Source: Methanoregulaceae archaeon (lineage in GTDB: Archaea > Halobacteriota > Methanomicrobia > Methanomicrobiales > Methanospirillaceae). From it: DNA of 64,000 nt. The stretch covers positions 62,001 through 126,000 of the forward strand of contig JACTVG010000005.1 of NCBI GenBank assembly GCA_015660965.1, written 5' to 3'. Positions 1 through 64,000 of the stretch are shown piece by piece. The position numbers were made by a program, and so were the translations under genes. Within the stretch, counting starts at the first letter, position 1; each line of letters starts with the position of its first letter. The notes below the pieces were generated by a model that made no database searches, was not told the origin of the DNA, and saw only the letters and a list, made by a program, of their open reading frames with translations.

Positions 1-206
1 CACAAACAATCAAAAAACCAATCAAAGAAAAGGAGGTCGATATAAAGGATACTAAGCACGTACCTAAAACTGAAATCCCCAATGTTATTATCGAACTTGA
101 AAAACGAATGCGTGATGCAGCTGAACAGCTTGATTTTGAAAAAGCGATTGCATTACGAGATCAGATTAAAAAATTAAACGAGAGATTAGCGGGTGCTCAC
201 CGATAA
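1..206 (+). CDS. uvrB: UvrB excinuclease subunit B, C-terminal end (partial)
   Basis: Open frame entering from the left edge (frame 3) and ending at the TAA at 204-206, about 67 residues. The last 35 residues form a UVR motif: ELEKRMRDAAEQLDFEKAIA followed by LRDQIKKL. In UvrB this C-terminal helical hairpin docks on UvrC during nucleotide excision repair. The residues before it are a Lys-rich linker, as expected between the helicase core and the UVR motif. A UvrC-type or McsA-type UVR motif is the alternative, but the position at the extreme C-terminus after a charged linker fits UvrB best. The helicase core is outside the window, so the assignment rests on this motif alone. Confidence 0.8.
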   Translation, partial: QTIKKPIKEKEVDIKDTKHVPKTEIPNVIIELEKRMRDAAEQLDFEKAIALRDQIKKLNERLAGAHR

Positions 207-250
207 TTATATTAATTTTTTAAAAAATGAAAAACCCGTTCAAGAAATAA

Positions 251-1237
251 TTATTTTTCAGATCCTTTTATCGGATTCTTTGGATCAACCGCCTCCTCTT
301 CACCGATGCCATAATATCTCTTGATAATATTCCTCACTTTTTCAGATTCTATCCATCCCATATCAAGTTGTGTAATAATCCGATCGATCTCACGTGCTTG
401 GAATAGAACTTTGTTGGCAATATCTTCAGCTAGCATACAGGTAAGTCCGATAATCACTGCAAGCGGGTTTCTGATATGATCGCCTAGAATGGCTAACTGT
501 TCGATGTTTTTATCTATCTGTTCTAGAGCTTGACGCTGTGCCCCTTCCAATTGTTTGCGATCAGTGATATTAACCATCGTGCAGACAAACTGATTATCAG
601 GTAGAATACCTGCTGCAAGTAAAACCCATCGAACTTCCCTTGTTTTTGCATAGAATTGCGTCTCAAAACTTTCAATACTTGCATCGTTATTGAGAAGTGT
701 AAAAAATAAGTTCCGTTTTGAGGATTCTACCCAAAGATCTGAAAAAGATATCTTAGTTATTTCTTCTGGTGTATAGTCTAAAATTTCGGTAAATCGTTGG
801 TTTACTTCTAAAATTTTTAGATCTTTAGTATTTATAAGACCAGTACCCGCCTCAGAGCTACTAAATATGCCCCGATATTTCGCCTCACTCTTTTGCATGT
901 TTTGGGCAAGACTTGAAACAACAGCGGCAACCCCAACTATAATAACACACTTGAACACAGCCGTTACAAGAGCTGGAGGAGATCCGTTAGTGAAAAAATA
1001 AATGATGACTACATAAACAGCAGATACAAAAAATGAAAACAACATCCCTTTAGTTGGATACCAGTAAGCGGCGATAACGACAGGGAGTAAAAATAGTCCT
1101 GCCGTAACTTCAACAATCCCAAGAGAAACCCCAAATATATTAACAATGATCGCCAGGATTAGAGTATTTACGATGATAAATAACCACATATCAGGGATAC
1201 TCTCATCCCGCGTGATCGGTAGAGATTTATTCACCAT
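251..1237 (-). CDS. Membrane PAS-domain protein with histidine phosphoacceptor-like helix, no ATPase domain
   Basis: A 328-residue protein. Residues ~17-110 carry about four hydrophobic segments. A PAS domain follows (~118-230), ending in the usual PAC signature MVNITDRKQ. A dimerisation helix then carries the H-box-like sequence GDHIRNPLAVI (~253-263). After about 60 more helical residues the protein stops: there are no N, G1 or G2 boxes of a HATPase_c domain. It may therefore be phosphorylated by another kinase, or act as a dimerising sensor or decoy. The ATG start at 1237 has a GAGGA-like ribosome site and an AT-rich TATA candidate near 1262-1272 upstream. No response regulator is adjacent. 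A truncated kinase gene is the alternative, but no ATPase remnant is seen downstream. Confidence 0.75.
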   Translation of the reverse strand: MVNKSLPITRDESIPDMWLFIIVNTLILAIIVNIFGVSLGIVEVTAGLFLLPVVIAAYWYPTKGMLFSFFVSAVYVVIIYFFTNGSPPALVTAVFKCVIIVGVAAVVSSLAQNMQKSEAKYRGIFSSSEAGTGLINTKDLKILEVNQRFTEILDYTPEEITKISFSDLWVESSKRNLFFTLLNNDASIESFETQFYAKTREVRWVLLAAGILPDNQFVCTMVNITDRKQLEGAQRQALEQIDKNIEQLAILGDHIRNPLAVIIGLTCMLAEDIANKVLFQAREIDRIITQLDMGWIESEKVRNIIKRYYGIGEEEAVDPKNPIKGSEK

Positions 1238-1438
1238 TGAATCTCAATCCTCAACACTTTTTTAAATATTTATCAGATGAATGCAAATTTTCTTTCATTT
1301 TATTAATGTCTATGCTAATTTATATGCATTAATTAATATTTTGTCTCAAGATTCAATGTACTCGATTTATTCCTCCTGAAAATTATCCATTATTCATGAT
1401 TAAACGCTTGAAAGATAGAAAAATTGTAATTTGAACTT

Positions 1439-1996
1439 TTATAAACCATAGTATTCTAGCACTAGGAAAAATCCAACCGAAAGAATTGAGAATGGTATCA
1501 CGACACACCATTCGTTAATGTTCAGCAACTGCGGAATGGATTTATTTGAAAATTCACCACAGTGTAACACTCTATCATTAAGAACCGAATAGAATTTTGC
1601 GAAAAGCCCTGCACCGATCAATATACCAATAAATCCTCCAAAAAGAGCATCAAGTGCACCTTGGCCTATTGCTCCAGAGACGGATTCAGGACCGTATCCT
1701 AATAAGGCAAAACCACATCCAAAAATAAGGCCTCCAATAAGGTTTGAACCAAGTGAACCGATTGCAATATGTGATTTCACAAGACCAGTCTTTTTTAACA
1801 AGTGAAAACCGATCATACCTATAATAACTGCGGATAGCATCGTTTTGATGACCGTGAAATCCGTTAGAAGCAATTGTCCAACAATTACATTGTAATTTGT
1901 CAATCCAGATTTTTGAAGGAGGAACCCAAAAATGACACCAAAGCAAAGTCCTAAAACAGCTTGGACTTTTTTATTTTGGTGAAGTTCTATTAACAT
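1439..1996 (-). CDS. YeeE/YedE-family membrane protein (sulfur-compound transporter half), second of pair
   Basis: About 185 residues, highly hydrophobic, with 4-5 predicted membrane helices and the family's Gly-rich GCGFALLGYGPESVSGAIGQ stretch. YeeE/YedE proteins (for example TsuA) move thiosulfate or related sulfur species across the membrane. Full-length bacterial members have about twice this length, and here the two halves are separate adjacent genes. The start is taken as ATG 1996 because an AAAGGTG ribosome site lies six bases upstream; a GTG at 2005 is inside that site. The gene follows its partner after 15 bases, so the two are surely co-transcribed. The transported compound is inferred from the family only. 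Confidence 0.8.
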   Translation of the reverse strand: MLIELHQNKKVQAVLGLCFGVIFGFLLQKSGLTNYNVIVGQLLLTDFTVIKTMLSAVIIGMIGFHLLKKTGLVKSHIAIGSLGSNLIGGLIFGCGFALLGYGPESVSGAIGQGALDALFGGFIGILIGAGLFAKFYSVLNDRVLHCGEFSNKSIPQLLNINEWCVVIPFSILSVGFFLVLEYYGL

Positions 1997-2011
1997 AATA
2001 GACACCTTTTG

Positions 2012-2548
2012 TTAGACCCCAACAAATTTAAACAAGAAAAATGCCATCCCAATACCTCCAATAAAGAAACACACTGTGGCAACGAAGCTCGCAAGAGAAA
2101 GTTGCATCACTCCACTAATTCCGTGCCCAACAGTACAACCGCCTGCCCATCGAGCCCCAAACTCTAGCAATATCCCACCAATTATTGCAATAATAATTCT
2201 CAAAAATGGATTAAAACCAAAGGTTTTCCCCCAAACTATTGGAATCCAATTGAAATCAACCGAATGAGAGAGCATTGCAGCAATAAATGCACCTATTATT
2301 ATACCCGGGACGATCATCAATTGCCAGTCGATTGCAGGTGGAATAATTTTATAATATTCGTTGGTTTCCATCACTCTCCGTCTAAACGTTCGATCTAGAA
2401 GACCCTGGATCTTGATAAACCCTGTCGCTACACCGAGGGGGTGATCCGAAAGTATTAGAGCAAAACAACCAAGAATTCCAATTCCTGCACCTGCAACATA
2501 AGGAGACCACGAATTTTGCATTAAAAATTGAAGCGTAAACTCACCCAA
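2012..2548 (-). CDS. YeeE/YedE-family membrane protein (sulfur-compound transporter half), first of pair
   Basis: 178 residues with five hydrophobic segments. The family signature GGCTVGHGISGVMQ (~138-151) contains the conserved cysteine that contacts the sulfur substrate in characterised relatives. It forms a two-gene unit with the next minus-strand gene, and together they should make one full transporter fold. The longest frame begins at a TTG (2548); an in-frame ATG at 2521 is the alternative, and neither has a clear ribosome site. A sulfur importer makes sense in an organism that needs sulfide or thiosulfate for Fe-S proteins and for the Sep-tRNA route to cysteine (pscS at 49.8 kb), but that link is inference. 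Confidence 0.8.
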   Translation of the reverse strand: MGEFTLQFLMQNSWSPYVAGAGIGILGCFALILSDHPLGVATGFIKIQGLLDRTFRRRVMETNEYYKIIPPAIDWQLMIVPGIIIGAFIAAMLSHSVDFNWIPIVWGKTFGFNPFLRIIIAIIGGILLEFGARWAGGCTVGHGISGVMQLSLASFVATVCFFIGGIGMAFFLFKFVGV

Positions 2549-2600
2549 TAATACTAAAGAATATGAATATACAAAATTGTGCCAAATTATTATGAATCAA

Positions 2601-5075
2601 TTATCCGAGTCCCCACTGGGATAGGGTTGTAAGTGATGGATCAATATCCGTCCATTCCCAACCAAGTGCCTCGATAATCCGTGAAATAGGTTGTTTGATC
2701 GTTTTATCTAACATCAGATCCCGGTCAACGACAAATTCTGGAGGGACCTGATCTCCATATTCAAAGCAAAGGACATCGGTTTTTGGGTATTTTCCTGTTA
2801 CTGACTTAATGTAAATTCGCTTTGGTTTACTACCCTTCCCGAACTCTGTATGAAGATATTGGTTTGCATACTTCGCGCCTCGTACTTGTACATCATCTGT
2901 TGCATAATCGTCTAGACCCTTGCCAATACCTCCTGGAATCCCTACTTCGTCGAGAGAGAATTTACCAGAACGATATTTTTTAATTATCTCAGATAAGTAG
3001 GATTTGACCTCGTCATATCTCGCTCCAGAGAGTATCATTTCCATGATTCTAAGTTGCACAACTTTGGTTATTTGGGGTGTATCACTCCGCCGAATCTCAA
3101 AACCGACAATATCGACCTCATTGACATCTTTTTCCTCCTTCCAGACCAGCTGTCCTGCATATCGCTTTTTCTTTCCCGCTTGGAAGAACCGTGCATATAT
3201 TTTCTCAAATTTTATTGAGAAAAAATGCCTGTCGGCATTGAGTTCTTTTTCAGCGAATTCCTGATAGCTTTCATTCAAATGTTTTTCAATTACCTGAGCA
3301 ATTTCTATGGTCTTTTCTTGGTTGACTAGAGGAAGCTGCACCATACAGGAATCAGTATCGCCATAAATTACTTTATATCCCATTTTTTCAATCACTTTTC
3401 GAGTATGTTCTATGATTGCTCTGCCAACTGATGTCACTGCGGCACCTATTTCACGGTCGAAAAGCCGGAAACGAGTATACCCACTCACCCCATAATATGT
3501 ATTCATGATTACTTTGAGCACGTTCTGTTGCATGTCATAAAGCACATACTGTGGGGAGCCAAATTGGAATTTATTGCGAATTGCTTTTTTTTCATCGCGT
3601 TCCTTCATAAGTTCAGCGATAATGCTTCGTGTGAGTCCATCCGGTCGTTTCTTAAATCGAATACCGTTCGGCGCCTTCAATTCACCGTTCGGATCTTTGG
3701 TTTCAGGAGAAGCGTTTATTGTCATCATTGCCATCGGATAGAGAGATTTGAGATCGAGCACTACAACATTCTCACGAACACCTTTACTCGGTTCAAAGAC
3801 CGTCGCTCCTTCAAACACTTCGGCATTTGCAAAACCTTTTGATGGCAATACAAATGTGCCATGTGCTTTTCGTAGAATATAGATATCAATAACACTCGAA
3901 GAATTAACCGTCTTATCGAGGGGACAACCAACGTATCGAGCGATTTCTCGATAGAAATCGATAATACTGTCTTTTTTATTTATTGCAACGCAGAGCTCGA
4001 CATCTTTAAAGTTGTATTCGACAAGAAGGGCAGGTTTGGTTTTCCATAATTCCGAGATAGTACCGGTGTACCGTACTTTGTGCTCGCCCACCTCTTCGAG
4101 TGCAATTGCATCGAGACGATACGACTCCTTTTGGGTGGAGTGCATCTTTTTGTATGAGGTGAGGAGATCAAAAAGAACCCTGCCACGTAAAACATCTTCA
4201 CGTTCTGATTGCCCTCCAAGCCGTGCTATTGAGTTAGGCGACAATCCCAGTTTTTTCATCCTACCGATAATGTAGGGTATATCAAATTCGATGAAGTTCC
4301 ATCCCGATAGTATATCCGGATCACGTGCGGCTATGTAAGCAGCAAATGCTTTTAGCATTGCTGTTTCATCGGTAAAGGTACATATTGTATGGGTATTTTT
4401 TTGGAAGCAGCCATTTGGTAATCCCCCGGCTTTTTTAATATCAGAAATGTCTTGAGGTTCACCTCCAGAGACGAGGAGAAACGTTGTGTAATCATTGTCG
4501 AATGAATCCCAGCAAGTTATACAAATTATTGCATCTCGTTGGGTATCAGGAAATCCTCTTTCATCCTCACATTCAATATCCAAGATACAAAAACGAGCAG
4601 GTGAATCGATGTCTATTGGCTGAACCTCGTGATAATCCACTATTGTATTAGTTACTTGGACCCCACCTGTCAAACCGGTATCAATCATGAATCTGGTTGC
4701 AAATGGAATGTCCGCTTCGAAATGCCGGTATCGTTCACGCAGATCGCGAACGTCAGTCGGTCGTTGGGTATACAATCTACGAAGTGGTTCAGCGCGGATG
4801 GACCGGTATGTTGTGTTTGGTTCGATGCTAATACGGGAATCATGTGCCATTGACTCTGCTTGATCAATCGGGACGTAAAAATAAGGTTTGAATCCTGTTA
4901 TATCGATACGAACGGCGACCCCAAGTCTATCACGACCAAAGACATGAATGACCGGACCATCAGGGGTATTACTATACTCGACTTGATTGATAGCTACCTC
5001 TAGCTTGGTAAAATGATCTAGTGTGGATGATGAGTTGACTGTGCAAGGGGCTATCGAGCTAGGGTTTGATGCCAT
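2601..5075 (-). CDS. polB: Family B DNA polymerase (archaeal PolB)
   Basis: An 824-residue replicative/repair polymerase with all expected motifs. The 3'-5' exonuclease has ExoI ILDIECE (~164-170), ExoII SGWNFIEFDIPYI (~257-269) and ExoIII YNFKDVELC (~354-362). The polymerase has motif A DLKSLYPMAM (441-450), motif B KVIMNTYYGVSGY (~521-533) and motif C YGDTDS (571-576) with both metal-binding Asp. Length is normal for Methanomicrobia. No intein interrupts motifs A to C, although these are classic intein sites in archaeal PolB. It starts with ATG one base after the mdh stop codon, so mdh and polB are probably one transcript. Confidence 0.95.
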   Translation of the reverse strand: MASNPSSIAPCTVNSSSTLDHFTKLEVAINQVEYSNTPDGPVIHVFGRDRLGVAVRIDITGFKPYFYVPIDQAESMAHDSRISIEPNTTYRSIRAEPLRRLYTQRPTDVRDLRERYRHFEADIPFATRFMIDTGLTGGVQVTNTIVDYHEVQPIDIDSPARFCILDIECEDERGFPDTQRDAIICITCWDSFDNDYTTFLLVSGGEPQDISDIKKAGGLPNGCFQKNTHTICTFTDETAMLKAFAAYIAARDPDILSGWNFIEFDIPYIIGRMKKLGLSPNSIARLGGQSEREDVLRGRVLFDLLTSYKKMHSTQKESYRLDAIALEEVGEHKVRYTGTISELWKTKPALLVEYNFKDVELCVAINKKDSIIDFYREIARYVGCPLDKTVNSSSVIDIYILRKAHGTFVLPSKGFANAEVFEGATVFEPSKGVRENVVVLDLKSLYPMAMMTINASPETKDPNGELKAPNGIRFKKRPDGLTRSIIAELMKERDEKKAIRNKFQFGSPQYVLYDMQQNVLKVIMNTYYGVSGYTRFRLFDREIGAAVTSVGRAIIEHTRKVIEKMGYKVIYGDTDSCMVQLPLVNQEKTIEIAQVIEKHLNESYQEFAEKELNADRHFFSIKFEKIYARFFQAGKKKRYAGQLVWKEEKDVNEVDIVGFEIRRSDTPQITKVVQLRIMEMILSGARYDEVKSYLSEIIKKYRSGKFSLDEVGIPGGIGKGLDDYATDDVQVRGAKYANQYLHTEFGKGSKPKRIYIKSVTGKYPKTDVLCFEYGDQVPPEFVVDRDLMLDKTIKQPISRIIEALGWEWTDIDPSLTTLSQWGLG

Positions 5076-5076
5076 A

Positions 5077-5943
5077 TCAGGTTATTGTCCTTCTGATAAG
5101 ATCGGTAATAAACTTGGCTGCTTCGTCCATCTTCTCTCTTTCCCAATCGTCAAGATCCCATTCTTCTATCCCTTGGATACCGTTGCGTCCGATCTTAGCG
5201 GGGACTCCCAATGAACAGCCAGAAATACCATATTCACCGTTAAGAACACAAGAGCATGGAAGCAAATTATTTTTATTATCAGTTATTGCACGAATCAATT
5301 GGGTTATATGCAAAGTTGGTCCGAATACGGTCCCACCCTTGCCTTTGATCACTTCCATGCTAGCACCTCGAAGTTCTCCGAGGATCTCTTCTCGTTGAGG
5401 ATAAGAGACAGGTTGCGAAAGTGACGAAAATACAGGAACCTGATGATCGCCGTGTTCACCTAGCACAAATGGAAATCCCGTAATACCAAACCTCTCAACA
5501 ACGAGAGCGAATCGTGCGCTATCGAGTTGGCCTCCAAATCCAATACAATGTTCACGTGGTATCCCTGCTTTTTTGCACAAATAATAGTTGTTGATATCCA
5601 TGGGGTTCGTGACTGTGATCAGGATCCCAGAAAAACCTTCTAGGAATTTTATACATTCTTGTGCAACCGGTAAATTATAACGGAGCAAGTCAGACCGGGT
5701 CTTTATATCAGGGTTGCGTGGGAGACCTGCCACAAAGATGCAAATATCAGCATCTTTGAACCCCGCAGTATCTGTACTAATCGCTATCTCTAAACCAGAC
5801 TGCTTCAAGTCGAGGACCTGTGCATGTAATAGAGGGGCGACGATATCAAAGAGAACAAGGTCGTCAATGAGTCCAAGTAGAGCAGAGAGATAAGCGACTT
5901 CACCACCAACCCTCCCGACACCAATGATACCGAGGCGCACCAT
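5077..5943 (-). CDS. mdh: Malate dehydrogenase (LDH/MDH family)
   Basis: 288 residues. The N-terminal Rossmann motif is GIIGVGRVGGEVAYL. Then come VTNPMDI (the NP loop near the nicotinamide), GGQLDSARF with the substrate-binding Arg, and GEHGDHQVPVFSS with the catalytic His. The enzyme interconverts malate and oxaloacetate, feeding the incomplete reductive TCA branch that methanogens use for biosynthesis. It is slightly shorter than bacterial MDH, as usual in archaea. Malate versus lactate specificity cannot be proven by eye, but archaeal members of this type are annotated as MDH. It is the first gene of a probable mdh-polB unit and diverges from thiC. Confidence 0.88.
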   Translation of the reverse strand: MVRLGIIGVGRVGGEVAYLSALLGLIDDLVLFDIVAPLLHAQVLDLKQSGLEIAISTDTAGFKDADICIFVAGLPRNPDIKTRSDLLRYNLPVAQECIKFLEGFSGILITVTNPMDINNYYLCKKAGIPREHCIGFGGQLDSARFALVVERFGITGFPFVLGEHGDHQVPVFSSLSQPVSYPQREEILGELRGASMEVIKGKGGTVFGPTLHITQLIRAITDNKNNLLPCSCVLNGEYGISGCSLGVPAKIGRNGIQGIEEWDLDDWEREKMDEAAKFITDLIRRTIT

Positions 5944-5974
5944 TCGATCACAATATGGGTTTGCTAATAATAAT

Positions 5975-6012
5975 AATGAGCCTCGTATCAGGCGGATTCA
6001 ATAACAAAATTT
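5975..6012. repeat. Short dispersed repeat R2, copy 1 (mdh-thiC intergenic)
   Basis: A 38-bp segment beginning AATGAGCCTCGTATCAGGCG matches 11791-11828 at about 33 of 38 positions. Both copies follow an AATAATAA-type AT-rich run. It lies between the divergent mdh and thiC genes. It could be a regulatory sequence or a fragment of a mobile or duplicated segment. Confidence 0.6.
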
Positions 6013-6039
6013 CAATATTTTTACAATAAATTAAGGGTA

Positions 6040-6069
6040 CCTAATTATATTCCATAAACCACGCGGTTT
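6040..6069 (+). promoter_or_regulatory. Possible thiC promoter with inverted repeat
   Basis: An AT-rich TATA candidate (CCTAATTATATTCC, about 6040-6053) is followed by the small inverted repeat AAACC-ACGC-GGTTT at 6056-6069. The symmetry, just upstream of the expected transcription start, would suit a repressor site. No TPP riboswitch consensus was seen between here and thiC. Seen in sequence only; function is a guess. Confidence 0.25.
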
Positions 6070-6148
6070 GCCCTTTAGTTTTCTCTAAGCGTATCAGAAT
6101 TCATATTCATAGGACGCGAAAGAATGTTTGGACAAAGTCGGAAGAAGG

Positions 6149-7375
6149 ATGCATCTGATACTTGATAACGCTCGGAAAGGGAAAATCACACCTCAAATGA
6201 TAGCTGTCGCTGATGCAGAAGGGATCAACCCAAACGTCCTATGCGAACGGATCGCTATGGGTAGTGTTGTCATTATGCAGCGAGGCAAACGCACGATCGG
6301 AATAGGAAAAGGACTTCGCACCAAGATCAATGTCAACCTCGGCACTTCAACCGGAAAGGTCAGTGTAATGGAAGAAATAAAGAAGGCTATGATCGCAGAG
6401 GAGTTTGGCGCAGATACCATCAGCGACCTTTCAATGGGTGGTGATATCAATGCAATCAGGGACGAAATATTTGCTTGCACCACACTTCCAATCACCACTG
6501 TACCGGTCTATCAGACCGCTGCTGAGGTGGGTCTGCGAAAGATGACTGCTGATGATATCCTTGTAACGCTCCGAATGCAGGCGGAGCAGGGCATTAGCTC
6601 GTGTGTAATCCATTGTGTGAATCATACAATGCTGAACCAGTTGCGGTGGAAAAGAAGGATCCTAGGCATAGTCTCGAAAGGTGGCTCGATCACAAGTGCA
6701 TTTATGCTGATAAATAGGTGCGAAAACCCGTTTATTGAGTACTTTAATGAAGTCCTTTCCATTTGTAGGCGGTATGATATCGTCCTCTCGCTTGGAAATA
6801 CGGCACGAAGCGGTTGCATTCATGACCGGTGGGACAAGGTGCAACGCGAAGAGCTACGACAAAATGTCAGGTTAGCACACGATGCTCATGAAAAAGGTGT
6901 ACAGGTTATTATTGAAGGGACTGGAGGACACATCAGGATAGACAGGATTGCTCGCTACGTGAATTATTATAAAAAACAATCAAAGTTCCCTCTCTTTGTG
7001 GCTGGCCCGTTGCCGACCGACATTGCGCTCGGGTATGATCATATTGCGGGATGCTCAGGGGCGAGCATTGCGGCTTCTGCAGGCGCCGATTACCTCTGTT
7101 ATATCACACCTGCCGAACACCTCGGGCTGCCGTCGCCAGATGCAGTAAAGCAAGGGCTTATCGCTTTCAGAATTGCAGCACATATTGGTGACACCGTCAA
7201 GAACCACAGGGACGATGATGACCAGAAAATTGCCTTAATGAGGGCGGGCCTCGATCGCGAGGGGCAGATACGATGTGCTCTTGACCCGACACGGGCACGG
7301 GAACTCTGTGATGGTGAATTAGAGTGCACGATGTGTGGGGACTTCTGTGCTATTAAGATTATGCGGGAGTTTTGA
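6149..7375 (+). CDS. thiC: Phosphomethylpyrimidine synthase ThiC
   Basis: About 408 residues. The radical-SAM enzyme rearranges aminoimidazole ribotide to HMP phosphate, the pyrimidine half of thiamine. Characteristic stretches are NVNLGTS, ADTISDLSMGGDI, PITTVPVYQTA and the C-terminal cluster motif CTMCGDFC, which is C-X2-C-X3-C, one residue tighter than the C-X2-C-X4-C of E. coli ThiC. The frame is open to a TTG at 6128 (7 more codons). I prefer ATG 6149 because the protein then begins like other archaeal ThiC sequences (M-L-I), but its purine-rich GGAAGAAGG abuts the ATG unusually closely. It is alone, divergent from mdh-polB, with a 240-bp gap after it. Confidence 0.93.
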   Translation: MHLILDNARKGKITPQMIAVADAEGINPNVLCERIAMGSVVIMQRGKRTIGIGKGLRTKINVNLGTSTGKVSVMEEIKKAMIAEEFGADTISDLSMGGDINAIRDEIFACTTLPITTVPVYQTAAEVGLRKMTADDILVTLRMQAEQGISSCVIHCVNHTMLNQLRWKRRILGIVSKGGSITSAFMLINRCENPFIEYFNEVLSICRRYDIVLSLGNTARSGCIHDRWDKVQREELRQNVRLAHDAHEKGVQVIIEGTGGHIRIDRIARYVNYYKKQSKFPLFVAGPLPTDIALGYDHIAGCSGASIAASAGADYLCYITPAEHLGLPSPDAVKQGLIAFRIAAHIGDTVKNHRDDDDQKIALMRAGLDREGQIRCALDPTRARELCDGELECTMCGDFCAIKIMREF

Positions 7376-7617
7376 GCGTATCAGTCTGAACTTCCATAAT
7401 CTTGGTTATCCAGGTAACATTTCCAATCATTGCAAGATCTTCAAGTTTATCTTTTCTGGTGTGTGAGTTGGTGTGGTAATTGTTATGCTCCTGGTGCCTA
7501 GAAAACGTACAGTTTATAATAAAACCACCAAAATTGTATTCTTAACATTCTGCTAAAGATCAACATGACGTATTAAGAGTCAACACCCTTATTTACCTCA
7601 ACTACAACGTTGATTTG

Positions 7618-9150
7618 ATGGACTTAGCATTCAATTTGAAAGAGATTGAAGAACGCATAGGTAAGCTCTCATCTGTACAGAAAATCCTGCTTGGAACTGA
7701 TGGGTCTGTTACACAGCTACTTGAGGCAATCACGGGGAATCCTGTTGCTGTCGAAACTCGTTTACAGGAAATTGTTAAGGCAGATGCTACAATTGCTGAT
7801 TGTCTTGAAACAAATAGAGACGACCCTTTAAATTATAGAATCGTCGATCTTAAGGATACCAAAACTGGAGAGGTTTTGATTCATGCAATATCTTATACGC
7901 CAATCGCACGCCTCTCTCCAAACTTCAAAGACGACTTAATGAAGGCAGATATCCCTATCGGCAAGATAATTCAGCACCACAATATTGAAGCACGGCGGGA
8001 GATTCTTAATGCTAGAGTATTCAACGCGAACGAAGATATGAGTAGAATCTTTTCGATCTGCCGGAACGAACCTCTTCTTTCCAGACAGTATAAGATCATC
8101 CATAATGATAAGCCACTTATCTTTATTGAAGAACAATTCCCTTACAATAAATTCCTCGATGAACAAAGAGTAATAGTTGAAACGCCATCACGAATTCATG
8201 TTACGCTAATCGATATGCATGGAGGTTTAGGAAGGGTTGACGGAGGAGTAGGACTCACCCTTAATGAACCTAGTATTCTCCTTGAAGTAAAACGAAGCTC
8301 AGAACTCGAAGTACATGGTTGTGACCCAAGAACCGAGGAACGTATTAAACATCTTACTAGACAAGTTTTGAAGAATATTCATATAGAAGGAAATGCATCG
8401 ATCACAGTTCGAACAATATTTCCCTCCCATATCGGTTTAGGTAGCGGATCACAATTGGCACTTGCCACTGCTCGTGCACTTTGTGAGCTCTTTGGGCGCA
8501 CAATGACCGTACCGGAGCTTGCCCAGCTTGTTGGTCGTGGCGGGACCTCTGGAATCGGGACTGCAGCATTTGCATCTGGGGGATTCATAATTGATGGTGG
8601 ACACCGTTTTGGATCTAAAAGTGAAAAGTCTGATTTCAGACCTTCATCAGCCTCGCGAGGTGTTAAACCACCACCAGTGATTGTGCGTTACGATTTCCCT
8701 TCGGATTGGCGTATCTTACTCGCGATTCCCAACTTACCTACAGGAGCGAGTGGGAACCACGAATTCGATATTTTCCAGCAAAATTGTCCAATTCCAGTTG
8801 ATGAAGTAAGACAACTATGCCATGAAGTGCTAATGCGAATGCTTCCTGCAATTATTGAACATGACATCGACCTATTTGGATCGTCGATCAATGCGATCCA
8901 AAATATTGGGTTCAAAAAGGTTGAACACAATCATCAATCAAAGCAGATTTCCAAACTGCTTGAGGCAATGCGGGAGGCTGGAGCAGCAGGTGCGGGAATG
9001 AGTTCGTTTGGACCAACTCTCTATGCAATTGGAGACACAGATATGAAAAGTATTGAACGTACAGCTCAGTCCTTTATGCAAAATGAGAATGGGGGGACAA
9101 CACTCATCACCTCAGTTCGCAATAGTGGGGCATCGGTCAGAGTTACTTGA
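7618..9150 (+). CDS. mptG: Fusion of chorismate-lyase-like DUF98 domain and MptG (RFA-P synthase)
   Basis: 510 residues in two parts. Residues ~1-175 match the DUF98/chorismate pyruvate-lyase-like family: LLGTDGSVTQLLEAI, the NYRIVDL segment with the Arg expected to bind substrate, and ADIPIGKIIQHHNIEARREI. Residues ~188-510 are a GHMP-superfamily MptG (beta-ribofuranosyl-aminobenzene/hydroxybenzene 5'-phosphate synthase): TPSRIHVTLIDMHGGLGRVD, the GHMP loop PSHIGLGSGSQLALATAR and a C-terminal GAAGAGMSSFGPTLY. Together they could make 4-hydroxybenzoate from chorismate and couple it to PRPP, the first committed step of tetrahydromethanopterin synthesis. Start is ATG 7618, preceded directly by a TTG. 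A possible TATA (CCTTATTTACC, ~7586) would give a nearly leaderless mRNA. MptG alone is usually about 320 residues. Confidence 0.88.
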   Translation: MDLAFNLKEIEERIGKLSSVQKILLGTDGSVTQLLEAITGNPVAVETRLQEIVKADATIADCLETNRDDPLNYRIVDLKDTKTGEVLIHAISYTPIARLSPNFKDDLMKADIPIGKIIQHHNIEARREILNARVFNANEDMSRIFSICRNEPLLSRQYKIIHNDKPLIFIEEQFPYNKFLDEQRVIVETPSRIHVTLIDMHGGLGRVDGGVGLTLNEPSILLEVKRSSELEVHGCDPRTEERIKHLTRQVLKNIHIEGNASITVRTIFPSHIGLGSGSQLALATARALCELFGRTMTVPELAQLVGRGGTSGIGTAAFASGGFIIDGGHRFGSKSEKSDFRPSSASRGVKPPPVIVRYDFPSDWRILLAIPNLPTGASGNHEFDIFQQNCPIPVDEVRQLCHEVLMRMLPAIIEHDIDLFGSSINAIQNIGFKKVEHNHQSKQISKLLEAMREAGAAGAGMSSFGPTLYAIGDTDMKSIERTAQSFMQNENGGTTLITSVRNSGASVRVT

Positions 9151-9236
9151 AAACACCAACAATAATAATTTCAATTATATTGAGTTTCATAATTTCAAGA
9201 CACTCGAACAAAATCTCTCATCGAAGGTGCTGTTGC

Positions 9237-9343
9237 GTTAACGGGACTTACCGAAAATGACATAACCTTTTTGTCTAAGGAATGTTCAGATTTCCGAGAT
9301 AAAGAGAACGAACGACGACAGATTGTTCAGATGCGGCAATGTG
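9237..9343. repeat. Degenerate coding fragment repeat R3, copy 1
   Basis: A 107-bp segment is about 93% identical to 15614-15721 (six mismatches and one 1-base indel). On the plus strand this copy reads open as LTGLTENDITFLSKECSDFR and continues into DKENERRQIVQMRQC; the frame has no good start and is blocked upstream by a stop. The copies look like remnants of one gene of unknown family. The rest of 9151-9449 shows nothing else recognisable. Confidence 0.7.
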
Positions 9344-9449
9344 GGATGGAGCAAGGGGATTCGATGTGGTCGTTCACAGAGAGGAAAAACAATTTTCGAA
9401 TTGGTATTTTTTCCGAAAACCTTTTTCATTTATTTCCTAAGGATTACTT

Positions 9450-9668
9450 ATGCAGTCGATAGATGGGTATATCGAGTATACGCGTCGGGAATATTGTAAT
9501 GATGTGAAATGCCCGATACAATTGCTCTTGAATAAAGAAGTGAAAAAATCTCCTAAATATGAAGAAATCCGAGCGATTTGTGCATCCAATTGTCTCCATA
9601 GCACCCATGAATTTCACCACTGGTTAACAGGGAAGGGATACCTCGTCGTCAAACCGGAGCACAAATAA
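9450..9668 (+). CDS. Small conserved-looking Cys-containing protein, function unknown
   Basis: 72 residues, not recognised with certainty. It is charged and aromatic-rich with four cysteines (EYC, VKCP, ICASNC) and ends WLTGKGYLVVKPEHK. The two spaced Cys groups could bind a metal. It has no signal peptide or membrane segment. Composition looks coding rather than random: hydrophobic residues are spaced for helices, and the frame is closed cleanly 50 bases before the lsrF-like gene. It starts with ATG 9450 after a purine-rich AAGGATTACTT. It may be an independent small gene between the mptG and lsrF units. Moderately sure it is real. Confidence 0.6.
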   Translation: MQSIDGYIEYTRREYCNDVKCPIQLLLNKEVKKSPKYEEIRAICASNCLHSTHEFHHWLTGKGYLVVKPEHK

Positions 9669-9718
9669 CCCCAGTTTTTTATACAGGTGTGTGTCATTAA
9701 TTCTCGTGAAGTGTCCCC

Positions 9719-10543
9719 ATGGTAAATGCATATCTTGATATTGGAATTCAAAGCCGGATGAACCGGATAATCAATTCGAAAGATAATCGGGTAGTGATGC
9801 TTGCGATAGACCATCCCTATTTCCAGGGGCCGACAACGGGCTTGCGCAACATGAGTAATACAATAACAACACTCCTTCCCTATTGCGATTGCCTGATGAC
9901 GACACGCGGGGCAGTGCGGAGCAATATTGCGCCCGAAGATGTCGGGTCAAAACCCATCATGTTACGTGTTACAGGGGGAAATAGCGTTTTATTCGATGAG
10001 TTAAGTGATGAAAAGCTCACGGTTACGATTAAAGAGGCCATTCGAATGGATGCGGCCGGTGTCGCGGTCAGTGTGTATATAGGCTCTGCCAACCAGCAAC
10101 AGACTATTATAAATCTCACTGAAATGATCAATCACGCCGACGAATACGGAATTCCCGTGTTGGCAGTAACCGCCGTGGGGAAAAACATGGCCCGGAATTT
10201 GCGCTATTTATCGCTTGCATCCCGTATTTGCCAGGATGCCGGGGCCCGGATTATCAAGACCTATTATTGTGAGGAATTTTCAAAATTGGTTGACGCGGTT
10301 GCTCCAACTCCTGTCGTGGTTGCAGGAGGGAAATATTCAAGTCCTCCTGACGCGCTTCAAATGGCCTACAACTCTGTTCAGGCGGGTGCAGTGGGAGTTG
10401 ATTTCGGGCGAAATATTTTCCAGGATGACAATCCTATCGGCATGATCAAAGGGATTTGTGCAATTGTCCATGAAAATCATACGGTAAAGGAAGCCCTGGA
10501 TATCTACAATGCATATTTACCCGATGCATGCAAGCTCGACTAA
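9719..10543 (+). CDS. LsrF/DeoC-type class I aldolase or thiolase
   Basis: 274 residues. Strong resemblance to E. coli LsrF (3-hydroxy-5-phosphonooxypentane-2,4-dione thiolase): MLAIDHPYFQGPTTGL near the N-terminus, TTRGAVRS, VYIGSANQQ, and GARIIKTYYCEEF, whose Lys is the Schiff-base residue of the family. C-terminal GAVGVDFGRNIFQ is the phosphate-binding loop. Relatives in archaea include fructose-bisphosphate aldolase and the ADTH synthase (AroA'), so the true substrate is open; similarity by eye is closest to LsrF. No other lsr genes are near. A TATA-like TTTTTATACAG lies at ~9676-9686. It is followed after 42 bases by an alcohol dehydrogenase, suggesting a two-enzyme pathway. Confidence 0.82.
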   Translation: MVNAYLDIGIQSRMNRIINSKDNRVVMLAIDHPYFQGPTTGLRNMSNTITTLLPYCDCLMTTRGAVRSNIAPEDVGSKPIMLRVTGGNSVLFDELSDEKLTVTIKEAIRMDAAGVAVSVYIGSANQQQTIINLTEMINHADEYGIPVLAVTAVGKNMARNLRYLSLASRICQDAGARIIKTYYCEEFSKLVDAVAPTPVVVAGGKYSSPPDALQMAYNSVQAGAVGVDFGRNIFQDDNPIGMIKGICAIVHENHTVKEALDIYNAYLPDACKLD

Positions 10544-10555
10544 ATTTTTTTATCT

Positions 10556-10565
10556 CTTATAAATT
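10556..10565 (+). promoter_or_regulatory. TATA box for the alcohol dehydrogenase gene
   Basis: CTTATAAATT is centred about 26 bases before ATG 10586, the normal archaeal TATA-to-start distance. The message would therefore be leaderless or nearly so, in line with the absence of a ribosome site. It directly follows a T7 run (10545-10551) after the lsrF-like gene that could act as a terminator. Confidence 0.55.
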
Positions 10566-10585
10566 TACTTTCCACAGTGAACACA

Positions 10586-11638
10586 ATGAAAGCAGCGGTC
10601 TATTATAAGAACAGTGACATTCGCACCGAGGATGTTGAAGATCCAACAGTTGGACCAAGAGAAATTAAAGTCAAAATCATGGCGTGCGGAGTGTGCGGGT
10701 CGGATGTCATGGAATGGTACCGGATTAAGCGTGCGGGAAGGCCCGGTGGAATTGGAGCCTTTGGACATGAATGCACAGGAATCATTGCAGAAGTCGGTTC
10801 CAGCGTAGATCCGAAATGGAACGTGGGAGACCGGGTCGTGGTCACCCATCATGTCGCATGTAACACGTGTAACGCGTGTATACGCGGGCATACGACCGCA
10901 TGTGACACGCTGCAAAAAACTAAATTTAAAAATGCGTATGGGGCGTTTGCAGAATATGTGGTGTTGCCCGAGATCAACGTGGATCGGGGTATGTTACGCC
11001 TTCCCGAATCGGTTTCTTTTGATGCGGGAACCTTTGTTGAACCCCTTGGATGTGTGTTGCGTGGGCAGCAATGGGCCCCGACCTCAGATGGCCGATCAGT
11101 CTTGATCATTGGCGCCGGGATAACCGGATTGTTGCATATTCAGGTGGCCCGGTTGAATAGTGCGGGATTTATTGCGGTTTCCGATATTAATCCCGATCGA
11201 TTGGAGCTCGCCCAACAATTCGGCGCTGATGCAACCATTTTGGCAACTGAAGATGTTCCCAAAAAGTTTAAAGAATTCAATGGCGGATTGGGCGCAGACA
11301 CCGTCATTATGACCGCACCGGTTCCCGTTTGTGTGAAACAGTCACTTGACGCAGTCGGACCCGGGGGTACGATCTTATTTTTTGCCCCCACAAATCCTGA
11401 AATCCAATCCGAAATCAGTCTCTGGAATCTGTGGCAAAAAGAGATTACGATTACCCATTCATATGCTGCCGATTTCCATAATCTTTCAACGGCCCTGAAA
11501 TGGATTCAGTATAATAGAATCAATGTGACAGATATGATAACCCATGTGTTTCCATTACAAGAAACGGTTCAAGGTTTTCTCTTGACTGCCCAACCGCGGG
11601 ATGGGAGCCTTAAAGTTATCATTCATCCACAGGAATAA
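10586..11638 (+). CDS. Zinc-dependent alcohol/polyol dehydrogenase (MDR family)
   Basis: 350 residues. The medium-chain dehydrogenase pattern is complete: catalytic zinc site ACGVCGSD, GHECTG and FVEPLGC; structural zinc site CNTCNACIRGHTTACD; Rossmann loop IIGAGITGLLHIQVA. It is closest in type to threonine, sorbitol or similar polyol dehydrogenases, and the acidic residue after strand beta-2 (SDINPDRLE) suggests NAD+ rather than NADP+. The substrate is unknown; the neighbouring LsrF-like aldolase suggests a small phosphorylated or sugar-like ketone or alcohol. I use ATG 10586, giving MKAAVYY as in the family; a GTG at 10577 is in frame. The gene ends before a T6 run. Probably expressed with, but also independently of, the aldolase. 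Confidence 0.88.
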   Translation: MKAAVYYKNSDIRTEDVEDPTVGPREIKVKIMACGVCGSDVMEWYRIKRAGRPGGIGAFGHECTGIIAEVGSSVDPKWNVGDRVVVTHHVACNTCNACIRGHTTACDTLQKTKFKNAYGAFAEYVVLPEINVDRGMLRLPESVSFDAGTFVEPLGCVLRGQQWAPTSDGRSVLIIGAGITGLLHIQVARLNSAGFIAVSDINPDRLELAQQFGADATILATEDVPKKFKEFNGGLGADTVIMTAPVPVCVKQSLDAVGPGGTILFFAPTNPEIQSEISLWNLWQKEITITHSYAADFHNLSTALKWIQYNRINVTDMITHVFPLQETVQGFLLTAQPRDGSLKVIIHPQE

Positions 11639-11733
11639 CATTTTTTCCTCAATTATTTACATTGAAGTCTTGATATGTCTGCATCTTTCCTATCCCCCTT
11701 CACACCACCTGCCCCATAACTGTAACATTCCCC

Positions 11734-11790
11734 GCATGAGAAATACAAGATGCGTGTTAATCTACTTAAAAAGATGCTCTTTATAATAAA
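11734..11790. repeat. Direct repeat R1, copy 1 (duplicate of the pyrD upstream region)
   Basis: 57 bp beginning GCATGAGAAATACAAGATGC and ending in TTTATAATAAA. It matches 17773-17829 at 53 of 57 positions. The other copy is the functional-looking pyrD promoter region, with a TATA box 27 bases before the start. Here the TATA leads into no gene. The two copies are in the same orientation 6 kb apart and bracket the FilR1/ubiA/kinase/deacetylase/lipoprotein stretch. Confidence 0.8.
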
Positions 11791-11828
11791 AATGAGCCTC
11801 GAATCAGGTGGATTAAATAGCAGAATTT
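11791..11828. repeat. Short dispersed repeat R2, copy 2
   Basis: 38 bp starting AATGAGCCTCGAATCAGGTG, about 87% identical to 5975-6012 in the mdh-thiC intergenic region. It abuts repeat R1 without a gap, so this site is a join between sequences otherwise found beside pyrD and beside mdh/thiC. Confidence 0.6.
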
Positions 11829-12108
11829 GGCTCTGTAGAACTCCTCAACAACAATAGGAATAGAGAATAACAGGATCACTCTTGGGGGTTCTGGTGCGTT
11901 GTCGTGCCCTCACTATGGAACATAGAGACTTTGCTGTTGAGTGGTTTCAGAAAACAGATGGAATAGTTAGGAACTATTTTTGGAAGAAAATATGAAAGCC
12001 TCGAAGATGCACCGAAACCGAATTGTCCTATGTCTCCCCATTCCGGTTACAGGAACGATCCAGAAAGATAAAAGTTAAAGTGAGAGAAGGATATATCAGT
12101 CATATCCC

Positions 12109-12912
12109 ATGGCAGATCTTCTCAATGTAATCATTTCATCTGAAAAAAGAAGAAATCTCCTGCTATTATTGAAAAATAAGTCACAAACGTGGGATGATAT
12201 CAAAATACGGCTGAACGTGACCGCAACAGGCATGCTCCCTCAGATCCGCATCCTTGAAGAAGAGGGCCTTATCATCAAATCCGGGAGAAGTTACTCTCTT
12301 ACCGATTTAGGGCATCTGCTCGTTCATTTTCTCGAACCATTCATCACAACATGGACAGTTATTGAGACGGAGAAGGAATTCTGGCAGACCCATGACATCA
12401 GCGTTCTTCCCAAGGATCTATTACTGCGGATACGTGAACTTGGTGCCATTCAAGTCATTGAATCCAGTGATGAGGAAATTTACGAATCGCATAAACATTT
12501 TCAGGACTCTGTTTTGAATTCAAGATCCCTCCAAGGTATAGCCCATATGGTTCATCCGATATATCCTGATCTTTTTTTACGCTTGGCAAGAACCGGGGCT
12601 CAGACAGGACTTATAGTGACGAGGAAAGTGTTTAACATCGTAAAAGGGAAATACAGCCAGCAGCTCTCCGAATGGCTTCGCTTTTCAAACGCAAGCATGT
12701 ATGTTCTTGATGAAGATATCAAGTTCTCATTCATCGTCACTGACAAGTATCTCTCGCTGACCCTGTTCTATCACAATGGTGTCTTTGATTCAAAACGGGA
12801 TCTGATAAGTTCAGATCCGTCCGCATTGAAGTGGGGGGAGGACCTTTTTACTTATTACATGAATCGTTCGCAAAAAATCGAGATGTTAGAGAAAGCTCCC
12901 AGCAAAAACTAA
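12109..12912 (+). CDS. Winged-helix transcriptional regulator, FilR1 (DUF1724) type
   Basis: 267 residues. Residues ~1-75 form an archaeal winged helix-turn-helix (SEKRRNLLLLLKNKSQTWDD, then QIRILEEEGLIIKSG as recognition helix and wing start, and YSLTDLG as the wing). The remainder matches the methanogen FilR1 middle/C-terminal domain (DUF1724), named after a regulator next to the fil quorum-sensing kinase in Methanothrix (Methanosaeta) harundinacea; it usually ends in a strand-rich ligand or signalling region like the KFSFIVTDKYLSLTLF here. It probably represses or activates neighbouring genes. The convergent ubiA gene, with a tandem operator-like repeat at its promoter, is one candidate target. 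The 3' end overlaps ubiA by 27 bases tail to tail. ATG 12109 follows a GAGAGAAGGA stretch at some distance. Confidence 0.82.
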   Translation: MADLLNVIISSEKRRNLLLLLKNKSQTWDDIKIRLNVTATGMLPQIRILEEEGLIIKSGRSYSLTDLGHLLVHFLEPFITTWTVIETEKEFWQTHDISVLPKDLLLRIRELGAIQVIESSDEEIYESHKHFQDSVLNSRSLQGIAHMVHPIYPDLFLRLARTGAQTGLIVTRKVFNIVKGKYSQQLSEWLRFSNASMYVLDEDIKFSFIVTDKYLSLTLFYHNGVFDSKRDLISSDPSALKWGEDLFTYYMNRSQKIEMLEKAPSKN

Positions 12913-13746
12913 TCTGCTCATAAGTGCGAAAGGGAGCTCTCCAGCGGCCATGAAAACTCTGAAATACTTCTTGATTCCCACAGCGCATTTTTCGAATGAA
13001 ATTGAGTAAACTGAGATAAAGGTAACACCAAAAAGGAAACTGCATAATAGAATAGATATTTCGGGATGTATTTTTCCCACTATCACGGAAACCGCCATTA
13101 TGGTGTGGAGAAGGACGCAGACGCTTAGCAGCAATGTCTTTGTCATGGATTCTCCTAAATATATCGGCAATGTTCTGATCCCAGCTCGCAGATCCCCGTC
13201 CACATCCTTGAAATCGAAGAGGGTTGAGCTGATAAATAACTTGAGGCAAAAAAATAAAAAAATAGATGCAAGGGTGACAGGATCCATGTTCCAGCGGCTC
13301 ACTATCAGTGCAATGCTCCCCCCCCATGTAAGGCCAATGACTGCATTTTTCCTTCCCGCGCCGCCTTTTAGCTTTAGCGAATATGTTCTGAACGATATAC
13401 CCTGGGAATAGATATAGCCAATAACGAAAGGGAAGAAGGATGCAAAATAGATATTTTCGCGGGCAAGAATGATAAATCCGATAAAAAAAGCAATGAAGCA
13501 CGCCAGAATACCGATGCGCTTGTCTGCACCGGCGAGCTCGCTCCTGTTTATTGCATCTTCTTCACAGCCCAAAGCGCGATCGAGTGTGTAAGTCGCATAT
13601 ACAATCAACCCGTAAGCGAGATATATTCCTATATGGGGATCTAGCCCTGCAAAAAGGAATGCGATATGTAACCTGAGACTTCCGGATATTGCGACAACTG
13701 TCGAGGAGTTCAAGAGGTTCAGTGTCGAATAATAACGTCTGTTCAC
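12886..13746 (-). CDS. UbiA-family membrane prenyltransferase
   Basis: 286 residues with about eight membrane helices. The two Asp-rich, Mg-diphosphate-binding regions of the UbiA superfamily are present: YATYTLDRALGCEEDAINR (first) and DFKDVDGDLRAGIRTLP (second, D-X3-D-X3-D-like). The enzyme transfers a polyprenyl group to an acceptor in the membrane. In methanogens, candidates include lipid, quinone-like or methanophenazine-type acceptors, and the family alone does not decide. The start is GTG 13746, about 28 bases after an AT-rich TATA candidate (GGTTAAAATAAAAG on the minus strand), so the message may be leaderless. Tandem 18-mers lie just upstream of that TATA. Convergent with the FilR1 gene. 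Confidence 0.82.
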   Translation of the reverse strand: MNRRYYSTLNLLNSSTVVAISGSLRLHIAFLFAGLDPHIGIYLAYGLIVYATYTLDRALGCEEDAINRSELAGADKRIGILACFIAFFIGFIILARENIYFASFFPFVIGYIYSQGISFRTYSLKLKGGAGRKNAVIGLTWGGSIALIVSRWNMDPVTLASIFLFFCLKLFISSTLFDFKDVDGDLRAGIRTLPIYLGESMTKTLLLSVCVLLHTIMAVSVIVGKIHPEISILLCSFLFGVTFISVYSISFEKCAVGIKKYFRVFMAAGELPFALMSRLVFAGSFL

Positions 13747-13790
13747 ACCTAAAAAATCCTGTGTGATCTTTTATTTTAACCGAGGGCGGT

Positions 13791-13826
13791 TTTTTAATGC
13801 CGTTAAAATTTTTAATGGCGTTAAAA
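13791..13826 (-). promoter_or_regulatory. Tandem 18-bp operator-like repeat upstream of ubiA
   Basis: Two abutting 18-mers on the plus strand, TTTTTAATGCCGTTAAAA and TTTTTAATGGCGTTAAAA, differ at one base. Each has imperfect dyad symmetry (TTAA...TTAA). They sit directly upstream of the ubiA TATA candidate (13770-13780), the position of activator sites in archaea. The divergent kinase gene starts 140 bases away on the other side, so either gene could be the target. Confidence 0.55.
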
Positions 13827-13962
13827 TCGTGACTACGGGTAATAATATACTATTTGATTCTAATATGAACGTAGTGTGCGTATAATTCCTAGGATGAACC
13901 CGGGTGGAGTGCAAATATTTGAAAAATCTGGAATTATGCATCCAATTCATCAGAGTTGATGT

Positions 13963-15498
13963 ATGACCACTTCCACAGCACGTGACAAGCGGTCACTCAT
14001 AAAAACCAAAGAACCGCCAGAACCTGAACCAGCAGAGACCAGGACGAGGCGAGAGAAGGTACACTCTCGCAAGGATGCGAGGATCCTCCAGGACATCACC
14101 GAGCGCAAGCAGGTGGAGGAGGCGCTGCATGCTTCAGAGACCCGATATCGTCGGCTCTTTGAAGCGGCACAAGACGGTATTCTCATTCTCGATGCCGACA
14201 CCGGTAAGATCGTCGATGTGAATCCATTTTTAACCAACTTGCTGGGGTTCTCGCGCGAACAGTTCCTTGGAAAGAAACTATGGGAGATCGGGCTTTTCAA
14301 GGACATCGTTGCCAACAAAGACAACTTCGAAGAATTGCAACGACAGGAATACATCCGTTACGAAGATCTGCCGCTGGAAACCGCCGATGGGTGGCGGATA
14401 GACGTGGAGTTCGTCAGTAACGTGTATGTTGTGAACCACATGAGGGTGATCCAGTGCAACATCCGGAACATCACCGAGCGCAAGCAGGTTGAGGAGGCGT
14501 TAAAAGAGAGCGAGAAGAAGTTCCGTGAGACGGTAAAGTACCTCGATGAGGGATATTACAGCTGCACGGTGGAGGGGTTGGTGCTTGAACACAATGCGGC
14601 ATTTAACCGGATTCTCGGTGTCGGCATTGAAAAAGATTTGAAAGGAACATCATTACCCAACTTTTGGAAGGATCCTGCTGATAGAAAAAAATACGTTGAC
14701 GAGCTGATCTCAAAAGGATCCATACAAAACTTCCAGATCAATTTAACGACGATCCAGGGTGAAAACATCTTCGTTCTGGCAAATTCCCATATCGTAAAAG
14801 ACAAGAATGGCGGGGTGGTGAGAATTGAAGGGACGGTTACGGATTATACCGAACGCAAAAAAATGTCAGATCAGATCGAAGCCTCCCTCCATGGGAAGGA
14901 GACGCTGCTCCGCGAAGTCCACCACCGGGTGAAAAATAACCTCCAGATTATTATTTCCCTCTTAAACCTCCAGTCCCGGTTTATCACGGATGAGACAACT
15001 CTTTCCGCATTCAAGGAGAGCCAAAACAGGGTCAGGGCGATGGCCCTTGTCCACGAAAAACTGTACCAGTCCAAGGACATCTCGAACATCGACCTTGACA
15101 ATTATATACGGTTCCTTGGCGATAACCTGTTCCAGTTCTTAGACATGAAAGGAAAGGGTGTCACGCTTACGATGGATATCCGGGATATTTCCGTCACTAT
15201 CGATACCGCCATCCCTCTCGGGCTGATGATCAATGAGCTGATTTCCAACTCCTTAAAATATGCATTTCCCGGCGGGAGAAAAGGAGAGATCTCCCTTGCG
15301 ATCCACAGACAGGATCACATGATCACTATCCTGTTTAAGGACAACGGCGTCGGCATCCCACAGGACTTCGACTGGCGCAACGCAAAATCACTCGGGCTCC
15401 GGCTTGTGATCTCGCTCGTGGAACAGCTTTCCGGGACGATTGAACTCGACCGGATGGCGGGAACTGCGTTTACGGTTGTTGTACATGAAAAGGAATGA
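13963..15498 (+). CDS. Cytoplasmic double-PAS sensor histidine kinase (HisKA_2 type)
   Basis: 511 residues without membrane segments. PAS 1 is ~60-170 (ETRYRRLFEAAQDGILILDA), PAS 2 ~180-300, each closed by an ERK-type PAC linker. The phosphoacceptor helix is HisKA_2: LLREVHHRVKNNLQIIISLL (~316-335), with the phospho-His in HHRVKNN. The ATPase domain shows NELISNSLKYAFPGG (N box), KDNGVGIP (G1) and SLGLRLV (G2). The protein starts with a charged Pro/Glu-rich segment and a leftover PAC-like DITERKQ, so a longer sensor may have been shortened at its N-terminus. Base composition looks more GC-rich than the neighbours on its right. No response regulator is adjacent, as is common for orphan kinases in methanogens. 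Confidence 0.88.
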   Translation: MTTSTARDKRSLIKTKEPPEPEPAETRTRREKVHSRKDARILQDITERKQVEEALHASETRYRRLFEAAQDGILILDADTGKIVDVNPFLTNLLGFSREQFLGKKLWEIGLFKDIVANKDNFEELQRQEYIRYEDLPLETADGWRIDVEFVSNVYVVNHMRVIQCNIRNITERKQVEEALKESEKKFRETVKYLDEGYYSCTVEGLVLEHNAAFNRILGVGIEKDLKGTSLPNFWKDPADRKKYVDELISKGSIQNFQINLTTIQGENIFVLANSHIVKDKNGGVVRIEGTVTDYTERKKMSDQIEASLHGKETLLREVHHRVKNNLQIIISLLNLQSRFITDETTLSAFKESQNRVRAMALVHEKLYQSKDISNIDLDNYIRFLGDNLFQFLDMKGKGVTLTMDIRDISVTIDTAIPLGLMINELISNSLKYAFPGGRKGEISLAIHRQDHMITILFKDNGVGIPQDFDWRNAKSLGLRLVISLVEQLSGTIELDRMAGTAFTVVVHEKE

Positions 15499-15613
15499 AC
15501 CGGAAATGAGCATCCGGTATCCCCATTGAATTTTTTTTTCGAAATATTATGAGAACGAGAACGATTTTTTTTTAAATAACACGTTATTGACTGTGAATTT
15601 AGGGTGTTATTGT

Positions 15614-15721
15614 GTTAACGGGACTTAACAGAAATGACATAACCTTTTTGTCCGAGGAATGTTCAGATTTTCCGAGATAAAGAGAACGAACGACGTCAGA
15701 TTGTTCAGATGCGGCAATGTG
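15614..15721. pseudogene. Degenerate coding fragment repeat R3, copy 2 (frameshifted)
   Basis: 108 bp about 93% identical to 9237-9343. Here one extra T in the CAGATTTT run shifts the frame, so LTGLNRNDITFLSEECSDF runs into a stop four codons later. That marks it as decayed coding sequence. It lies in the 327-bp gap between the kinase and deacetylase genes, which otherwise holds only T-runs (15530-15575, possible kinase terminator) and AT-rich promoter-like sequence. Confidence 0.65.
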
Positions 15722-15825
15722 ACGCGGAGAGAATTGGAATTGCGAGGGTTACGAGATGGAGGATGAGAGAGAAAATGAGAAAAAGCAGAGTATAATTTTT
15801 TATGTTAAAATAGAAAAAGTCGTTA

Positions 15826-16704
15826 ATGATCCGGACACAGCAAGAAGTTTTAATTGTAATGTATCATTTCATTCGCCCAAAAACTGAACTTCCATACACT
15901 ACATTACCTGTTGAAAATTTTAGAAGGCAGTTAAAATACCTCAAAATGAAGTATCCTATCATCACATTAGGAGATGTTATTGACGGCAAACACGGGTGTG
16001 TTCTTACCTTTGATGATGGAATAAAAGACCATTATACAAATGTATTCCCGATATTAAAAAAAGAAGAAATTCCTGGTGTATTCTTCCCAATGACAGCATG
16101 TTTACAGCATAAAAATGTGTTACCAGTGCAAAAAGGACAGTGTCTTCGCGCGAAACTGCACAATAATGAATTTGTATTACAATGGAATGAGATTGCACCA
16201 GATGAATGTAAAATTGACCTTTCAAAAATCAAAGAAAGTTTAGGATATCCTGATGATGATAAAAAAACCAATAAAATTAAAACTTTTCTTTCAAAAATAC
16301 CAAATGAAAAAAAAGATCCAATACTTAGTATAATGTTTAAAACTCTATTTGGAAAGGAATCTGCGTTTGCCAAGAAACTATACATGAACTCTAATGAAAT
16401 CAAAGACATGGTGAATGCGGGAATGGAGTTCGGTATTCACACACACACTCATCCTTGTTTGAGAAAACTAACTGAAGATTCACAAAGACGTGAGATAGAA
16501 CAGTCAAAGAGATATCTGGAGAGGATTACAGGTAAACCTGTATCTTCTATTGCATATCCTTATGGAAAATATAACCCAACAACAATTAAGATATTGAAAC
16601 TATTAGGAATCAAGGTTGGTTTAAAAGCAAAAGGGGGTATTAACACCGGAAAATTGGATTTATTCCGGTTAAAAAGATGCGACACAAATAAAATTGAGAA
16701 TTAG
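15826..16704 (+). CDS. Polysaccharide deacetylase (NodB homology domain)
   Basis: 292 residues. The NodB motifs are present: VMYHFIR, VLTFDDGIKDHY (catalytic Asp plus metal Asp), GIHTHTHPCLRKL (the two metal His) and SIAYPYGKY near the end. Such carbohydrate esterase family 4 enzymes remove acetyl groups from N-acetyl sugars. There is no signal peptide, so it should act in the cytoplasm, perhaps on glycan precursors. An insert of ~75 charged residues (about 100-190) lies between the DD and HXXXH motifs. The gene is clearly more AT-rich than the kinase to its left, with Lys codons almost all AAA, which suggests acquisition by transfer. Start ATG 15826. Confidence 0.85.
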   Translation: MIRTQQEVLIVMYHFIRPKTELPYTTLPVENFRRQLKYLKMKYPIITLGDVIDGKHGCVLTFDDGIKDHYTNVFPILKKEEIPGVFFPMTACLQHKNVLPVQKGQCLRAKLHNNEFVLQWNEIAPDECKIDLSKIKESLGYPDDDKKTNKIKTFLSKIPNEKKDPILSIMFKTLFGKESAFAKKLYMNSNEIKDMVNAGMEFGIHTHTHPCLRKLTEDSQRREIEQSKRYLERITGKPVSSIAYPYGKYNPTTIKILKLLGIKVGLKAKGGINTGKLDLFRLKRCDTNKIEN

Positions 16705-16729
16705 AAAAAAGTTGGAAAACCGCATAAAA

Positions 16730-16758
16730 GTGATATCGGAAGTGATGGGTTCCAAAAT
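16730..16758. repeat. Perfect 29-bp direct repeat R4, left copy
   Basis: Begins GTGATATCGGAAGTGATGGG and continues TTCCAAAAT. It is identical to 17664-17692. The two copies, in direct orientation, enclose about 905 bp that hold a single lipoprotein gene. Confidence 0.85.
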
Positions 16759-16860
16759 GTGTTCAGAAAAAAGCCACAAAAGGATTAGCGGGATTATTCA
16801 AGAGTGCAAAAATCTGTAAAAAGTGTTTTGAGAGAAAATGAGGGATTAAAATATTATTTA

Positions 16861-17592
16861 TTACTCGTTGAATTTTAGTTCAACAGAGTCAAACATATCC
16901 ATTTCATCGTCTCTTACCGGAATAAAAGTTTCAATTATTGCTGGTTGATCTTGGTATAATGTTTCATTCATATTGATTTGAGTGACATCTTTTCCTTGAC
17001 TGTAAATATGAAATACGATTTCATAGTTACTGGAAACAACATTTCTAGGAGTTAATGTTGCAGATACCTCTACAAAAGTCCAATCAGGATTTTGAGGTGA
17101 TTTAGGAGGTGGGTTAATGCATCTGGCTATACCAATTGTTTTACTATTTTCATTTTTACCTTCTGTATAATCTCTAATAAATACATTAAACTCCCCCCAA
17201 GAAATACCAGAAAGTTTTGGGGGACTTGCTTTAAATCCATAATTGGGATCATTTGCAATTGCCGGAAACACTTCTTTCATAACACAGTTATTTATTTCAT
17301 ATGTGAGGAGAGATTTGTTAACTTTGAATTGTGTAATATAAGGATTCACAGTGGAAACAGAAGTTCCCTTTTGTTCTTTAGTTTCATTTTGAGTTGTGTT
17401 TATCGTTTGCCCAATACTTGTTGGTGCTAATGTTACAATCGTTGTTTGTAGTTGTGTCGGTGTGGTCGTTATCGAAATTGATTGAACTGTTTGTGCAGGT
17501 GTTTGTTCCGTTGTTGTTTTATTTGTGCATCCACTTGTGCACACAAAGAAAATTATAATAATAATTACTAAAATGGGAAATATCTTTTTCAT
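16861..17592 (-). CDS. Predicted surface lipoprotein, function unknown
   Basis: About 243 residues. The N-terminus has a Lys pair, a very hydrophobic isoleucine-rich core and a lipobox ending TSGC, so the mature protein should be lipid-anchored at that Cys on the outer face of the membrane. A Thr/Gln-rich low-complexity linker follows (~25-80), then a ~160-residue globular domain with alternating hydrophobic residues suggesting beta structure. No known family recognised. I use ATG 17592; a TTG two codons earlier is possible. The gene sits inside a pair of perfect 29-bp direct repeats and is AT-rich like the deacetylase gene, so it may be a recent insertion or cassette. Confidence 0.75.
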   Translation of the reverse strand: MKKIFPILVIIIIIFFVCTSGCTNKTTTEQTPAQTVQSISITTTPTQLQTTIVTLAPTSIGQTINTTQNETKEQKGTSVSTVNPYITQFKVNKSLLTYEINNCVMKEVFPAIANDPNYGFKASPPKLSGISWGEFNVFIRDYTEGKNENSKTIGIARCINPPPKSPQNPDWTFVEVSATLTPRNVVSSNYEIVFHIYSQGKDVTQINMNETLYQDQPAIIETFIPVRDDEMDMFDSVELKFNE

Positions 17593-17663
17593 AACCAAAT
17601 CACAACGCGGGAATATTAGTTGAGAGTATAATATAATTATCGAATTTCAATTAAAATCAAAAT

Positions 17664-17692
17664 GTGATATCGGAAGTGATGGGTTCCAAAAT
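17664..17692. repeat. Perfect 29-bp direct repeat R4, right copy
   Basis: Identical to 16730-16758. It is placed about 66 bases upstream of the lipoprotein start. Followed by a short palindromic GGTTCAATTCGAACC at 17728-17742. Confidence 0.85.
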
Positions 17693-17772
17693 CGTAGATA
17701 ACTATAACCCAAAGCAACAATGCGAGGGGTTCAATTCGAACCATTCTGGTCCAGCCCTTTCCTCTATATTGT

Positions 17773-17829
17773 GCATGAGAAATACAAGATGCGTGTTAAT
17801 CCGCCCAAAAAGATGCTCTTTATAATAAA
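17773..17829. repeat. Direct repeat R1, copy 2 (pyrD upstream region)
   Basis: 57 bp matching 11734-11790 at 53 of 57 positions. It includes the pyrD TATA box at its right end. This copy is likely the original, since it is joined to a gene at the correct promoter distance. Confidence 0.8.
17819..17828 (+). promoter_or_regulatory. TATA box of the pyrD-pyrK operon
   Basis: TTTATAATAA is centred 27 bases before the pyrD ATG (17850). This predicts a leaderless transcript; no ribosome site is seen before the ATG. Confidence 0.6.
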
Positions 17830-17849
17830 TAACGACCATTTCCTTTTGG

Positions 17850-18737
17850 ATGGTTACGATCAGACCCGGGCCGGTGAACGCTGGGGGCATCCAAATAGCT
17901 AATCATTTACTACTTGCTGCCGGTGTTCTAGGGACAACCGGAGCATCACTTACCCGCATGCTCAGTTATGGTGCTGGGGCGGTTGTGACAAAGTCGATCG
18001 GTCCTCTTCCTAAAGATGGACACGTGGGTCCATGCTTAGCTGTTCTTGATGATGGTTTTTTGAATGCTATGGGACTACCAAACCCATCAAAGGAGTTTGT
18101 TGAAGAGCTTTCTGTTCTTAAAGGAAAACCGGTAATTGCCAGCATCTATGGAGGAAGTCCCGAAGAGTTTGCAATGGTGGCAGAGTGGTTCAAAGGAAGT
18201 GTAGCTGGGATTGAACTGAATCTCTCGTGTCCCCATGCGGAGGGATATGGATCGGCAATTGGAAGCGATCCTTCCCTTGTGGAGGCTTGCACCCGAGCGG
18301 TTACTAAGCTTGGTATGCCGACATGGGTAAAATTGACTCCTAATGTAACCGATATAACGGAAATTGGTAAGGCAGCTGAAAAGGGCGGTGCTGATGCACT
18401 TGTTGCTATTAATACAGTAAAGGCAATGAGAATTTCTACGGGGCTAGGTCGTCCCGTTCTCGGGAATCGTTCCGGTGGATTGTCTGGTAAAGCGATTTTT
18501 CCTATTTCCGTTCGATGCGTGTACGAGCTGTACGAAACGTGTAAAATCCCCATTATAGGTTGTGGGGGCATTAGTTCCGCTGATAATGCGATTGAAATTA
18601 TGATGGCAGGTGCGGTTGCGGTTGAGATCGGAAGTGCAGTATATTCTGATGTACGGATCTTTGAAACAATAGCCAAAACCCTCTATTCGGATGATGGTAT
18701 CCCTTCAAAGGACATTGTGGGGTGCGCTCATGAGTAA
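17850..18737 (+). CDS. pyrD: Dihydroorotate dehydrogenase B, catalytic subunit
   Basis: 295 residues, FMN-dependent TIM barrel. Class 1B features are seen: NAMGLPNPS, GIELNLSCPHAEGYG with the catalytic Cys of class 1B enzymes (Ser in class 2), VKLTPNVTDITEIG, AINTVKAM, GGLSGKAIFPI and the C-terminal phosphate loop GCGGISSADNAIEIMMAGA. It oxidises dihydroorotate to orotate in pyrimidine synthesis and passes electrons to PyrK. The pyrK start codon lies inside the end of this gene (8-base overlap), so translation is coupled. Leaderless start from the TATA at 17819-17828. Confidence 0.95.
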   Translation: MVTIRPGPVNAGGIQIANHLLLAAGVLGTTGASLTRMLSYGAGAVVTKSIGPLPKDGHVGPCLAVLDDGFLNAMGLPNPSKEFVEELSVLKGKPVIASIYGGSPEEFAMVAEWFKGSVAGIELNLSCPHAEGYGSAIGSDPSLVEACTRAVTKLGMPTWVKLTPNVTDITEIGKAAEKGGADALVAINTVKAMRISTGLGRPVLGNRSGGLSGKAIFPISVRCVYELYETCKIPIIGCGGISSADNAIEIMMAGAVAVEIGSAVYSDVRIFETIAKTLYSDDGIPSKDIVGCAHE

Positions 18738-19494
18738 TCAGTTTCCTCTCACAGTTACTATCACCGGGATTCGAGAAGAGACCCCAACTGTCCGATCATT
18801 CTCATTTGATTCACCTTTTGAATTCGACCCAGGTCAGTTTTTAATGGTCTGGGTGCCTGGTGTTGACGAAATACCTATGGCACTCTCTTCGGCTGATTCT
18901 ATAACTGTGCAGAAGGTCGGTGACGCAACAGCAGGTCTTTTTAATTTAAAAATCGGTGATAAAATTGCGGTACGAGGTCCTTTTGGAAATGGTTTTTTCA
19001 AGGGAGAGAGAATGCTCGCAATTGCAGGTGGCGTTGGCGCAGCACCTCTACTTCCTCTCGCACTTGCAGATCGCGTGATGACGTTTCTGCTTGGTGCTCG
19101 TACAGAGACAGAATTGCTCTTTGTTGACCAACTTGATGAATGTACTGATCTTCAGATTGCAACTGATGATGGTTCTCTAGGTGTTCAGGGATTTGTGACT
19201 GTCTTACTTGACGATTTGAACCTTGGTGCATACGACAAAGTAGTTGTGTGCGGACCTGAGCTGATGATGCGGACCGTACTTGGGAAAGTTGCTGAAATAG
19301 GTATTGAACACCGTTCCGAATTTGCCCTCCAGAGATACATGAAATGTGGAATTGGACTTTGTGGTTCTTGTTGTATTGACCCATCAGGATTACGAGTATG
19401 TCGTGATGGCCCGGTTTTAAGTGGAGATCTATTAATCAAAAGTGAGTTTGGGCAATATATGCGAGATGCGAGTGGAAGGAAGAAAACCATATAA
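18730..19494 (+). CDS. pyrK: Dihydroorotate dehydrogenase B, electron-transfer subunit
   Basis: 254 residues. N-terminal FAD-binding barrel (FEFDPGQFLMVWVPG, and MALSSAD near the flavin), central NAD-binding region (LAIAGGVGAAPLLPLAL), and a C-terminal [2Fe-2S] site with four Cys in CGIGLCGSCC...VCRDGPV. It relays electrons from PyrD to NAD+. A longer frame opens at 18691, but ATG 18730 gives the family N-terminus and the usual pyrD overlap. The gene ends before an A/T-rich stretch with T-runs that probably ends transcription against the convergent thrS. Confidence 0.95.
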   Translation: MSNQFPLTVTITGIREETPTVRSFSFDSPFEFDPGQFLMVWVPGVDEIPMALSSADSITVQKVGDATAGLFNLKIGDKIAVRGPFGNGFFKGERMLAIAGGVGAAPLLPLALADRVMTFLLGARTETELLFVDQLDECTDLQIATDDGSLGVQGFVTVLLDDLNLGAYDKVVVCGPELMMRTVLGKVAEIGIEHRSEFALQRYMKCGIGLCGSCCIDPSGLRVCRDGPVLSGDLLIKSEFGQYMRDASGRKKTI

Positions 19495-19562
19495 TTCTCA
19501 TTCTCATTACAAAAAAAGGAAGATAAACTAAAAAAATAAAATTTTTTTCTTGTATTGTTTGT

Positions 19563-21401
19563 TCAAATGTACCTTGCTTTTTTTGATAGTTTTCGAGGTG
19601 TGTAGATAGGACGGAAGGGCATTCCTTCAGTATCATTTTTTACAGAAGCTATCAATCCATCAACAGTCATCTGCTCTTTAAATGGTTTATTTGGTTTGGA
19701 TTTTTTTCTGATCGTAACTGTGAGTCTTTTATTTTCCTGTTCTAAATCCCCAATCACGACAACATAAGGTACCCAATCCATACCAGATTCTCGAACTTTC
19801 TTTGATACACTTTCGTCGCGATCGTCAAGATCGGCTCGAATATTTGCGGTATTTATCATTGAACAAATATTTTCCGCGAATGGTGTATGACGTTCTGCTA
19901 CTGGTATCACCCGCACTTGGGTTGGAGCGAGCCATAGTGGTAAAGAAGGTATCTCTTGCATTGAAATATTTTCGAGCATCGCACATATCACGCGTTCGAC
20001 ACTTCCAGTTGGCGAACAGTGAAGAATTGGTGGGTGAATTTCGGTACCGTCTTGGGTATGATATTTGATATTGAATCGGGTCGAACTCTCGACATCGATT
20101 TGGACTGTTGGATTTTCAATAGGACGCATTTGTCCATCGATTGCTGCAAGGTCAATCTTTGCGACCCAATAATGAACTCGGTCAGAAAGAATTTCTATCA
20201 GCATTGGGACATTGGATTCTTTAACAATTTTCTTGACCCAATCTTCGTATTGGGCGTAAAAATCCTTCGTGCAACGGAATGCTGGTACTAGATCGGTTTC
20301 AAAGTCCTTACCCGTTTTCCATCCCATTTGAAGTTGTTCTTCGAAGCATTTGAGTGCTTCAGGCATGTTGGAACAAAGGGTGTGCATATCAGGCATTGTA
20401 AATGCCCGTAAGCGTTTAAGCCCGATTACCTCCCCTTTTTGTTCGTGTCGGAACGAGTATGTTGACAGCTCATACATTTTCATCGGGAGTGTATTTGGTG
20501 ATATATGCATATCCCTCATGATAGAGAACATACCAAAACATGCAGCAAATCTTAGCATCATGTTTCGATTATTGCTTTTGAACCGATACTGACGTTCACC
20601 GAATTTATCTGCATGTTCGTAAATTGCACGGTCTCCCAAATCATACATAACCGGGGTTTCAACAGGTGAAGCGCCATACTCAAGGACCATCGTTAAAACA
20701 TAATCAGCGAGCAGATCACGGATCAATTTTCCTTTGGGCATCCACCGTAGGCACCCTACATCACTGGCCGATTCGTAATCAGCAAGTTCTTTCGATCGCA
20801 TTAATTCTACATGAGCTGGTTCTCCGCCTGTAGGAATTGCAATGCCAAGTTCCTTTTTCACAAGGCAACCGAAAGGTGAATCGTTTAGATATTCTTTATA
20901 ATCATGCTGAATTCCATCAGGTGTAACCACAAACCAGTCATGAGTGACTTCACTTTTTTCCTTTTTTATGATTCCTTCTTCACCGCCAGGCACGATTATT
21001 TTGGATAGCTCAGAAAGAGGATGTCCTTTACAGTGAAGCTTAAAGGCTTTATACCACCCGAACGGTGCACGCTTTACTGAATATCCAATGTCAGAAAGCT
21101 GTTTCTCAAGTGTTTTGAGAACTTTTATAGCGACTTCAGGTGATGCGAGGTCGTTAGAAAGATGGGCATACGGGTAGAGGACGATATTGTCTGCTTTTAC
21201 TTGATCAGCAGTATTGCTAATTTCCTCAATAGCTTGTGTAATTACACCATCAATGTCTTCCTCATCGATTGATTCAACCGCACAGAATACGGTGAGGGCA
21301 TCTTCCTGTTTATCTGCGAGGACTGCAGGTTCCTCTGCCATTTTTGTCTTCTTTTTTGCTTCGTACTCGATGTAATCTGAGTGTATGAGGAGAAGTCGCA
21401 T
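19563..21401 (-). CDS. thrS: Threonyl-tRNA synthetase, archaeal type
   Basis: 612 residues. Residues ~1-145 are the archaea-specific editing domain related to D-aminoacyl-tRNA deacylase (starts [15 protein letters not shown]), which removes mischarged Ser. The class II catalytic core (~210-500) shows motif 2 ([10 protein letters not shown]), the Cys of the zinc/threonine site in RFAACFGMF, and motif 3 [12 protein letters not shown]. The C-terminal anticodon-binding domain (~510-612) includes [21 protein letters not shown] 21401 is preceded by GGAGCTGACGC, a ribosome site. It stands at the left border of the envelope cluster, on the same strand as most of it but 126 bases away. Confidence 0.95.
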
Positions 21402-21526
21402 GCGTCAGCTCCGGTTTGATATAAGTCTCCCAATAAAATGCGTCCTTTTGGTATATACCATCATTGGATTTTGGTTCGGAAATTTTCAGAGGTAACCAAC
21501 TGTAACGGTAATAAAATGAGAAATTG

Positions 21527-22120
21527 TTAGATTTTGAATCCACAACTACGGCAGAACTTTGCGTTCGGTTTGAGCGGCTTACCACACGAGGGGCAGAAGT
21601 TCTTCGTGCGAGCTGGAGCTGTTTGTTGCGGTTGGACTGATGGGACAAGCGGCGGTGTGATTGGAACAGGGGTTCCACAATTGGCACAGAATTTTTTGGC
21701 TGACTCGATTGGGCTACCGCAATTTTGACAGATTTTTTTAGTTTCAGGAAGAGGAGACACTGGTGACCCGATTTGGGATGACGGGGTTTCTTTGAATAAA
21801 CGCTTTGATTCTGACTGCTTAAGTGATTGAAAGGATATTTTTGGTGGGGGCATTAATTGGCCATCCCCTACATAAAACGTCATTTCACCAATCTTGTATC
21901 CAGTAAATGGCCAATCGTTATGAACCCGATCGTACCAGCACCACTCCTGTAGAAAGGGAATGAGCAATAACTGGTATCCACCTATATTAATTACCCAGTC
22001 AATTGGTCTCCCAAATAATTCCTCTCGTGTTTTATTTGGATATTTTGAAGCGAGGAGGAGCAGCTCTTTGGCATGCTGCTCAAGTTCAGTCTGGGTTTTT
22101 TGTTGGTACTTATCAATCAT
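21527..22120 (-). CDS. Double zinc-ribbon protein, function unknown
   Basis: 197 residues. The first ~120 residues are an unrecognised domain rich in Trp and Tyr (for example EWCWYDRVHNDWPFTGYKIG). The C-terminal part has two zinc ribbons, CQNCG...FCANCG and CPSCG...FCRSCG, separated by a Pro/Gln linker. No signal peptide or membrane segment, so cytoplasmic. It lies 21 bases after the stop of the 771-residue membrane protein on the same strand, so it is probably the third gene of a unit with it and the multi-pass zinc-ribbon protein. The same ribbon type recurs in the neighbouring genes, which supports a shared function. Confidence 0.7.
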   Translation of the reverse strand: MIDKYQQKTQTELEQHAKELLLLASKYPNKTREELFGRPIDWVINIGGYQLLLIPFLQEWCWYDRVHNDWPFTGYKIGEMTFYVGDGQLMPPPKISFQSLKQSESKRLFKETPSSQIGSPVSPLPETKKICQNCGSPIESAKKFCANCGTPVPITPPLVPSVQPQQTAPARTKNFCPSCGKPLKPNAKFCRSCGFKI

Positions 22121-22141
22121 AGAGCAAAACTCCTGAAAGGG

Positions 22142-24457
22142 TTATTTTGCTGGTGTAAACCACGGGTGCTTTCGGTAGCTATTAACGATTGTTGCAGTTT
22201 GTTTTAATGAAGGACTACCATTTGCCAAGCTTTGTTTCACAAATTCTTCAATTCCTCTCTGTTCTCCCTTCTCCATGAGTAACTTTTGGAAATCATTCAT
22301 AGCTTCCGAATGGGTAACTGGTGAATTAGGATCATCGAGCTTCGTCTTCCAGAAATTTACCCATTCCTCCTCTGTTTTTATCACAGTAATGGTTTTTTTA
22401 TCAGGATTGTTGATGGGATCTTGGTAAGTTCTTTGATAGGACTCCCAGTAATCGACAACATATCGATCTCCTGATGGCGTTATAAAGAAGGTTGCGGAAT
22501 GATTATCTCTACTATCTGGCCTAATCGCAATTACATCTACATATGTCCCTTCTCCGAACACATTACCGATCGCTATTTGGCTCCTATTCCTTCCCCCATA
22601 TGCACACTCTCCACACTGAACATAAACAACATCAGCGGGGGGCTCCTTCCAATTAACATACGAACTAATTCCCGACAATGAAATTTCTCCAGCAAAATGA
22701 GGTGCGCTTGTATCAACGAGCCATGGATTTATAACGACCCATTTGTCTCCATGCATTTTTTGGATTGTATCACTTGCAACTGTAATGAGAGAATCAAGAT
22801 TCTCAGGTGTGAGTTTGATGTTTCCCCGATCAAGTGCCGGATCATTGTTAACGATTTGTTGAGCAAACTGATTTTGGTTGATGTTTTCCTGGTCATGCAA
22901 GTATTTTGTTATAATAGCGTTAATGCGATCTGCCATCGGCATATCAGAGTTTTCATTTTCAGCAAGGTATTTTCTGATCACATCCCAGACAGGGTCATCT
23001 TTGTCTAATTTATCGGCAGAAATGTCAGAGTTTTCCTGTTCAGCAATATACTTTCTTATTGCATTCCCAACAGGGTCATCTGCATCTAATGTATTGATAT
23101 CAAGTGGAGGTGCACCGAGCTGCTCAACTGGGCCCTCTCTACCAGCTTCCGCAGCAAGCTGTTCAAGACGACTCATGGGTCTCTCAGATGCGGGGGTCTC
23201 ACTCTCGGGTATGGTTTTTCCTTTTATGGTTTGTAATATATCGTCGACCGCTCCTCCGCTACCTCCTTCTCCCTCTGTATCACTCTCTGGGAGACCGGTA
23301 GGGAAGAAGAGTGAAAGTGCTCCCAAGGTTCCGCCGGCGAGCGCTCCTACCGCCCCAAACGTAGCGGGTGTCACACTGTCAGAGACAGCAGCGGGAACCT
23401 TTTTTATATCAATGGACCCCATTCCAACGCCATTCAGATCTTTCTGGAGTGCATCCATCGCTGTATTCTCGAGGTCCTGAACATTTTGTTGGACTGCTCC
23501 TCCAGATGGGTTCACAGAGGTTCCCACACCACCTCCAGAAAAGAGAGATGCGAGGGGATTGCTGGATGACGAAGAACCGGTGAATTGGTATCCGGTGAGT
23601 TCCATGGTGGCTGATGTCGTACCGGCACTGTCGGATGCCTGCATCTTAAGAAGTACAGGGACACTGGGATCAGTCCACATGTTCATTGTCATCGTGCCAC
23701 CTTCTGATCCTGACATTGACAGGGAATACTTCGTGGCTGATGAAAAGGTACCTGCCGGTACTGTAACGGATTCAGTAGTCTGGTATAGATGAGCTCCGCT
23801 CTGGCTTGCGACGTATCTGAGCATATCCCCTAAATCTCCCGAACTCAATTGGCTTGGTTGCGAATAGGTCATGCCAGAATTCGACTGCATTATTTTCGCC
23901 ATATCAGCGAGGTTTATAGAGATTGTTTTGCCATTCGCGGTCATGGTTGCAGTGCCTCCAATAATAGCATAAGAGACCGGATCCAGATACTCGTCCGCAA
24001 CCATGTGAATTGAACCTAGAGAGGAAGTTGATTGCTGGTCGACCTTTGAATGGACGGCATTGCGACTATTATACAGTTCGCTGCTAATATCGTACCGGAG
24101 CGTGGAATCAACCCTTATCGTTTTTACTACCTCTTTGTTCGAACCCGGTTCTGAAACTGGTCCAGTCATACTGGCGGTTGCACTGTAGGAGAACCACCCA
24201 AAGGGTATTTTCGGTTGGCCAAGCGTTGGTGTGGCAGCTGCCCTATACGTTGAATAACAGTACTTTGCGGTATTGAACTGGTCATACCCGCAGAGCGTGA
24301 GTTTTCCTCCACATGCGTCATACCCCATCTGTTTTGCCTCTGTTGGAAGCAGGCAACTACACCCAGCAGAACAAGTTGCAGCATGGACAACGGGAATGAG
24401 TAAGAGCACGAAAAGTAAAGCGGTTGCCGTTACTGACAGTTTCCGCATGACGTTCAT
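22142..24457 (-). CDS. Large membrane protein with Cys-rich N-terminus, helical repeats and possible Cys-His-Asp enzyme domain
   Basis: 771 residues. A signal peptide (~1-26) is followed by a Cys-rich segment (28-67, eight Cys) and a strand-rich domain (~85-292) reminiscent of LolA-like lipoprotein carriers (TESVTVPAGTFSSATKYSLS). One hydrophobic segment (~364-386) follows. The region after it holds three tandem ~25-residue helical repeats (~457-530; cores DDPVGNAIRKYIAEQENSD, DDPVWDVIRKYLAENENSD and RINAIITKYLHDQEN). The last domain has C615/C618, H653 in RDNHSATFF and D665/D669 in SGDRYVVDYWE, an order and spacing like transglutaminase-type cysteine enzymes. Overlaps the upstream gene by 4 bases. 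Family not recognised; the enzyme idea is inference. Confidence 0.72.
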   Translation of the reverse strand: MNVMRKLSVTATALLFVLLLIPVVHAATCSAGCSCLLPTEAKQMGYDACGGKLTLCGYDQFNTAKYCYSTYRAAATPTLGQPKIPFGWFSYSATASMTGPVSEPGSNKEVVKTIRVDSTLRYDISSELYNSRNAVHSKVDQQSTSSLGSIHMVADEYLDPVSYAIIGGTATMTANGKTISINLADMAKIMQSNSGMTYSQPSQLSSGDLGDMLRYVASQSGAHLYQTTESVTVPAGTFSSATKYSLSMSGSEGGTMTMNMWTDPSVPVLLKMQASDSAGTTSATMELTGYQFTGSSSSSNPLASLFSGGGVGTSVNPSGGAVQQNVQDLENTAMDALQKDLNGVGMGSIDIKKVPAAVSDSVTPATFGAVGALAGGTLGALSLFFPTGLPESDTEGEGGSGGAVDDILQTIKGKTIPESETPASERPMSRLEQLAAEAGREGPVEQLGAPPLDINTLDADDPVGNAIRKYIAEQENSDISADKLDKDDPVWDVIRKYLAENENSDMPMADRINAIITKYLHDQENINQNQFAQQIVNNDPALDRGNIKLTPENLDSLITVASDTIQKMHGDKWVVINPWLVDTSAPHFAGEISLSGISSYVNWKEPPADVVYVQCGECAYGGRNRSQIAIGNVFGEGTYVDVIAIRPDSRDNHSATFFITPSGDRYVVDYWESYQRTYQDPINNPDKKTITVIKTEEEWVNFWKTKLDDPNSPVTHSEAMNDFQKLLMEKGEQRGIEEFVKQSLANGSPSLKQTATIVNSYRKHPWFTPAK

Positions 24458-25389
24458 GGCGACCTCCCAAAACGGCTGGTTAGTGTTGCTATGAACACCG
24501 AATCTTTTGGAAATCTCTTATTTTTCCGGTAATGGATTAGCAACGTTCCGGCAACAAGTATGGCAACGACGATCGCAACGACAAGGAGGGTATCTGCATA
24601 GAAAATCACGAAGAGAAAACCGGCCAATGCTCCAACAACACCCATGACGGGGAAACCGGGAGCAGGTATCACAGGGTCGGTCTTTTTTACGAGACGATTC
24701 AGGTCAGAGTATCCCAAACGCATTGCAAGAATTGAAAGACTTTCCTGCTGCGTAAATAGGATGCCGAACATCAGAATGAGAAACTGGATGCTGGTCAATG
24801 GTGTTAAAAGGCATAACCTGATAATGAGGGCGATTGCGACACCCGACATTACCAAGGGGAATGCCGAGGTTCCCGTTGTCCTGATTGCCGACATAATCCA
24901 ATTCGGCAACGTCTTGAATTTTCCAAAACTTGTTCGCCACCCACGACTCGTTATCTGGGACCAGAAATAGGAAATAATTGCAGTTAAGAGGAACCAGAAG
25001 AGCAGGGCGTTTGGGTTCGACTGCAATCCAGTGGCAGCAAGAACCGAATTTTGCAGGTTACTGTTTGAAGTTTTCATGACCTGGACATAGGTGTGGAGTG
25101 CAAGGACGATCAGAAACGAGATGATCATTCCTTTAATAACGCTTTTGAGCATTCCCCGGATATTTTTCACCATCCCCTTAACAACCATCACAATAAGGGA
25201 TGGTAATGTCTGTGGAGGGGTAATGGGAATCTGGCTGACAGGGACGGAAGGACTTGGAGCAACCGGAGGTGGTGGGGAGGGAGGTAAAGGTGGGCTGCTT
25301 TCAATGGGTGCTCCGCAGCTGGGACAGAACTTACTTGTCAGACCTAAAGGAGATCCACAGTCACTGCAAAATTTCTTGCCATTTGCCAT
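24454..25389 (-). CDS. Zinc-ribbon, multi-pass membrane protein
   Basis: 311 residues. An N-terminal zinc ribbon (C8, C11, C22, C25: CSDCG...FCPSCG) is followed by a Pro-rich linker (~30-62) and about six membrane helices from residue ~86 (for example IISFLIVLALHTYVQVM, NALLFWFLLTAIISYF, and two near the C-terminus). The C-terminal tail is basic. The ribbon should face the cytoplasm. It translates into the 771-residue protein through an ATGA overlap, so the two are probably made in fixed proportion and may form a complex. No transporter family recognised. It diverges from the plus-strand zinc-ribbon gene at 25613 across a 220-bp AT-rich promoter region. Confidence 0.72.
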   Translation of the reverse strand: MANGKKFCSDCGSPLGLTSKFCPSCGAPIESSPPLPPSPPPPVAPSPSVPVSQIPITPPQTLPSLIVMVVKGMVKNIRGMLKSVIKGMIISFLIVLALHTYVQVMKTSNSNLQNSVLAATGLQSNPNALLFWFLLTAIISYFWSQITSRGWRTSFGKFKTLPNWIMSAIRTTGTSAFPLVMSGVAIALIIRLCLLTPLTSIQFLILMFGILFTQQESLSILAMRLGYSDLNRLVKKTDPVIPAPGFPVMGVVGALAGFLFVIFYADTLLVVAIVVAILVAGTLLIHYRKNKRFPKDSVFIATLTSRFGRSP

Positions 25390-25612
25390 AGGCTAACATT
25401 AGTTTTCGCTTTCTGAATGCTAATAAATATTTTGAAAAAGAATTCCTAAATCTTTTCAGCGGTATTCGGTTTTTAATTTTAATATATTTTTTTGAATAAA
25501 AAATCGCAAACATACTCTATTAATTACAAGATTATCGTATCACAATGTGTAGCGCTCAACCAATTCGAGTCATGGTGACACACCCTGCTCGCTGCGGAGG
25601 TCATAATTGCGT

Positions 25613-26632
25613 ATGGCGAACACAATTTCAACAAATGATAAAAATCTGACGTGTCCGAAGTGCAACAATCCGGTTAAACCGAATGAGAAATTCTGTGGCA
25701 ACTGTGGTGCAAAACTTGATTTCCAACCAAAGTGTGCAAAGTGCGGAGCAAGTCTCTCACCGACAGTAAAATTCTGCGATAATTGTGGAACTCCGGTCGG
25801 AAAAACGATCGTTGCACCACAACCCGTGACACCCAAAACGGTTTCACCGTCTCCCCCGCCGCCTCCTCCACCAGTACAACCACCAAAACCAATCCCAAAA
25901 CCTCCTGTAGCTCAAACTCCTCCACCTCCTCCAAAACCGGTCACACCCTCAAAAGTGCAGACACCACCACCTCCACCAGTGCAGCAACCGAAATCAATCC
26001 CCAAACCTCCCGTAACTCAACCTCCACCGCCACCCCTTGTCCAACCGCCTCCCCCACCTTCTGCTCCGATTGCAAAGGCAAAACCTGCAATAAATCAAAA
26101 AATGGTTATTATGGGGGTTGTTGTTCTTGTAATTATCCTTGCCGGCGTTTTCGTAGTTCTTCCGGCAATGTCTGGATTAAACCATTCATCTTCAGTTTCA
26201 AGTTCACCAACCCTCTCACCAACAGTTACCCTTACGTTGCAACCTACTTTCGCATCCCAAAATCCAACCACAACATCAAGTTCTCCCACTTCACTTAGCG
26301 CTGAAACCGGTTCACTCCAACCCGGTCCGACGCAGAATCCTCCAAGCAAGTTGATGGTCTATTTTTCAGTCCAAAAAGATGCGATTACCAATGATGTGAC
26401 CGTAACACTATCTGGAGGCCCAGGTCAGGTAATCGTGAAAAATGTTGAGTTCCAGTTGACGCGGTCGGATGGCCAGGTGTTGACGAAAGATTTTGCACCG
26501 AACCAGAAGATCAATGAAGCAACACTTCAAGGGACTTCTGGAGCTGATCGCGTCGTGGTCACCGTTTCATACTTTAATGGCGAAACCTATACGATGGTCG
26601 ATCAGTTGGTTCAGATGAGACAAAAGATGTAA
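25613..26632 (+). CDS. Double zinc-ribbon, proline-rich, single-pass membrane protein
   Basis: About 339 residues. Two N-terminal zinc ribbons (CPKCN...FCGNCG and CAKCG...FCDNCG), then ~90 residues of Pro runs and repeats, then one membrane helix (MVIMGVVVLVIILAGVFVVL), a Ser/Thr-rich stalk and a ~95-residue C-terminal domain predicted to be beta-sandwich and outside the cell. This is the same plan as the TIR protein at 29.5 kb without the TIR domain. A GGAGGT ribosome site lies 11 bases before ATG 25613 and 5 before an in-frame TTG (25607), so either may be used. Function unknown; perhaps a signal relay or scaffold across the membrane. Confidence 0.72.
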   Translation: MANTISTNDKNLTCPKCNNPVKPNEKFCGNCGAKLDFQPKCAKCGASLSPTVKFCDNCGTPVGKTIVAPQPVTPKTVSPSPPPPPPPVQPPKPIPKPPVAQTPPPPPKPVTPSKVQTPPPPPVQQPKSIPKPPVTQPPPPPLVQPPPPPSAPIAKAKPAINQKMVIMGVVVLVIILAGVFVVLPAMSGLNHSSSVSSSPTLSPTVTLTLQPTFASQNPTTTSSSPTSLSAETGSLQPGPTQNPPSKLMVYFSVQKDAITNDVTVTLSGGPGQVIVKNVEFQLTRSDGQVLTKDFAPNQKINEATLQGTSGADRVVVTVSYFNGETYTMVDQLVQMRQKM

Positions 26633-26761
26633 TATCCCTTTTTTCTATTATCTAAAAATCAATTCATATACCAGCTAGTAACGTCGAAAAATGGGTACTC
26701 CAATTCCCTTATCTATTGAAATTAAGATGGATGGTATTTTTTTATAGAATACAAATCCCCT

Positions 26762-27250
26762 TTACCCATTTTTCGCGCCTGTCAAACGAGAAATTTCGCG
26801 AATCGCTGTATTGATTAGATCAGTGACAGTGCTGATAATGTCTTCAACAATACCGCCCTGTCCCTTGATTTTAAGGGTTAGAGTTTGCTGGTAGAGATAC
26901 TGTCCGCTTCTCCCGTTAATTGTGACATCTGCCGTAACACCAGCAGGTACATTTTGGGGGATCGTGAGAACATAAGTAAACGATTTTGGATAGGGACCCT
27001 GGTACGTGCCGAGGTTGAGAGTCTGGGTATACCCCATCGATCCAACATTTGCCGTGAAATCGATTGGTGAGTTGAACCCTGGATTTGCATCGATGGTGAT
27101 GTAGTACGTAATCATGTCACCGGGTTTTCCGGAAGCAGTAACTGGAGTTACTGTAAAGGAATACGGTGCCTCGGCTGAAACTGGTACTATGCAAAGGACA
27201 AGAAGAGAGAGAAAAACAATCGTTACAAAGAGAAAGGAATTTTTGGGCAT
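26762..27250 (-). CDS. Secreted Ig-like/NEW3-like domain protein
   Basis: 162 residues. Clear signal peptide (to about VSAEA, residue 28). The mature part looks like one Ig-like domain of the kind seen in archaeal S-layer and NPCBM/NEW3-type proteins: SGKPGDMITYYITIDANPG, FTYVLTIPQNVPAGVTADVT and QTLTLKIK. A C-terminal amphipathic helix (~135-160) may contact the membrane or a partner, as no true membrane anchor is seen. Single gene between two plus-strand genes. It probably binds or decorates the cell surface; no enzymatic motif. Confidence 0.7.
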   Translation of the reverse strand: MPKNSFLFVTIVFLSLLVLCIVPVSAEAPYSFTVTPVTASGKPGDMITYYITIDANPGFNSPIDFTANVGSMGYTQTLNLGTYQGPYPKSFTYVLTIPQNVPAGVTADVTINGRSGQYLYQQTLTLKIKGQGGIVEDIISTVTDLINTAIREISRLTGAKNG

Positions 27251-27366
27251 GGTAGATGGTTTTGGTACAATAAAAAAAAAGACTTTCCATATGTATTCGT
27301 CAGTTCATTTTCGATACATATTAAAAAGAAGAGAATTTGAATACATTATAGAGAGGCAGAAGACTG

Positions 27367-27894
27367 ATGGATGCACAAGAAGCGGAAGCAGCGTATAGGA
27401 CATTAAAAAACCAGTTGGATTCAGGACAGATCCAGATGGACGTATACGACCAAAAAATCGCCGAACTTCGGTATCAAGACAATACAGGTACCTGGTGGGC
27501 GATCAACGGTACTGACGGTAGCTGGTTGAAATGGACCGGCAGCACGTGGGAACCGGCGTTTGCGCAGCAAGCGTCAGTACAACAAACTCCCCCCCAAGTA
27601 ACTGTTACACCGACAGTTACTACTCCCACTCCAGTGGCAAAAGAGAGAAAGAAACGGAATTGGGTTGGGATTGGGAGCCTTGTGTTCGGTATTTTAGCTT
27701 GGATAATTTTCCCCTATGTTTGTGGAGTTCTCGCTCTCTGTATCGGTATTTTCTCTCTCTATATCACCAGAAAAACGACAGGAAAAATTGCATTCGTGGC
27801 AATCGCTGGGATAGTTATCGCAGTTGCGTCAATAATTCTCAATTTCTTCTACCTCACCCTGTTTGCACCGCATATACTTCCAAGCTTGAAATAA
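27367..27894 (+). CDS. Small membrane protein with SHOCT-like N-terminus
   Basis: 175 residues. The N-terminus (AEAAYRTLKNQLDSGQIQMD then YDQKIAELRYQD) resembles the short helical SHOCT-type oligomerisation motif. A Trp-rich segment follows (GTWWAINGTDGSWLKWTGSTW), then a Pro/Thr linker and three hydrophobic stretches near the C-terminus, the first two in the style of DUF4190 membrane proteins (GIGSLVFGILAWIIF; CGVLALCIGIFSLYI). Cytoplasmic N-terminus and membrane-anchored C-terminus are likely. The Trp-rich stretch is similar in style to ligand or partner-binding segments but cannot be assigned. Stands alone on the plus strand inside the envelope cluster. Confidence 0.68.
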   Translation: MDAQEAEAAYRTLKNQLDSGQIQMDVYDQKIAELRYQDNTGTWWAINGTDGSWLKWTGSTWEPAFAQQASVQQTPPQVTVTPTVTTPTPVAKERKKRNWVGIGSLVFGILAWIIFPYVCGVLALCIGIFSLYITRKTTGKIAFVAIAGIVIAVASIILNFFYLTLFAPHILPSLK

Positions 27895-27921
27895 AACCCG
27901 TCAACAGAAAAGAAAATTTTT

Positions 27922-28590
27922 TTATTTTATATCGGTAGCTTCAAATTTCTTTTTCCGTTTGATACGCTTGTGGCATAGGTACCCGCCGGCGAACAATCCG
28001 ATGAGGACAATCCATGGAGGTAACGGCACAATTAAATTGTATGCGATTGCTGCTGCTGTTTTAGCTTGATTTTCATATTCATAATTACCTTCGGTATGGT
28101 ACAGCGTAGCAACATGTTCCCAGGTTGTCGATTCGTCTTTATGATTATCGGCATCCTTTGCTTTCTGGAGCGCCATATCGTATTCCTTTTCAGCTTGTTT
28201 GCAGACCGCATCCATTGTTTCTTTGTAATTTTTCACATTGCTGCTTTCATCAGGATGAATCCCTTGGTACTGCCATTTGATTCGTAATTTGGGATCATGG
28301 AAATCTGTAGAGAGAAGTACACTACAATTTATCCCTTGATAGGCAACACATTCATCGTAGGATTCTTTCTGGTACTGTTTTACGTAGAGATCAGTGTATT
28401 GTTGACACAACTTTTGGTACTGGTCTCCTTCTGAAATATGGTCCTGTGCACTCATTCTGTATTCCGGGACCGGAGAAAAGAATGCGGTAGTGATAATATC
28501 CTCAATTCCCTGTGCCTTCACAGGAGAAGGTATACATGATAGAATAAATATGAAAAATAAGAGGATAGTAAAAATCTTCACGAGTCGCAT
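27922..28590 (-). CDS. Secreted, C-terminally anchored protein with PLPPWI tail (paralogue A)
   Basis: 222 residues. Signal peptide (to about VKAQG), then a ~140-residue helical ectodomain with several Tyr/Gln-rich helices (YQKLCQQYTDLYVKQYQKES), then a C-terminal PLPPWI motif, a hydrophobic helix (VLIGLFAGGYLC) and a strongly basic end (HKRIKRKKK). It shares its plan with the neighbouring 28674-29390 gene: a similar QYTDLYVKQY/QYSDLFYDQSY core, an AYDMAM/EYDMAL segment and the same tail. The two are probably a tandem duplication. The tail has the layout of a sortase- or archaeosortase-type signal, or it may just be an anchor. Confidence 0.72.
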   Translation of the reverse strand: MRLVKIFTILLFFIFILSCIPSPVKAQGIEDIITTAFFSPVPEYRMSAQDHISEGDQYQKLCQQYTDLYVKQYQKESYDECVAYQGINCSVLLSTDFHDPKLRIKWQYQGIHPDESSNVKNYKETMDAVCKQAEKEYDMALQKAKDADNHKDESTTWEHVATLYHTEGNYEYENQAKTAAAIAYNLIVPLPPWIVLIGLFAGGYLCHKRIKRKKKFEATDIK

Positions 28591-28673
28591 GTATGGAAAT
28601 TGCGAAAAGAATTTATTAAAGATTGCGAATTTTACTTCTGTCGTTTTTCAAAAAAATTTTTGAGAGGGAACTA

Positions 28674-29390
28674 TCAAATTTTACTCTTTTTTTGTTGGAG
28701 TAGAACAACAGCGCCAACAACTGCTACAACAATGATCCATGGTGGTAGCGGAAGTCCAAATGAACTCATTGCTTCTGCTGTCTGTTCTGCGGCCGCGGCA
28801 TCCAATTTGTTAGCATCGGAATTTCGTCCCATTGTTCGATAGACATCGGCTGCATCAGAAAATATTTCTGCCTTTAGTGAATGGTTAGAATCACTCGTTT
28901 TACCCATCGCCATATCATACGCGTTAGCGGATCGACTACAGTAATACGAGGATTGGGAAAGGTATTGTTTTAATTGCCCATTTGTATTCAAAATCTCAGA
29001 AGCAACCGTGTTTTCACTGTTAGCAAATAAATTTGTTTTAAAGTAACTTTTGCTCATGGTACCATCTTTCGAAATATTGTATTTTGGGACAATTGTACTC
29101 AGATATATACTATAGCTCTGATCATAGAACAGATCCGAATACTGTTTGCATTTCGCAGCATTGGCATCGGCGTATGTTTTCCACTGGTTTCCATTCCATT
29201 CAAGAATTGGAAACGGTTCGAAAAAACCTCCGATTGGATCAGCAATAAAATTCGTTAACATAGTTCCTATGTCTGGTTCCCAACCAGCACTATAATCATT
29301 TTGGGCTGCTGCTGGTGGAATGAACGTAATTAAAAAAAGAATCCCGAGGATTACTATGATGAAAAGACATAGAAACGGTGGTTTTCCCAT
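28674..29390 (-). CDS. Secreted, C-terminally anchored protein with PLPPWI tail (paralogue B)
   Basis: 238 residues with a signal peptide (to about PPAAAQ), a helical ectodomain (KCKQYSDLFYDQSYSIYLS; YCSRSANAYDMAMGK; EIFSDAADVYRTMGRNSDAN, TPR-like in spacing), and the tail LPLPPWIIVVAVVGAVVLLQ followed by QKKSKI. The last third matches paralogue A best. Helix periodicity in the ectodomain suggests one or two TPR-like units. It is followed after 83 bases by paralogue A on the same strand and preceded by the TIR gene 114 bases upstream. Function unknown. Confidence 0.72.
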   Translation of the reverse strand: MGKPPFLCLFIIVILGILFLITFIPPAAAQNDYSAGWEPDIGTMLTNFIADPIGGFFEPFPILEWNGNQWKTYADANAAKCKQYSDLFYDQSYSIYLSTIVPKYNISKDGTMSKSYFKTNLFANSENTVASEILNTNGQLKQYLSQSSYYCSRSANAYDMAMGKTSDSNHSLKAEIFSDAADVYRTMGRNSDANKLDAAAAEQTAEAMSSFGLPLPPWIIVVAVVGAVVLLQQKKSKI

Positions 29391-29504
29391 ATCTATTGAA
29401 TGGATTAATTTTTTTAAAAACGTTGCGAAACGAAAACAAATTTTTTATGACAGAAAAATGGGTTAAGATTTTTTACTTACATATCATTTTTTTGATTCTT
29501 GAGT

Positions 29505-31160
29505 TTATAGGCACTGGCCCTGCGTGCATACCGTTCCACCCGTACACACATGCCCGCATGAACCGCAGTTCGATTGAGAGTATCTCAAATCGGTTTGCAC
29601 ACCGTTACAGATATCACAGTACGGTAGTTTGCAGAAATTCAGGCAGTAGCTCCTGAAACAATACGAACCTGATGGACATGCATGCCCGCAGCTTCCACAA
29701 TTCGATGAATCGGATGTCAGGTTTACACAGGTCCCAGAGCATTTAGTATAACCGGAGGTGCAGGTTACTGGTGTTGGGGTCGGTATAGTGGTAGTAACCG
29801 GTTTCACACACACTCCATTTTGGCAGCTTTGACCAGCTTGGCAAAACGCTCCGCACGCCCCACAATTTACTGGATCGGTCAATAAGTTCTTACAAGTTCC
29901 CATACACGAAACCTGTCCTGCGGGGCATGTTTGAAGAGTTGCAGTTGGCGTTGTAGTTGTAACAGCTGTTGAAATTGCTGCGGTGACAGTTGTCGTTGGT
30001 AGTATTGTTGTTGTTACCGGTATTGTTATTGGAATAACTGTTGTTGTGGGAATTGTTGATATGACGGGTGAAATGCACACGCCGTTCTGGCACGTTTGTC
30101 CCACGGAACATGCTATCCCACAACTTCCGCAATTGATGTTATCGTACTGTAAATTCCGGCACGCTCCGTTACAGAGACTTTGGTCTGAGGGACAGGGTGG
30201 GTTTGTGGTATATACAGAAAACGGCGTTGGAGTGTAAGTATAGGTAATTGTAGGAATTAATTGCCCTTCCTGCTGAATATTTTGGTTGTTGTTCGATGGA
30301 GCAGAAGTGGTCATTGTTCCAGGGACGACCTGCTCATTAACCGGAACGAAACCTGGTGCTGATTCTGAACTCGTCACAATTGTTGACGGTGTTGATGTCG
30401 AGCTGGGATGACCAGACAGGGCAAAAAATGCAAGTACTGCGACGAGAATTAAAATACCACCAATGATTTTTAGCGAGATTGGTATTCCGGCAACCTTCAA
30501 CGGTGGTTTAGGGACCTGTGGTGGAGGTGGTGATGGTGGAGAAGGTATTGGTGGAGGCGGGGGACTGGCCGATACAGGTGGTGGTGGAGGTGGAGATGCC
30601 GAAGGAGGCGAAAGCTTTGGTCCAGCTGAAGCACCAGAACCCAATGGTGCTCCGCACTCATCGCAAAACATTTGACCTGGATCTGTGGGATGTCCGCATT
30701 GAGGACAGGAAGGTATTGTTACAGGTTTTCTCTCTTTGCTCTTTTCGAGAATTGACTGAACGGTATTGCATAATCTATCGATATGTTCATCATACGGCGG
30801 CGTAATCGCATCGAGCCAATGCGGGGTGCTGATGAGGTATTCCATGGATTTTGATGGCAGGACATCTTCAATGCGGAATGGGACAATGGAGAGTCCCTTA
30901 TTGACAGCAACGGTGATTTCCCGGACAACGTGAGGTGATTTGTTTGAGTGCGACGAAAAAATCAAAATCATTATTTTACTTGATTCAATGGCCTCGATTA
31001 TTGCCTGCGGAAAGTCTTCTCCAGGAGGAACATCCCGGGGTGCCATCCAGCACTTAATATTCCGTGATTCAAGTTTTGCACACGCGACTTCAGCAACAGA
31101 TTTATCGTTCTGTGCAAAACTGATGAAAACATCGTGCAGATTGATGGAGTCCGAGGTCAT
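29505..31160 (-). CDS. TIR domain - zinc ribbon - Pro-rich - TM - four Cys-rich repeats: receptor-like protein
   Basis: 551 residues. TIR domain at 1-~135: HDVFISFAQNDKSVAE, CWMAPRDVPPGEDFPQAI, ILIFSSHSNKSPHVVREI with E81 at the place of the NAD-cleaving Glu of enzymatic TIRs, and SIVPFRIEDV. Zinc ribbon at 152-173 (CPQCG...FCDECG). Pro-rich linker ~184-222. Membrane helix ~226-250. Then a Ser/Thr-rich stalk and four ~40-residue Stig1-like Cys repeats at about 323-362, 412-451, 467-506 and 510-550, each with NCG[SA]CG at the centre. With no signal peptide, TIR and ribbon should be inside and the Cys repeats outside. TIR proteins cleave NAD or assemble signalling complexes; the ligand and output here are unknown. 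Confidence 0.85.
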   Translation of the reverse strand: MTSDSINLHDVFISFAQNDKSVAEVACAKLESRNIKCWMAPRDVPPGEDFPQAIIEAIESSKIMILIFSSHSNKSPHVVREITVAVNKGLSIVPFRIEDVLPSKSMEYLISTPHWLDAITPPYDEHIDRLCNTVQSILEKSKERKPVTIPSCPQCGHPTDPGQMFCDECGAPLGSGASAGPKLSPPSASPPPPPPVSASPPPPPIPSPPSPPPPQVPKPPLKVAGIPISLKIIGGILILVAVLAFFALSGHPSSTSTPSTIVTSSESAPGFVPVNEQVVPGTMTTSAPSNNNQNIQQEGQLIPTITYTYTPTPFSVYTTNPPCPSDQSLCNGACRNLQYDNINCGSCGIACSVGQTCQNGVCISPVISTIPTTTVIPITIPVTTTILPTTTVTAAISTAVTTTTPTATLQTCPAGQVSCMGTCKNLLTDPVNCGACGAFCQAGQSCQNGVCVKPVTTTIPTPTPVTCTSGYTKCSGTCVNLTSDSSNCGSCGHACPSGSYCFRSYCLNFCKLPYCDICNGVQTDLRYSQSNCGSCGHVCTGGTVCTQGQCL

Positions 31161-31249
31161 TTACTAATCACCTACATCGAATATTCTTCATCCTTGCATG
31201 TCTCATATTTTTACCAATACTATATTTCATCTCCATGTTGACTGTGGCT

Positions 31250-31840
31250 TCAGTTTTCCCCTCTGATCTCTCGTGAGGCATAAATCACGGCAGCTGTAAT
31301 TACAACGATGCAAATAACGGCCATTAGGAAAGCTGCAATACTGGTACCTGCTTGTTCAAGTGCCAGTATCAGTATACCTGGTATCTGGAACAATCCGATG
31401 GTGGTTACTTGTTTGTATGTCGATTGTATCCCGCTCTTCATCGAAGCATCTGGAGTTTTCGGTTGAATTGATGCGACAATCTGGGAGTCAGATAAGGAAC
31501 CCTGTGCATACCCAATAACATCAGCTGTTTTGACCTCGTAATATCGGATTGGATCATCACTAACAAAACAGTCAATCCGGATTGTTTTTGAAGTTGGATA
31601 TACTCGAGCAATTGTTCCAAGAATGTAGGGGATATCATCTTTGAAGGCATCAGGCCCAATTGCAAGATCGACATTATACTTTACGAGAATACTGTCACCG
31701 GATTCGACAACCTGTTGGACAGGGACGAAATTGCCATTGAACGAAGCGACGATTGATGCTGTGTTCTGAGCACCGCTCGCACAAGATACAATGATGATTA
31801 GAGCTAGGATAAAGAGAACAGGAAATTTGTACGTTTTCAT
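31250..31840 (-). CDS. Secreted/membrane protein of unknown function
   Basis: 196 residues. Signal peptide (to about CASGAQ), a ~100-residue ectodomain of alternating hydrophobic residues suggesting beta strands (SIVASFNGNFVPVQQVVESG, SILVKYNVDLAIGPDAF), then two hydrophobic segments near the C-terminus (GLFQIPGILILALEQAG and AAFLMAVICIVVITAAVIYA) and a short basic end. No known family. It starts 17 bases after the stop of the 575-residue secreted protein on the same strand, so the two are almost surely co-transcribed, and the TIR gene follows 90 bases on. It may anchor or partner the larger protein. Confidence 0.68.
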   Translation of the reverse strand: MKTYKFPVLFILALIIIVSCASGAQNTASIVASFNGNFVPVQQVVESGDSILVKYNVDLAIGPDAFKDDIPYILGTIARVYPTSKTIRIDCFVSDDPIRYYEVKTADVIGYAQGSLSDSQIVASIQPKTPDASMKSGIQSTYKQVTTIGLFQIPGILILALEQAGTSIAAFLMAVICIVVITAAVIYASREIRGEN

Positions 31841-31857
31841 GTCATCTTCACCGTCAC

Positions 31858-33585
31858 TTACAGCTCCATGCCATTATAACCGGTCTTCATTGACCCCATG
31901 TTCCAAATATTCGATCCCCAATAGAATGGACTATTCTGAAGTGTGTTCTTCATCGCATCGCTATTGGCGGGGACTTGCCGGTAAATCTCCGCACCGATAT
32001 CAAGACCCCACCAGTCCCAACAGTATTTTGATTTGTCAATATCTGTCCATGTAAATGCAGGCCATTGCATGGGGTGATTGACTGGGTCATTAAGGTAATC
32101 CAGGAACTTCTGTGGATCCGCCTTCGCAGCGTTGTAATAGTTCATCATGTTATTATTAATATTCTGGATGAATCTTTTGTAGACCTGATGTTCTCCGACC
32201 ACATTAATCCCGCCAACGTAATGCCACCCCCACATCCGCTGGGCATAGGCCATGGACGTTGTAATGAAGGTATGGTACCATAATCCTCCATTGTCTGGTC
32301 CGACTTTTATCGGTTGCAACTGGGTCGCATAAATGCCGTCATTAGTACTTGCTGTCTGCTGTTTTGAGATATCCAAAAGAAGTTTATTCCGGGCATCGAC
32401 CATTTTTTTCTGGCTATCGGTCAGAGCAGAATCCGGAACGGAAACAGCTCCGTTAGAAAAAATGCCTTGTTGTGACAGTTTGCTTTCTATCAAGCTCAGT
32501 TGTTGTTGATCAGCCGCGAGATTTTGCCTTGCGATAGCCTGCAACTGGCGGACATTATTTGTCTGTTCCTTGAGATAGTTATGGGCAGTTAATAATGCAT
32601 CAAAAACGTTTCCACTAGTGACATCTAGAGATTCCTGGAACACATCTCCTGGGCTTAGTTGTTTCGCATCTCTATTGAATCGGGCTGTTATCCTATTACC
32701 CAATTCCGATTCCGAGCCAGTAAAGAATTGGTTAAGGGATGAATCTGTCTTAGCTTTTTCGAAATCATCTGTAAATAGAAATCTACTGAGATCGGTCCAG
32801 TCAGAACTATCAAATCTGGACGAATGGCTTTGCAAAGTATGTGTCTTTGCATATTCTTTGAGGGCATTTATGAATTCGTCCTGGACTTGGGACTTGGTGA
32901 GAATAATTTTCCAATCTTCTGGTGGTATGCCAAAACCTTCGCAATCTGATCCAGGGTTTGATGGTGTTGGTTGACTCGCCTGAGTTCCAGATTCTTTATC
33001 AATAATTCCTTTCGCACAGGATTCAGCGGCGTTCATCATCGATGTGAACGCACCATCACCAGAGTTAATTCCTACACCGGATATGAAAATGTAATTATTG
33101 TTTTTGTAATTGAGGACATGAATTCCATCATACATGTAATTATTATTTGATTCCCCTTGTTTTGATGAATAGATAGCTCTGGTTGGTTCCTGCCCCCATT
33201 CAAGAACTACTGAATTTTTTCCAGTAAAGTCCGGTCTTGATTTTGGCATATTATTTGCTCGCCCTTTGAATTCGTCTTGAGCAACATCAGGACTTTCTGT
33301 ATGAATTTCAATCTCAACTCCCGTGCCGCTACCCTTATACAGGATATCACCGTATCCACCATATTGGCATGTCAGGGCACTATAACCCGTATTGGGATCA
33401 TTTTCGGTATAATTATAGTTAAGGGTCTGACTCACACCTCCACAACTACAGTCTGCAGCTGTAAAGAATGTTGCATGGACGGTTCCGACAATGCCCACAG
33501 AAGAACATAAAAACACAGCAAGAATAATTACCAGGAATTCACGGGTTAATTTCTGGTATTTCCAAAGGATTTCTATAAAAATCAT
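31858..33585 (-). CDS. Large secreted protein of unknown function
   Basis: 575 residues. N-terminal hydrophobic segment (~15-37, ending VGTVHA) acts as signal peptide or anchor. A short Cys-bearing region (ADCSCGG...LTCQYGGYG) follows, then a ~110-residue strand-rich domain with VEIEIHTESPDV and HVLNYKNNNYIFISGVG, a helical, Gln-rich middle (~330-395), and a Trp/Tyr-rich C-terminal domain (YAQRMWGWHYVGG, PAFTWTDIDKSKYCWDWWG). There is no C-terminal membrane helix. The Trp-rich end could bind carbohydrate or wall polymers, which is a guess. First gene of the minus-strand envelope run; the upstream 146 bases are AT-rich. Confidence 0.7.
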   Translation of the reverse strand: MIFIEILWKYQKLTREFLVIILAVFLCSSVGIVGTVHATFFTAADCSCGGVSQTLNYNYTENDPNTGYSALTCQYGGYGDILYKGSGTGVEIEIHTESPDVAQDEFKGRANNMPKSRPDFTGKNSVVLEWGQEPTRAIYSSKQGESNNNYMYDGIHVLNYKNNNYIFISGVGINSGDGAFTSMMNAAESCAKGIIDKESGTQASQPTPSNPGSDCEGFGIPPEDWKIILTKSQVQDEFINALKEYAKTHTLQSHSSRFDSSDWTDLSRFLFTDDFEKAKTDSSLNQFFTGSESELGNRITARFNRDAKQLSPGDVFQESLDVTSGNVFDALLTAHNYLKEQTNNVRQLQAIARQNLAADQQQLSLIESKLSQQGIFSNGAVSVPDSALTDSQKKMVDARNKLLLDISKQQTASTNDGIYATQLQPIKVGPDNGGLWYHTFITTSMAYAQRMWGWHYVGGINVVGEHQVYKRFIQNINNNMMNYYNAAKADPQKFLDYLNDPVNHPMQWPAFTWTDIDKSKYCWDWWGLDIGAEIYRQVPANSDAMKNTLQNSPFYWGSNIWNMGSMKTGYNGMEL

Positions 33586-33731
33586 ACGAGTTCCGAATAA
33601 TTATACACTCATTTCATGGACTATAAACAATACGAATTGTTTCTTGTGGCGACAACCTAAAAACCCTGTCAATCAGACATTAAAATAAAGATAAATAGAT
33701 CCTCATAGTTGACGTAAAATTTCGTTCTGAA

Positions 33732-34298
33732 TTACTGCTTATCACTAACTTTTCGATTCTTGTGGTATTTGGACAGGGTTGCCTTATGCTGATCGAGATA
33801 CTTGGCGTCGCCTTTCTTATCATAGGGACGCTCTGCCCGTTCCGTTGTGTAAAAGACTAGTTGCCCAATTGGCATCCCTGCATATATTTTCACGGGTCGT
33901 GGGTTGACGTTGGACATCTCTAAAGTTATCGTACCACGAAATCCCGCATCGATCCAACCACCAGTTTGGTGAAGTGCAATCCCGAGGCGAGCAATGCTAC
34001 TCTTGCCTTCAATCGTTGCTACGATATTGTCAGGGAGTTCTATCGATTCCAAAGTTTCAGTTAAAACAAACTGACTAGGTTTTAAAATAAAAGATTCGGC
34101 ATGCATCTCTTCGACTTCAGCAATGATAGTGTCATGGTTGTACGGATCGATGACATCATTGCCCTCTTTATACCAGACAAAATGATTACCAAGCCTAATA
34201 TCGACTGAGTTTGGCTGAACCAAATTTGGGTCGTACGGATTGATTTTAATATAGCCCCTACCGATTCGATCCCGCAACTGCCAATCTACGAGAATCAT
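33732..34298 (-). CDS. dcd: dCTP deaminase
   Basis: 188 residues. Family motifs: [35 protein letters not shown] and [15 protein letters not shown], the last with the catalytic Glu of the trimeric dCTP deaminase/dUTPase superfamily. It deaminates dCTP to dUTP for thymidylate synthesis; some archaeal members also hydrolyse dUTP, which cannot be judged by eye. Last gene of the GGGP synthase-trmJ-dcd run, beginning 6 bases after trmJ ends. Confidence 0.93.
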
Positions 34299-34304
34299 TC
34301 AAGA

Positions 34305-35051
34305 TCAGATGTGTTCTCCTTTATCATCAGAGCTTTTCTCCTCATTTTCCTTGAACACCGTCGGATCGATATGCCAAGTTGACCGTCGTAAAAGTCCATG
34401 TAGTGTGCTCGTCTCTCTTGTTGTAAGATTTGCCCGACCTAAAATGCGTCGAATCATAATCATTGTATTCTCTCGTTTGAAGTGCGGGTGATGGATTATA
34501 TCGAGATATTGATCAATATGACGGTAAAGGTGTGAAAGTTCAAACGGTGTTGCTAAAGAATAATCTCCTTTTTGAAGATTGGCAATCTCGTAACAGATTA
34601 TACCGACAGCGTGAGAAATGTTCAAAATAGGGTAATCTGGAGACGTTGGTATCGTACAAATAATATCACTTCTCTTAACTTCTTCGTTGGATAGCCCCCA
34701 GTTCTCTCGGCCAAATAAAATCGAGATCTTTCCATCAAGATTTTTAATTCGGTCTCGCAGTTCTCGAGGTGAAAAATAAGGCATACGCATAGGGCGACAG
34801 ACAGATTTTGATACCGATCCTGTTGTTGCAACGACGATATTACTGCGGGAAAACACATCTTCGATAGTACATTGTTCCGCATTTTTTAGGAGGTCATATG
34901 CATGACCAGCACGGGCGATCGCCTCCTCGCCGAGTTCGCATGAGTCAACAAGAACAAGGTTCCTAAACCCAAAATTTTTCATCACTCGAGCGACAAATCC
35001 CACGTTCCCTTCATAAAGGGGAGCGACCAGTACAATATCAATTTCTGGCAT
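34305..35051 (-). CDS. trmJ: tRNA/rRNA 2'-O-methyltransferase, TrmJ-like SPOUT family
   Basis: 248 residues. SpoU-type SPOUT fold: N-terminal VLVAPLYEGNVGFVARVMKN, motif 2-like ISILFGRENWGLSNEEV, and motif 3 CTIPTSPDYPILNISHAVGI that shapes the knotted SAM pocket. TrmJ methylates the 2'-OH of nucleotide 32 in tRNA; the archaeal enzyme is known for C32/U32. The C-terminal ~80 residues are the helical extension typical of TrmJ. Gaps of 6 bases to both neighbours mean a tight operon with GGGP synthase and dcd. Confidence 0.88.
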   Translation of the reverse strand: MPEIDIVLVAPLYEGNVGFVARVMKNFGFRNLVLVDSCELGEEAIARAGHAYDLLKNAEQCTIEDVFSRSNIVVATTGSVSKSVCRPMRMPYFSPRELRDRIKNLDGKISILFGRENWGLSNEEVKRSDIICTIPTSPDYPILNISHAVGIICYEIANLQKGDYSLATPFELSHLYRHIDQYLDIIHHPHFKRENTMIMIRRILGRANLTTRETSTLHGLLRRSTWHIDPTVFKENEEKSSDDKGEHI

Positions 35052-35057
35052 CAGATT

Positions 35058-35744
35058 TTACTGGACGGCGTCAACTGTGGCTTTAAGCACTGCTGCACCT
35101 TGCTCATAAACTGCATTGCCAACGACAATCGTATCTGCGTACCGCGCCATTTCAGCTGCCTTTTCGGAAGAGTTAATCCCGCCACCATAATAGAGAATAG
35201 ATTTATCGATTACTTCTGATGCCGCTTTAATAACATTCGGGTCACCGTAAGTACCGCTATATTCGATATACACTATTGGGAAATGGAAGTAATGGTCGGC
35301 GACAGATGTGAATGCTGCGACCTCATCGGCTTTTAGATTGCAGACAGATTTTGTTACCATTGCAACGGAAGAGTTCGGATTAAGAACAATATATGCTTCT
35401 GGTACGATTCTGTCCCAAGGTATTCTCTTTTTTTGTAATTGCACCCATAACCTATGTTTACCAATAATCCACTCTACATTGGTCGTATTCACCACACTTG
35501 GGACAAAAACGTAATCTATGCCCTGCATAAGAACCGCATCAGGACTTGCTGGTTCCATGACCAATGGCAAACCGTAAGGTTTGACCACTTGCTGAAGGAG
35601 AGAAAGATTTTCCTGGGTAACGTTCAAGGTACCGGAAAGCATTAGAGCGTCGGTTCCACTTGATGCAATCGCATCGATGTCCCCGGCTTTTAATTGTTTA
35701 TCCGGGTCGAGCTTAGTCACATGCACCCAGTCTTTCCACTTCAT
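35058..35744 (-). CDS. Geranylgeranylglyceryl phosphate synthase (PcrB/GGGPS family)
   Basis: About 228 residues. TIM-barrel GGGPS: starts MKWKDWVHVTKLDPDKQ, then SGTLNVTQ, PLVMEPASPDAV, IVYIEYSGTYGDP and YYGGGINSSEKAAEMA with TIVVGNAVYEQG. It joins geranylgeranyl diphosphate to glycerol-1-phosphate, the first ether bond of archaeal lipids. The frame is open to a GTG at 35753, but ATG 35744 gives the family N-terminus. It starts 97 bases after topA, far enough for its own promoter, and leads the trmJ-dcd run. Confidence 0.92.
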   Translation of the reverse strand: MKWKDWVHVTKLDPDKQLKAGDIDAIASSGTDALMLSGTLNVTQENLSLLQQVVKPYGLPLVMEPASPDAVLMQGIDYVFVPSVVNTTNVEWIIGKHRLWVQLQKKRIPWDRIVPEAYIVLNPNSSVAMVTKSVCNLKADEVAAFTSVADHYFHFPIVYIEYSGTYGDPNVIKAASEVIDKSILYYGGGINSSEKAAEMARYADTIVVGNAVYEQGAAVLKATVDAVQ

Positions 35745-35841
35745 CGTTATCACAGTACTTTTGTCTTAAACCACAATAAACCGGTGGCCTGAAAATTGAG
35801 GTTAACCGGACAGGCACTTCCAATTTTATGTAAAGGGTGTA

Positions 35842-38673
35842 TCAAATCTTGATGACTGACGTTTCGAGCTTCTTTTTCATAGATACCTGAAATCCCTTTA
35901 TAGTGGTGCTAGGTATACCAGAATAAGTTGCTGCCTTATCGGGATCGGCGGTAAATAGACTTTCTGCATCAACAATACCGGCATGTAGTAGCGGTATAAT
36001 CATTGCCGTGGTGATACCACGAATTGTCAAGAGTTCTTTTTTACCCTTTTCAAGTTGGATTTTTGTCATCTTTTTGGGCATAGGGAGTTTGAGGTAACGG
36101 CAAACTAAATCACTATGTCGGTACACAGTATCGAGACCAATCCCAGACCGTTCAGCAAGCAGAACCGGGTGTGTGGAACAGAACTCTTGTGGTGTTAAAA
36201 CACCTGCAGACTGGTACTTTTTAACACTAATAATCGGGATACCAATCTCTTTAAAGAGTTTAATCGCTTGAAGCATGCGAGCTTCTGTAATAATACTAGT
36301 AGCCTCTTTTTCGCTAACTCCAGCTTTTATTAGAACAGCACTGTCTGCTTGTGCCAAACCAGAGATATCATTCACGCCAGCCTCCTTTAAAGATTTAAGG
36401 ATTGTTGAGTTCTTCCGCCCTTTCTTTGGAACTAGGTGTTCGCGTATAAATTTACGGCATTCGGATCTTTGGCGAAGAAGATTTACTGCTCGTTCTGCAT
36501 CACGGAGCATCTGATTTGCGCTTTCTACTGAAATATCTAGTGTCGTTGCTATCCATTCAGGTGAGCTTTTTGCGAGATCCACCGCCGTATAAATATGTAA
36601 CGATTCTAGTTTCGTCAAAACCGATTCGTTGATCGATGGGATTTCGGCAAGTGATTCCCGATTTCCATTGATATGGTGGCAGAGGGGACAACCGATATCC
36701 CATGGTCGTGCACCCTTTCTGATGAGCCGTACGAACTTGAGATTGTGTTTGGGGCAGACTTCGTTGGTTCGTACAGCCCATCCCCATTGGGTAACAGGCA
36801 AACCAATATTAAATGTACATTCCGGATATTGGCTGCAACCGATAAACTGCGTTGAGCCTCGGAGGTGTTTGATAGATAGAGTTCCTTTACCGCAAACGGG
36901 ACAGATTCCCAATACTAACTCTTCTGCGGTCCGGTTCCGGATATCGTCACCAATCGCACGCTCATGAGCTTCGAGCTGATCAAATGCGAGATGCAACATC
37001 TCCCGCGATTCCTTGATTACGTCTTCGCGGGTCCGCGTGTGCATTTTGATCAGTTGCATATGCTCTTCTAATGTTCGCGTCATGTTTGGTTTTGTAATAG
37101 TATCGGCATGCTGTTCTAGTGATTCAGTAACCACTCTTCCAACGAGCGTTGGAAGTAAGGGAGTACCTTCCACGTATTTTCTGGAGATAAGTTTCGCAAT
37201 AACCTCATGCCGAGTACTCTTAGTGCCAAGCCCAAGCTCTTCCATTCTTTGAATCAGCTTGCTTTGAGTATATCGTGCTGGAGGTTGGGTATCTTTCTCG
37301 TCAAGGTTCACGTTTTCAATAGGTAACTTTTCCCCAACAAAAAATGATGGAAGGATTGTCTCTTTTGCTTCAGAGTATGGGTAGACCAAATGCCAGCCAG
37401 GTACACGCAGAATACCGCCAGTAACTGTATATTGTTCACTACTTGCATCAAAGAGAACTTTTTGAGTTTGCCATTGTGCATCAGGCGCAAGCGTTGCAAG
37501 AAACCGGCGAAGGATGAGCTCATATATAGCGAACGCATCATCATGGAGATCATCCTTATTCGCTGGGCCTGTCGGGTGGATTGGAGGATGGTCTGTAGAT
37601 AATTTCTTACCACGAGTGGGTACGTTTCGCCTATTTTCGATTACCCACTCAACATCCTTTTTAAACGAGGATTGTTTTAGAGTTCGCAAGATACCGTTAA
37701 GATCTAATGTTACAGGGTAGACTGTGTTGTCAGTTCTTGGGTAAGAAATGTAACCGTTCATGTATAGATCCTCGGCAATTCGCATCGCATTTGATGCAGA
37801 AAAACCAAGTCTAGCAGCTGCGACAATGAAGCCTGTAGTGTCAAATGGTGAAGGAGATCTGTCAACCTTTGTTGCTTCTCGAACTTCTGTGACGACAAGA
37901 GGTTCTTTTGTATGGTTTCTAGCATTTTCAGCAGTAGATTTCTCTTTGAATCGGCCGTTTATATGACGTGCTTCAATTTTCTCGCTACCCTTGCGAGTCA
38001 TTAAACTCAATAACCAGTATTTTTCAGGTACAAAGGATTCAATTTCTTTTTCGCGGTCAACAATCATTGAGAGGGTAGGACTTTGCACCCTGCCAACAGA
38101 TAGGACATTCTGTCCTCCACGTCGAGCGGCAAGTGAAATGAATCGGGTAAGTGACGCCCCCCACATAAGATCGATTGATTGGCGAGCTTCGCCAGCCGCC
38201 GCCAACGCAAAATCAAGGTCTGTTGTATTTGCAAAAGCGTGGTTAATTTCCTGTGGGGTAATTGCTGAAAATCGGGCACGGTCAATCGGAACTCTTGTAG
38301 TGACAGCACGTATTAACTCAAAAGCTTCTTTCCCGATCAGTTCTCCCTCGGTATCAAAATCTGTAGCAATTGTAACTCGTGTTGCCTGTCGTGAAAGTTT
38401 CTGGAGAAGACTGACAATCCTTTTTTCTGTAGGGACCTTAATTGTCTTAGCATCGATTAAGCTTCTTGGTGTGGAATTTTCACTTCGCCAATTTTGGTAT
38501 CCTGGTTCAAAATCGACTTCGACTACGTGTCCACGCAACCCTATTGTTACCATCTCGCCAAATTGATAGATTGAAACACCGGCATCCTTTTTTTCGGTAA
38601 CTTTTTTCCCTCCTGCAAGGATCTGGGCTATTCGACGTGCGGAGATGTTCTTTTCAGCAACAATAAGGTGCAC
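35842..38673 (-). CDS. topA: DNA topoisomerase I (type IA) with zinc fingers and long HhH tail
   Basis: 943 residues. Toprim domain (LIVAEKNISARRIAQ, and ATDFDTEGELIG with the acidic metal residues), then the type IA core with the active-site Tyr in NGYISYPRTDN (~316-326). Two zinc fingers follow (CPVCGKG...CSQYPEC, ~600-630, and CPKHNLK...CPLCHH, ~653-680). The last ~260 residues look like four or more helix-hairpin-helix units (for example LKEAGVNDISGLAQAD, LHAGIVDAESLFTADPDKAA). It relaxes negative supercoils. The HhH tail should add DNA affinity. It sits 5 bases after gatB, so it is the last gene of the asnB-like-gatCAB-topA run. Confidence 0.93.
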   Translation of the reverse strand: MHLIVAEKNISARRIAQILAGGKKVTEKKDAGVSIYQFGEMVTIGLRGHVVEVDFEPGYQNWRSENSTPRSLIDAKTIKVPTEKRIVSLLQKLSRQATRVTIATDFDTEGELIGKEAFELIRAVTTRVPIDRARFSAITPQEINHAFANTTDLDFALAAAGEARQSIDLMWGASLTRFISLAARRGGQNVLSVGRVQSPTLSMIVDREKEIESFVPEKYWLLSLMTRKGSEKIEARHINGRFKEKSTAENARNHTKEPLVVTEVREATKVDRSPSPFDTTGFIVAAARLGFSASNAMRIAEDLYMNGYISYPRTDNTVYPVTLDLNGILRTLKQSSFKKDVEWVIENRRNVPTRGKKLSTDHPPIHPTGPANKDDLHDDAFAIYELILRRFLATLAPDAQWQTQKVLFDASSEQYTVTGGILRVPGWHLVYPYSEAKETILPSFFVGEKLPIENVNLDEKDTQPPARYTQSKLIQRMEELGLGTKSTRHEVIAKLISRKYVEGTPLLPTLVGRVVTESLEQHADTITKPNMTRTLEEHMQLIKMHTRTREDVIKESREMLHLAFDQLEAHERAIGDDIRNRTAEELVLGICPVCGKGTLSIKHLRGSTQFIGCSQYPECTFNIGLPVTQWGWAVRTNEVCPKHNLKFVRLIRKGARPWDIGCPLCHHINGNRESLAEIPSINESVLTKLESLHIYTAVDLAKSSPEWIATTLDISVESANQMLRDAERAVNLLRQRSECRKFIREHLVPKKGRKNSTILKSLKEAGVNDISGLAQADSAVLIKAGVSEKEATSIITEARMLQAIKLFKEIGIPIISVKKYQSAGVLTPQEFCSTHPVLLAERSGIGLDTVYRHSDLVCRYLKLPMPKKMTKIQLEKGKKELLTIRGITTAMIIPLLHAGIVDAESLFTADPDKAATYSGIPSTTIKGFQVSMKKKLETSVIKI

Positions 38674-38678
38674 GGTTA

Positions 38679-40130
38679 TTATTCCTCCCTATTCTTCAAT
38701 TTCTCTACAATCATCCGGTTGAGTTCTCCTGGATCAGACCGCCCTCGGGTTTTTTTCATCGCTTGTCCTACTAGGAAGTTAAGAGCACCGTTCTTTCCAT
38801 TTTTATAATCTTCAACTGCTTTTGGGTTTTCGGAAATGACATCATAAATAATTTTGGAAAGTGCATTGGAGTCAGAGGCAGTTTTAGCAAGGTTCAGTCG
38901 TGTAACAATGGCTTGGGGTGTTTCGCAAGGTTGTTTATTCAACTGCTGGTCAAGCATTATTCTTAGCAATTCAACCCCATTTTTATCAGTTATAATGCCT
39001 TTCTTAAGTAATTGGAGAAGTTCGGTAAAGCTTTTTGCATCGATCGAATCAACACTCATGTTTCGATAATTCAGTTCTCCTATAAGGATGTCAGCTACCC
39101 ACGTTGCAGCGATGGAATTTAGATTTGCGGGATCAGGTGCAACAACCTTTTCATAGAAATTTGCGATTCGGAGTTCTCCTGTTAACGTCCTAGCATGATT
39201 TATTGAACATGCGTATTGTGTCATAAAACGCGATCTTCGTGCATCAGGAAGCTCTGGAAGGGGTATAGCATCCACCCAAGATTGAACATGAAGCGGTCGT
39301 AGATCTGGTTCTGGAAAGTAACGGTAATCATGCTCCTGCTCCTTTGAACGAGCGGATTGGGTAATCCCCCGTGCTTCGACAAAATGGCGTGTCTCGCGAT
39401 CAACCTTCAGTCCTCTGCGGAGGAGGTTTTTCTGCCTTGTTACCTCAAAAGTAAGGGCTTTCTCTACACCTTTATAAGATGTGATGTTTTTCACTTCTAC
39501 ACGTTCACTACCTTTAATCGAAATATTCGCATCTACACGTAGTGATCCTTCTTTCTCGCTGTCAAATACACCAAGATACTCCAATGTAGCACGAAGTTTA
39601 TTCAAAAATTTCCTAGCTTCTTTTGGTGAGCGCATATCAGGGTCAGTAACAATTTCGATGAGAGGTATACCGGCTCGGTTATAATCAACAAGCGAATACC
39701 GACCACGCTCCGGATTCCCCATGTGGACAAGTCTGCCAGGATCTTCTTCGACATGAACGCGAGTGATAGAAACACGTTTCTCTCGTCCTTCATCACTCTC
39801 AATTTCCAACTCTCCTTTTTCTGCAAGCGGTTTATCATACTGGGTAATTTGATAAGCCTTGTCAAGATCTGGATAGAAGTAATTTTTCCGCGAGAACTCC
39901 GACTCTTTTATGACCGTGCAATTTAGCGCTTTAGCTACGCGTATTGTGTACTCGATCGCTTTTTTGTTCAATACTGGCATTGCACCTGGGAGTCCAAGGC
40001 AAACTGGACACACATGAGTATTTGGATTATCACTTCGATAATCAGTAGAACAACCGCAAAAGAGCTTACTTTTTGTGTTAAGTTGGCAGTGGACTTCAAG
40101 GCCGACAATTATTTCTTTGTTGGTCATCAT
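38679..40130 (-). CDS. gatB: Asp-tRNA(Asn)/Glu-tRNA(Gln) amidotransferase subunit B
   Basis: 483 residues. GatB cradle signature: IVGLEVHCQLNTKSKLFCGC, CPVCLGLPGAMPVLNKKAIE, KNYFYPDLDKAYQITQYDKP, and Zn-binding Cys near residues 24-41. The C-terminal helical and YqeY-like tail (FLVGQAMKKTRGRSDPGELN) binds tRNA. It activates the Asp (or Glu) side chain on tRNA with ATP, and ammonia comes from GatA. In methanogens, which have GatDE for Gln, GatCAB is expected to make Asn-tRNA(Asn). Begins within the end of gatA (ATGA overlap). Confidence 0.95.
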   Translation of the reverse strand: MMTNKEIIVGLEVHCQLNTKSKLFCGCSTDYRSDNPNTHVCPVCLGLPGAMPVLNKKAIEYTIRVAKALNCTVIKESEFSRKNYFYPDLDKAYQITQYDKPLAEKGELEIESDEGREKRVSITRVHVEEDPGRLVHMGNPERGRYSLVDYNRAGIPLIEIVTDPDMRSPKEARKFLNKLRATLEYLGVFDSEKEGSLRVDANISIKGSERVEVKNITSYKGVEKALTFEVTRQKNLLRRGLKVDRETRHFVEARGITQSARSKEQEHDYRYFPEPDLRPLHVQSWVDAIPLPELPDARRSRFMTQYACSINHARTLTGELRIANFYEKVVAPDPANLNSIAATWVADILIGELNYRNMSVDSIDAKSFTELLQLLKKGIITDKNGVELLRIMLDQQLNKQPCETPQAIVTRLNLAKTASDSNALSKIIYDVISENPKAVEDYKNGKNGALNFLVGQAMKKTRGRSDPGELNRMIVEKLKNREE

Positions 40131-41428
40131 TTCACAGCCTGTTCATATGCAAATGCAACATCAATCACACGTTCATCATCAAATGGTTTACCCATAATTT
40201 GGATTCCCACTGGCATGCCTGCAACCTTTCCGCAGGGCAATGAGATGGCAGGTATTCCGGCAAGATTCACGGGAACTGTAAGGATATCAGCAAGATACAT
40301 TGAAAGGGGATCGCTTTTTTCTCCAAGTTTAAATGCTATTGTAGGCATTGTGGGTCCAACGATAACATCAACTTCTGAAAAGATTCTAGCGAAATCTTTC
40401 CTCACGTTCTCTCGAGCAATCTGCGCCTTGGCATAATACTTCCCGTAGTAACCTGAGGAAAGTGCAAATGTGCCGAGCATGATCCGTCGGCGAACTTCAG
40501 TACCAAAACCAGCTCTTCGTACTTCTTGATATGAGTCATGCCAAGATTTTTTTGTATCAGCGGCAGGCCCATAGCGCACGCCATCAAATCGAGCGAGATT
40601 CGAACTTGCTTCACTTGTGCAGATGACATAATAGGCAGCAAGTGCATATTCCATCGAGGGGATACTACACGGAACCGTTGTGGCGCCAAGATGTTCGAGT
40701 TGTGTGAGTGCGTCTTTAACCACATTCGCTACTTTTGGGTCAACACCTTCACCGAAGTATTCATTCGGGATACCAATTTTAAGTCCTTTAATATCCGCTT
40801 TTGGAGTGTGTGTATAGGGTTTGTTGTATGACGTTGAATCGCGGCGGTCATAACCTGCAATCACTTGCATTAGTAATGATACATCAGAAACTGTTCGTGC
40901 CATTGGTCCAATTTGTTCAAGCGAATTAGCGTATGCAATCAACCCATACCGTGAAACTCTTCCATATGTTGGCTTTAACCCCACAATTCCACAGAATGCC
41001 GAGGGACAACGGATTGATCCTCCGGTGTCGGTACCGAGAGCCATTCTGACCATTCCAGATGCGATCGCTGCTGCGCTTCCTCCAGATGAGCCCCCAGGTA
41101 CACGAGTTGTATCACAAGGGTTGAGTGTTGGACCGAACGCAGAATTCTCGGTTGTTGTCCCCATACCAAATTCATCTAGGTTCGTCTTTCCAACAATTGC
41201 AGCCCCCTCTTTCTTGATAAGTTCAACAACATGTGCATCATATGGTGGAACATAACCTTTGAGAATTTTTGAAGCACAAGTTGTCTCGATATTTTTTGTT
41301 GAGATATTGTCCTTTACTGCAACAGTGATACCGGCAAGTTTTCCTTTACCGTGAGATACGCGATTGCAAACAGTAAGAAATGCATTGTACCTATCGTCTG
41401 GTTCGAATGTGATCTCATTCTCTGCCAC
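40127..41428 (-). CDS. gatA: Asp-tRNA(Asn)/Glu-tRNA(Gln) amidotransferase subunit A
   Basis: 433 residues. Amidase-signature family with the Ser-cisSer-Lys triad: Lys in VAVKDNIST, and the two Ser in GGSSGGSAAAIASG and GTDTGGSIRCPSAF. It hydrolyses glutamine (or asparagine) to give ammonia, which is channelled to GatB. It is a little shorter than bacterial GatA (~485), as in other archaea, with a trimmed N-terminus. Its first base is shared with the last base of the gatC stop codon, and its end overlaps gatB by 4 bases. Confidence 0.95.
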   Translation of the reverse strand: MAENEITFEPDDRYNAFLTVCNRVSHGKGKLAGITVAVKDNISTKNIETTCASKILKGYVPPYDAHVVELIKKEGAAIVGKTNLDEFGMGTTTENSAFGPTLNPCDTTRVPGGSSGGSAAAIASGMVRMALGTDTGGSIRCPSAFCGIVGLKPTYGRVSRYGLIAYANSLEQIGPMARTVSDVSLLMQVIAGYDRRDSTSYNKPYTHTPKADIKGLKIGIPNEYFGEGVDPKVANVVKDALTQLEHLGATTVPCSIPSMEYALAAYYVICTSEASSNLARFDGVRYGPAADTKKSWHDSYQEVRRAGFGTEVRRRIMLGTFALSSGYYGKYYAKAQIARENVRKDFARIFSEVDVIVGPTMPTIAFKLGEKSDPLSMYLADILTVPVNLAGIPAISLPCGKVAGMPVGIQIMGKPFDDERVIDVAFAYEQAVK

Positions 41429-41697
41429 TACATCACCCGAGGGGCCTTGATAAATCCGTCTTCCTGTGCAGCGGCATTACGTAATACTTCTTCTTGTGGT
41501 AGCGACGGTTCTACTTGATCCTCGCGCATAACATTAGAGAGATCCCGTGTGATAGCATCTTTTCCATGTACTCGGTCAAGTACATCAAAATATTCCAATA
41601 TGGCATTGAATTGATGGGTAAAAGTTACCAATTCATCTTTATCGATATCGATATCGGCAAGTTCCGCGATATGTTCAACGTCTTTTTCAGTGACCAT
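41428..41697 (-). CDS. gatC: Asp-tRNA(Asn)/Glu-tRNA(Gln) amidotransferase subunit C
   Basis: 89 residues, the usual GatC size. Starts VTEKDVEHIAELADIDIDKD and has the conserved FTHQFNAILEYFDVLDRV helix, followed by an extended segment rich in acidic and Pro residues that wraps the GatA-GatB interface. It stabilises the GatCAB complex. It overlaps the asnB-like gene by 11 bases upstream and touches gatA downstream, so the operon is translationally coupled. Confidence 0.93.
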   Translation of the reverse strand: MVTEKDVEHIAELADIDIDKDELVTFTHQFNAILEYFDVLDRVHGKDAITRDLSNVMREDQVEPSLPQEEVLRNAAAQEDGFIKAPRVM

Positions 41698-42694
41698 GTT
41701 CCACCTTGTTGATGTGGTCTATGTAATCTTGTATGGACGTTTTATAACCATTTTTACGGGCAAGCTTCTGAAGTACCTTCCAGACGCCACTCCCGTATTG
41801 CATTGCTTTTTTCTCGTACCATGCGAGTTCCTGGGGGATATGACGCTCTGCAATTATCCTTAATGGTACTTTTCGTCGTCCTCCTTGTACCTTCTCATCA
41901 GCAGGGATTTTTAGTGCAGCGCGCACTACTCGAATGTCCAGATAAGGCATTGAAAGATATGTGTTGTGAAGCGCAGTTACTGATTGGTCACGCATTGCCT
42001 GTTCCTCGAGTCCTGCAACATCACGAGCTAGATCATCGGTAAGTGTTTTTGTTTCAAGATAACGTTGATAACCACCAAAAAGTTCGTCAGCTCCCTGTCC
42101 TGTAATGATTCGTCTATACCCGTGTTCTCTTGCCCATTTAGCTATGAAGTATTGTGTAAGTGCGATGCTTACATTGACTGGATCTTTTTTTGGTATTGCC
42201 GCAATTACTTGAGGTAATTTTGATTCAATATCATTAGGGGTTACTTCTACTAGTGTACAGGTTAACCCAAGTAATTCTGCAGCATGTTTCGCCTGACGAA
42301 TGTCATGGGAATCTTTGAGCCCAATTGTAACACATTCGCGTTGAGCAAGTTTTGCAATTAGAGATGAGTCCACACCACCAGAAAGTGCGGTCACACCTTC
42401 ATCACTACGTAATTTCACTGCCGTTATTATCGCTTCCTCAAGTGGCATGTCCTGAGGAGACGGTGAAATGGAATCTTTCATTTTACCATTACAAATGATG
42501 GTACCCTTTGGGCAATTACCTATCATAACTCCAAAGTGATCGCGAGCACAACAACCATTCCATGAAAGAAAAAATTCGCCCCCGAAATGAATTATTTTTT
42601 CCGAATCTTTCAAAATGATACGTTCGATACTCTCTTCACTTAACCGTTCCCCGTCTAATTCGATCCACCCGAAAATCTTAAGATTACTCATCAA
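41687..42694 (-). CDS. Asparagine-synthetase-like protein with only the ATP-pyrophosphatase domain
   Basis: 335 residues. Residues ~95-335 are an asparagine synthetase B C-terminal (N-type ATP-pyrophosphatase) domain: TALSGGVDSSLIAKL (PP loop), GQGADELFGGYQRY, and SMPYLDIRVVRAALKIP. The first ~90 residues are too short for a glutaminase domain and begin MMSNLKIFGWIE, with no catalytic Cys at position 2. The protein should adenylate a carboxylate, using ammonia or an external donor. Its place at the head of gatCAB (11-base overlap with gatC) suggests a role in amide metabolism, possibly Asn supply, or amidation of another substrate. True AsnB proteins are ~500 residues or more. Confidence 0.82.
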   Translation of the reverse strand: MMSNLKIFGWIELDGERLSEESIERIILKDSEKIIHFGGEFFLSWNGCCARDHFGVMIGNCPKGTIICNGKMKDSISPSPQDMPLEEAIITAVKLRSDEGVTALSGGVDSSLIAKLAQRECVTIGLKDSHDIRQAKHAAELLGLTCTLVEVTPNDIESKLPQVIAAIPKKDPVNVSIALTQYFIAKWAREHGYRRIITGQGADELFGGYQRYLETKTLTDDLARDVAGLEEQAMRDQSVTALHNTYLSMPYLDIRVVRAALKIPADEKVQGGRRKVPLRIIAERHIPQELAWYEKKAMQYGSGVWKVLQKLARKNGYKTSIQDYIDHINKVEHGH

Positions 42695-42858
42695 ATCGGA
42701 TCATTATTGGACGAACTCCTTCAAGAGTTCTGCGTTTGGATATCAAGATCCCAATAAAAGAAATAGTGGAGAAATTTGCTTTACTCCTTTTAGGAAACTA
42801 ACAATGTACTAATTTCAGGCGATTCTTTTTTGAGTGATGCATCAAAATACTATAGAGA

Positions 42859-42943
42859 GCGAGGGTAGCTAAGCTTGGCCAAAGGCGTCGGACTTAAGAT
42901 CCGATCTCGAAGGAGTCCATGGGTTCAAATCCCATCCCTCGCA
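42859..42943 (+). tRNA. tRNA-Leu (anticodon UAA)
   Basis: 85 bases, class II tRNA. The acceptor stem GCGAGGG (42859-42865) pairs with CCCTCGC (42936-42942), with discriminator A at 42943. The anticodon loop CTTAAGA between TCGGA and TCCGA gives anticodon TAA. A long variable arm (TCTCGAAGGAGT region) and T-arm GGGTTCAAATCCC complete the fold. The 3' CCA is not encoded. No intron. Only plus-strand gene between thrS-side and TPR-side minus-strand genes in this part. Confidence 0.96.
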
Positions 42944-43039
42944 TTTCTGGTTTTAGTAATAATATAATGAAAAATGCATAATTTTCTTTTTGTGTTATCA
43001 CCTATTTTTAATAAAAAAAGTCACAATTTTGTAAAAATA

Positions 43040-43897
43040 TTATAAATTATTTTTAAATTGGCGTTTTTCGAAAAAGTCTTCAAAGTCTCTTTTTAGTTCT
43101 GCATAATATCTATCATACAATTCAACTGCCTCATTGGATTTTCCAATTTTTTCAAGTACTTCAGCTTTTGAGTACCAAATTTGTGTTGGCTTTTCATTTT
43201 CCTTCGAATAAAATTTCAATGCTTCATCAAAATAGTGTAATGCTTCGATATATTTCTGCAATTTGGTGTAAAGAACTCCGATACAGTAAAGGGCATCTGA
43301 ATTATTCGGATCCTGTTCAACTACTTTTTTATACGTGTTGAGAATTTCAATTAAAAAATTAATTTCATCGGAGATATTATCGCTCAATTTTACTAATTTT
43401 CTTTCTTTCTCTCTCTCATAAAGAATCGAATTCAATGAGCAACCCTTACAATACAGAATTTTTGGATTATTCGAGTGTAATTCAAGGGCTTTATTGTATG
43501 TCTCAATAGCTTCCTTATGATTATTTCTGCTTTCAAATAATGTTCCCAATTTAATCCAAATATCAGGATTATCTGAATTTAAATTAAGAGCTTTTTTATA
43601 AGATTCTACTGCTTCGTCCCAACAGCAGAATCTATTGGATTGCAATAACTCTGCTTTATGGAGCCAATAATTAACATTATTAGAATCTAATGTCAGAGCA
43701 GCATTTATTGAATTAAGTGAATTGTAATATCGTCCTAAAAAATAAAATGCCAATGAAATTTTATACCATATTTCGGCTTTGGTTGGATCTGAAATGTTTT
43801 TTTGCAATAATTTTTTATAATAAGAAATGGCCTCAAAATATTGTTCTTTTTCAAATAAATCATTCCCACTTTTGATGAGGTCTTCTATCTTTTCCAT
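43040..43897 (-). CDS. Tetratricopeptide repeat (TPR) protein
   Basis: 285 residues made almost wholly of TPR units, about six or seven: for example EKEQYFEAISYYKKLLQKN, AEIWYKISLAFYFLGRYYNS, DIWIKLGTLFESRNNHKEAI, DALYCIGVLYTKLQKYIEAL and QIWYSKAEVLEKIGKSNEA. TPR arrays bind other proteins; no catalytic part, signal peptide or membrane segment is seen, so it should be cytoplasmic. The gene is markedly AT-rich and stands alone next to the tRNA-Leu, a common site for acquired genes. Function unknown. Confidence 0.85.
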   Translation of the reverse strand: MEKIEDLIKSGNDLFEKEQYFEAISYYKKLLQKNISDPTKAEIWYKISLAFYFLGRYYNSLNSINAALTLDSNNVNYWLHKAELLQSNRFCCWDEAVESYKKALNLNSDNPDIWIKLGTLFESRNNHKEAIETYNKALELHSNNPKILYCKGCSLNSILYEREKERKLVKLSDNISDEINFLIEILNTYKKVVEQDPNNSDALYCIGVLYTKLQKYIEALHYFDEALKFYSKENEKPTQIWYSKAEVLEKIGKSNEAVELYDRYYAELKRDFEDFFEKRQFKNNL

Positions 43898-44109
43898 AAT
43901 GTTATTAATCCCATTTCTTTAAGAAACCAATTTTACCGAGATGATTTAGCTTTTATAAACTATCTTGTGTAGGTAATGTCTGATTAAATATTCAATACTA
44001 TATTAACTCTTTCCATGACGCTACAAAAAAATATTAGGGATTAGACTTCGGTATCAACCCAATTTAAAAAAAAATCACCAATATTGCGTTTTTATTTCTG
44101 ATCTATATC

Positions 44110-45837
44110 TTATTGAGAACCGGTAGTCTCGCGTACTAATCGGAACTTGCCCCAAGGCACTGAAATCTCGAATCTCGCTCCACTACCTGCCTTTCCCGTC
44201 TCTTTAATTGTAATACCTGTAATACTGAGAATCTCTTTACTAAAGAACAATCCAAACCCAGTGGTCAGACCCGATCCCCGCTCAAAAATGCGGCTTTTTT
44301 CTTTTACTGGTATGCCAACACCGTTATCTTCATAAACGATGGTTATCCCATCAAGTTGTTGTAAATAGAAAAGCCTGATAGATGTCACCTTCTCTCCAAA
44401 TCGCACAGAGTTTTGAAGTAAATTATAAAATACGAGATCAATAAGGGGATCGGCAAAAACCTCGAGCCCCTCTAAATGAATGCTATAAAGAATATACTGG
44501 TATCCAAGATCTTCTTGGTGGTGCACAAAGAGTTTTTGAATATCTATCCATTGAGGTAGATTCTCACCTAATTTCTGGAATTCTTTTGTGAATTCAATCT
44601 GGCGGCGTATATTTTTTGCCGCTCGATCTAGTTCTTTGATAGATTTGATCAAACCCGAATCTGTTACTGCAGACTGGAGAATCTCATTATGGACAATAAT
44701 AGCTGTAAGTTGGTTTAAGATGTCGTGCCGTGTGATACTCGTCAAGAGATTAATGTTCTTTCGTGCCACGTTAAGAGACTGTTCAGTAAGTTTGTGGTCA
44801 GTGACGTCAGTAAGAACCATGATATGACCATTGGGCTTTCCAGGCTTTGATAACATAGGGATACATTGAATATCTATATAATTGAGGGATCCATCTCGTT
44901 CACGTTGAATGGTCTGTCTTCGTTCGGTTTCAAGTTCAGTTTTGTGGTGGATTGGAATTTCATGAGGTTGTAAATATTTTTTTATATTATCGGCAATGAG
45001 ATCACGTTCGGTTATCCCTAACATTTGAATTGCGGTAGAGTTGATTTCAATAATCCTTCCCTTTCCATTGAGTATAACAATTCCTTCGGGAATTTGACGA
45101 AAGATAGAACTGAATTCTATAGGAAAAATATCGAAAAGGTCATATCGTTCTATTCCTGCGGACAGTGCGATGATTGTAATGATGTATGATATTGGTGCAA
45201 GATCAACAATCCCAAAGGGACTAATGTGGAACACGTATGCAATATATAGAAAATACGGTGGAATTATCGCGATTAATAAAAAAGCAATTTGCCCGCGAAA
45301 GATACCTATTGGCGATTGATAGCACTGGATAATTATTATGATTCCAGTTAACATGAGCAGCGTTGCATAACTAAAAAATATCCAGAAAACCGGAAAAGTC
45401 GTAAAAGCATATAATGAATAAGGGTTGACTTGCTGGTAACCCACTTGAGAGATTAGTGGATCTATTGTAACGGCTGCAAGTAAGACTCCCGTGAACACAG
45501 GAATAATCGACACCAGTGCCCACCCAAGCGCTTCATATTGCCAACCTCTCCCAGAATACAACATTGAGAACTGTACAAATGCAACTGGAATAATCGCGAT
45601 GGCCAAATATTCGATAACCCTTGCAATGATCATCAGAACTGTATTTTGAGTTGAAAGTCCGAGTGCAGAACTCCATGACCAAAACGTGACAGTTGTCATA
45701 ATTGCAGTAAGTGGGATCCCACCTGGAGTGATTGCTCGAGTCCGCCAGAAAATAAATGAATAAAATAAAGTAAGAGAACCTGATACAACTAGCAGAAGTA
45801 CAATTGGAATAGTTTCCCAAATCATCGGTAAATCCAT
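44110..45837 (-). CDS. 7TM-PAS sensor histidine kinase
   Basis: 575 residues. The N-terminal ~235 residues hold about seven membrane helices in the style of the histidine-kinase 7TM sensor module (HisKA_7TM). A PAS domain follows (~248-350, EGIVILNGKGRIIEINSTAIQ), closed by VLTDVTDHK. The phosphoacceptor helix carries RHDILNQLTAIIVHNE (~372-387), a type common in methanogen kinases. The ATPase domain (~455-565) shows FYNLLQNSVRFG (N box), YEDNGVGIP (G1) and GFGLFFSKEIL (G2). It should sense something in or near the membrane, then phosphorylate a partner encoded elsewhere. No adjacent regulator. Start ATG 45837. Confidence 0.88.
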   Translation of the reverse strand: MDLPMIWETIPIVLLLVVSGSLTLFYSFIFWRTRAITPGGIPLTAIMTTVTFWSWSSALGLSTQNTVLMIIARVIEYLAIAIIPVAFVQFSMLYSGRGWQYEALGWALVSIIPVFTGVLLAAVTIDPLISQVGYQQVNPYSLYAFTTFPVFWIFFSYATLLMLTGIIIIIQCYQSPIGIFRGQIAFLLIAIIPPYFLYIAYVFHISPFGIVDLAPISYIITIIALSAGIERYDLFDIFPIEFSSIFRQIPEGIVILNGKGRIIEINSTAIQMLGITERDLIADNIKKYLQPHEIPIHHKTELETERRQTIQRERDGSLNYIDIQCIPMLSKPGKPNGHIMVLTDVTDHKLTEQSLNVARKNINLLTSITRHDILNQLTAIIVHNEILQSAVTDSGLIKSIKELDRAAKNIRRQIEFTKEFQKLGENLPQWIDIQKLFVHHQEDLGYQYILYSIHLEGLEVFADPLIDLVFYNLLQNSVRFGEKVTSIRLFYLQQLDGITIVYEDNGVGIPVKEKSRIFERGSGLTTGFGLFFSKEILSITGITIKETGKAGSGARFEISVPWGKFRLVRETTGSQ

Positions 45838-46041
45838 TTTTATTATCTATTCAACATTTAATGATACAACTGATCGAAATTATATGCCTTTAATATATTG
45901 TTAAACGATAGTGTTTGTGTTTAGTCTAATGATAAAAAGATTGGTACAAACTCGTATAGGGTGTTGCCTACTCCGTTCTGATCCAATGTATAATGTTTAA
46001 ATTCGTAGATAAAATTAAAATTAGTAAAAAAAATTAGAAAT

Positions 46042-46494
46042 CTATCTTTCGATCATGCGAATATGGTCGTTTGTTTTTTTTGCTAAAGTATCTCGTCCTT
46101 TTAATCGTGCAATATCTGATATTGCTTCAAGGACATGCACTGAGTCTTCAAGAAAGGAAAGTATATCCGCAGGGAAAGTCTCGATCCCGTATTCATCGAG
46201 TAAGAATGCCGATATCTGTCGATGATCGAGACCATTCTCTCGCAACTCCAAAATCTTCATCGCAAACTTTTTCTCGGGACAACCGCATAGAGGTGAATCT
46301 CTACAGTTACATCGTAAAAAATCGTTAAAAAATGCAAGAAGTTGTTCTCTTACAGCAAAATCAAACGCGTCGAAATTAATGCCCGAGGAAAGGGCCTCAA
46401 GCATTGTTCCATTAAATGCACGGTCAGGCAAACGGTATCCAGCGAGGCGTTCAATCCTTTTCGCAATCCGGAATCGTGCCCGGTCAGCAATCAC
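46042..46494 (-). CDS. Small archaeal DUF5814-like protein with Cys cluster
   Basis: 150 residues, helical. A Cys cluster near the middle (RCNCRDSPLCGCPEKK, ~81-96) could bind one metal ion. The pattern is like the DUF5814 region known at the end of some archaeal superfamily II helicases and as a free-standing protein in methanogens; this family name is from memory and only moderately sure. No signal peptide. It overlaps the DUF2150 gene by 4 bases, so they are co-translated and probably work together. Confidence 0.65.
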   Translation of the reverse strand: MIADRARFRIAKRIERLAGYRLPDRAFNGTMLEALSSGINFDAFDFAVREQLLAFFNDFLRCNCRDSPLCGCPEKKFAMKILELRENGLDHRQISAFLLDEYGIETFPADILSFLEDSVHVLEAISDIARLKGRDTLAKKTNDHIRMIER

Positions 46495-47126
46495 TCCTCG
46501 TCTCCCAAGGTCTCATCAAAGTTCTTAAGTGATGCCATTGCGTCACTCACTCTTTCGCACTCAATCAACCACTCATCAAAAAGTGTTGGCTGTTCGAGAT
46601 CATCTTTCACATATTTTCCGCAGCAGGAGGCTCCATCAATAACGCTTGCACCAATGTTGGCAGCGAGATCGAGAGATTGCTCCATATCTTTGTCAATCAA
46701 ATCTTTCCCTTTTTTGACAAGTGTTTTAATGTCTTTGTCAAATTTCCCCTCAATATATTTCCGGCAAGAAGCAAAGAGGACAAGCTTCGGAAGCTGGAGG
46801 ATTTGAATAGCGTCTTCAAGATCTCCTGAAGGAGCAGAGGACATCACAATAATCTCTACTTGTCCTAGTTTTTCGAGAGCTTCTTCTCTTGTAAAGCGTT
46901 TGTTTTGGTATAATTTGATAATTTTTAAAATTTCGAGGGTTATATCAACAGAAAAATTATCGAGAACTTTGAAACCCTCCGGCATTTCGTCACTTTTGGG
47001 ATCGACCTCAAAACTTGATTCCTTAAGGGTTTTTAGCCAATTATCCCAACGTTCTTGATTATAAAATATGTAAAATAACTTGAGTGGGGCGGAATCCACC
47101 GTTTGTTTACTTGCTTTTTTTGCCAT
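46491..47126 (-). CDS. DUF2150 family protein
   Basis: 211 residues, soluble, highly charged. It resembles the archaeal DUF2150 family: FYNQERWDNWLKTLKESSFE near the N-terminus, ARMSSAPSGD-like loop here IVMSSAPSGDLEDAI, and CCGKYVKDD close to the C-terminus. Function of the family is unknown. Three cysteines near residues 120 and 165-170 could bind metal. First gene of a two-gene unit with the DUF5814-like gene, divergent from the radical SAM gene across 160 bases. Confidence 0.75.
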   Translation of the reverse strand: MAKKASKQTVDSAPLKLFYIFYNQERWDNWLKTLKESSFEVDPKSDEMPEGFKVLDNFSVDITLEILKIIKLYQNKRFTREEALEKLGQVEIIVMSSAPSGDLEDAIQILQLPKLVLFASCRKYIEGKFDKDIKTLVKKGKDLIDKDMEQSLDLAANIGASVIDGASCCGKYVKDDLEQPTLFDEWLIECERVSDAMASLKNFDETLGDEE

Positions 47127-47286
47127 TTTAGTACAATTTCCCTCTGTTCAATTAAAGCATTTTCGTTGTCGATTGATAGTTAAATAGTTCCTAATTTTTT
47201 AAGGAGCTATGAGCAAATCAAAATTGGTTATTAAAAATGAAATAAAATTTAATATATGATTCCTATTTTTTCATATAAGGATCTCT

Positions 47287-48222
47287 ATGCCTTCCAATCA
47301 TTACCAACCGGGTTATATTGACTTATTTGCAACAGGTGAACTTGAAGATCGTATGACAAAAGCTGAATCTCTTTTAAATAGATGCACTGTTTGTCCACGC
47401 GAGTGTCATGTAAACCGGCTTAACGATGAGATGGGGTTTTGTAAAACAGGTTCTCATGCACAGGTTTCTAGTTATGGTCCACATTTCGGTGAGGAACCCG
47501 AGCTTGTTGGGAGAAGTGGTTCTGGTACTATATTTATATCAAATTGCAATCTAGCTTGTCAATTTTGTCAAAATTATGCGATCAGTCAATGCGGTCACGG
47601 TGAAGAGGTATCCGCTGAAAAATTGGCAAACATGATGTTATCTCTTCAACGACAAGGATGTCATAACATTAACATTGTTTCGCCATCGCATGTTGTCCCC
47701 CAGATACTCAAAAGTTTAGAAATTGCTGCTGCACATGGACTTCGTATTCCTCTTGTATATAATTCAGGTGGATACGATTCTGTGGACACATTGAAGCTCC
47801 TTAATGGGATTATCGATATTTATATGCCGGATGCAAAATATGGGAGAGATGAGGTTGCTAACGTTCTGTCCCACGCACCGGATTATGTTCCAATTATGAA
47901 CTTCGCTCTAAAAGAGATGTATCGCCAAGTTGGTGATTTGGTTGTTGAAGATGGTATTGCTGTCCGGGGGATGATTATTCGACATCTTGTCCTCCCTAAC
48001 AATATGGCGAACAGCGAGATTGTTATGAACTTTATTTCAAAAGAGATCTCTCAAAATTCATATGTTAATATAATGGCTCAGTACCGACCTACTTGGCATG
48101 TTATAGATGATATACAGAATCCTGCTTTTGGAATGATTCGGCGACCGATCACAAACGAAGAATTTCAATATGCTATTAAGTGCGCTAGAGATTTGGGGTT
48201 ACATCGAGGATTCAGAGACTAA
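47287..48222 (+). CDS. Radical SAM protein, PflA/PflX-like (COG1313 type)
   Basis: 311 residues. Radical SAM cluster site CNLACQFCQN (C-X3-C-X2-C) at ~98-107, preceded by an extra CTVCPRECHVNR motif (~33-44) that may hold another Fe-S or zinc site. IRHLVLPNNMANSEIVMNFI is typical of this pyruvate-formate-lyase-activase-like group. Such proteins generate a 5'-deoxyadenosyl radical to activate a protein or modify a substrate; the target here is unknown, and no glycyl-radical enzyme is seen in the window. Start ATG 47287. It is convergent with the PPK2 gene (4 bases between the stops). Confidence 0.85.
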   Translation: MPSNHYQPGYIDLFATGELEDRMTKAESLLNRCTVCPRECHVNRLNDEMGFCKTGSHAQVSSYGPHFGEEPELVGRSGSGTIFISNCNLACQFCQNYAISQCGHGEEVSAEKLANMMLSLQRQGCHNINIVSPSHVVPQILKSLEIAAAHGLRIPLVYNSGGYDSVDTLKLLNGIIDIYMPDAKYGRDEVANVLSHAPDYVPIMNFALKEMYRQVGDLVVEDGIAVRGMIIRHLVLPNNMANSEIVMNFISKEISQNSYVNIMAQYRPTWHVIDDIQNPAFGMIRRPITNEEFQYAIKCARDLGLHRGFRD

Positions 48223-48226
48223 AAAA

Positions 48227-49702
48227 TTATTTTAATAGACTTTCACAATAGTGAATAACGGTTTTAAGAGTTTTTAATCGAGCAAACAATTTATCATCCG
48301 ATTCAACAATCGTCCATGGTGCAATTGAGGTGCTTGTACGTGCAAGCATTTCATCAACAGCAGCTTCGTATAAGTCCCATTTGTCTCGGTTTCTCCAGTC
48401 TTCATCAGAGATCTTCCATTGCTTGAGAGGATCTTCTTTACGTTGTTTAAAACGTTTGAGTTGTTCCTCATTACTTATTTCGAGCCAGAATTTGATTAGA
48501 CCCCCGCCACTTTCAATATAATGTTCCTCCATCTCATTGATCTCATTGTACGCTCGTTTCCATTCGTATTCTGTACAAAAACCTTCAACGCGTTCAACAA
48601 GCACTCGACCATACCAGCTTCGATCAAAAATCGTCATATGACCGGCTCTAGGGAAACGAGTATAAAAACGCCATAGGTAATGATGATTGAGCTCAGTTTG
48701 ATCAGGGTGACTAATAGAAACAACGTCATATCCACGCGGATTCATATGACGCACGAAACGCATGATATTACCTCCCTTACCTGCAGCGTCCCAGCCTTCA
48801 TAGACTATTATCAAGGGAATTTTTCGCTTATAAAGTCTATAGAGGATATCGCGAACTCGATCTTGATATTGAACTAATTTTTGCTGATATTCCTCTTTAG
48901 AAAAAGAGTTTGTGATGGAAGATTTCCGTTTAATTTCAACTTTTTTGGGTTTTATGATTTCGTTTTTATGATTATTTTTATCTTGAATATCTGCTAATGC
49001 AAATCGCTTTTCCAATGCTTTAATAACTGTTGAATAAAATGTGAGAATCGTATAATTTTTGTCAGTCGCTTCAATAATTTTCCAGGGGATTTTTTGGGTA
49101 TCAGTCTCTTCAATAATTTGTTCGATAATTGGAACGTAACTATCATATTGGTTATGAAAATCCCAGTCACCTTTCGTAATCATCCAAGAAGTGAGAGGAT
49201 CAAGCTCTCTCATATCTAATCGTCTTTTTTGCTCATCCTTACTTATATGTAGGAAAAATTTGAGAATAATCGCACCATCATCTGAAAGCTGACGCTCAAA
49301 GTTATTTATTGAAGAGATTGAACGTTTAAGATCCTTTTTCCAGTCAATCCCTACAATGTTTTCAGCAAGTGCTCGACTGTACCAACTTCTCGCAAAAATT
49401 GCTATACGTCCTTTTTCAGGAATCTTTGTCCAAAAGCGCCATAGAAGCGGACGAGCCCGTTCTTCATCGCTAGGAGATCCTATTGAGAAAAGACTGAATC
49501 CTCTAGGATCTAAATACTGAATAAGTTCATTAATGACCATCGTAATGCCGGAAGCATTCCATCCTTCGACCACGATGATAGTAGGGATTTTATAATCTCG
49601 AAGCGCTCGTTGTAGAATTCCAAGTCGCATCTGAAGGGGTTCTATAGATTTTGCAAAAGTACGATCATCAGTCTTGTTTGTAAGATCATATTTTTCAAAC
49701 AA
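48227..49702 (-). CDS. Polyphosphate:AMP phosphotransferase-like protein with two PPK2 domains
   Basis: About 491 residues, two PPK2 domains. The C-terminal domain (~270-491) is intact: YEGWDAAGKGGNIMRFVRHM (Walker A), FDRSWYGRVLVERVEGF (Walker B/lid). The N-terminal domain (~20-240) keeps FARSWYSRALAEN but its P-loop is GWNASGITMVI, lacking the GK pair. This matches class II PPK2 (PAP), in which tandem domains phosphorylate AMP to ADP with polyphosphate. The frame opens at a GTG at 49720, but a TTG at 49702 gives MFEKYDLTNK as in relatives and lies 8 bases after a GGGGG ribosome site, so I use it. Role: nucleotide/polyphosphate energy buffering. Confidence 0.88.
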   Translation of the reverse strand: MFEKYDLTNKTDDRTFAKSIEPLQMRLGILQRALRDYKIPTIIVVEGWNASGITMVINELIQYLDPRGFSLFSIGSPSDEERARPLLWRFWTKIPEKGRIAIFARSWYSRALAENIVGIDWKKDLKRSISSINNFERQLSDDGAIILKFFLHISKDEQKRRLDMRELDPLTSWMITKGDWDFHNQYDSYVPIIEQIIEETDTQKIPWKIIEATDKNYTILTFYSTVIKALEKRFALADIQDKNNHKNEIIKPKKVEIKRKSSITNSFSKEEYQQKLVQYQDRVRDILYRLYKRKIPLIIVYEGWDAAGKGGNIMRFVRHMNPRGYDVVSISHPDQTELNHHYLWRFYTRFPRAGHMTIFDRSWYGRVLVERVEGFCTEYEWKRAYNEINEMEEHYIESGGGLIKFWLEISNEEQLKRFKQRKEDPLKQWKISDEDWRNRDKWDLYEAAVDEMLARTSTSIAPWTIVESDDKLFARLKTLKTVIHYCESLLK

Positions 49703-49839
49703 AATGCAACCCCCTATCACATAGGATATTTAAGATCTAAGCTATTGGGCATAATCGAATCTTATGACGCTAATTGCTGATAAAATCAATGTAATCGAAT
49801 TTCAAGCGGAATAGGAAAAAAATGAATATATAATATTCT

Positions 49840-51018
49840 TTAAGATATCTTCAAGTTATTTTCCCGAGCTATATCAATAAATACTTGTGCAAGATAGTTT
49901 GCCTGTTTTGTTGTTATTCCATAGGTGTTAAATTTCCATACCCGTGTTGCTCCAGGGATGATACCGGCAATCCCTTTTTCGGTAAGGGCACTGGAGAAGA
50001 AAAATCCGCGCTTTTTATGATTTTGCGCTACCTTGTCGAAAGAATTTGTCGTATCGATTCGTGTTAGTGTGTGTTTTCTTGGATATTCAGAAAGGACTTT
50101 TGTCCCTTCAATCGAAAGAAGAGCTTCCAGGACAATCCTGTTGTTTTCAAGTTCACGATCGAAGTGTTTCACTCTTTCCTCTACATGAGGGAATGATGCC
50201 ATCATACCAACCAGTGTGACCCCCATTAATGTGCATCCCATTAACTCTGTTTCCTTAATGCCGAATTTCCTTCCAGTCACATCTCCAGTAATCGCAGTTG
50301 TACGGAAGACCTCATTTGCCCTTTCTGAGGTTGCTGCGACCACACCGGATGGGGCTGGTGCTGCCATGCTTTTGTGCCCGGAACCGACAACAAAATCCGC
50401 TCCTATCTTTTTACCGTCAACTGGAAGAATACCTACAGTGTACGCCCCGTTATATAACACAGGAATATCGTATTGGTGTGCGACTTTTGTTATTCCCTCT
50501 ACATCATGGACGTTACCAAACTGGTAATCAACATGATCAATAAATAAAAGAACGGGGGGCCGTCCAAACTGTTTTTTTACTTCTTCAATCTTTTTTGCTG
50601 TTTCGTCAGCTGTGACGATATATTTTTTATCTACCGGAATTTCGCATGCAATTCCACCTGAATCTTCAATCGCGAGGAACTCTGTGTAATGCGATAAGGA
50701 GGTGAGAAGGACCGGATCTCCCTGTTTCACGTAAGTGTGACAGACGGCTTGAAACCCTCGTCGTGCACCAGGAACCACCCTTGCTGAATCCATATTCAAC
50801 CATTGCGCAAGATCTTTGTGAAATTCGGCAATTGGAGGTTTTGAAATGTAATCCAGACGGTTGGGCTTCCGGCAGTTATCGCAAACCGAGTAACCATCTC
50901 CGTATGCGATCACGGCTTTCATCGCATCAACTGTAAGTCTCCCCCCAGCTTGGATTGGATCAACGTTGATCGAAACTTCATTTACCTGTCGAGCTTCAAT
51001 TCCGCTGCCACATTTCAT
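49840..51018 (-). CDS. pscS: Sep-tRNA:Cys-tRNA synthase (SepCysS)
   Basis: 392 residues. A PLP fold-type I enzyme that converts O-phosphoseryl-tRNA(Cys) to Cys-tRNA(Cys) in methanogens. It starts with the typical segment EVSINVDPIQAGGRLTVDAM and the conserved Cys pair YSVCDNCRKP (~39-48). The PLP lysine is in VVGSGHKSMAAPAPSG. The C-terminal domain (KHTLTRIDTTNSFDKVAQNH) is normal. It starts inside the stop codon of a 60-codon upstream gene (ATGA overlap), so the two are co-translated. The partner enzyme SepRS (phosphoseryl-tRNA synthetase) is not in the window. Confidence 0.93.
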   Translation of the reverse strand: MKCGSGIEARQVNEVSINVDPIQAGGRLTVDAMKAVIAYGDGYSVCDNCRKPNRLDYISKPPIAEFHKDLAQWLNMDSARVVPGARRGFQAVCHTYVKQGDPVLLTSLSHYTEFLAIEDSGGIACEIPVDKKYIVTADETAKKIEEVKKQFGRPPVLLFIDHVDYQFGNVHDVEGITKVAHQYDIPVLYNGAYTVGILPVDGKKIGADFVVGSGHKSMAAPAPSGVVAATSERANEVFRTTAITGDVTGRKFGIKETELMGCTLMGVTLVGMMASFPHVEERVKHFDRELENNRIVLEALLSIEGTKVLSEYPRKHTLTRIDTTNSFDKVAQNHKKRGFFFSSALTEKGIAGIIPGATRVWKFNTYGITTKQANYLAQVFIDIARENNLKIS

Positions 51019-51197
51019 TTGAGCAGCTCCTGTTTCAATGAACTGACCTGTCTTTCCAGATTGTCAAGCAGTCGTTGCACTTGCACCTTCTGTTCATTAT
51101 CAAAATTGTGGATTGGGGCCGTTTCACGAAGTAAGGCTCGGAGATCGGTCAATGTATACATTGCCTGAAAAACCAAATCCACAGAACGCTTTGACAC
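51015..51197 (-). CDS. Small helical protein translationally coupled to pscS
   Basis: 60 residues, mostly alpha-helical and probably coiled coil (FQAMYTLTDLRALLRET; VQVQRLLDNLERQVSSLKQE). No Cys, no membrane segment. The last codons overlap the pscS start by 4 bases. In class I methanogens a helical protein, SepCysE, bridges SepRS and SepCysS; none is generally described for Methanomicrobia. This short gene could supply such a scaffold, but no sequence match to SepCysE can be claimed. It could also be an unrelated small helical protein. Start ATG 51197. Confidence 0.65.
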   Translation of the reverse strand: MSKRSVDLVFQAMYTLTDLRALLRETAPIHNFDNEQKVQVQRLLDNLERQVSSLKQELLK

Positions 51198-51384
51198 AGA
51201 AACACCACACGAATATGAGTAGTCTTAGCAAATATACCAGATGGAATTATATTCACTTTTCCTTTCTAGTATAATTTCGGAAAACCGTTCGTTAATGGAA
51301 ATAACACCCCAAAACATTTCTCTCCAATTTTCCATGATCTGATTGCTGTTCAGATGCACTCTTGCAGCAGGATGATGTGTTTAT

Positions 51385-52815
51385 ATGCAAATGCGGATAA
51401 ATGGAAAGGATCACTCCTCTTCTGATGATTCATGGATTAATGTTAATAATCCGGCAACGGGTGAACTTGTTGACCGTGTTCCAAGTGGCACATTCACGGA
51501 TGTTGAAATTGCTGCGGAAGCAGCGAGTGCTGCTTTCGATTTGTGGAGGAAAAAGACACAGCGGGAACGCGGTCTTCTTCTCTATCGTACCGCTGAAAAC
51601 GTAAGAGTGCATTACAAGGATCTGGCTCGTCTTCTCACAATGGAGCAAGGTAAGCCTATAAAAGAGGCAACCGATGAGGTTCGAGGGTTTGCCAATATTC
51701 TCGAATTTTATGCCGAAATCTCTGGTCAACCCGCTGGCGATGCAATTAGACTTGGTATGGCCGGTGACTGTATTGTTATAAGAGAACCAATTGGTGTCTG
51801 CGGGGCAATCATCCCATGGAACATGCCGGTAATCATAATGGGCTGGAAAGTTGCCCCTGCACTACTTGCTGGAAATACAATGGTAATTAAGCCATCATCC
51901 TTCACACCGTTAACGAATTTAAAGCTCGCTGTTCTTATGGAGGAAGCAGGTATTCCTCAAGGAGTGCTCAATGTCGTCACTGGTTTTGGTGAATCTGTTG
52001 GAGAAGCAATTGTTAAACATCCTGCAATCAAAAAGGTTTCATTTACAGGTGATTGCACAACAGGGCATCGTATCAAGAACATTGCTGGAGAGATGTTCAA
52101 AGATCTCAGTCTCGAGCTTGGGGGTTCTGATCCCATGATCGTCATGGACGATGCAGATATCCCTAAGACCGTTGAAGGTGCATTGCGCGGACGATTCTAT
52201 AATGCCGGGCAGACCTGCACAGCGGTAAAAAGGCTCTATGTGCACGAAAAAATAGCTGAATCTTTTATACGTCATCTAAAAAAGAGCATTGAGTCGCTAC
52301 GAATTGGAAATGGTCTGGATCCCTCAATCGATATGGGACCTCTAAATAGTAGCCCGACACGCGAGAAAATTGCTGATATCGTAAAGAGTGTTCAAGAGAA
52401 TGATGAAGGAACTATCCTCACCGGGGGATATTCTTTGCAAGGAAATAAATTTGATAAAGGGTATTTTTACCAACCGACTCTTGTCACTGATGTAAATCCT
52501 GGTACATGTCTCTTAAAAGACGAGGTTTTTGGTCCTGTTCTTCCCGTTGTGACGGTTTCAGATCTTGATACCGCTATCAGTCTTGCAAATAATACACGTT
52601 ATGGTCTTGGAGCATCAGTTTGGACAAAGGATATCGCAACCGTAAAACGAGTGTTCAATGAAGTTAACGCGGGTGTTATCTGGGTGAATCGGCACCTAAC
52701 AGTCCCACCAGAAATTCCCTTTGGTGGAGTAAATGAAAGCGGAATGGGTCGAGAGAATGGCTTTCAAGCACTCAACGCGTATACACGTACAAAGACCCTG
52801 TTTCTTGGTTGGTAG
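51385..52815 (+). CDS. NAD(P)-dependent aldehyde dehydrogenase (lactaldehyde/succinate-semialdehyde type)
   Basis: 476 residues. ALDH family hallmarks: IIPWNMPV, VIKPSSFTPL, the catalytic Glu in LELGGSDP, the catalytic Cys in NAGQTCTAVKRL, and EVFGPVLPV and IPFGGVNESGMGRE in the C-terminal part. The overall look is that of the methanogen lactaldehyde dehydrogenase group (CofA makes lactate for coenzyme F420), though succinate-semialdehyde or glyceraldehyde oxidation is possible. ATG 51385 follows a GGATGATG stretch; ATG 51391 is an alternative start two codons on. Alone, divergent from pscS. Confidence 0.85.
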   Translation: MQMRINGKDHSSSDDSWINVNNPATGELVDRVPSGTFTDVEIAAEAASAAFDLWRKKTQRERGLLLYRTAENVRVHYKDLARLLTMEQGKPIKEATDEVRGFANILEFYAEISGQPAGDAIRLGMAGDCIVIREPIGVCGAIIPWNMPVIIMGWKVAPALLAGNTMVIKPSSFTPLTNLKLAVLMEEAGIPQGVLNVVTGFGESVGEAIVKHPAIKKVSFTGDCTTGHRIKNIAGEMFKDLSLELGGSDPMIVMDDADIPKTVEGALRGRFYNAGQTCTAVKRLYVHEKIAESFIRHLKKSIESLRIGNGLDPSIDMGPLNSSPTREKIADIVKSVQENDEGTILTGGYSLQGNKFDKGYFYQPTLVTDVNPGTCLLKDEVFGPVLPVVTVSDLDTAISLANNTRYGLGASVWTKDIATVKRVFNEVNAGVIWVNRHLTVPPEIPFGGVNESGMGRENGFQALNAYTRTKTLFLGW

Positions 52816-52936
52816 AATTTGGAAGGTGTTAATAGGGGCTTATCCTCTTTTTCCTCTTTAATTAATCTAAATACGACATTAAACGCTATAACTCCCAAGG
52901 TGTGAAAACAACATTTCCAACGAATAGAGTACAAAA

Positions 52937-53368
52937 TTAATGTTTTACTAGTACCGTTTGCGTCTCTTTCGTCTCTTGTGGCTTTTGCACGCGCTTTTTT
53001 AACCAGATGAGAGACCCATTGTCATAGGTAAACGATTTCATTGTAAAAATCTTCACATCTTTTGGTATACCCGTTATATCTACATTGTTCGGGACAATTA
53101 TCGCAAAATTATGTCTTTGAAGCCGTCCATCGGTCGAAATATCTGGCTTTTTTATTTCTTCGACTATGTTTTCTGAAATTTGTTTATTGAATGTTACAAA
53201 AACCTTAACTCGCTCATTCATTCCTTTATTTACTCTTTCAACGTTGAATACAGTGTCATAGTCTTTTCCGTGCTTTATTGGAGCGAATGACCAACCATCA
53301 AAACTCGAATAGTTGCGTTTCAATTCCTGTTCCATAAAGTTGTACATAATATCTCGATGAATACCCAT
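52937..53368 (-). CDS. Hypothetical protein
   Basis: 143 residues, soluble, no family recognised. Basic and aromatic N-terminal half (MYNFMEQELKRNYSSF), a strand pattern in the middle (VFNVERVNKGMNERVKVFVT, HNFAIIVPNNVDI) and a Lys/Gln/Thr-rich disordered end. Amino-acid spacing looks like a real alpha/beta protein. It starts at ATG 53368 next to a 430-bp AT-rich gap. AT-rich, isolated gene. Confidence 0.6.
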   Translation of the reverse strand: MGIHRDIMYNFMEQELKRNYSSFDGWSFAPIKHGKDYDTVFNVERVNKGMNERVKVFVTFNKQISENIVEEIKKPDISTDGRLQRHNFAIIVPNNVDITGIPKDVKIFTMKSFTYDNGSLIWLKKRVQKPQETKETQTVLVKH

Positions 53369-53798
53369 AATTGATCAATAGTTTTACTTCTTACGAAAAT
53401 AAATAGTATGTGTTAAACACAGTCATCAAACATCGATCGTAAATAAATCACTCGAAATTTAAACTCTTTTTTTCGATTGTTACCTCATACATATTCCTTG
53501 TTGCCATTGAATAGAAAGAGACAAACCTTACCACTTTTTGTATTTTTTATTTAATTCAACTAAGATCTGAACGTATTGAAAGGAATATGACCTTTTTAAG
53601 AAATTGAAGAGAATCTAATTTAAAAATTTTCAAACTATTTCATCTATTTTTAAAAAAAGATTATTTGGTGTATGGTTAAGGTGAAAACCGAAGAGATACA
53701 TATTGTGAACCTGATATAAGATAACTGATGATCGGCATTATCATTTTCACGCCGCTCTATAGGACTTTAAATCTAAATTTAAAGAACAGGAGTATGAC
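53369..53798. other. 430-bp AT-rich intergenic region upstream of mre11
   Basis: No convincing gene on either strand. It is AT-rich with several A/T runs. A possible TATA (TTTAAATCTAAATTTAAAG, 53764-53782) and a ribosome site AGGAG (53788-53792, then TATGAC) lead into mre11. The left half holds the promoter of the minus-strand hypothetical gene. No inverted repeat or RNA fold stands out. Confidence 0.5.
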
Positions 53799-54947
53799 AT
53801 GAAGATCGTTCATATCGCAGATACCCATCTCGGACTAACAGCTTTCAACCGATTGGATCCAGAAACCGGTATGAATCTGCGTGAAAAATTAATTTATAAT
53901 AATTTTCTTTCGACGATCGATCACATCATCCTGAAACATCCCGATGCACTTGTACATTCGGGTGATCTTTTCGATCAAATAAAACCAAAGACCAAAGCAT
54001 ACACCACGGTACTTGAAGCTCTCGATCGATTGCATGAAGCTGACATTCCATTTGTTGTAATAGCCGGCAACCATAGTATGACGAAGACCCGTTATACTAC
54101 CTCACCGTTTCAAGTGCTAACTTACCATCCAGCAAATTTATATGCAGCCTATTCATTTCAATACGAAAAAGTTGAGCTTGGCGATACGATCTTTCACTTA
54201 ATTCCTAACATGCTCCACCCTCAAGATTACCGAACAGCATACGATCAGATTGAATTGAGTAGTAACCATCACAATGTTTTGGTTACCCATGGTCTTGCTT
54301 CGGTCATTAAGGATAAACGTCTTGCTACTGTTGCTGAACACGAGTTAGATAATACTATCCTTTCTCCAAAATTTGACTATATCGCTCTAGGACATTACCA
54401 TCGTCAATCACAGATTACAGACAATGCTTGGTATTCAGGGTCGATTGAGTACCTTACCTACGGAGAAATCAATGATAAAAAAGGTGGACTTGTAATTGAT
54501 TTAAACTCACATAAAGTGCAGCATATCTCGTTTCCTTCTACCCCAATGATTGATATTGGCAGTATTGACTGTGGGGACAGTAATACTGACAATATTACCT
54601 TAAATATTGTTCAACGTATAGAGAAGCACCAAACGCCAGCTCTCGCAATGGTTCAAGTAACGCTTGAAAATGTCTCTCGTGAGCACGGTAAAGGACCGGA
54701 TATACGAACCCTTGCTAAAGTAAGAGAGCGGTTACTTGATCTCAAATTTCGCATTAAAAGCGAAAAGGGAGAACATCCAGTTCCTATCCAACAGGATATC
54801 CGAGCTATCAATTATCTGCAAGAGTTTGGAATATTCGTAAAAAAACAGCAATTGAGCCTAAAGAAACGAGAATTTGTCGAACGATCAGGACTCGATATTC
54901 TAAAGACTGTCATGGAGCAACATAAGGAGGCCGTTGATGATCATTGA
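53799..54947 (+). CDS. mre11: Mre11 double-strand-break repair nuclease
   Basis: 382 residues. Calcineurin-type phosphoesterase motifs in order: DTHLG (D and H), HSGDLFDQ, AGNHS, VTHGL and LGHYHRQ bind the two Mn ions. The capping domain and the C-terminal helical Rad50-binding region (~300-382) are present. Mre11 trims blocked DNA ends as exo/endonuclease. First gene of the mre11-rad50-nurA-herA operon; ribosome site AGGAG before ATG 53799. Its last 11 bases overlap rad50. Confidence 0.94.
   Translation: MKIVHIADTHLGLTAFNRLDPETGMNLREKLIYNNFLSTIDHIILKHPDALVHSGDLFDQIKPKTKAYTTVLEALDRLHEADIPFVVIAGNHSMTKTRYTTSPFQVLTYHPANLYAAYSFQYEKVELGDTIFHLIPNMLHPQDYRTAYDQIELSSNHHNVLVTHGLASVIKDKRLATVAEHELDNTILSPKFDYIALGHYHRQSQITDNAWYSGSIEYLTYGEINDKKGGLVIDLNSHKVQHISFPSTPMIDIGSIDCGDSNTDNITLNIVQRIEKHQTPALAMVQVTLENVSREHGKGPDIRTLAKVRERLLDLKFRIKSEKGEHPVPIQQDIRAINYLQEFGIFVKKQQLSLKKREFVERSGLDILKTVMEQHKEAVDDH
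54924..54930 (+). promoter_or_regulatory. Ribosome binding site deciding the rad50 start
   Basis: AAGGAGG, a full Shine-Dalgarno sequence, lies within the mre11 reading frame 6 bases before ATG 54937. It selects that ATG over the TTG one codon earlier as the rad50 start. Confidence 0.75.
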
Positions 54948-57378
54948 CCGTCTTATCCTGAAAAATTTCAAGCGGTTCAGGGATCAAGAGATCCGTTTCA
55001 AGGACGGAATCACAGGCATCCTTGGTAACAATGGTACAGGAAAGAGCAGTATTGTTCAGGCAATCTTCTTTGCATTGTATGGTGTGAAATCAACAGAAAT
55101 TGAACCCGATTATATTGTGTCATCATTTGCATCACCAAAGGAACGATGCGAAGTGCGGTTAGATTTCCGCATTGGCAGGGATAACTACAGTGTCTTTCGT
55201 AAGTTCAAAAAAGGAAAAAAAGTCGACCATGATGTTACATTCCATAAAGATGGCAAACTGATGGCAACTGGGGTGAACCAAGTGGAGACTGAATTGCGGA
55301 GGACACTCGGAATGGGTCCGGTGGATTTCAGAAATACGATCTATGCCGCACAAAAAGATCTCCTCACTTTACTTGAAGCAGATCCGAGTGAAAGAAAAAA
55401 ATGGTTCAGAAAAGCTCTTGGCATCGATTATCTAAACACCGAGAGCAAGAATATCTTAAAAGAACGCATAGGTGAAAAGGAGCGTGAGCTGCAGCTGTCG
55501 GAAGGAGAACTCAAAGGTTTGAGGGAACACCTGAACGTTGAAGAGTTCGCCACACTGCAAGTATCTGTTGCGGAGTTTAAACACACCATTCGTACACTTA
55601 AAAAGCAACGTGAAGACTTACTTGAAAAGAAAAAAGTGATCGATAAAGAGTTCAGGCAGTTTTCCGATAAAAAAACAGACTATACACGGCTTATCGAGCG
55701 ACAAGTATCCCTTACTAAGGAAACTGGTAGCCTTGTCAAGCAGCAGAATCATGGAAAGACAAAACTCGTCGACCTTGTAAGATGGGAGCAGGAATACTGT
55801 GAGCTTGAGCAGCGTGTCTCCGTATACCCTGAAAGGAAACAGGTACTGGAAGTTTTAAGGAGACGCAAATCTGAACTCGACCAGATCCAAGCTGAGGTAC
55901 GGTTTACCGAACGGGACTGTTCTGATCTCAAAAATCGAATGAATAAATCCCAGGCAAAGATCACGGATCTTGAAAAGGATGCGGTACGCAAGGTATCACT
56001 TATCACTGGCATCAGGCAGAGGTTATCCCTTGGTTTAGAAATTTCTGATAGAGACTTAGAAAATGTGATCATGTCTCGTGAGGCCGAAATCCTAAACGCG
56101 ATCGGCACTCTCTCCGCTCGGCAGGATCGATTTGCGATCGAACGCACCAAACTGCTCTCTGACAAAAAAACTATACAAAATGCCGGGCCTGAGGGGGTAT
56201 GTCCTCTATGTCATCAGACCCTTGGCAGTCATTATATAAGTATCGAAAAGGAATTCGACGCCAGGATATTGAGTATCAAAGACGAAGAAGTTCAGTTATT
56301 ACGGGAGCAGGAGCGTCTCTCTGCTGAAAAAGATCGCATCAGTCTCGAAAAACCAAATCTGTTCGAGATCCGGACTTTGTCAGAAAAACTTAAAATGCGG
56401 AAATCCTTTGAAGCAGAGCGAAGCGACCTACTCTCACAACTTCATGAAAAGGAACTTTCACACCAATCGCTTACACAAAAAATCAAGGAACTAAAGTTTG
56501 ATGAGGGAGTCTTTGCACAGACTGGAAAAGAAGTAGATGAACTTGAAAAAATCCAATCACGATTCATCGACCTCGGGAAAAAAATAGCACAGGCTACCGT
56601 TTTTAAAAAGCAGGTCTCGGATCTTGAAGAGCAGATCACACAGAAACAGGCTGAGAATGCCAATCTCACATCTGAGATTGAAAGATTATCCTTTGATTCG
56701 GAGGAAGGTTCTGGTATCGAAAAGGCACGTACGGAGCTTGATACTACCATCCAGTTCACGGATACTGAAATTGCACGGATAACCGAGCGTCTTATTCATA
56801 TTGAAGAAAAAATTGGTACCTATAAAAGAGGAGAGATACAAATTGCAGAGCTGGAACAGCGAATCATTGCCTTCAAAGAAGAGATCGATCTGCTTAATCT
56901 AACCCAATCTGTTATCGCCGAATATGTTATCTATCTTATGCAGGTGGTTAAGAGTCAGATTGAAGGTGAAGTGAGTCGGATTGTTAATGAGATTACCGAT
57001 GGGAGGTACGAAAGGGTTCTTCTTGATGAAAATTTTAATCTGCTTGTTCGTGATATCGATAACGATTATTTGATTGAAAGGTTTAGTGGTGGAGAACGAG
57101 ATGACATTGCTGTTGCGCTTAGAATCTCTCTCTCAAGATACCTAGCTGAGCTTCACCAGGTGCATGAGAGTACTTTTTTGATATTTGACGAAATATTTGG
57201 CAGCCAAGATGAGGAACGGAGAAACAATCTATTAACTGCACTCCGCACACAAGAATCACGATTCCCCCAGATTATTTTGATATCCCACATCTCAGAGATG
57301 CAAGGAGATTTTACAAACACTCTTTTAGTTGAGATGGGAAGTGATCAGGTTAGTCGGGTTCGAGAGGTCGAGGAATGA
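54937..57378 (+). CDS. rad50: Rad50 SMC-like ATPase
   Basis: 813 residues. Walker A GILGNNGTGKSSIVQ (~28-42), two long coiled coils (~180-400 and ~450-690), the zinc hook CPLCHQ (~426-431) with C-X2-C between them, then the signature motif SGGERDDIAVALRISLSRYL and Walker B TFLIFDEIFGSQDEE. It clamps DNA ends and controls Mre11. Coiled-coil arms are of the usual archaeal length. Start fixed by the AAGGAGG site; overlaps mre11 by 11 bases and nurA by 4. Confidence 0.95.
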   Translation: MIIDRLILKNFKRFRDQEIRFKDGITGILGNNGTGKSSIVQAIFFALYGVKSTEIEPDYIVSSFASPKERCEVRLDFRIGRDNYSVFRKFKKGKKVDHDVTFHKDGKLMATGVNQVETELRRTLGMGPVDFRNTIYAAQKDLLTLLEADPSERKKWFRKALGIDYLNTESKNILKERIGEKERELQLSEGELKGLREHLNVEEFATLQVSVAEFKHTIRTLKKQREDLLEKKKVIDKEFRQFSDKKTDYTRLIERQVSLTKETGSLVKQQNHGKTKLVDLVRWEQEYCELEQRVSVYPERKQVLEVLRRRKSELDQIQAEVRFTERDCSDLKNRMNKSQAKITDLEKDAVRKVSLITGIRQRLSLGLEISDRDLENVIMSREAEILNAIGTLSARQDRFAIERTKLLSDKKTIQNAGPEGVCPLCHQTLGSHYISIEKEFDARILSIKDEEVQLLREQERLSAEKDRISLEKPNLFEIRTLSEKLKMRKSFEAERSDLLSQLHEKELSHQSLTQKIKELKFDEGVFAQTGKEVDELEKIQSRFIDLGKKIAQATVFKKQVSDLEEQITQKQAENANLTSEIERLSFDSEEGSGIEKARTELDTTIQFTDTEIARITERLIHIEEKIGTYKRGEIQIAELEQRIIAFKEEIDLLNLTQSVIAEYVIYLMQVVKSQIEGEVSRIVNEITDGRYERVLLDENFNLLVRDIDNDYLIERFSGGERDDIAVALRISLSRYLAELHQVHESTFLIFDEIFGSQDEERRNNLLTALRTQESRFPQIILISHISEMQGDFTNTLLVEMGSDQVSRVREVEE

Positions 57379-58403
57379 CCTTAAAACAATCATACGATGA
57401 TTCGGTCTATAAAGTTCTTGAACAAATTTCTCAATATGTCCCTGAAAACCTCGTTCAAGAATTTATCAATATAAGCAATTTAATGGATACCGATTTTCAT
57501 CGAATTGAACTATCACGTAAAGGAATTGTAAGTGCTATTGATGGTAGCAACGCAATGATTGTTGATGGAGGAAGTATTGCACTTGCTGCGGTACGTGCAT
57601 TACAGACAACGCATGATTCGAGTAATCGCTTATCACGAGCCATCACTCCAATAACTCTCATCACCATAGGACCAGAAGATGAGAATAGGGATTTTGCACT
57701 TATATACAAGGAATGCTTTGGTTCATTTCCTGATAAAGGACTTAATAATGATGATCCAGAACGAGTTGCTGCACTTATACGAGATACACTTGAATATTGG
57801 GTCGCTCAAAAGAGGGCTACTGATTTGCCTGTAGGGGGGCTTCTCCTTCTTGACGGTGCACTTCGCGTAACTGATCAGAATCACGATCGAATATTAAAGG
57901 GTATTATAGAAACTGCGCAGAAGCGGGGAGTTCATTTGGCAGCTATCGCAAAACGAACACGAGCTACATGGGGTGGAGGGCATCCGTTACTTCCGGCAAT
58001 GAGAGGTATAGCTCAAAAGTTCAATATTACCCGACCTTGGTGGACCAAGGTTAATGAAAAAATTCTTGATCGTATCGAGTATCATCATGGTAGGCATGGG
58101 GATCTCTATATTGCATCCTTGCATCCAAACAAAATTCAGCCTATTAAATTGGAGCTGCCACGAGGAACGGGTGAAGATATAGCTACCATAACCATGCAGA
58201 TGATTGCATCGTGTTCCGATGATGGTAGAATACCCGGTTATCCATACCCACTTCTTGATGCACATCGGACTGTTGTGATTGATCGTCCGCTTATCGAACA
58301 GATACAACAAGATCTCATTCGTGGATTGTCATTTAGAGGTATGGATCGATCAGTTTTCGAAGATCTCTTTGGTGATTTTCATGGTGAATTTGAACGATAT
58401 TGA
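57375..58403 (+). CDS. nurA: NurA 5'-3' nuclease
   Basis: 342 residues. NurA domain: GIVSAIDGSNAMIVDGGSIALAAVRA near the N-terminus contains the first metal-binding Asp, and GGLLLLDGALRVT the second motif; the last part includes DAHRTVVIDRPLIEQIQ. NurA pairs with the HerA translocase to resect the 5' strand at breaks, giving ssDNA for RadA. Start ATG overlaps rad50 by 4 bases, and its last 23 bases contain the herA start. Confidence 0.9.
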   Translation: MTLKQSYDDSVYKVLEQISQYVPENLVQEFINISNLMDTDFHRIELSRKGIVSAIDGSNAMIVDGGSIALAAVRALQTTHDSSNRLSRAITPITLITIGPEDENRDFALIYKECFGSFPDKGLNNDDPERVAALIRDTLEYWVAQKRATDLPVGGLLLLDGALRVTDQNHDRILKGIIETAQKRGVHLAAIAKRTRATWGGGHPLLPAMRGIAQKFNITRPWWTKVNEKILDRIEYHHGRHGDLYIASLHPNKIQPIKLELPRGTGEDIATITMQMIASCSDDGRIPGYPYPLLDAHRTVVIDRPLIEQIQQDLIRGLSFRGMDRSVFEDLFGDFHGEFERY

Positions 58404-60000
58404 AAATGTTGACCGCTCAAAATTCCGTTTGATTGGAACTAGTGTACTCTCATACAGATTTGTTGTGCCCCACGATTCAAAACTGTTTGTTGGGGATATA
58501 CTCAAGATTACAGACAAAACTAAGGGTTACATATTCTTTGCAAAGGTTTGCGATCTTATCCATGAGAGTAACTTTGCTGATGACCGGTGGGATACTCGCC
58601 CTTATAGTGAACATTTCTATGGGCTCGGCGAAGATGTTTTCATAGGTGTAGAAGCGATTCCCCTTGGTTTTATTGATGAAAAGGGTAGTTTTAGCAAACC
58701 ACGAACAGTTCCAACAAAATTTTCTGATGTGAGTATACCTCTCGCAGATGACTTTTTTTTCCTTACTAAAGTAATGGGAGATATTGAGATTGGGGTAATG
58801 CGGACTGGACAAGGAGTTTTAAAAGATGTCGCTGTGAAGATCCCTAGCAAAATTCTGCCCCAACACATGGGTATATTTGCCACAACCGGAATGGGGAAGA
58901 GCAATTTCATGAAAACGTTTTGTGCATCTTGTATGAAAATGCAAAGGTTCGGTCTTTTAATTGTTGATCCCCATGGCGAATATGCTAGAGGTGGAAAAAC
59001 AAGTACTGGGGAGAAAACTTTAGGGCTTGTCCATTATAGTTCGGGTATGGATGGACTATGTGTGTTTACTACAAGTGAAGCAGATAGGAAAAAATATGCA
59101 TTAAACAACCTTTGGCTTGATTATGACGATTTCAGAATGACCGATCTTGGACTTCTTTATGATGTATCTGCACCTCAGTGGGATGTAATCGAGTCCCTTG
59201 ATGAATTCAAAGGTAGTGAAGTAATTCCATTTTTCTTACAGGTAAATGTTGATACGCTTCCGGATGAGGTTAAAAATCATAAATATATAGGGAAATATCC
59301 AAAGATCGCCGAGAAACTTGGTGCATTTCAACCTGGAACGCTCCAAGTCATCCAGCGTAGACTGAAAAATATTGTGCAGGGTAATAAAAAATTTTTCAGG
59401 GAATCAGGATCGTGTATTCCCGAAGTTATCCGTTGTCTTCATCAAAATAAGGTCGTTCTAATTGATATTCCCCGAATGGGTGAACGTAGTGAGCTTTTTG
59501 TTCTCTCCATGATAACTCGTCAGATTATGCAGCTTCACCGGAGACTCGCAGAGGAATTCGGTTTAGATAATGAAGATACTAAACAAAGTCAGGTGTTAAT
59601 TGTAATCGAAGAGGCACAGCGTGTGCTTGGTGCTGGAGGGGGAAGTACTCAAGTCTTTCGTGAATGTGCAATGGAGGGAAGGAAATTTGGTGTCGGACTC
59701 TGTGTAGTTACACAGCAACCAAAGAATATTGATCCCAAAATACTCGCTCAAATTAATACATTTGTTGTTATGGGACTGGGTGACAGGGGTGACCGGGACA
59801 TTATTATGAGTAGTGCAAAACAGGATCTTTCAAAAATGGATATCGAGATTCAAACACTTGATCAAGGTGATGCTATCATATCCACGATAGGAATACCATT
59901 CCCAGTCAGTACTCATATCTATAAATTTGAAGACTATATTCAGTTACTTAATAAGGAAAAGAAACGCGATCTTTCTGAAGGACTTAGTCAAGGATTTTAG
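58381..60000 (+). CDS. herA: HerA hexameric DNA translocase
   Basis: About 539 residues from ATG 58381. N-terminal beta-barrel HAS domain (~1-130; RFVVPHDSKLFVGDILKIT), Walker A GIFATTGMGKSNFMKTF (~160-176), Walker B VLIVIEEAQRVLG and CVVTQQP sensor region, with arginine finger GDRGDR. The frame is open to 58279, but the extra 34 codons lie within nurA and look unlike HerA. It forms a ring that drives NurA along DNA. The 23-base overlap with nurA implies coupled translation. Last gene of the operon. Confidence 0.93.
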   Translation: MVNLNDIENVDRSKFRLIGTSVLSYRFVVPHDSKLFVGDILKITDKTKGYIFFAKVCDLIHESNFADDRWDTRPYSEHFYGLGEDVFIGVEAIPLGFIDEKGSFSKPRTVPTKFSDVSIPLADDFFFLTKVMGDIEIGVMRTGQGVLKDVAVKIPSKILPQHMGIFATTGMGKSNFMKTFCASCMKMQRFGLLIVDPHGEYARGGKTSTGEKTLGLVHYSSGMDGLCVFTTSEADRKKYALNNLWLDYDDFRMTDLGLLYDVSAPQWDVIESLDEFKGSEVIPFFLQVNVDTLPDEVKNHKYIGKYPKIAEKLGAFQPGTLQVIQRRLKNIVQGNKKFFRESGSCIPEVIRCLHQNKVVLIDIPRMGERSELFVLSMITRQIMQLHRRLAEEFGLDNEDTKQSQVLIVIEEAQRVLGAGGGSTQVFRECAMEGRKFGVGLCVVTQQPKNIDPKILAQINTFVVMGLGDRGDRDIIMSSAKQDLSKMDIEIQTLDQGDAIISTIGIPFPVSTHIYKFEDYIQLLNKEKKRDLSEGLSQGF

Positions 60001-60011
60001 CGAATATCTAA

Positions 60012-60533
60012 TTACTCTTTTTTCTTCTGTTCCATTTTTTTATCTATTTTCTGTATTGAAATGCAATTGATCACCGCATCTCCCGTTACAACATAACGGT
60101 GAATTATCATGCCAAGGACCTCGACTATATCTCCTTTGTTCACTTTTTTTCCAGGTGTCGTAAACATCTTAACTGAGATTTCACCTGACCTATCAGCTAC
60201 CAGATATTGTGGACGGTTGAGATACTCAAAATAAATTCGTTCAACAACACCTTCGACCCTTACAATCTGTCCAATCATACTTTCATTGATCATATTAATC
60301 CGAACAGTTTTTGCCTGTTGACGATACATCGGCTCAAGATCTGCATACTGACTTTGACTTAAGTAGTTAAGGACAAGTGGAATAACCAAGAGCATGAAGA
60401 GTGTTGGGATACCCCATACAAGCAATCCCCGATCTCCTGTAAAAAAATAATAAATAATTAAAAGAATAGTGAAGAGACCAAACACCGCAATTGCGATGAA
60501 TGAGACCTTCACTTCAACATTGCCAATTTTCAT
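60012..60533 (-). CDS. Membrane-anchored OB-fold protein
   Basis: 173 residues. Two membrane helices (~12-32, ~38-57), then a short helical region and an OB-fold like that of nucleic-acid-binding or NfeD-type domains (IGQIVRVEGVVERIYFEYLN, QYLVADRSGEISVKMF, VNKGDIVEVLGMIIHRY). The end is Lys/Glu-rich. Found convergent with herA (11 bases between stops). The OB part faces the cytoplasm if the short loop between helices is outside. It may bind nucleic acid or another membrane protein; function unknown. Confidence 0.75.
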   Translation of the reverse strand: MKIGNVEVKVSFIAIAVFGLFTILLIIYYFFTGDRGLLVWGIPTLFMLLVIPLVLNYLSQSQYADLEPMYRQQAKTVRINMINESMIGQIVRVEGVVERIYFEYLNRPQYLVADRSGEISVKMFTTPGKKVNKGDIVEVLGMIIHRYVVTGDAVINCISIQKIDKKMEQKKKE

Positions 60534-60554
60534 CAGATTTTCTTTGCTTGGAAT

Positions 60555-61454
60555 CTACTTGAGTGCTGCGATCTCTTTTCGGAACGCAACCCAGTAGATA
60601 ATCCCAACAAAGAACATGCCCCCAACAATGTTTCCGAGGGTAACTGGGATGAGATTTGCCGTCCACATGTTGATCCAGGTTACGGTAGTTGCGGTATTAG
60701 TTATGCCCGCAGTCATGATTCCTGCAGGGATGAAGTACATGTTCGCGATCGAGTGTTCGAGCCCCATCGAAACGAAGGCCATAATTGGGAACCATATCCC
60801 GAAGAACTTGCCTGCCGCGTCATCCGCACAGATACCAAGTAGGATTGCAAGGTTGACGAGCCAATTGCAGCCAATTCCCTTGAGGAATGCCGACCACATG
60901 CCCAACATTCCGACATAACTTGTCTTTGCGGCTGCGATTGCTATCGCTCTCGTTCCAAACGCGGTAATCGTTGCGGTAGTCACTCCGGTCGCGGCATCAA
61001 CTCCAAACGAAACGAACGGACCGTTTGCCATGATATATGCCCAACAGATTGAGCCTATCAAGTTACCGATATATACCCAAACCCAAAGATTCAAAACCTG
61101 AACCCAGCTGATTTTGTGGATAAATGCTGCCATTGGAGCCAGCATTGCATCACCAGTGAAGAGCTCAGCACCAGTAAGAACAATGATGATAAGCCCCACT
61201 GGAAACACCGCTCCTAAAATCAACTGTGCAAACCCTGCACTTGATACTCCGAATGCAAGTCCAGGAGCATCCTTAATTGCAGCTGCACTCGCAGCGATAC
61301 CAGTACTGCATACTGATGCAAGTGCGCCACCCATGGCGATATAAGCACCAGCCATGAATCCACGCATCAACATGTTCCATATTGGCAGGCCAGTCTTGTA
61401 TTTACCGGCGTCTCCTGCTTTTGCAACAATAGCTACTGGAGGATGAAACACCAT
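60555..61454 (-). CDS. fdhC: Formate transporter FdhC (FNT family)
   Basis: 299 residues. Six membrane helices and FNT-family features: MRGFMAGAYIAMGGALAS, VLTGAELFTGDAM, FLKGIGCNWLVNLAI (the central loop near the pore), and GLEHSIANMYFIPAGI with the conserved pore His. It brings formate into the cell for FdhAB. I choose ATG 61454, with AGAGGTG 9 bases upstream; a GTG at 61466 overlaps that ribosome site. It is 341 bases downstream of fdhB and has its own TATA candidate (61497-61505) flanked by an inverted repeat. Confidence 0.95.
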   Translation of the reverse strand: MVFHPPVAIVAKAGDAGKYKTGLPIWNMLMRGFMAGAYIAMGGALASVCSTGIAASAAAIKDAPGLAFGVSSAGFAQLILGAVFPVGLIIIVLTGAELFTGDAMLAPMAAFIHKISWVQVLNLWVWVYIGNLIGSICWAYIMANGPFVSFGVDAATGVTTATITAFGTRAIAIAAAKTSYVGMLGMWSAFLKGIGCNWLVNLAILLGICADDAAGKFFGIWFPIMAFVSMGLEHSIANMYFIPAGIMTAGITNTATTVTWINMWTANLIPVTLGNIVGGMFFVGIIYWVAFRKEIAALK

Positions 61455-61479
61455 TTTTTCAAACACCTCTTAAACATCC

Positions 61480-61519
61480 ACCTATACCAGCAACATTTTA
61501 AATTAGTTCGTGTATAGGT
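61480..61519 (-). promoter_or_regulatory. fdhC promoter with inverted repeat around the TATA box
   Basis: An 8-bp perfect inverted repeat, ACCTATAC (61480-61487) and GTATAGGT (61512-61519), encloses TTTTAAATTA (61497-61506), the likely TATA box. The expected transcription start is near 61475, giving a ~20-base leader with the AGAGGTG ribosome site. A dimeric regulator bound here would cover the TATA box and block transcription. A T-run on the plus strand lies just upstream. Confidence 0.5.
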
Positions 61520-61795
61520 TAAATCAAAATTTTTTTAGTGAATATTAATAATTATCGGATTGTTTGTGAAAGATGGCTCTTTATTTGCATAATTTTTATT
61601 TTGAGAAAATATCCAAGTTAACTATTTTAAATTTATTTTTTAATTATGTTAACATAAATTTCAATATAAAGTTAGAATAAAAAAATATTCTACAAAAGGG
61701 CTCTATTTAAAGAATATCAAAAAAATAGAAGCGCGCGAATAAAAAAACCGATAAAATCTTGTTGAAAAAGGGAAATCTCAATAAAAATAAAAAAT
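61520..61795. other. AT-rich fdhB-fdhC spacer
   Basis: Rest of the ~340-bp spacer. It is very AT-rich with A-runs just after the fdhB stop (61740-61795) that read as T-runs on the coding strand and probably terminate fdhAB transcription. Two GTTAAC palindromes (61618-61623, 61646-61651) are the only symmetric sites noted. No gene seen. Confidence 0.5.
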
Positions 61796-63049
61796 TTAGT
61801 GTTTTGATACCGGATTGAACACGTTAAGGAAAATCTGGTCATCTCCGGTATTATGCAGCCGTGCACGTTCCTCTTTCTCTTCAACAAGTGCAAGTAGTGG
61901 TAGTGACATGTCGACACCTGGAACATGTCCGAACATTTTTTCAAGCTCTACTTGTTGAGCATGCATGAACAATGCATTGGGAATTTCTGCAGGGCAAAGT
62001 TCTTGACACTGGCCACAGTTGACACACGAGTCTGCGATGTGTGCAAATCGAATGAGGTGGAACATGAAATTCGGTGGTAATTGCCCGGGATTCACGTACG
62101 CCGGATTTTTCGTTGTGCAGTCTACGCAGTAGCAGATAGGACAGGCTAATATGCACGAGTAGCACTTGATGCAGCGGCTCGTCTCCTGCATGATCTTCTT
62201 GAGCCGGGCCGTGCCCTCGCCGAGCGCCTCAAAGTCTCTCTTGCGCCACTTGTCGGCAAGTTTGAACATTGCGTTCTCGACTTTGCCCCGCATCTCGAGT
62301 CCCTTGGGGTTCGGTGCCTCGGTGGTGATCACGCCTGCCTTGACCGCACCGTTGAGTAGGTTTGCACCCTTTTCGCTGCAGACCTCAACAAAGGTCGCCT
62401 TGCCCGCCTTGTCACCTATGACACCCCAGTTCCCGCACGCGAGATCCGCCTGCCGCGGGACTTTCATCTTACAGCGCCGGCAGTTGCTGCGGCGCCCGTA
62501 GCCGGCGTCTTCGAGCTCGTCGATGGAGATGCCCTTGTGTCCTCCCTCGTACTCGATGATGAACTGGCCCTTGTCAATCTCTTCCTTATGTACTTTGTCT
62601 GGATCGACGCCGAACTTGTCGAGAATCATCTTCCGGGCGGGCATCGGGCTGACCGAACCGCCGCAGTTAACGCCGATCAGTATGACGTTGTCAAGGTTGA
62701 TCTGCTTGCGCTTGGCAAGTTCATAGAATGCCATCGCGTCACACCCCTTGACCGTCACGCCAAGCTTCATATTCTCCGCGCCTTCGAGGTACTTCTTGAC
62801 CAGCTTGGGAAGGAGGAGGGTACCGCAGTGGAGTGATCCGGCGGTCTGAGCAAGTTCCTTGGGGTCCTTGATAAGCACGGGCTGGGCATCGTAGAGATCG
62901 ATACCCTTCTTGATGGCAAGGATTGCGTCCACCATCTTTGACTCGAGCGCGTACTTCCAGAGCCCGGTGACCGCGCCCCCGAGTTCTGCCTTCTTTTTGA
63001 TCTCCGCATCATTGGTCCATGCGTAGAACATATCGCCTTTCTTTGCCAT
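61796..63049 (-). CDS. fdhB: Formate dehydrogenase beta subunit (F420-reducing)
   Basis: 417 residues. The N-terminal FrhB/FdhB domain binds FAD and F420: GGAVTGLWKYALE, SLHCGTLLLPKL, TVKGCDAMAF, LIGVNCGGSVSPM and GRRSNCRRCKMKVPRQADLACGNWG. The C-terminal part has two [4Fe-4S] sites, CIKCYSCILACP and CVNCGQCQELCP. It takes electrons from FdhA and reduces F420. Length is usual. It starts with ATG one base after the fdhA stop codon. More GC-rich than genes to its left, which likely reflects high expression. Confidence 0.95.
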   Translation of the reverse strand: MAKKGDMFYAWTNDAEIKKKAELGGAVTGLWKYALESKMVDAILAIKKGIDLYDAQPVLIKDPKELAQTAGSLHCGTLLLPKLVKKYLEGAENMKLGVTVKGCDAMAFYELAKRKQINLDNVILIGVNCGGSVSPMPARKMILDKFGVDPDKVHKEEIDKGQFIIEYEGGHKGISIDELEDAGYGRRSNCRRCKMKVPRQADLACGNWGVIGDKAGKATFVEVCSEKGANLLNGAVKAGVITTEAPNPKGLEMRGKVENAMFKLADKWRKRDFEALGEGTARLKKIMQETSRCIKCYSCILACPICYCVDCTTKNPAYVNPGQLPPNFMFHLIRFAHIADSCVNCGQCQELCPAEIPNALFMHAQQVELEKMFGHVPGVDMSLPLLALVEEKEERARLHNTGDDQIFLNVFNPVSKH

Positions 63050-63050
63050 G

Positions 63051-64000
63051 TTACTTCGCCTCCGCGATCTTCTCGAGTCTCACAGCACAGGCCTTGAACT
63101 CCGGAATAGCCGCAACAGGGTCGAGTGCGTTGTTGGTGAGCAGGTTTGCAGCGCATTCAGCATAGTGGAACGGTATGAAGACCTCTCCCTTCTTGATGTC
63201 CTTTGTTACGCGGGCACCGATATCGATCTGCCCTCTACGGGTGACAGCACGGACCATCTCCTTGTCCTTGATGTCTAGTGCCTTTGCGTCTTCGGGGTTG
63301 ATCTCGACCCATCCCGTTGGTTCCTCGCGCTCGAGGTTCTCCGAGCGGCGGGTCATCGTGCCGGTGTGCCACTGCCAGATGCAGCGTCCGGTAGTCAGGA
63401 TCAGCGGGTAGTCCTTGTCGGGCACTTCCGCCGGGTATTTGAATTCGATTGGTGTAAAGATCCCAAGTCCGTCAGGGTGTGAAAACTTCTCCTTGTGGAG
63501 GATGGGTGTGCCCGGGTGTTCCTTTGTCGGGCAGGGCCAGTGAAGTGCTTCGGGCTTTTCGAGACGTGTATAGTCCATGCCACCGTACGATGGGGTAACC
63601 TTCGCAACTTCGGTAAAGATCTCTTCTGCGCTCTTGAACGGGAACTGCTTCTCGTATCCCATTACCTTTCCGAGCTCACAGATGATCTGCCAGTCTGCCT
63701 TTGCCTCTCCGGGCGGGTCCTGCGCTTTCCTCCATTTCTGGACACGACGTTCGGTGCTGGTCTGGGTGCCGTCACGTTCTGCGTAGCATGCGCCCGGAAG
63801 AACGACATTTGCGAGTTCTGCAGTCTCGGTCATGAAGATATCCTGCACGACCATGAATTCGACGTTCTTTAATCCCTTTTCTACGTGGTGGAGGTCCGGG
63901 TCGGAGATCATCGGGTTCTCGCCCATGATATAGACGCACTTGATTGTCCCGGGCTGGTCAGCGAGCGTATTGATCAGTTTGGTGACCGTTAGCCCGACTT
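63051..64000 (-). CDS. fdhA: Formate dehydrogenase alpha subunit, C-terminal part (partial)
   Basis: The frame runs off the right edge; 316 residues are visible. These are the end of the third molybdopterin domain and the full C-terminal MGD-binding domain: KCVYIMGENPMISDPDLHH, MTETAELANVVLPGACYAER, GTQTSTERRVQKW and the C-terminal LILTTGRCIWQWHTGTMTRRS and NPEDAKALDIKDKEMV. It oxidises formate to CO2. The active-site Sec/Cys and the N-terminal Fe-S cluster lie outside, so they cannot be judged. A downstream Met at 63926 is internal, not a start. The upstream gene of the fdhAB pair. Confidence 0.95.
   Translation of the reverse strand, partial: VGLTVTKLINTLADQPGTIKCVYIMGENPMISDPDLHHVEKGLKNVEFMVVQDIFMTETAELANVVLPGACYAERDGTQTSTERRVQKWRKAQDPPGEAKADWQIICELGKVMGYEKQFPFKSAEEIFTEVAKVTPSYGGMDYTRLEKPEALHWPCPTKEHPGTPILHKEKFSHPDGLGIFTPIEFKYPAEVPDKDYPLILTTGRCIWQWHTGTMTRRSENLEREEPTGWVEINPEDAKALDIKDKEMVRAVTRRGQIDIGARVTKDIKKGEVFIPFHYAECAANLLTNNALDPVAAIPEFKACAVRLEKIAEAK

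Follow-up and report, generated by a model that had tools for sequence, protein, structure and literature searches.

The window analysed here, a stretch of 64,000 nucleotides from a Methanoregulaceae archaeon, contains a gene in which a chorismate lyase-like domain is fused to MptG (beta-RFAP synthase), and it raises the question of which aromatic acid MptG accepts when the aryl part of methanopterin is made. A route through 4-hydroxybenzoate, in which an amino group later replaces the phenol, reportedly goes back to White 2011, and support for this route is said to rest on that study. The acceptor used in vivo is debated, and the enzymology of MptG has employed p-aminobenzoate (pABA) as the acceptor in vitro (PMC6787355). 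Tetrahydromethanopterin is a carbon carrier, and the locus described here apparently provides one gene for both making and using 4-hydroxybenzoate.

The gene forms a single open frame without internal stop and encodes 511 or 510 amino acids, depending on the start codon (Table 1). In a Pfam search, residues 26-177 of the window protein matched PF01947 (DUF98) at E 6.9e-27, with a score of 94.7 bits where the cut-off is 22, and in an NCBIfam search residues 187-507 matched the beta-RFAP synthase equivalog NF040726 at 413.1 bits, against a cut-off of 328. The first-pass annotation had read the protein as an N-terminal DUF98 domain followed by MptG, and both assignments stand. The two matches are separated by nine residues, and the Pfam models GHMP_kinases_N and GHMP_kinases_C fall on residues 249-323 and 409-480. 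Among PDB sequences, the nearest solved structure for the lyase part is 2nwi (over residues 18-182), which we take to be an Archaeoglobus protein; for the MptG part it is ForT (6yqq, over residues 186-473). ForT, from formycin biosynthesis, is a PRPP-binding relative of the MptG family that has no lyase domain and presumably uses another acceptor. The window protein scored below threshold with the cyanobacterial chorismate lyase model NF037993 (NCBIfam, 37.1 bits against a cut-off of 175), which places its lyase domain, as far as profile scores can tell, in a related subfamily and not in the same one. An AlphaFold2 prediction made from three sequences had a mean pLDDT of 37.

Table 1. Features of the fused gene, in window coordinates
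Feature	Position	Strand	Basis or remark
Whole fused gene, chorismate lyase-like domain and MptG	7615..9150, stop included	+	start TTG 7615 or ATG 7618
DUF98 / Rv2949c-like chorismate pyruvate-lyase domain (PF01947)	7690..8145	+	Pfam; PDB 2nwi E 3e-39
MptG (beta-RFAP synthase) domain, GHMP fold	8173..9135	+	NF040726; PDB 6yqq (ForT-PRPP) E 5.8e-36
Codon of R74 (numbering from ATG 7618), counterpart of UbiC Arg76	7837..7839	+	profile alignment
Codon of E172, counterpart of UbiC Glu155	8131..8133	+	profile alignment
Codon of D199, counterpart of MTH0830 D19	8212..8214	+	motif and 7-residue spacing
Codon of R206, counterpart of MTH0830 R26 (substrate binding)	8233..8235	+	motif and 7-residue spacing

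We compared the locus to other genomes of the order. The same fusion is present, at 66% identity, on two Methanoregulaceae contigs (L006 and L007), one of which belongs to a Methanoregula MAG and the other to a Methanoregulaceae MAG, in keeping with a place of the window's genome in this family. Across 149 genomes of the order, DUF98 was found in 109 and MptG above its cut-off in 111, and in 105 of the 109 DUF98 genomes (105/149 overall) both matches lie on one contig, on one strand and in one open frame; included in this count are genes that are incomplete at contig ends or carry a later frameshift (G057, G065, G102, G145 and G131). As the one-frame fusion is shared by both contigs and by these 105 genomes, it is neither a chance event nor an assembly artefact. 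In the remaining four DUF98 genomes, the gene is cut by a contig end (G086, G127), the frame is broken between the two parts (G121), or, in the single-contig genome G107, a free-standing DUF98 frame of 179 amino acids (L067:5040-5576) stops three residues after the site equivalent to E172, which is occupied by Lys. No MptG is found near this frame, and canonical MptG is absent from the G107 genome; the frame looks like a decaying relict of the fusion. Two DUF98 matches were seen only in G057, G065 and G102, where a single gene is cut by contig ends, and no second DUF98 is present in the genome of the window (G000; 2.43 Mb, 99.9% complete). The first-pass annotation had asked whether genomes with the fusion lack a free-standing DUF98 gene; such a gene is absent from the window's genome and from the fusion genomes of the order. 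Canonical MptG occurs alone in seven genomes, all from genus g24, and 33 of the 149 genomes contain neither part. Comparison with four other fusion loci (L006, L007, L085 and L086) showed no conservation of the genes directly flanking the fused one, and L086 has in common with the window only a transporter-like gene pair located some kilobases off. In the window, the neighbours are a ThiC-like protein (6128-7375), a DhnA-type aldolase (9719-10543) scoring above the cut-off of NF006081 (LsrF-like) and a zinc alcohol dehydrogenase (10577-11638), none of which lies beside the fusion in any of the four other loci.

In a set of 391 genomes from the phylum, which includes part of the order, DUF98 is found in 216 genomes and an MptG-family match at E <= 1e-40 in 359. 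Split at E 1e-75, the latter fall into 256 canonical and 103 weak cases. DUF98 is accompanied by canonical MptG in 214 of its 216 genomes (Fisher p 1e-63, relatedness ignored), the two exceptions being G086, with its contig end, and G107, with its broken relict; DUF98 is found in none of the 103 genomes with weak MptG-like matches only. Conversely, 42 of the 256 canonical MptG genomes have no DUF98, and MptG can thus work without this domain. Neither is present in 133 of the 391 genomes. Outside the order, direct inspection showed the fusion in 12 f21 genomes and in three of family f12, and all 20 DUF98 genomes of f21 have an open frame of at least 515 amino acids at that place. In f7, DUF98 directly follows mptG on the same strand in all three regions read, and the same holds for one of three regions in f10 (G285, not G177 or G241), while in most other families read a free-standing DUF98 gene is located apart from mptG. 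The fusion in f21 and f12, the adjacency in f7 and f10 and the 214/216 co-occurrence together link the DUF98 and MptG genes. The first-pass annotation had inferred such a Rosetta-stone link from the fused gene; adjacency in other families and co-occurrence carry it beyond that case.

The residues on which a lyase and an MptG activity would depend are conserved. R74 and E172 are invariant in all 55 aligned fused proteins, and again in all 33 rows of an alignment termed A2, which combines fused and free DUF98 proteins from fifteen families (the free ones from f7, f8, f9, f10, f18, f25, f28, f32 and f33, with the G107 relict left out). When A2 is aligned to E. coli UbiC using hhalign, R74 falls on Arg76 and E172 on Glu155 (UbiC numbers count without the first Met) in a weak match of E 0.0045; in a smaller hhalign comparison, built from fused proteins, the G107 relict and 2nwi, R74 is located two residues off Arg76, again in a weak match (E 0.0046). 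A PDB sequence search with the DUF98 profile found 2nwi and not UbiC, the window protein gave no Pfam match to the UbiC model PF04345 at E values up to 1, and UbiC did not match PF01947 in a reverse profile check. The two proteins thus belong to different Pfam families without cross-matches, but the counterparts of Arg76 and Glu155 are in register. In UbiC, these are buried side chains that hold the 4-hydroxybenzoate product (PMC4865297). The Arg and Glu that the first-pass annotation named as binding chorismate are present in the N-terminal domain. In the MptG part, the D199 position is Asp in 54 of the 55 fused proteins and Glu in one, and R206 is kept in all 55. Alanine variants of the corresponding D19 and R26 in MTH0830 are inactive, and the R26K exchange increases the pABA KM roughly tenfold (PMC6787355). 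In 361 pairwise comparisons whose dS lies within 0.1-1.5 for each part, the median dN/dS is 0.29 (0.05-0.76) for the lyase part and 0.27 (0.07-0.42) for the MptG part, which suggests purifying selection on both.

We investigated which of the two aromatic acids the genome of the window could supply. UbiC is absent from it, and its single chorismate-binding enzyme (PF00425) scores 544 against an archaeal TrpE cut-off of 512 and below all PabB cut-offs; there is no recognised PabB in this genome. Since the sole PF00425 enzyme is a TrpE by curated cut-offs, the known aminodeoxychorismate (ADC) synthase for pABA is, on this classification, missing. Nine of 11 other genomes tested likewise have one PF00425 match; in G040 one gene is found in two pieces, and G024, from genus g24, is without any PF00425 enzyme. 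The classification into TrpE and PabB covers two proteins, that of the window's genome and that of G001, which is nearest to TrpE and below its cut-off (495 against 512). Because the known aminodeoxychorismate way is missing and MptG is joined to a chorismate lyase domain, the native acceptor of MptG is likely to be 4-hydroxybenzoate rather than pABA. The enzyme from M. thermautotrophicus binds pABA poorly, with a KM of 3.9 mM at 50 C and a KD of about 1 mM by ITC (PMC6787355). Endogenous pABA could still be made without PabB, as a title cited in PMC8305020 reports, for Methanococcus maripaludis, an early step in a novel pathway leading to aromatic amino acids and to pABA. The view of the first-pass annotation that the fusion lends genetic support to the 4-hydroxybenzoate route has good support at the sequence level.

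We propose that the gene encodes a bifunctional enzyme converting chorismate to 4-hydroxybenzoate and then to the C-riboside of the methanopterin aryl part, and assign this reading a probability of roughly 0.84. The N-terminal domain would remove pyruvate from chorismate to yield 4-hydroxybenzoate, which the abutting MptG domain would join to PRPP, releasing CO2 and PPi. The resulting C-riboside would become the aryl part of methanopterin, with the phenol converted to the aniline later. UbiC reportedly releases its product poorly (a title cited in PMC4865297), and a fused consumer could relieve this retention by passing on a product that would otherwise be held tightly by the chorismate lyase. 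The analysis establishes the two domains with their key residues, purifying selection on each, and their spread and co-inheritance, whereas the enzymatic activities, the nature of the intermediate and the hand-on of the product are inferred.

Pyruvate elimination is chemically identical for 4-amino-4-deoxychorismate, and an N-terminal domain acting on this compound would deliver p-aminobenzoate to an MptG domain of a type that accepts it in vitro (PMC6787355). In that case the fused gene would be evidence for the classical pABA pathway. However, the window's genome is without a recognised ADC synthase and the substrate would therefore be missing, which makes this reading very unlikely. We consider it slightly less probable still that the N-terminal domain is a UTRA-like small-molecule sensor for an aromatic acid, which would regulate the MptG part and have no lyase activity. 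UTRA (PF07702) is indeed the second Pfam match of the window protein, weak and below cut-off (14.7 bits against 23.8, E 0.027), and GntR/UTRA-type regulators are found among the next, weak PDB matches of the DUF98 profile, so that the folds look related. Yet PF01947 scores 80 bits above UTRA, the active-site Arg and Glu do not vary among the fused proteins or their free-standing relatives, and a sensor would leave 4-hydroxybenzoate without a source, there being no other DUF98 in the fusion genomes and no UbiC in the window's genome.

The lack of conserved direct neighbours and the separate location of free-standing DUF98 in most other families read would also fit a genuine lyase domain whose fusion only equalises the dose of two independent enzymes, with most 4-hydroxybenzoate going elsewhere. 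This is the least likely of the alternatives in our judgement, as DUF98 practically never occurs without MptG, which identifies MptG as its partner in the phylum. To our knowledge, methanogens make no ubiquinone, which again speaks against such a use of 4-hydroxybenzoate.

The 33 genomes of the order that have neither DUF98 nor canonical MptG come from five families and 14 genera; completeness reaches 95% or more in 22 of them, and nine consist of a single contig each (G001, G007, G017, G025, G031, G032, G036, G040 and G050). TIGR00284 (DHPS-like), which we take to join the pterin to the aryl-riboside, is kept in 32 of the 33. All nine single-contig genomes retain Mtd, the H4MPT-dependent dehydrogenase, and UbiC is absent from all nine. 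A divergent MptG-family protein below cut-off is found in nearly all of the 33, G022 and G104 having no MptG-family match at all. The retention of TIGR00284 and Mtd without DUF98 and MptG suggests either that these methanogens import the aryl-riboside or some later piece, or that MptG is replaced by a different enzyme. More tentatively, and with considerable doubt, the fusion could be regarded as the entry module of the methanopterin aryl branch, in which the intermediate would be handed over without release and which might be lost in one step, the aryl-riboside or a later methanopterin piece then being obtained from neighbours. If this were true, the aryl half of the C1 carrier of methanogens would be shared between cells much as a vitamin is. 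The comparison brings to light methanogens that apparently depend on an external supply for part of this carrier.

In a tree of MptG, 37 fused rows lie on one side of a branch with a support of 64, and the order together with f21 is supported at 96; in the lyase tree the fused rows are mixed, with low support (trees from 61/93 MptG and 66/98 DUF98 sequences, fused rows thinned by hand). A single origin of the fusion is thus possible. The solo MptG of genus g24 (L077-L083) is found on a long branch outside the fused clade of the MptG tree, and its descent within the order is not rejected by an AU test (p 0.40). No lyase remnant was found upstream of these genes, which may have been either gained from elsewhere or left by loss of the lyase domain.

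Both domains belong to known families with known reactions, and what seems new is their combination in one protein. Free-standing DUF98/Rv2949c-like proteins, such as 2nwi and mycobacterial Rv2949c (the latter known here from the Pfam name only), have the same domain and the same invariant residues, but are separate genes of about 155-220 amino acids, whereas here the domain forms the N-terminal third of a polypeptide with MptG. The MptG proteins MTH0830, AF_2089 and MJ1427 share NF040726 and the D19/R26 counterparts with the fused MptG, whereas the free-standing MptG of other families occupies frames of about 315-370 amino acids without a lyase domain. The fusion is unmentioned in the open-access literature searched, and subscription papers, including White 2011, may mention it. 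The widespread fusion to a lyase domain provides independent genetic evidence for 4-hydroxybenzoate, whose place in the synthesis of this methanogenic cofactor is debated; it also supplies a candidate chorismate lyase for many methanogens and offers a single protein for testing the acceptor of MptG.

The window's genome encodes, in addition to the fused MptG, a divergent MptG-like GHMP protein (C42:196979-197902; L084:5830-6918), which we rejected as a real MptG at 95.6 bits against the cut-off of 328. Similar MptG-like matches below cut-off are present in many genomes of the order. A control search also found MptG-like proteins in Haloferax volcanii, where HVO_2628 has been judged unlikely to catalyse the step (PMC8305020). 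In six genomes of f10 (G213, G252, G270, G278, G289 and G301), the DUF98 profile match crosses one in-frame TGA or TAA, which is perhaps located just past the true gene end. The f8 genera g79 and g90 (for example G403 and G268) contain 2-3 MptG-family genes per genome at E <= 1e-40, and these copies perhaps use different acceptors.

Follow-up and report, generated by a model that had tools for sequence, protein, structure and literature searches.

The gene at 29505-31160 of the window, by which we mean the whole 64,000-nucleotide stretch of methanogen DNA analyzed here, encodes a protein that, judged by its domains and its relatives, is a single-pass membrane TIR protein that arose by domain shuffling, from modules in use across the whole lineage. 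Its intact minus-strand open reading frame starts with ATG and encodes 551 amino acids, and its profile matches are far above chance. A sequence-only reading had proposed the order TIR domain, zinc ribbon, Pro-rich linker, membrane helix, Ser/Thr stalk, and four Cys repeats of about 40 residues; profiles from Pfam and NCBIfam, together with Cys counts, confirm this layout and give it exact coordinates (Table 1). The stalks are 33-48% Ser/Thr and carry no charge or almost none. Residues 230-248 form the only hydrophobic helix, which is flanked by three Lys/Arg residues on its N-terminal side and by none on its C-terminal side; hydropathy and charge both fit a single-pass membrane protein with its positive side inside. 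From this charge difference the topology should be N-in/C-out, with the TIR domain and ribbon inside the cell and the Cys repeats outside, in agreement with the earlier proposal.

Table 1. Features of the TIR gene and of the island that holds it (window coordinates)
Feature	Position	Strand	Basis
About 12-kb lineage-specific island from thrS to dcd with genes for secreted and zinc-ribbon membrane proteins; holds the TIR gene	21527..33585		Sister-genome comparison
Island gene: double zinc ribbon, Pro linker, TM, "TRSDG" ectodomain	25607..26632	+	Pfam, relatives, TM call
Whole gene: TIR, zinc ribbon, Pro linker, TM, stalk, four STIG1-like repeats	29505..31160	-	ORF and Pfam/NCBIfam profiles
Ribosome-binding-site-like AGGTGAT, 6 nt 5' of ATG	31167..31173	-	Read from sequence
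TIR domain, residues 9-131	30768..31136	-	Pfam TIR_2 E 2e-21; AF2 pLDDT 90, pTM 0.86; PDB matches
Glu81, conserved/catalytic TIR Glu position	30918..30920	-	Near-invariant in homologue alignment; aligned with Glu of TIR-STING, TLR6, Cat1
Zinc ribbon, residues 152-173, CPQC-x10-CDEC (Cys at 152/155/166/169)	30642..30707	-	Zn_Ribbon_1 26 bits against a cut-off of 25 (Pfam)
Pro-rich linker, residues 177-227, 49% Pro	30480..30632	-	Composition
Single TM helix, residues 230-248, positive side N-terminal	30417..30473	-	Hydropathy and charge
Outer Ser/Thr-rich stalk, residues 251-322	30195..30410	-	Composition
Cys repeat 1, residues 323-362, 8 Cys	30075..30194	-	Pfam and Cys count
Second Ser/Thr stalk, residues 364-409, 48% Ser/Thr	29934..30071	-	Composition
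Cys repeat 2, residues 412-451, 8 Cys	29808..29927	-	Pfam and Cys count
Cys repeat 3, residues 467-506, 8 Cys	29643..29762	-	Pfam and Cys count; AF2 of repeats 3-4, pLDDT 89
Cys repeat 4, residues 510-550, 8 Cys	29511..29633	-	Cys count; AF2 of repeats 3-4

The TIR head matches the Pfam model TIR_2 with 77 bits against a cut-off of 28, and the structure model that the sequence-only reading had called for, built by AF2 with 46 homologues, is a confident TIR fold. Foldseek places this model nearest to SARM1, to the plant proteins RPP1, RPS4, and RUN1, and to SPARTA and AbTir; a Toll-related receptor of Hydra is near as well. The best matches are largely NADase TIRs. Glu81, which the earlier reading had put at the catalytic position, indeed aligns with a conserved TIR Glu and is conserved in at least 90% of the 46 homologous TIRs. 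The other mark of NADase-type TIRs, the Trp of the WxxxE motif, is missing: the motif reads HVVRE (HxxxE), with His77 in place of Trp, as in most close relatives. TIRs for which no NADase activity is reported have the conserved Glu too, and it is no predictor on its own (PMC7075850). Because the Trp is replaced and the Glu is shared with such TIRs, we regard NAD+ cleavage by this domain as no more than plausible.

Outside the membrane, three stretches match Stig1 (PF04885; 72.2 bits, cut-off 24.1), and residues 395-550 match the NCBIfam model C_rich_MXAN6577 (NF041328; 122.2 bits, cut-off 100). The four repeats contain 32 Cys residues in all. An AF2 model of repeats 3 and 4 is locally confident (pLDDT 89, pTM 0.52); a Foldseek search of the PDB with it returned nothing significant, and since the best match, to TNFR-type Cys-rich domains, had an E-value of 0.46, we claim no homology to them. 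With four 8-Cys repeats above family cut-offs, the protein resembles the STIG1/MXAN_6577-like Cys-rich proteins, but those encoded in other genomes of the family are lipoproteins or zinc ribbon-TM proteins and have no TIR domain.

No second open reading frame matching both the TIR domain and the Cys repeats turned up in the family (108 genomes searched), in the order (232), or in a sample of 393 genomes from the phylum. A scan of genome contigs yielded relatives of the TIR domain only, in Syntrophomonadaceae and Alistipes, none of them fused to STIG1 repeats. The sequence-only reading had considered that the two might occur together in one strain only, by accidental fusion; among the genomes searched the two are indeed together in one only, but with the modules recurring an accident is improbable. 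Every module is found in like combinations minus one part, which points to domain shuffling rather than to a stray fusion. These combinations comprise (a) proteins with TIR, ribbon, Pro linker, and TM followed by a different conserved ectodomain with a TRSDG motif, among them a paralogue on contig C70 of the same genome and, outside the genus, some members without the ribbon; (b) proteins of the reversed order, ectodomain-TM-TIR, most of them carrying TPR repeats and a signal peptide; (c) TIR-less ribbon-Pro-TM-STIG1 proteins; (d) secreted or lipoprotein forms of STIG1 repeat proteins; and (e) soluble TIRs. The earlier description of prokaryotic TIRs as mostly soluble effectors therefore fits this lineage poorly, membrane-spanning TIRs being common there. 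Eleven signal peptide-TPR-TM-TIR proteins with Toll-like receptor topology were seen in several methanogen genera and families. In the literature we found no account of membrane TIRs in Methanomicrobiales, nor of STIG1 repeats joined with a TIR domain.

Both halves of the window protein have close counterparts in these groups. Its TIR domain falls in a clade of 14 sequences (support 99/96), where group (a) is accompanied by two TPR-type TIRs and one further sequence, and its partners there include TIR-zinc ribbon-TM-TRSDG proteins of the same family. Ten such TRSDG proteins share with it the TIR clade, the Pro linker, the TM order, and in most cases the zinc ribbon, but they have another ectodomain and almost always a neighboring PAS-RyR gene, which the window gene lacks. 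The ectodomain order, repeat-stalk-repeat-linker-repeats, is that of two TIR-less proteins of group (c). A swap between groups (a) and (c) would be the simplest history of the gene: the TIR head of the TIR-zinc ribbon-TM proteins conserved in the genus would have acquired the ectodomain of a surface protein of the zinc ribbon-TM-STIG1 type. Farther afield, three Syntrophomonadaceae proteins without a TM helix combine a TIR domain 49-53% identical to that of the window protein with a right-handed beta-helix, which Pfam shows in one of them. Members of this family are typical syntrophic partners of methanogens.

None of the seven sister genomes in the genus has the island: in each of them dcd (dCTP deaminase) is directly followed by thrS. 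The TRSDG ectodomain of the island gene at 25607-26632 is of the type found on the genus-conserved TIR proteins, and this gene has no TIR domain itself. Two large secreted island proteins (22142-24457 and 31858-33585) have related Cys-rich modules at their start (CSAGCSC / CSCGG). The first of these modules is also present in surface proteins that other genomes of the family encode, and the protein at 31858-33585 has only one partial relative in the family. Directly downstream of the TIR gene, 27922-28590 and 28674-29390 encode two adjacent secreted proteins, apparently paralogues of each other, that have a TM helix at the C-terminus and are possible partners of the TIR protein. A mobile-element origin of the island was considered and rejected: the island contains no long repeats, and its plasmid and phage relatives are distant TIRs only. 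Matches of island genes to defense models were limited to weak ones for TIR. Elsewhere in the window, another block of roughly 12 kb (6128-17598) lies between a pyrD-like gene (17850) and an mdh-like gene (5077) that are neighbors in two sister genomes.

Across the order, TIR genes tend to be accompanied by a gene with an RyR domain (PF02026), which lies within 4 kb of 26 of the 42 TIR genes in our set, against about 0.2 (0.18) expected. The two occur together in 26 genomes (Fisher p 2e-22, a value that ignores the relatedness of the genomes and is indicative only), and the pairing covers several genera and families and three TIR layouts. Counting against a messenger model, 20 of 44 RyR genes have no such TIR nearby. 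Conserved pairs were noted across Methanomicrobiales, including one at 64853-65910 on contig C70 of the window genome. Group (a) TIRs are directly adjoined by a PAS-RyR gene, in several cases with a HisKA-type segment. Where a TPR-type or soluble TIR has a partner, it is a TrkA_N/RCK-RyR protein, in one case with a clear ion-channel domain. None of the RyR partners tested is covered by a defense-system model in PADLOC or NCBIfam. Four residues are retained when the RyR domains are aligned (H in 29 of 29, W in 28, H in 26, and D in 27), mostly at exactly the spacing of H75, W78, H100, and D117 of RyDEP; according to a preprint on these phage proteins, the four are in contact with the ribose, the adenine, and the phosphates of a cADPR-derived ligand (PMC13232231). 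RyDEP differs in being a phage counter-defense protein, whereas the archaeal RyR domains belong to the host genome and are fused to TrkA_N/RCK with an ion channel, PAS-HisKA, SpoIIE, or AAA. Given the pairing and the retained ligand-contact residues, an ADPR-type messenger is the best guess for what the paired TIRs would produce. The C70 paralogue has an RyR gene beside it; the window copy has none within 4 kb, and there is none in the window. The genome carries two, the PAS-RyR gene on C70 and, on contig C47 (1547-3475), a gene that combines an RyR domain with a SpoIIE/SiaA-like PP2C phosphatase. Any coupling of the window protein to an RyR reader would thus be in trans.

Our preferred reading, held tentatively and at somewhat less than an even chance, is that of a surface-gated membrane TIR whose ADPR-type messenger is read in trans by RyR proteins. 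The disulfide-rich ectodomain would respond to a ligand or to some change at the cell surface; through binding or clustering, TIR domains would be drawn together at the inner face of the membrane; the gathered TIRs would turn NAD+ into an ADP-ribose-type messenger; and RyR-domain proteins would read it, for the window copy either the PAS-RyR protein encoded beside the C70 paralogue or the RyR-SpoIIE phosphatase of C47. The NADase activity, the messenger, the ligand, and the trans coupling are what we infer here, and three things count against the model: the fusion was seen in one genome only, the window holds no RyR gene, and the motif around Glu81 is HxxxE. The ligand data for RyR domains, moreover, come from phage proteins.

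The protein could also be a non-catalytic assembly TIR in the manner of TLR/MyD88, which we think unlikely but far from unreasonable: clustering of the ectodomain would nucleate TIR-TIR contacts and recruit the C70 paralogue or others without NAD+ cleavage. The BB loop, RDVPPG, fits RDxxPG, box 2 of Toll/IL-1 receptor TIRs (PMC7075850), the solved TIRs nearest by profile include TIR-STING and Toll/TLR TIRs, and the His at the Trp position would suit this reading as well; on the other hand, Glu81 is almost invariant, and the relatives are paired with RyR domains, a cADPR-binding fold. The likeness to Toll-like and IL-1 receptors extends to a single membrane pass with the TIR inside and the sensor outside. 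However, Toll-like receptors have an N-terminal LRR ectodomain and type I topology, whereas here the TIR is N-terminal, N-in/C-out, and the C-terminal ectodomain consists of STIG1-like Cys repeats instead of LRR or Ig domains; a zinc ribbon and a Pro linker are present, and no adaptor is known. The TPR-TM-TIR relatives do share the topology of Toll-like receptors.

Slightly less probable is a sensor of abortive infection, in which contact with a virus or a cell at the surface would lead to NAD+ depletion or channel opening and to cell death. TIR NADases are common defense effectors, the gene lies inside a variable island, and the channel-like RCK-RyR partners of its relatives could be lethal effectors, but the gene has no defense neighbors, PADLOC and NCBIfam defense models are not reached, and the PAS-HisKA-RyR partners of group (a) relatives look regulatory. 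Like Thoeris ThsB and other prokaryotic defense TIRs, the protein has a TIR_2 fold, the conserved Glu, and a proposed ADPR-type messenger for a second protein; unlike them, it is membrane-anchored with an ectodomain, and the partners of its relatives are RyR proteins rather than SIR2-SLOG or Macro effectors. Membership in Thoeris, CBASS, or another defense system was rejected, as the matches were borderline or below threshold (ThsB_TIR 21.2 bits, right at its cut-off of 21.2 and for residues 48-98 only; ThcB4 20 against 220 bits) and no ThsA-type effector or other partner is encoded nearby.

An accidental fusion, a decaying gene, or a chimeric draft assembly is very unlikely: the fusion occurs once, which leaves an accidental origin some room, in a genome of 170 contigs and with its junction in low-complexity Pro-rich sequence, but the long open reading frame is intact and preceded by a Shine-Dalgarno-like site, Glu81 and all 36 ribbon and repeat Cys residues are kept, the TIR-STIG1 junction DNA is single-copy in the genome, the island has no long repeats, and no collapsed repeat explains the fusion, since other copies in the genome are 63% identical for the TIR domain and at most about 60% for the repeats.

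We consider the sequence and its domains, the fold, the sharing of modules, the island, and the TIR-RyR pairing of the relatives to be solid, and the window protein would, by the mechanism that we infer for it, be a novel variation on TIR signaling. The best mechanistic lead, and the part most deserving attention, lies outside the window DNA in the wider TIR-RyR network. It is possible, though doubtful, that methanogens possess a network of TIR receptors with swappable ectodomains (STIG1-like, TPR, or TRSDG) whose cADPR-type messenger acts on RyR proteins, including RCK channels; such a network would be a prokaryotic counterpart of Toll-like receptors plus the animal cADPR-ryanodine receptor axis. 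If these readings are right, archaeal TIRs work behind transmembrane sensors as well as in soluble defense systems, Toll-like receptor-like layouts arise with quite different sensors, and an archaeal TIR messenger is read by a domain found in animal ryanodine receptors, so that the long-debated link between a cADPR-type signal and the RyR domain would become testable in two-gene archaeal pairs.
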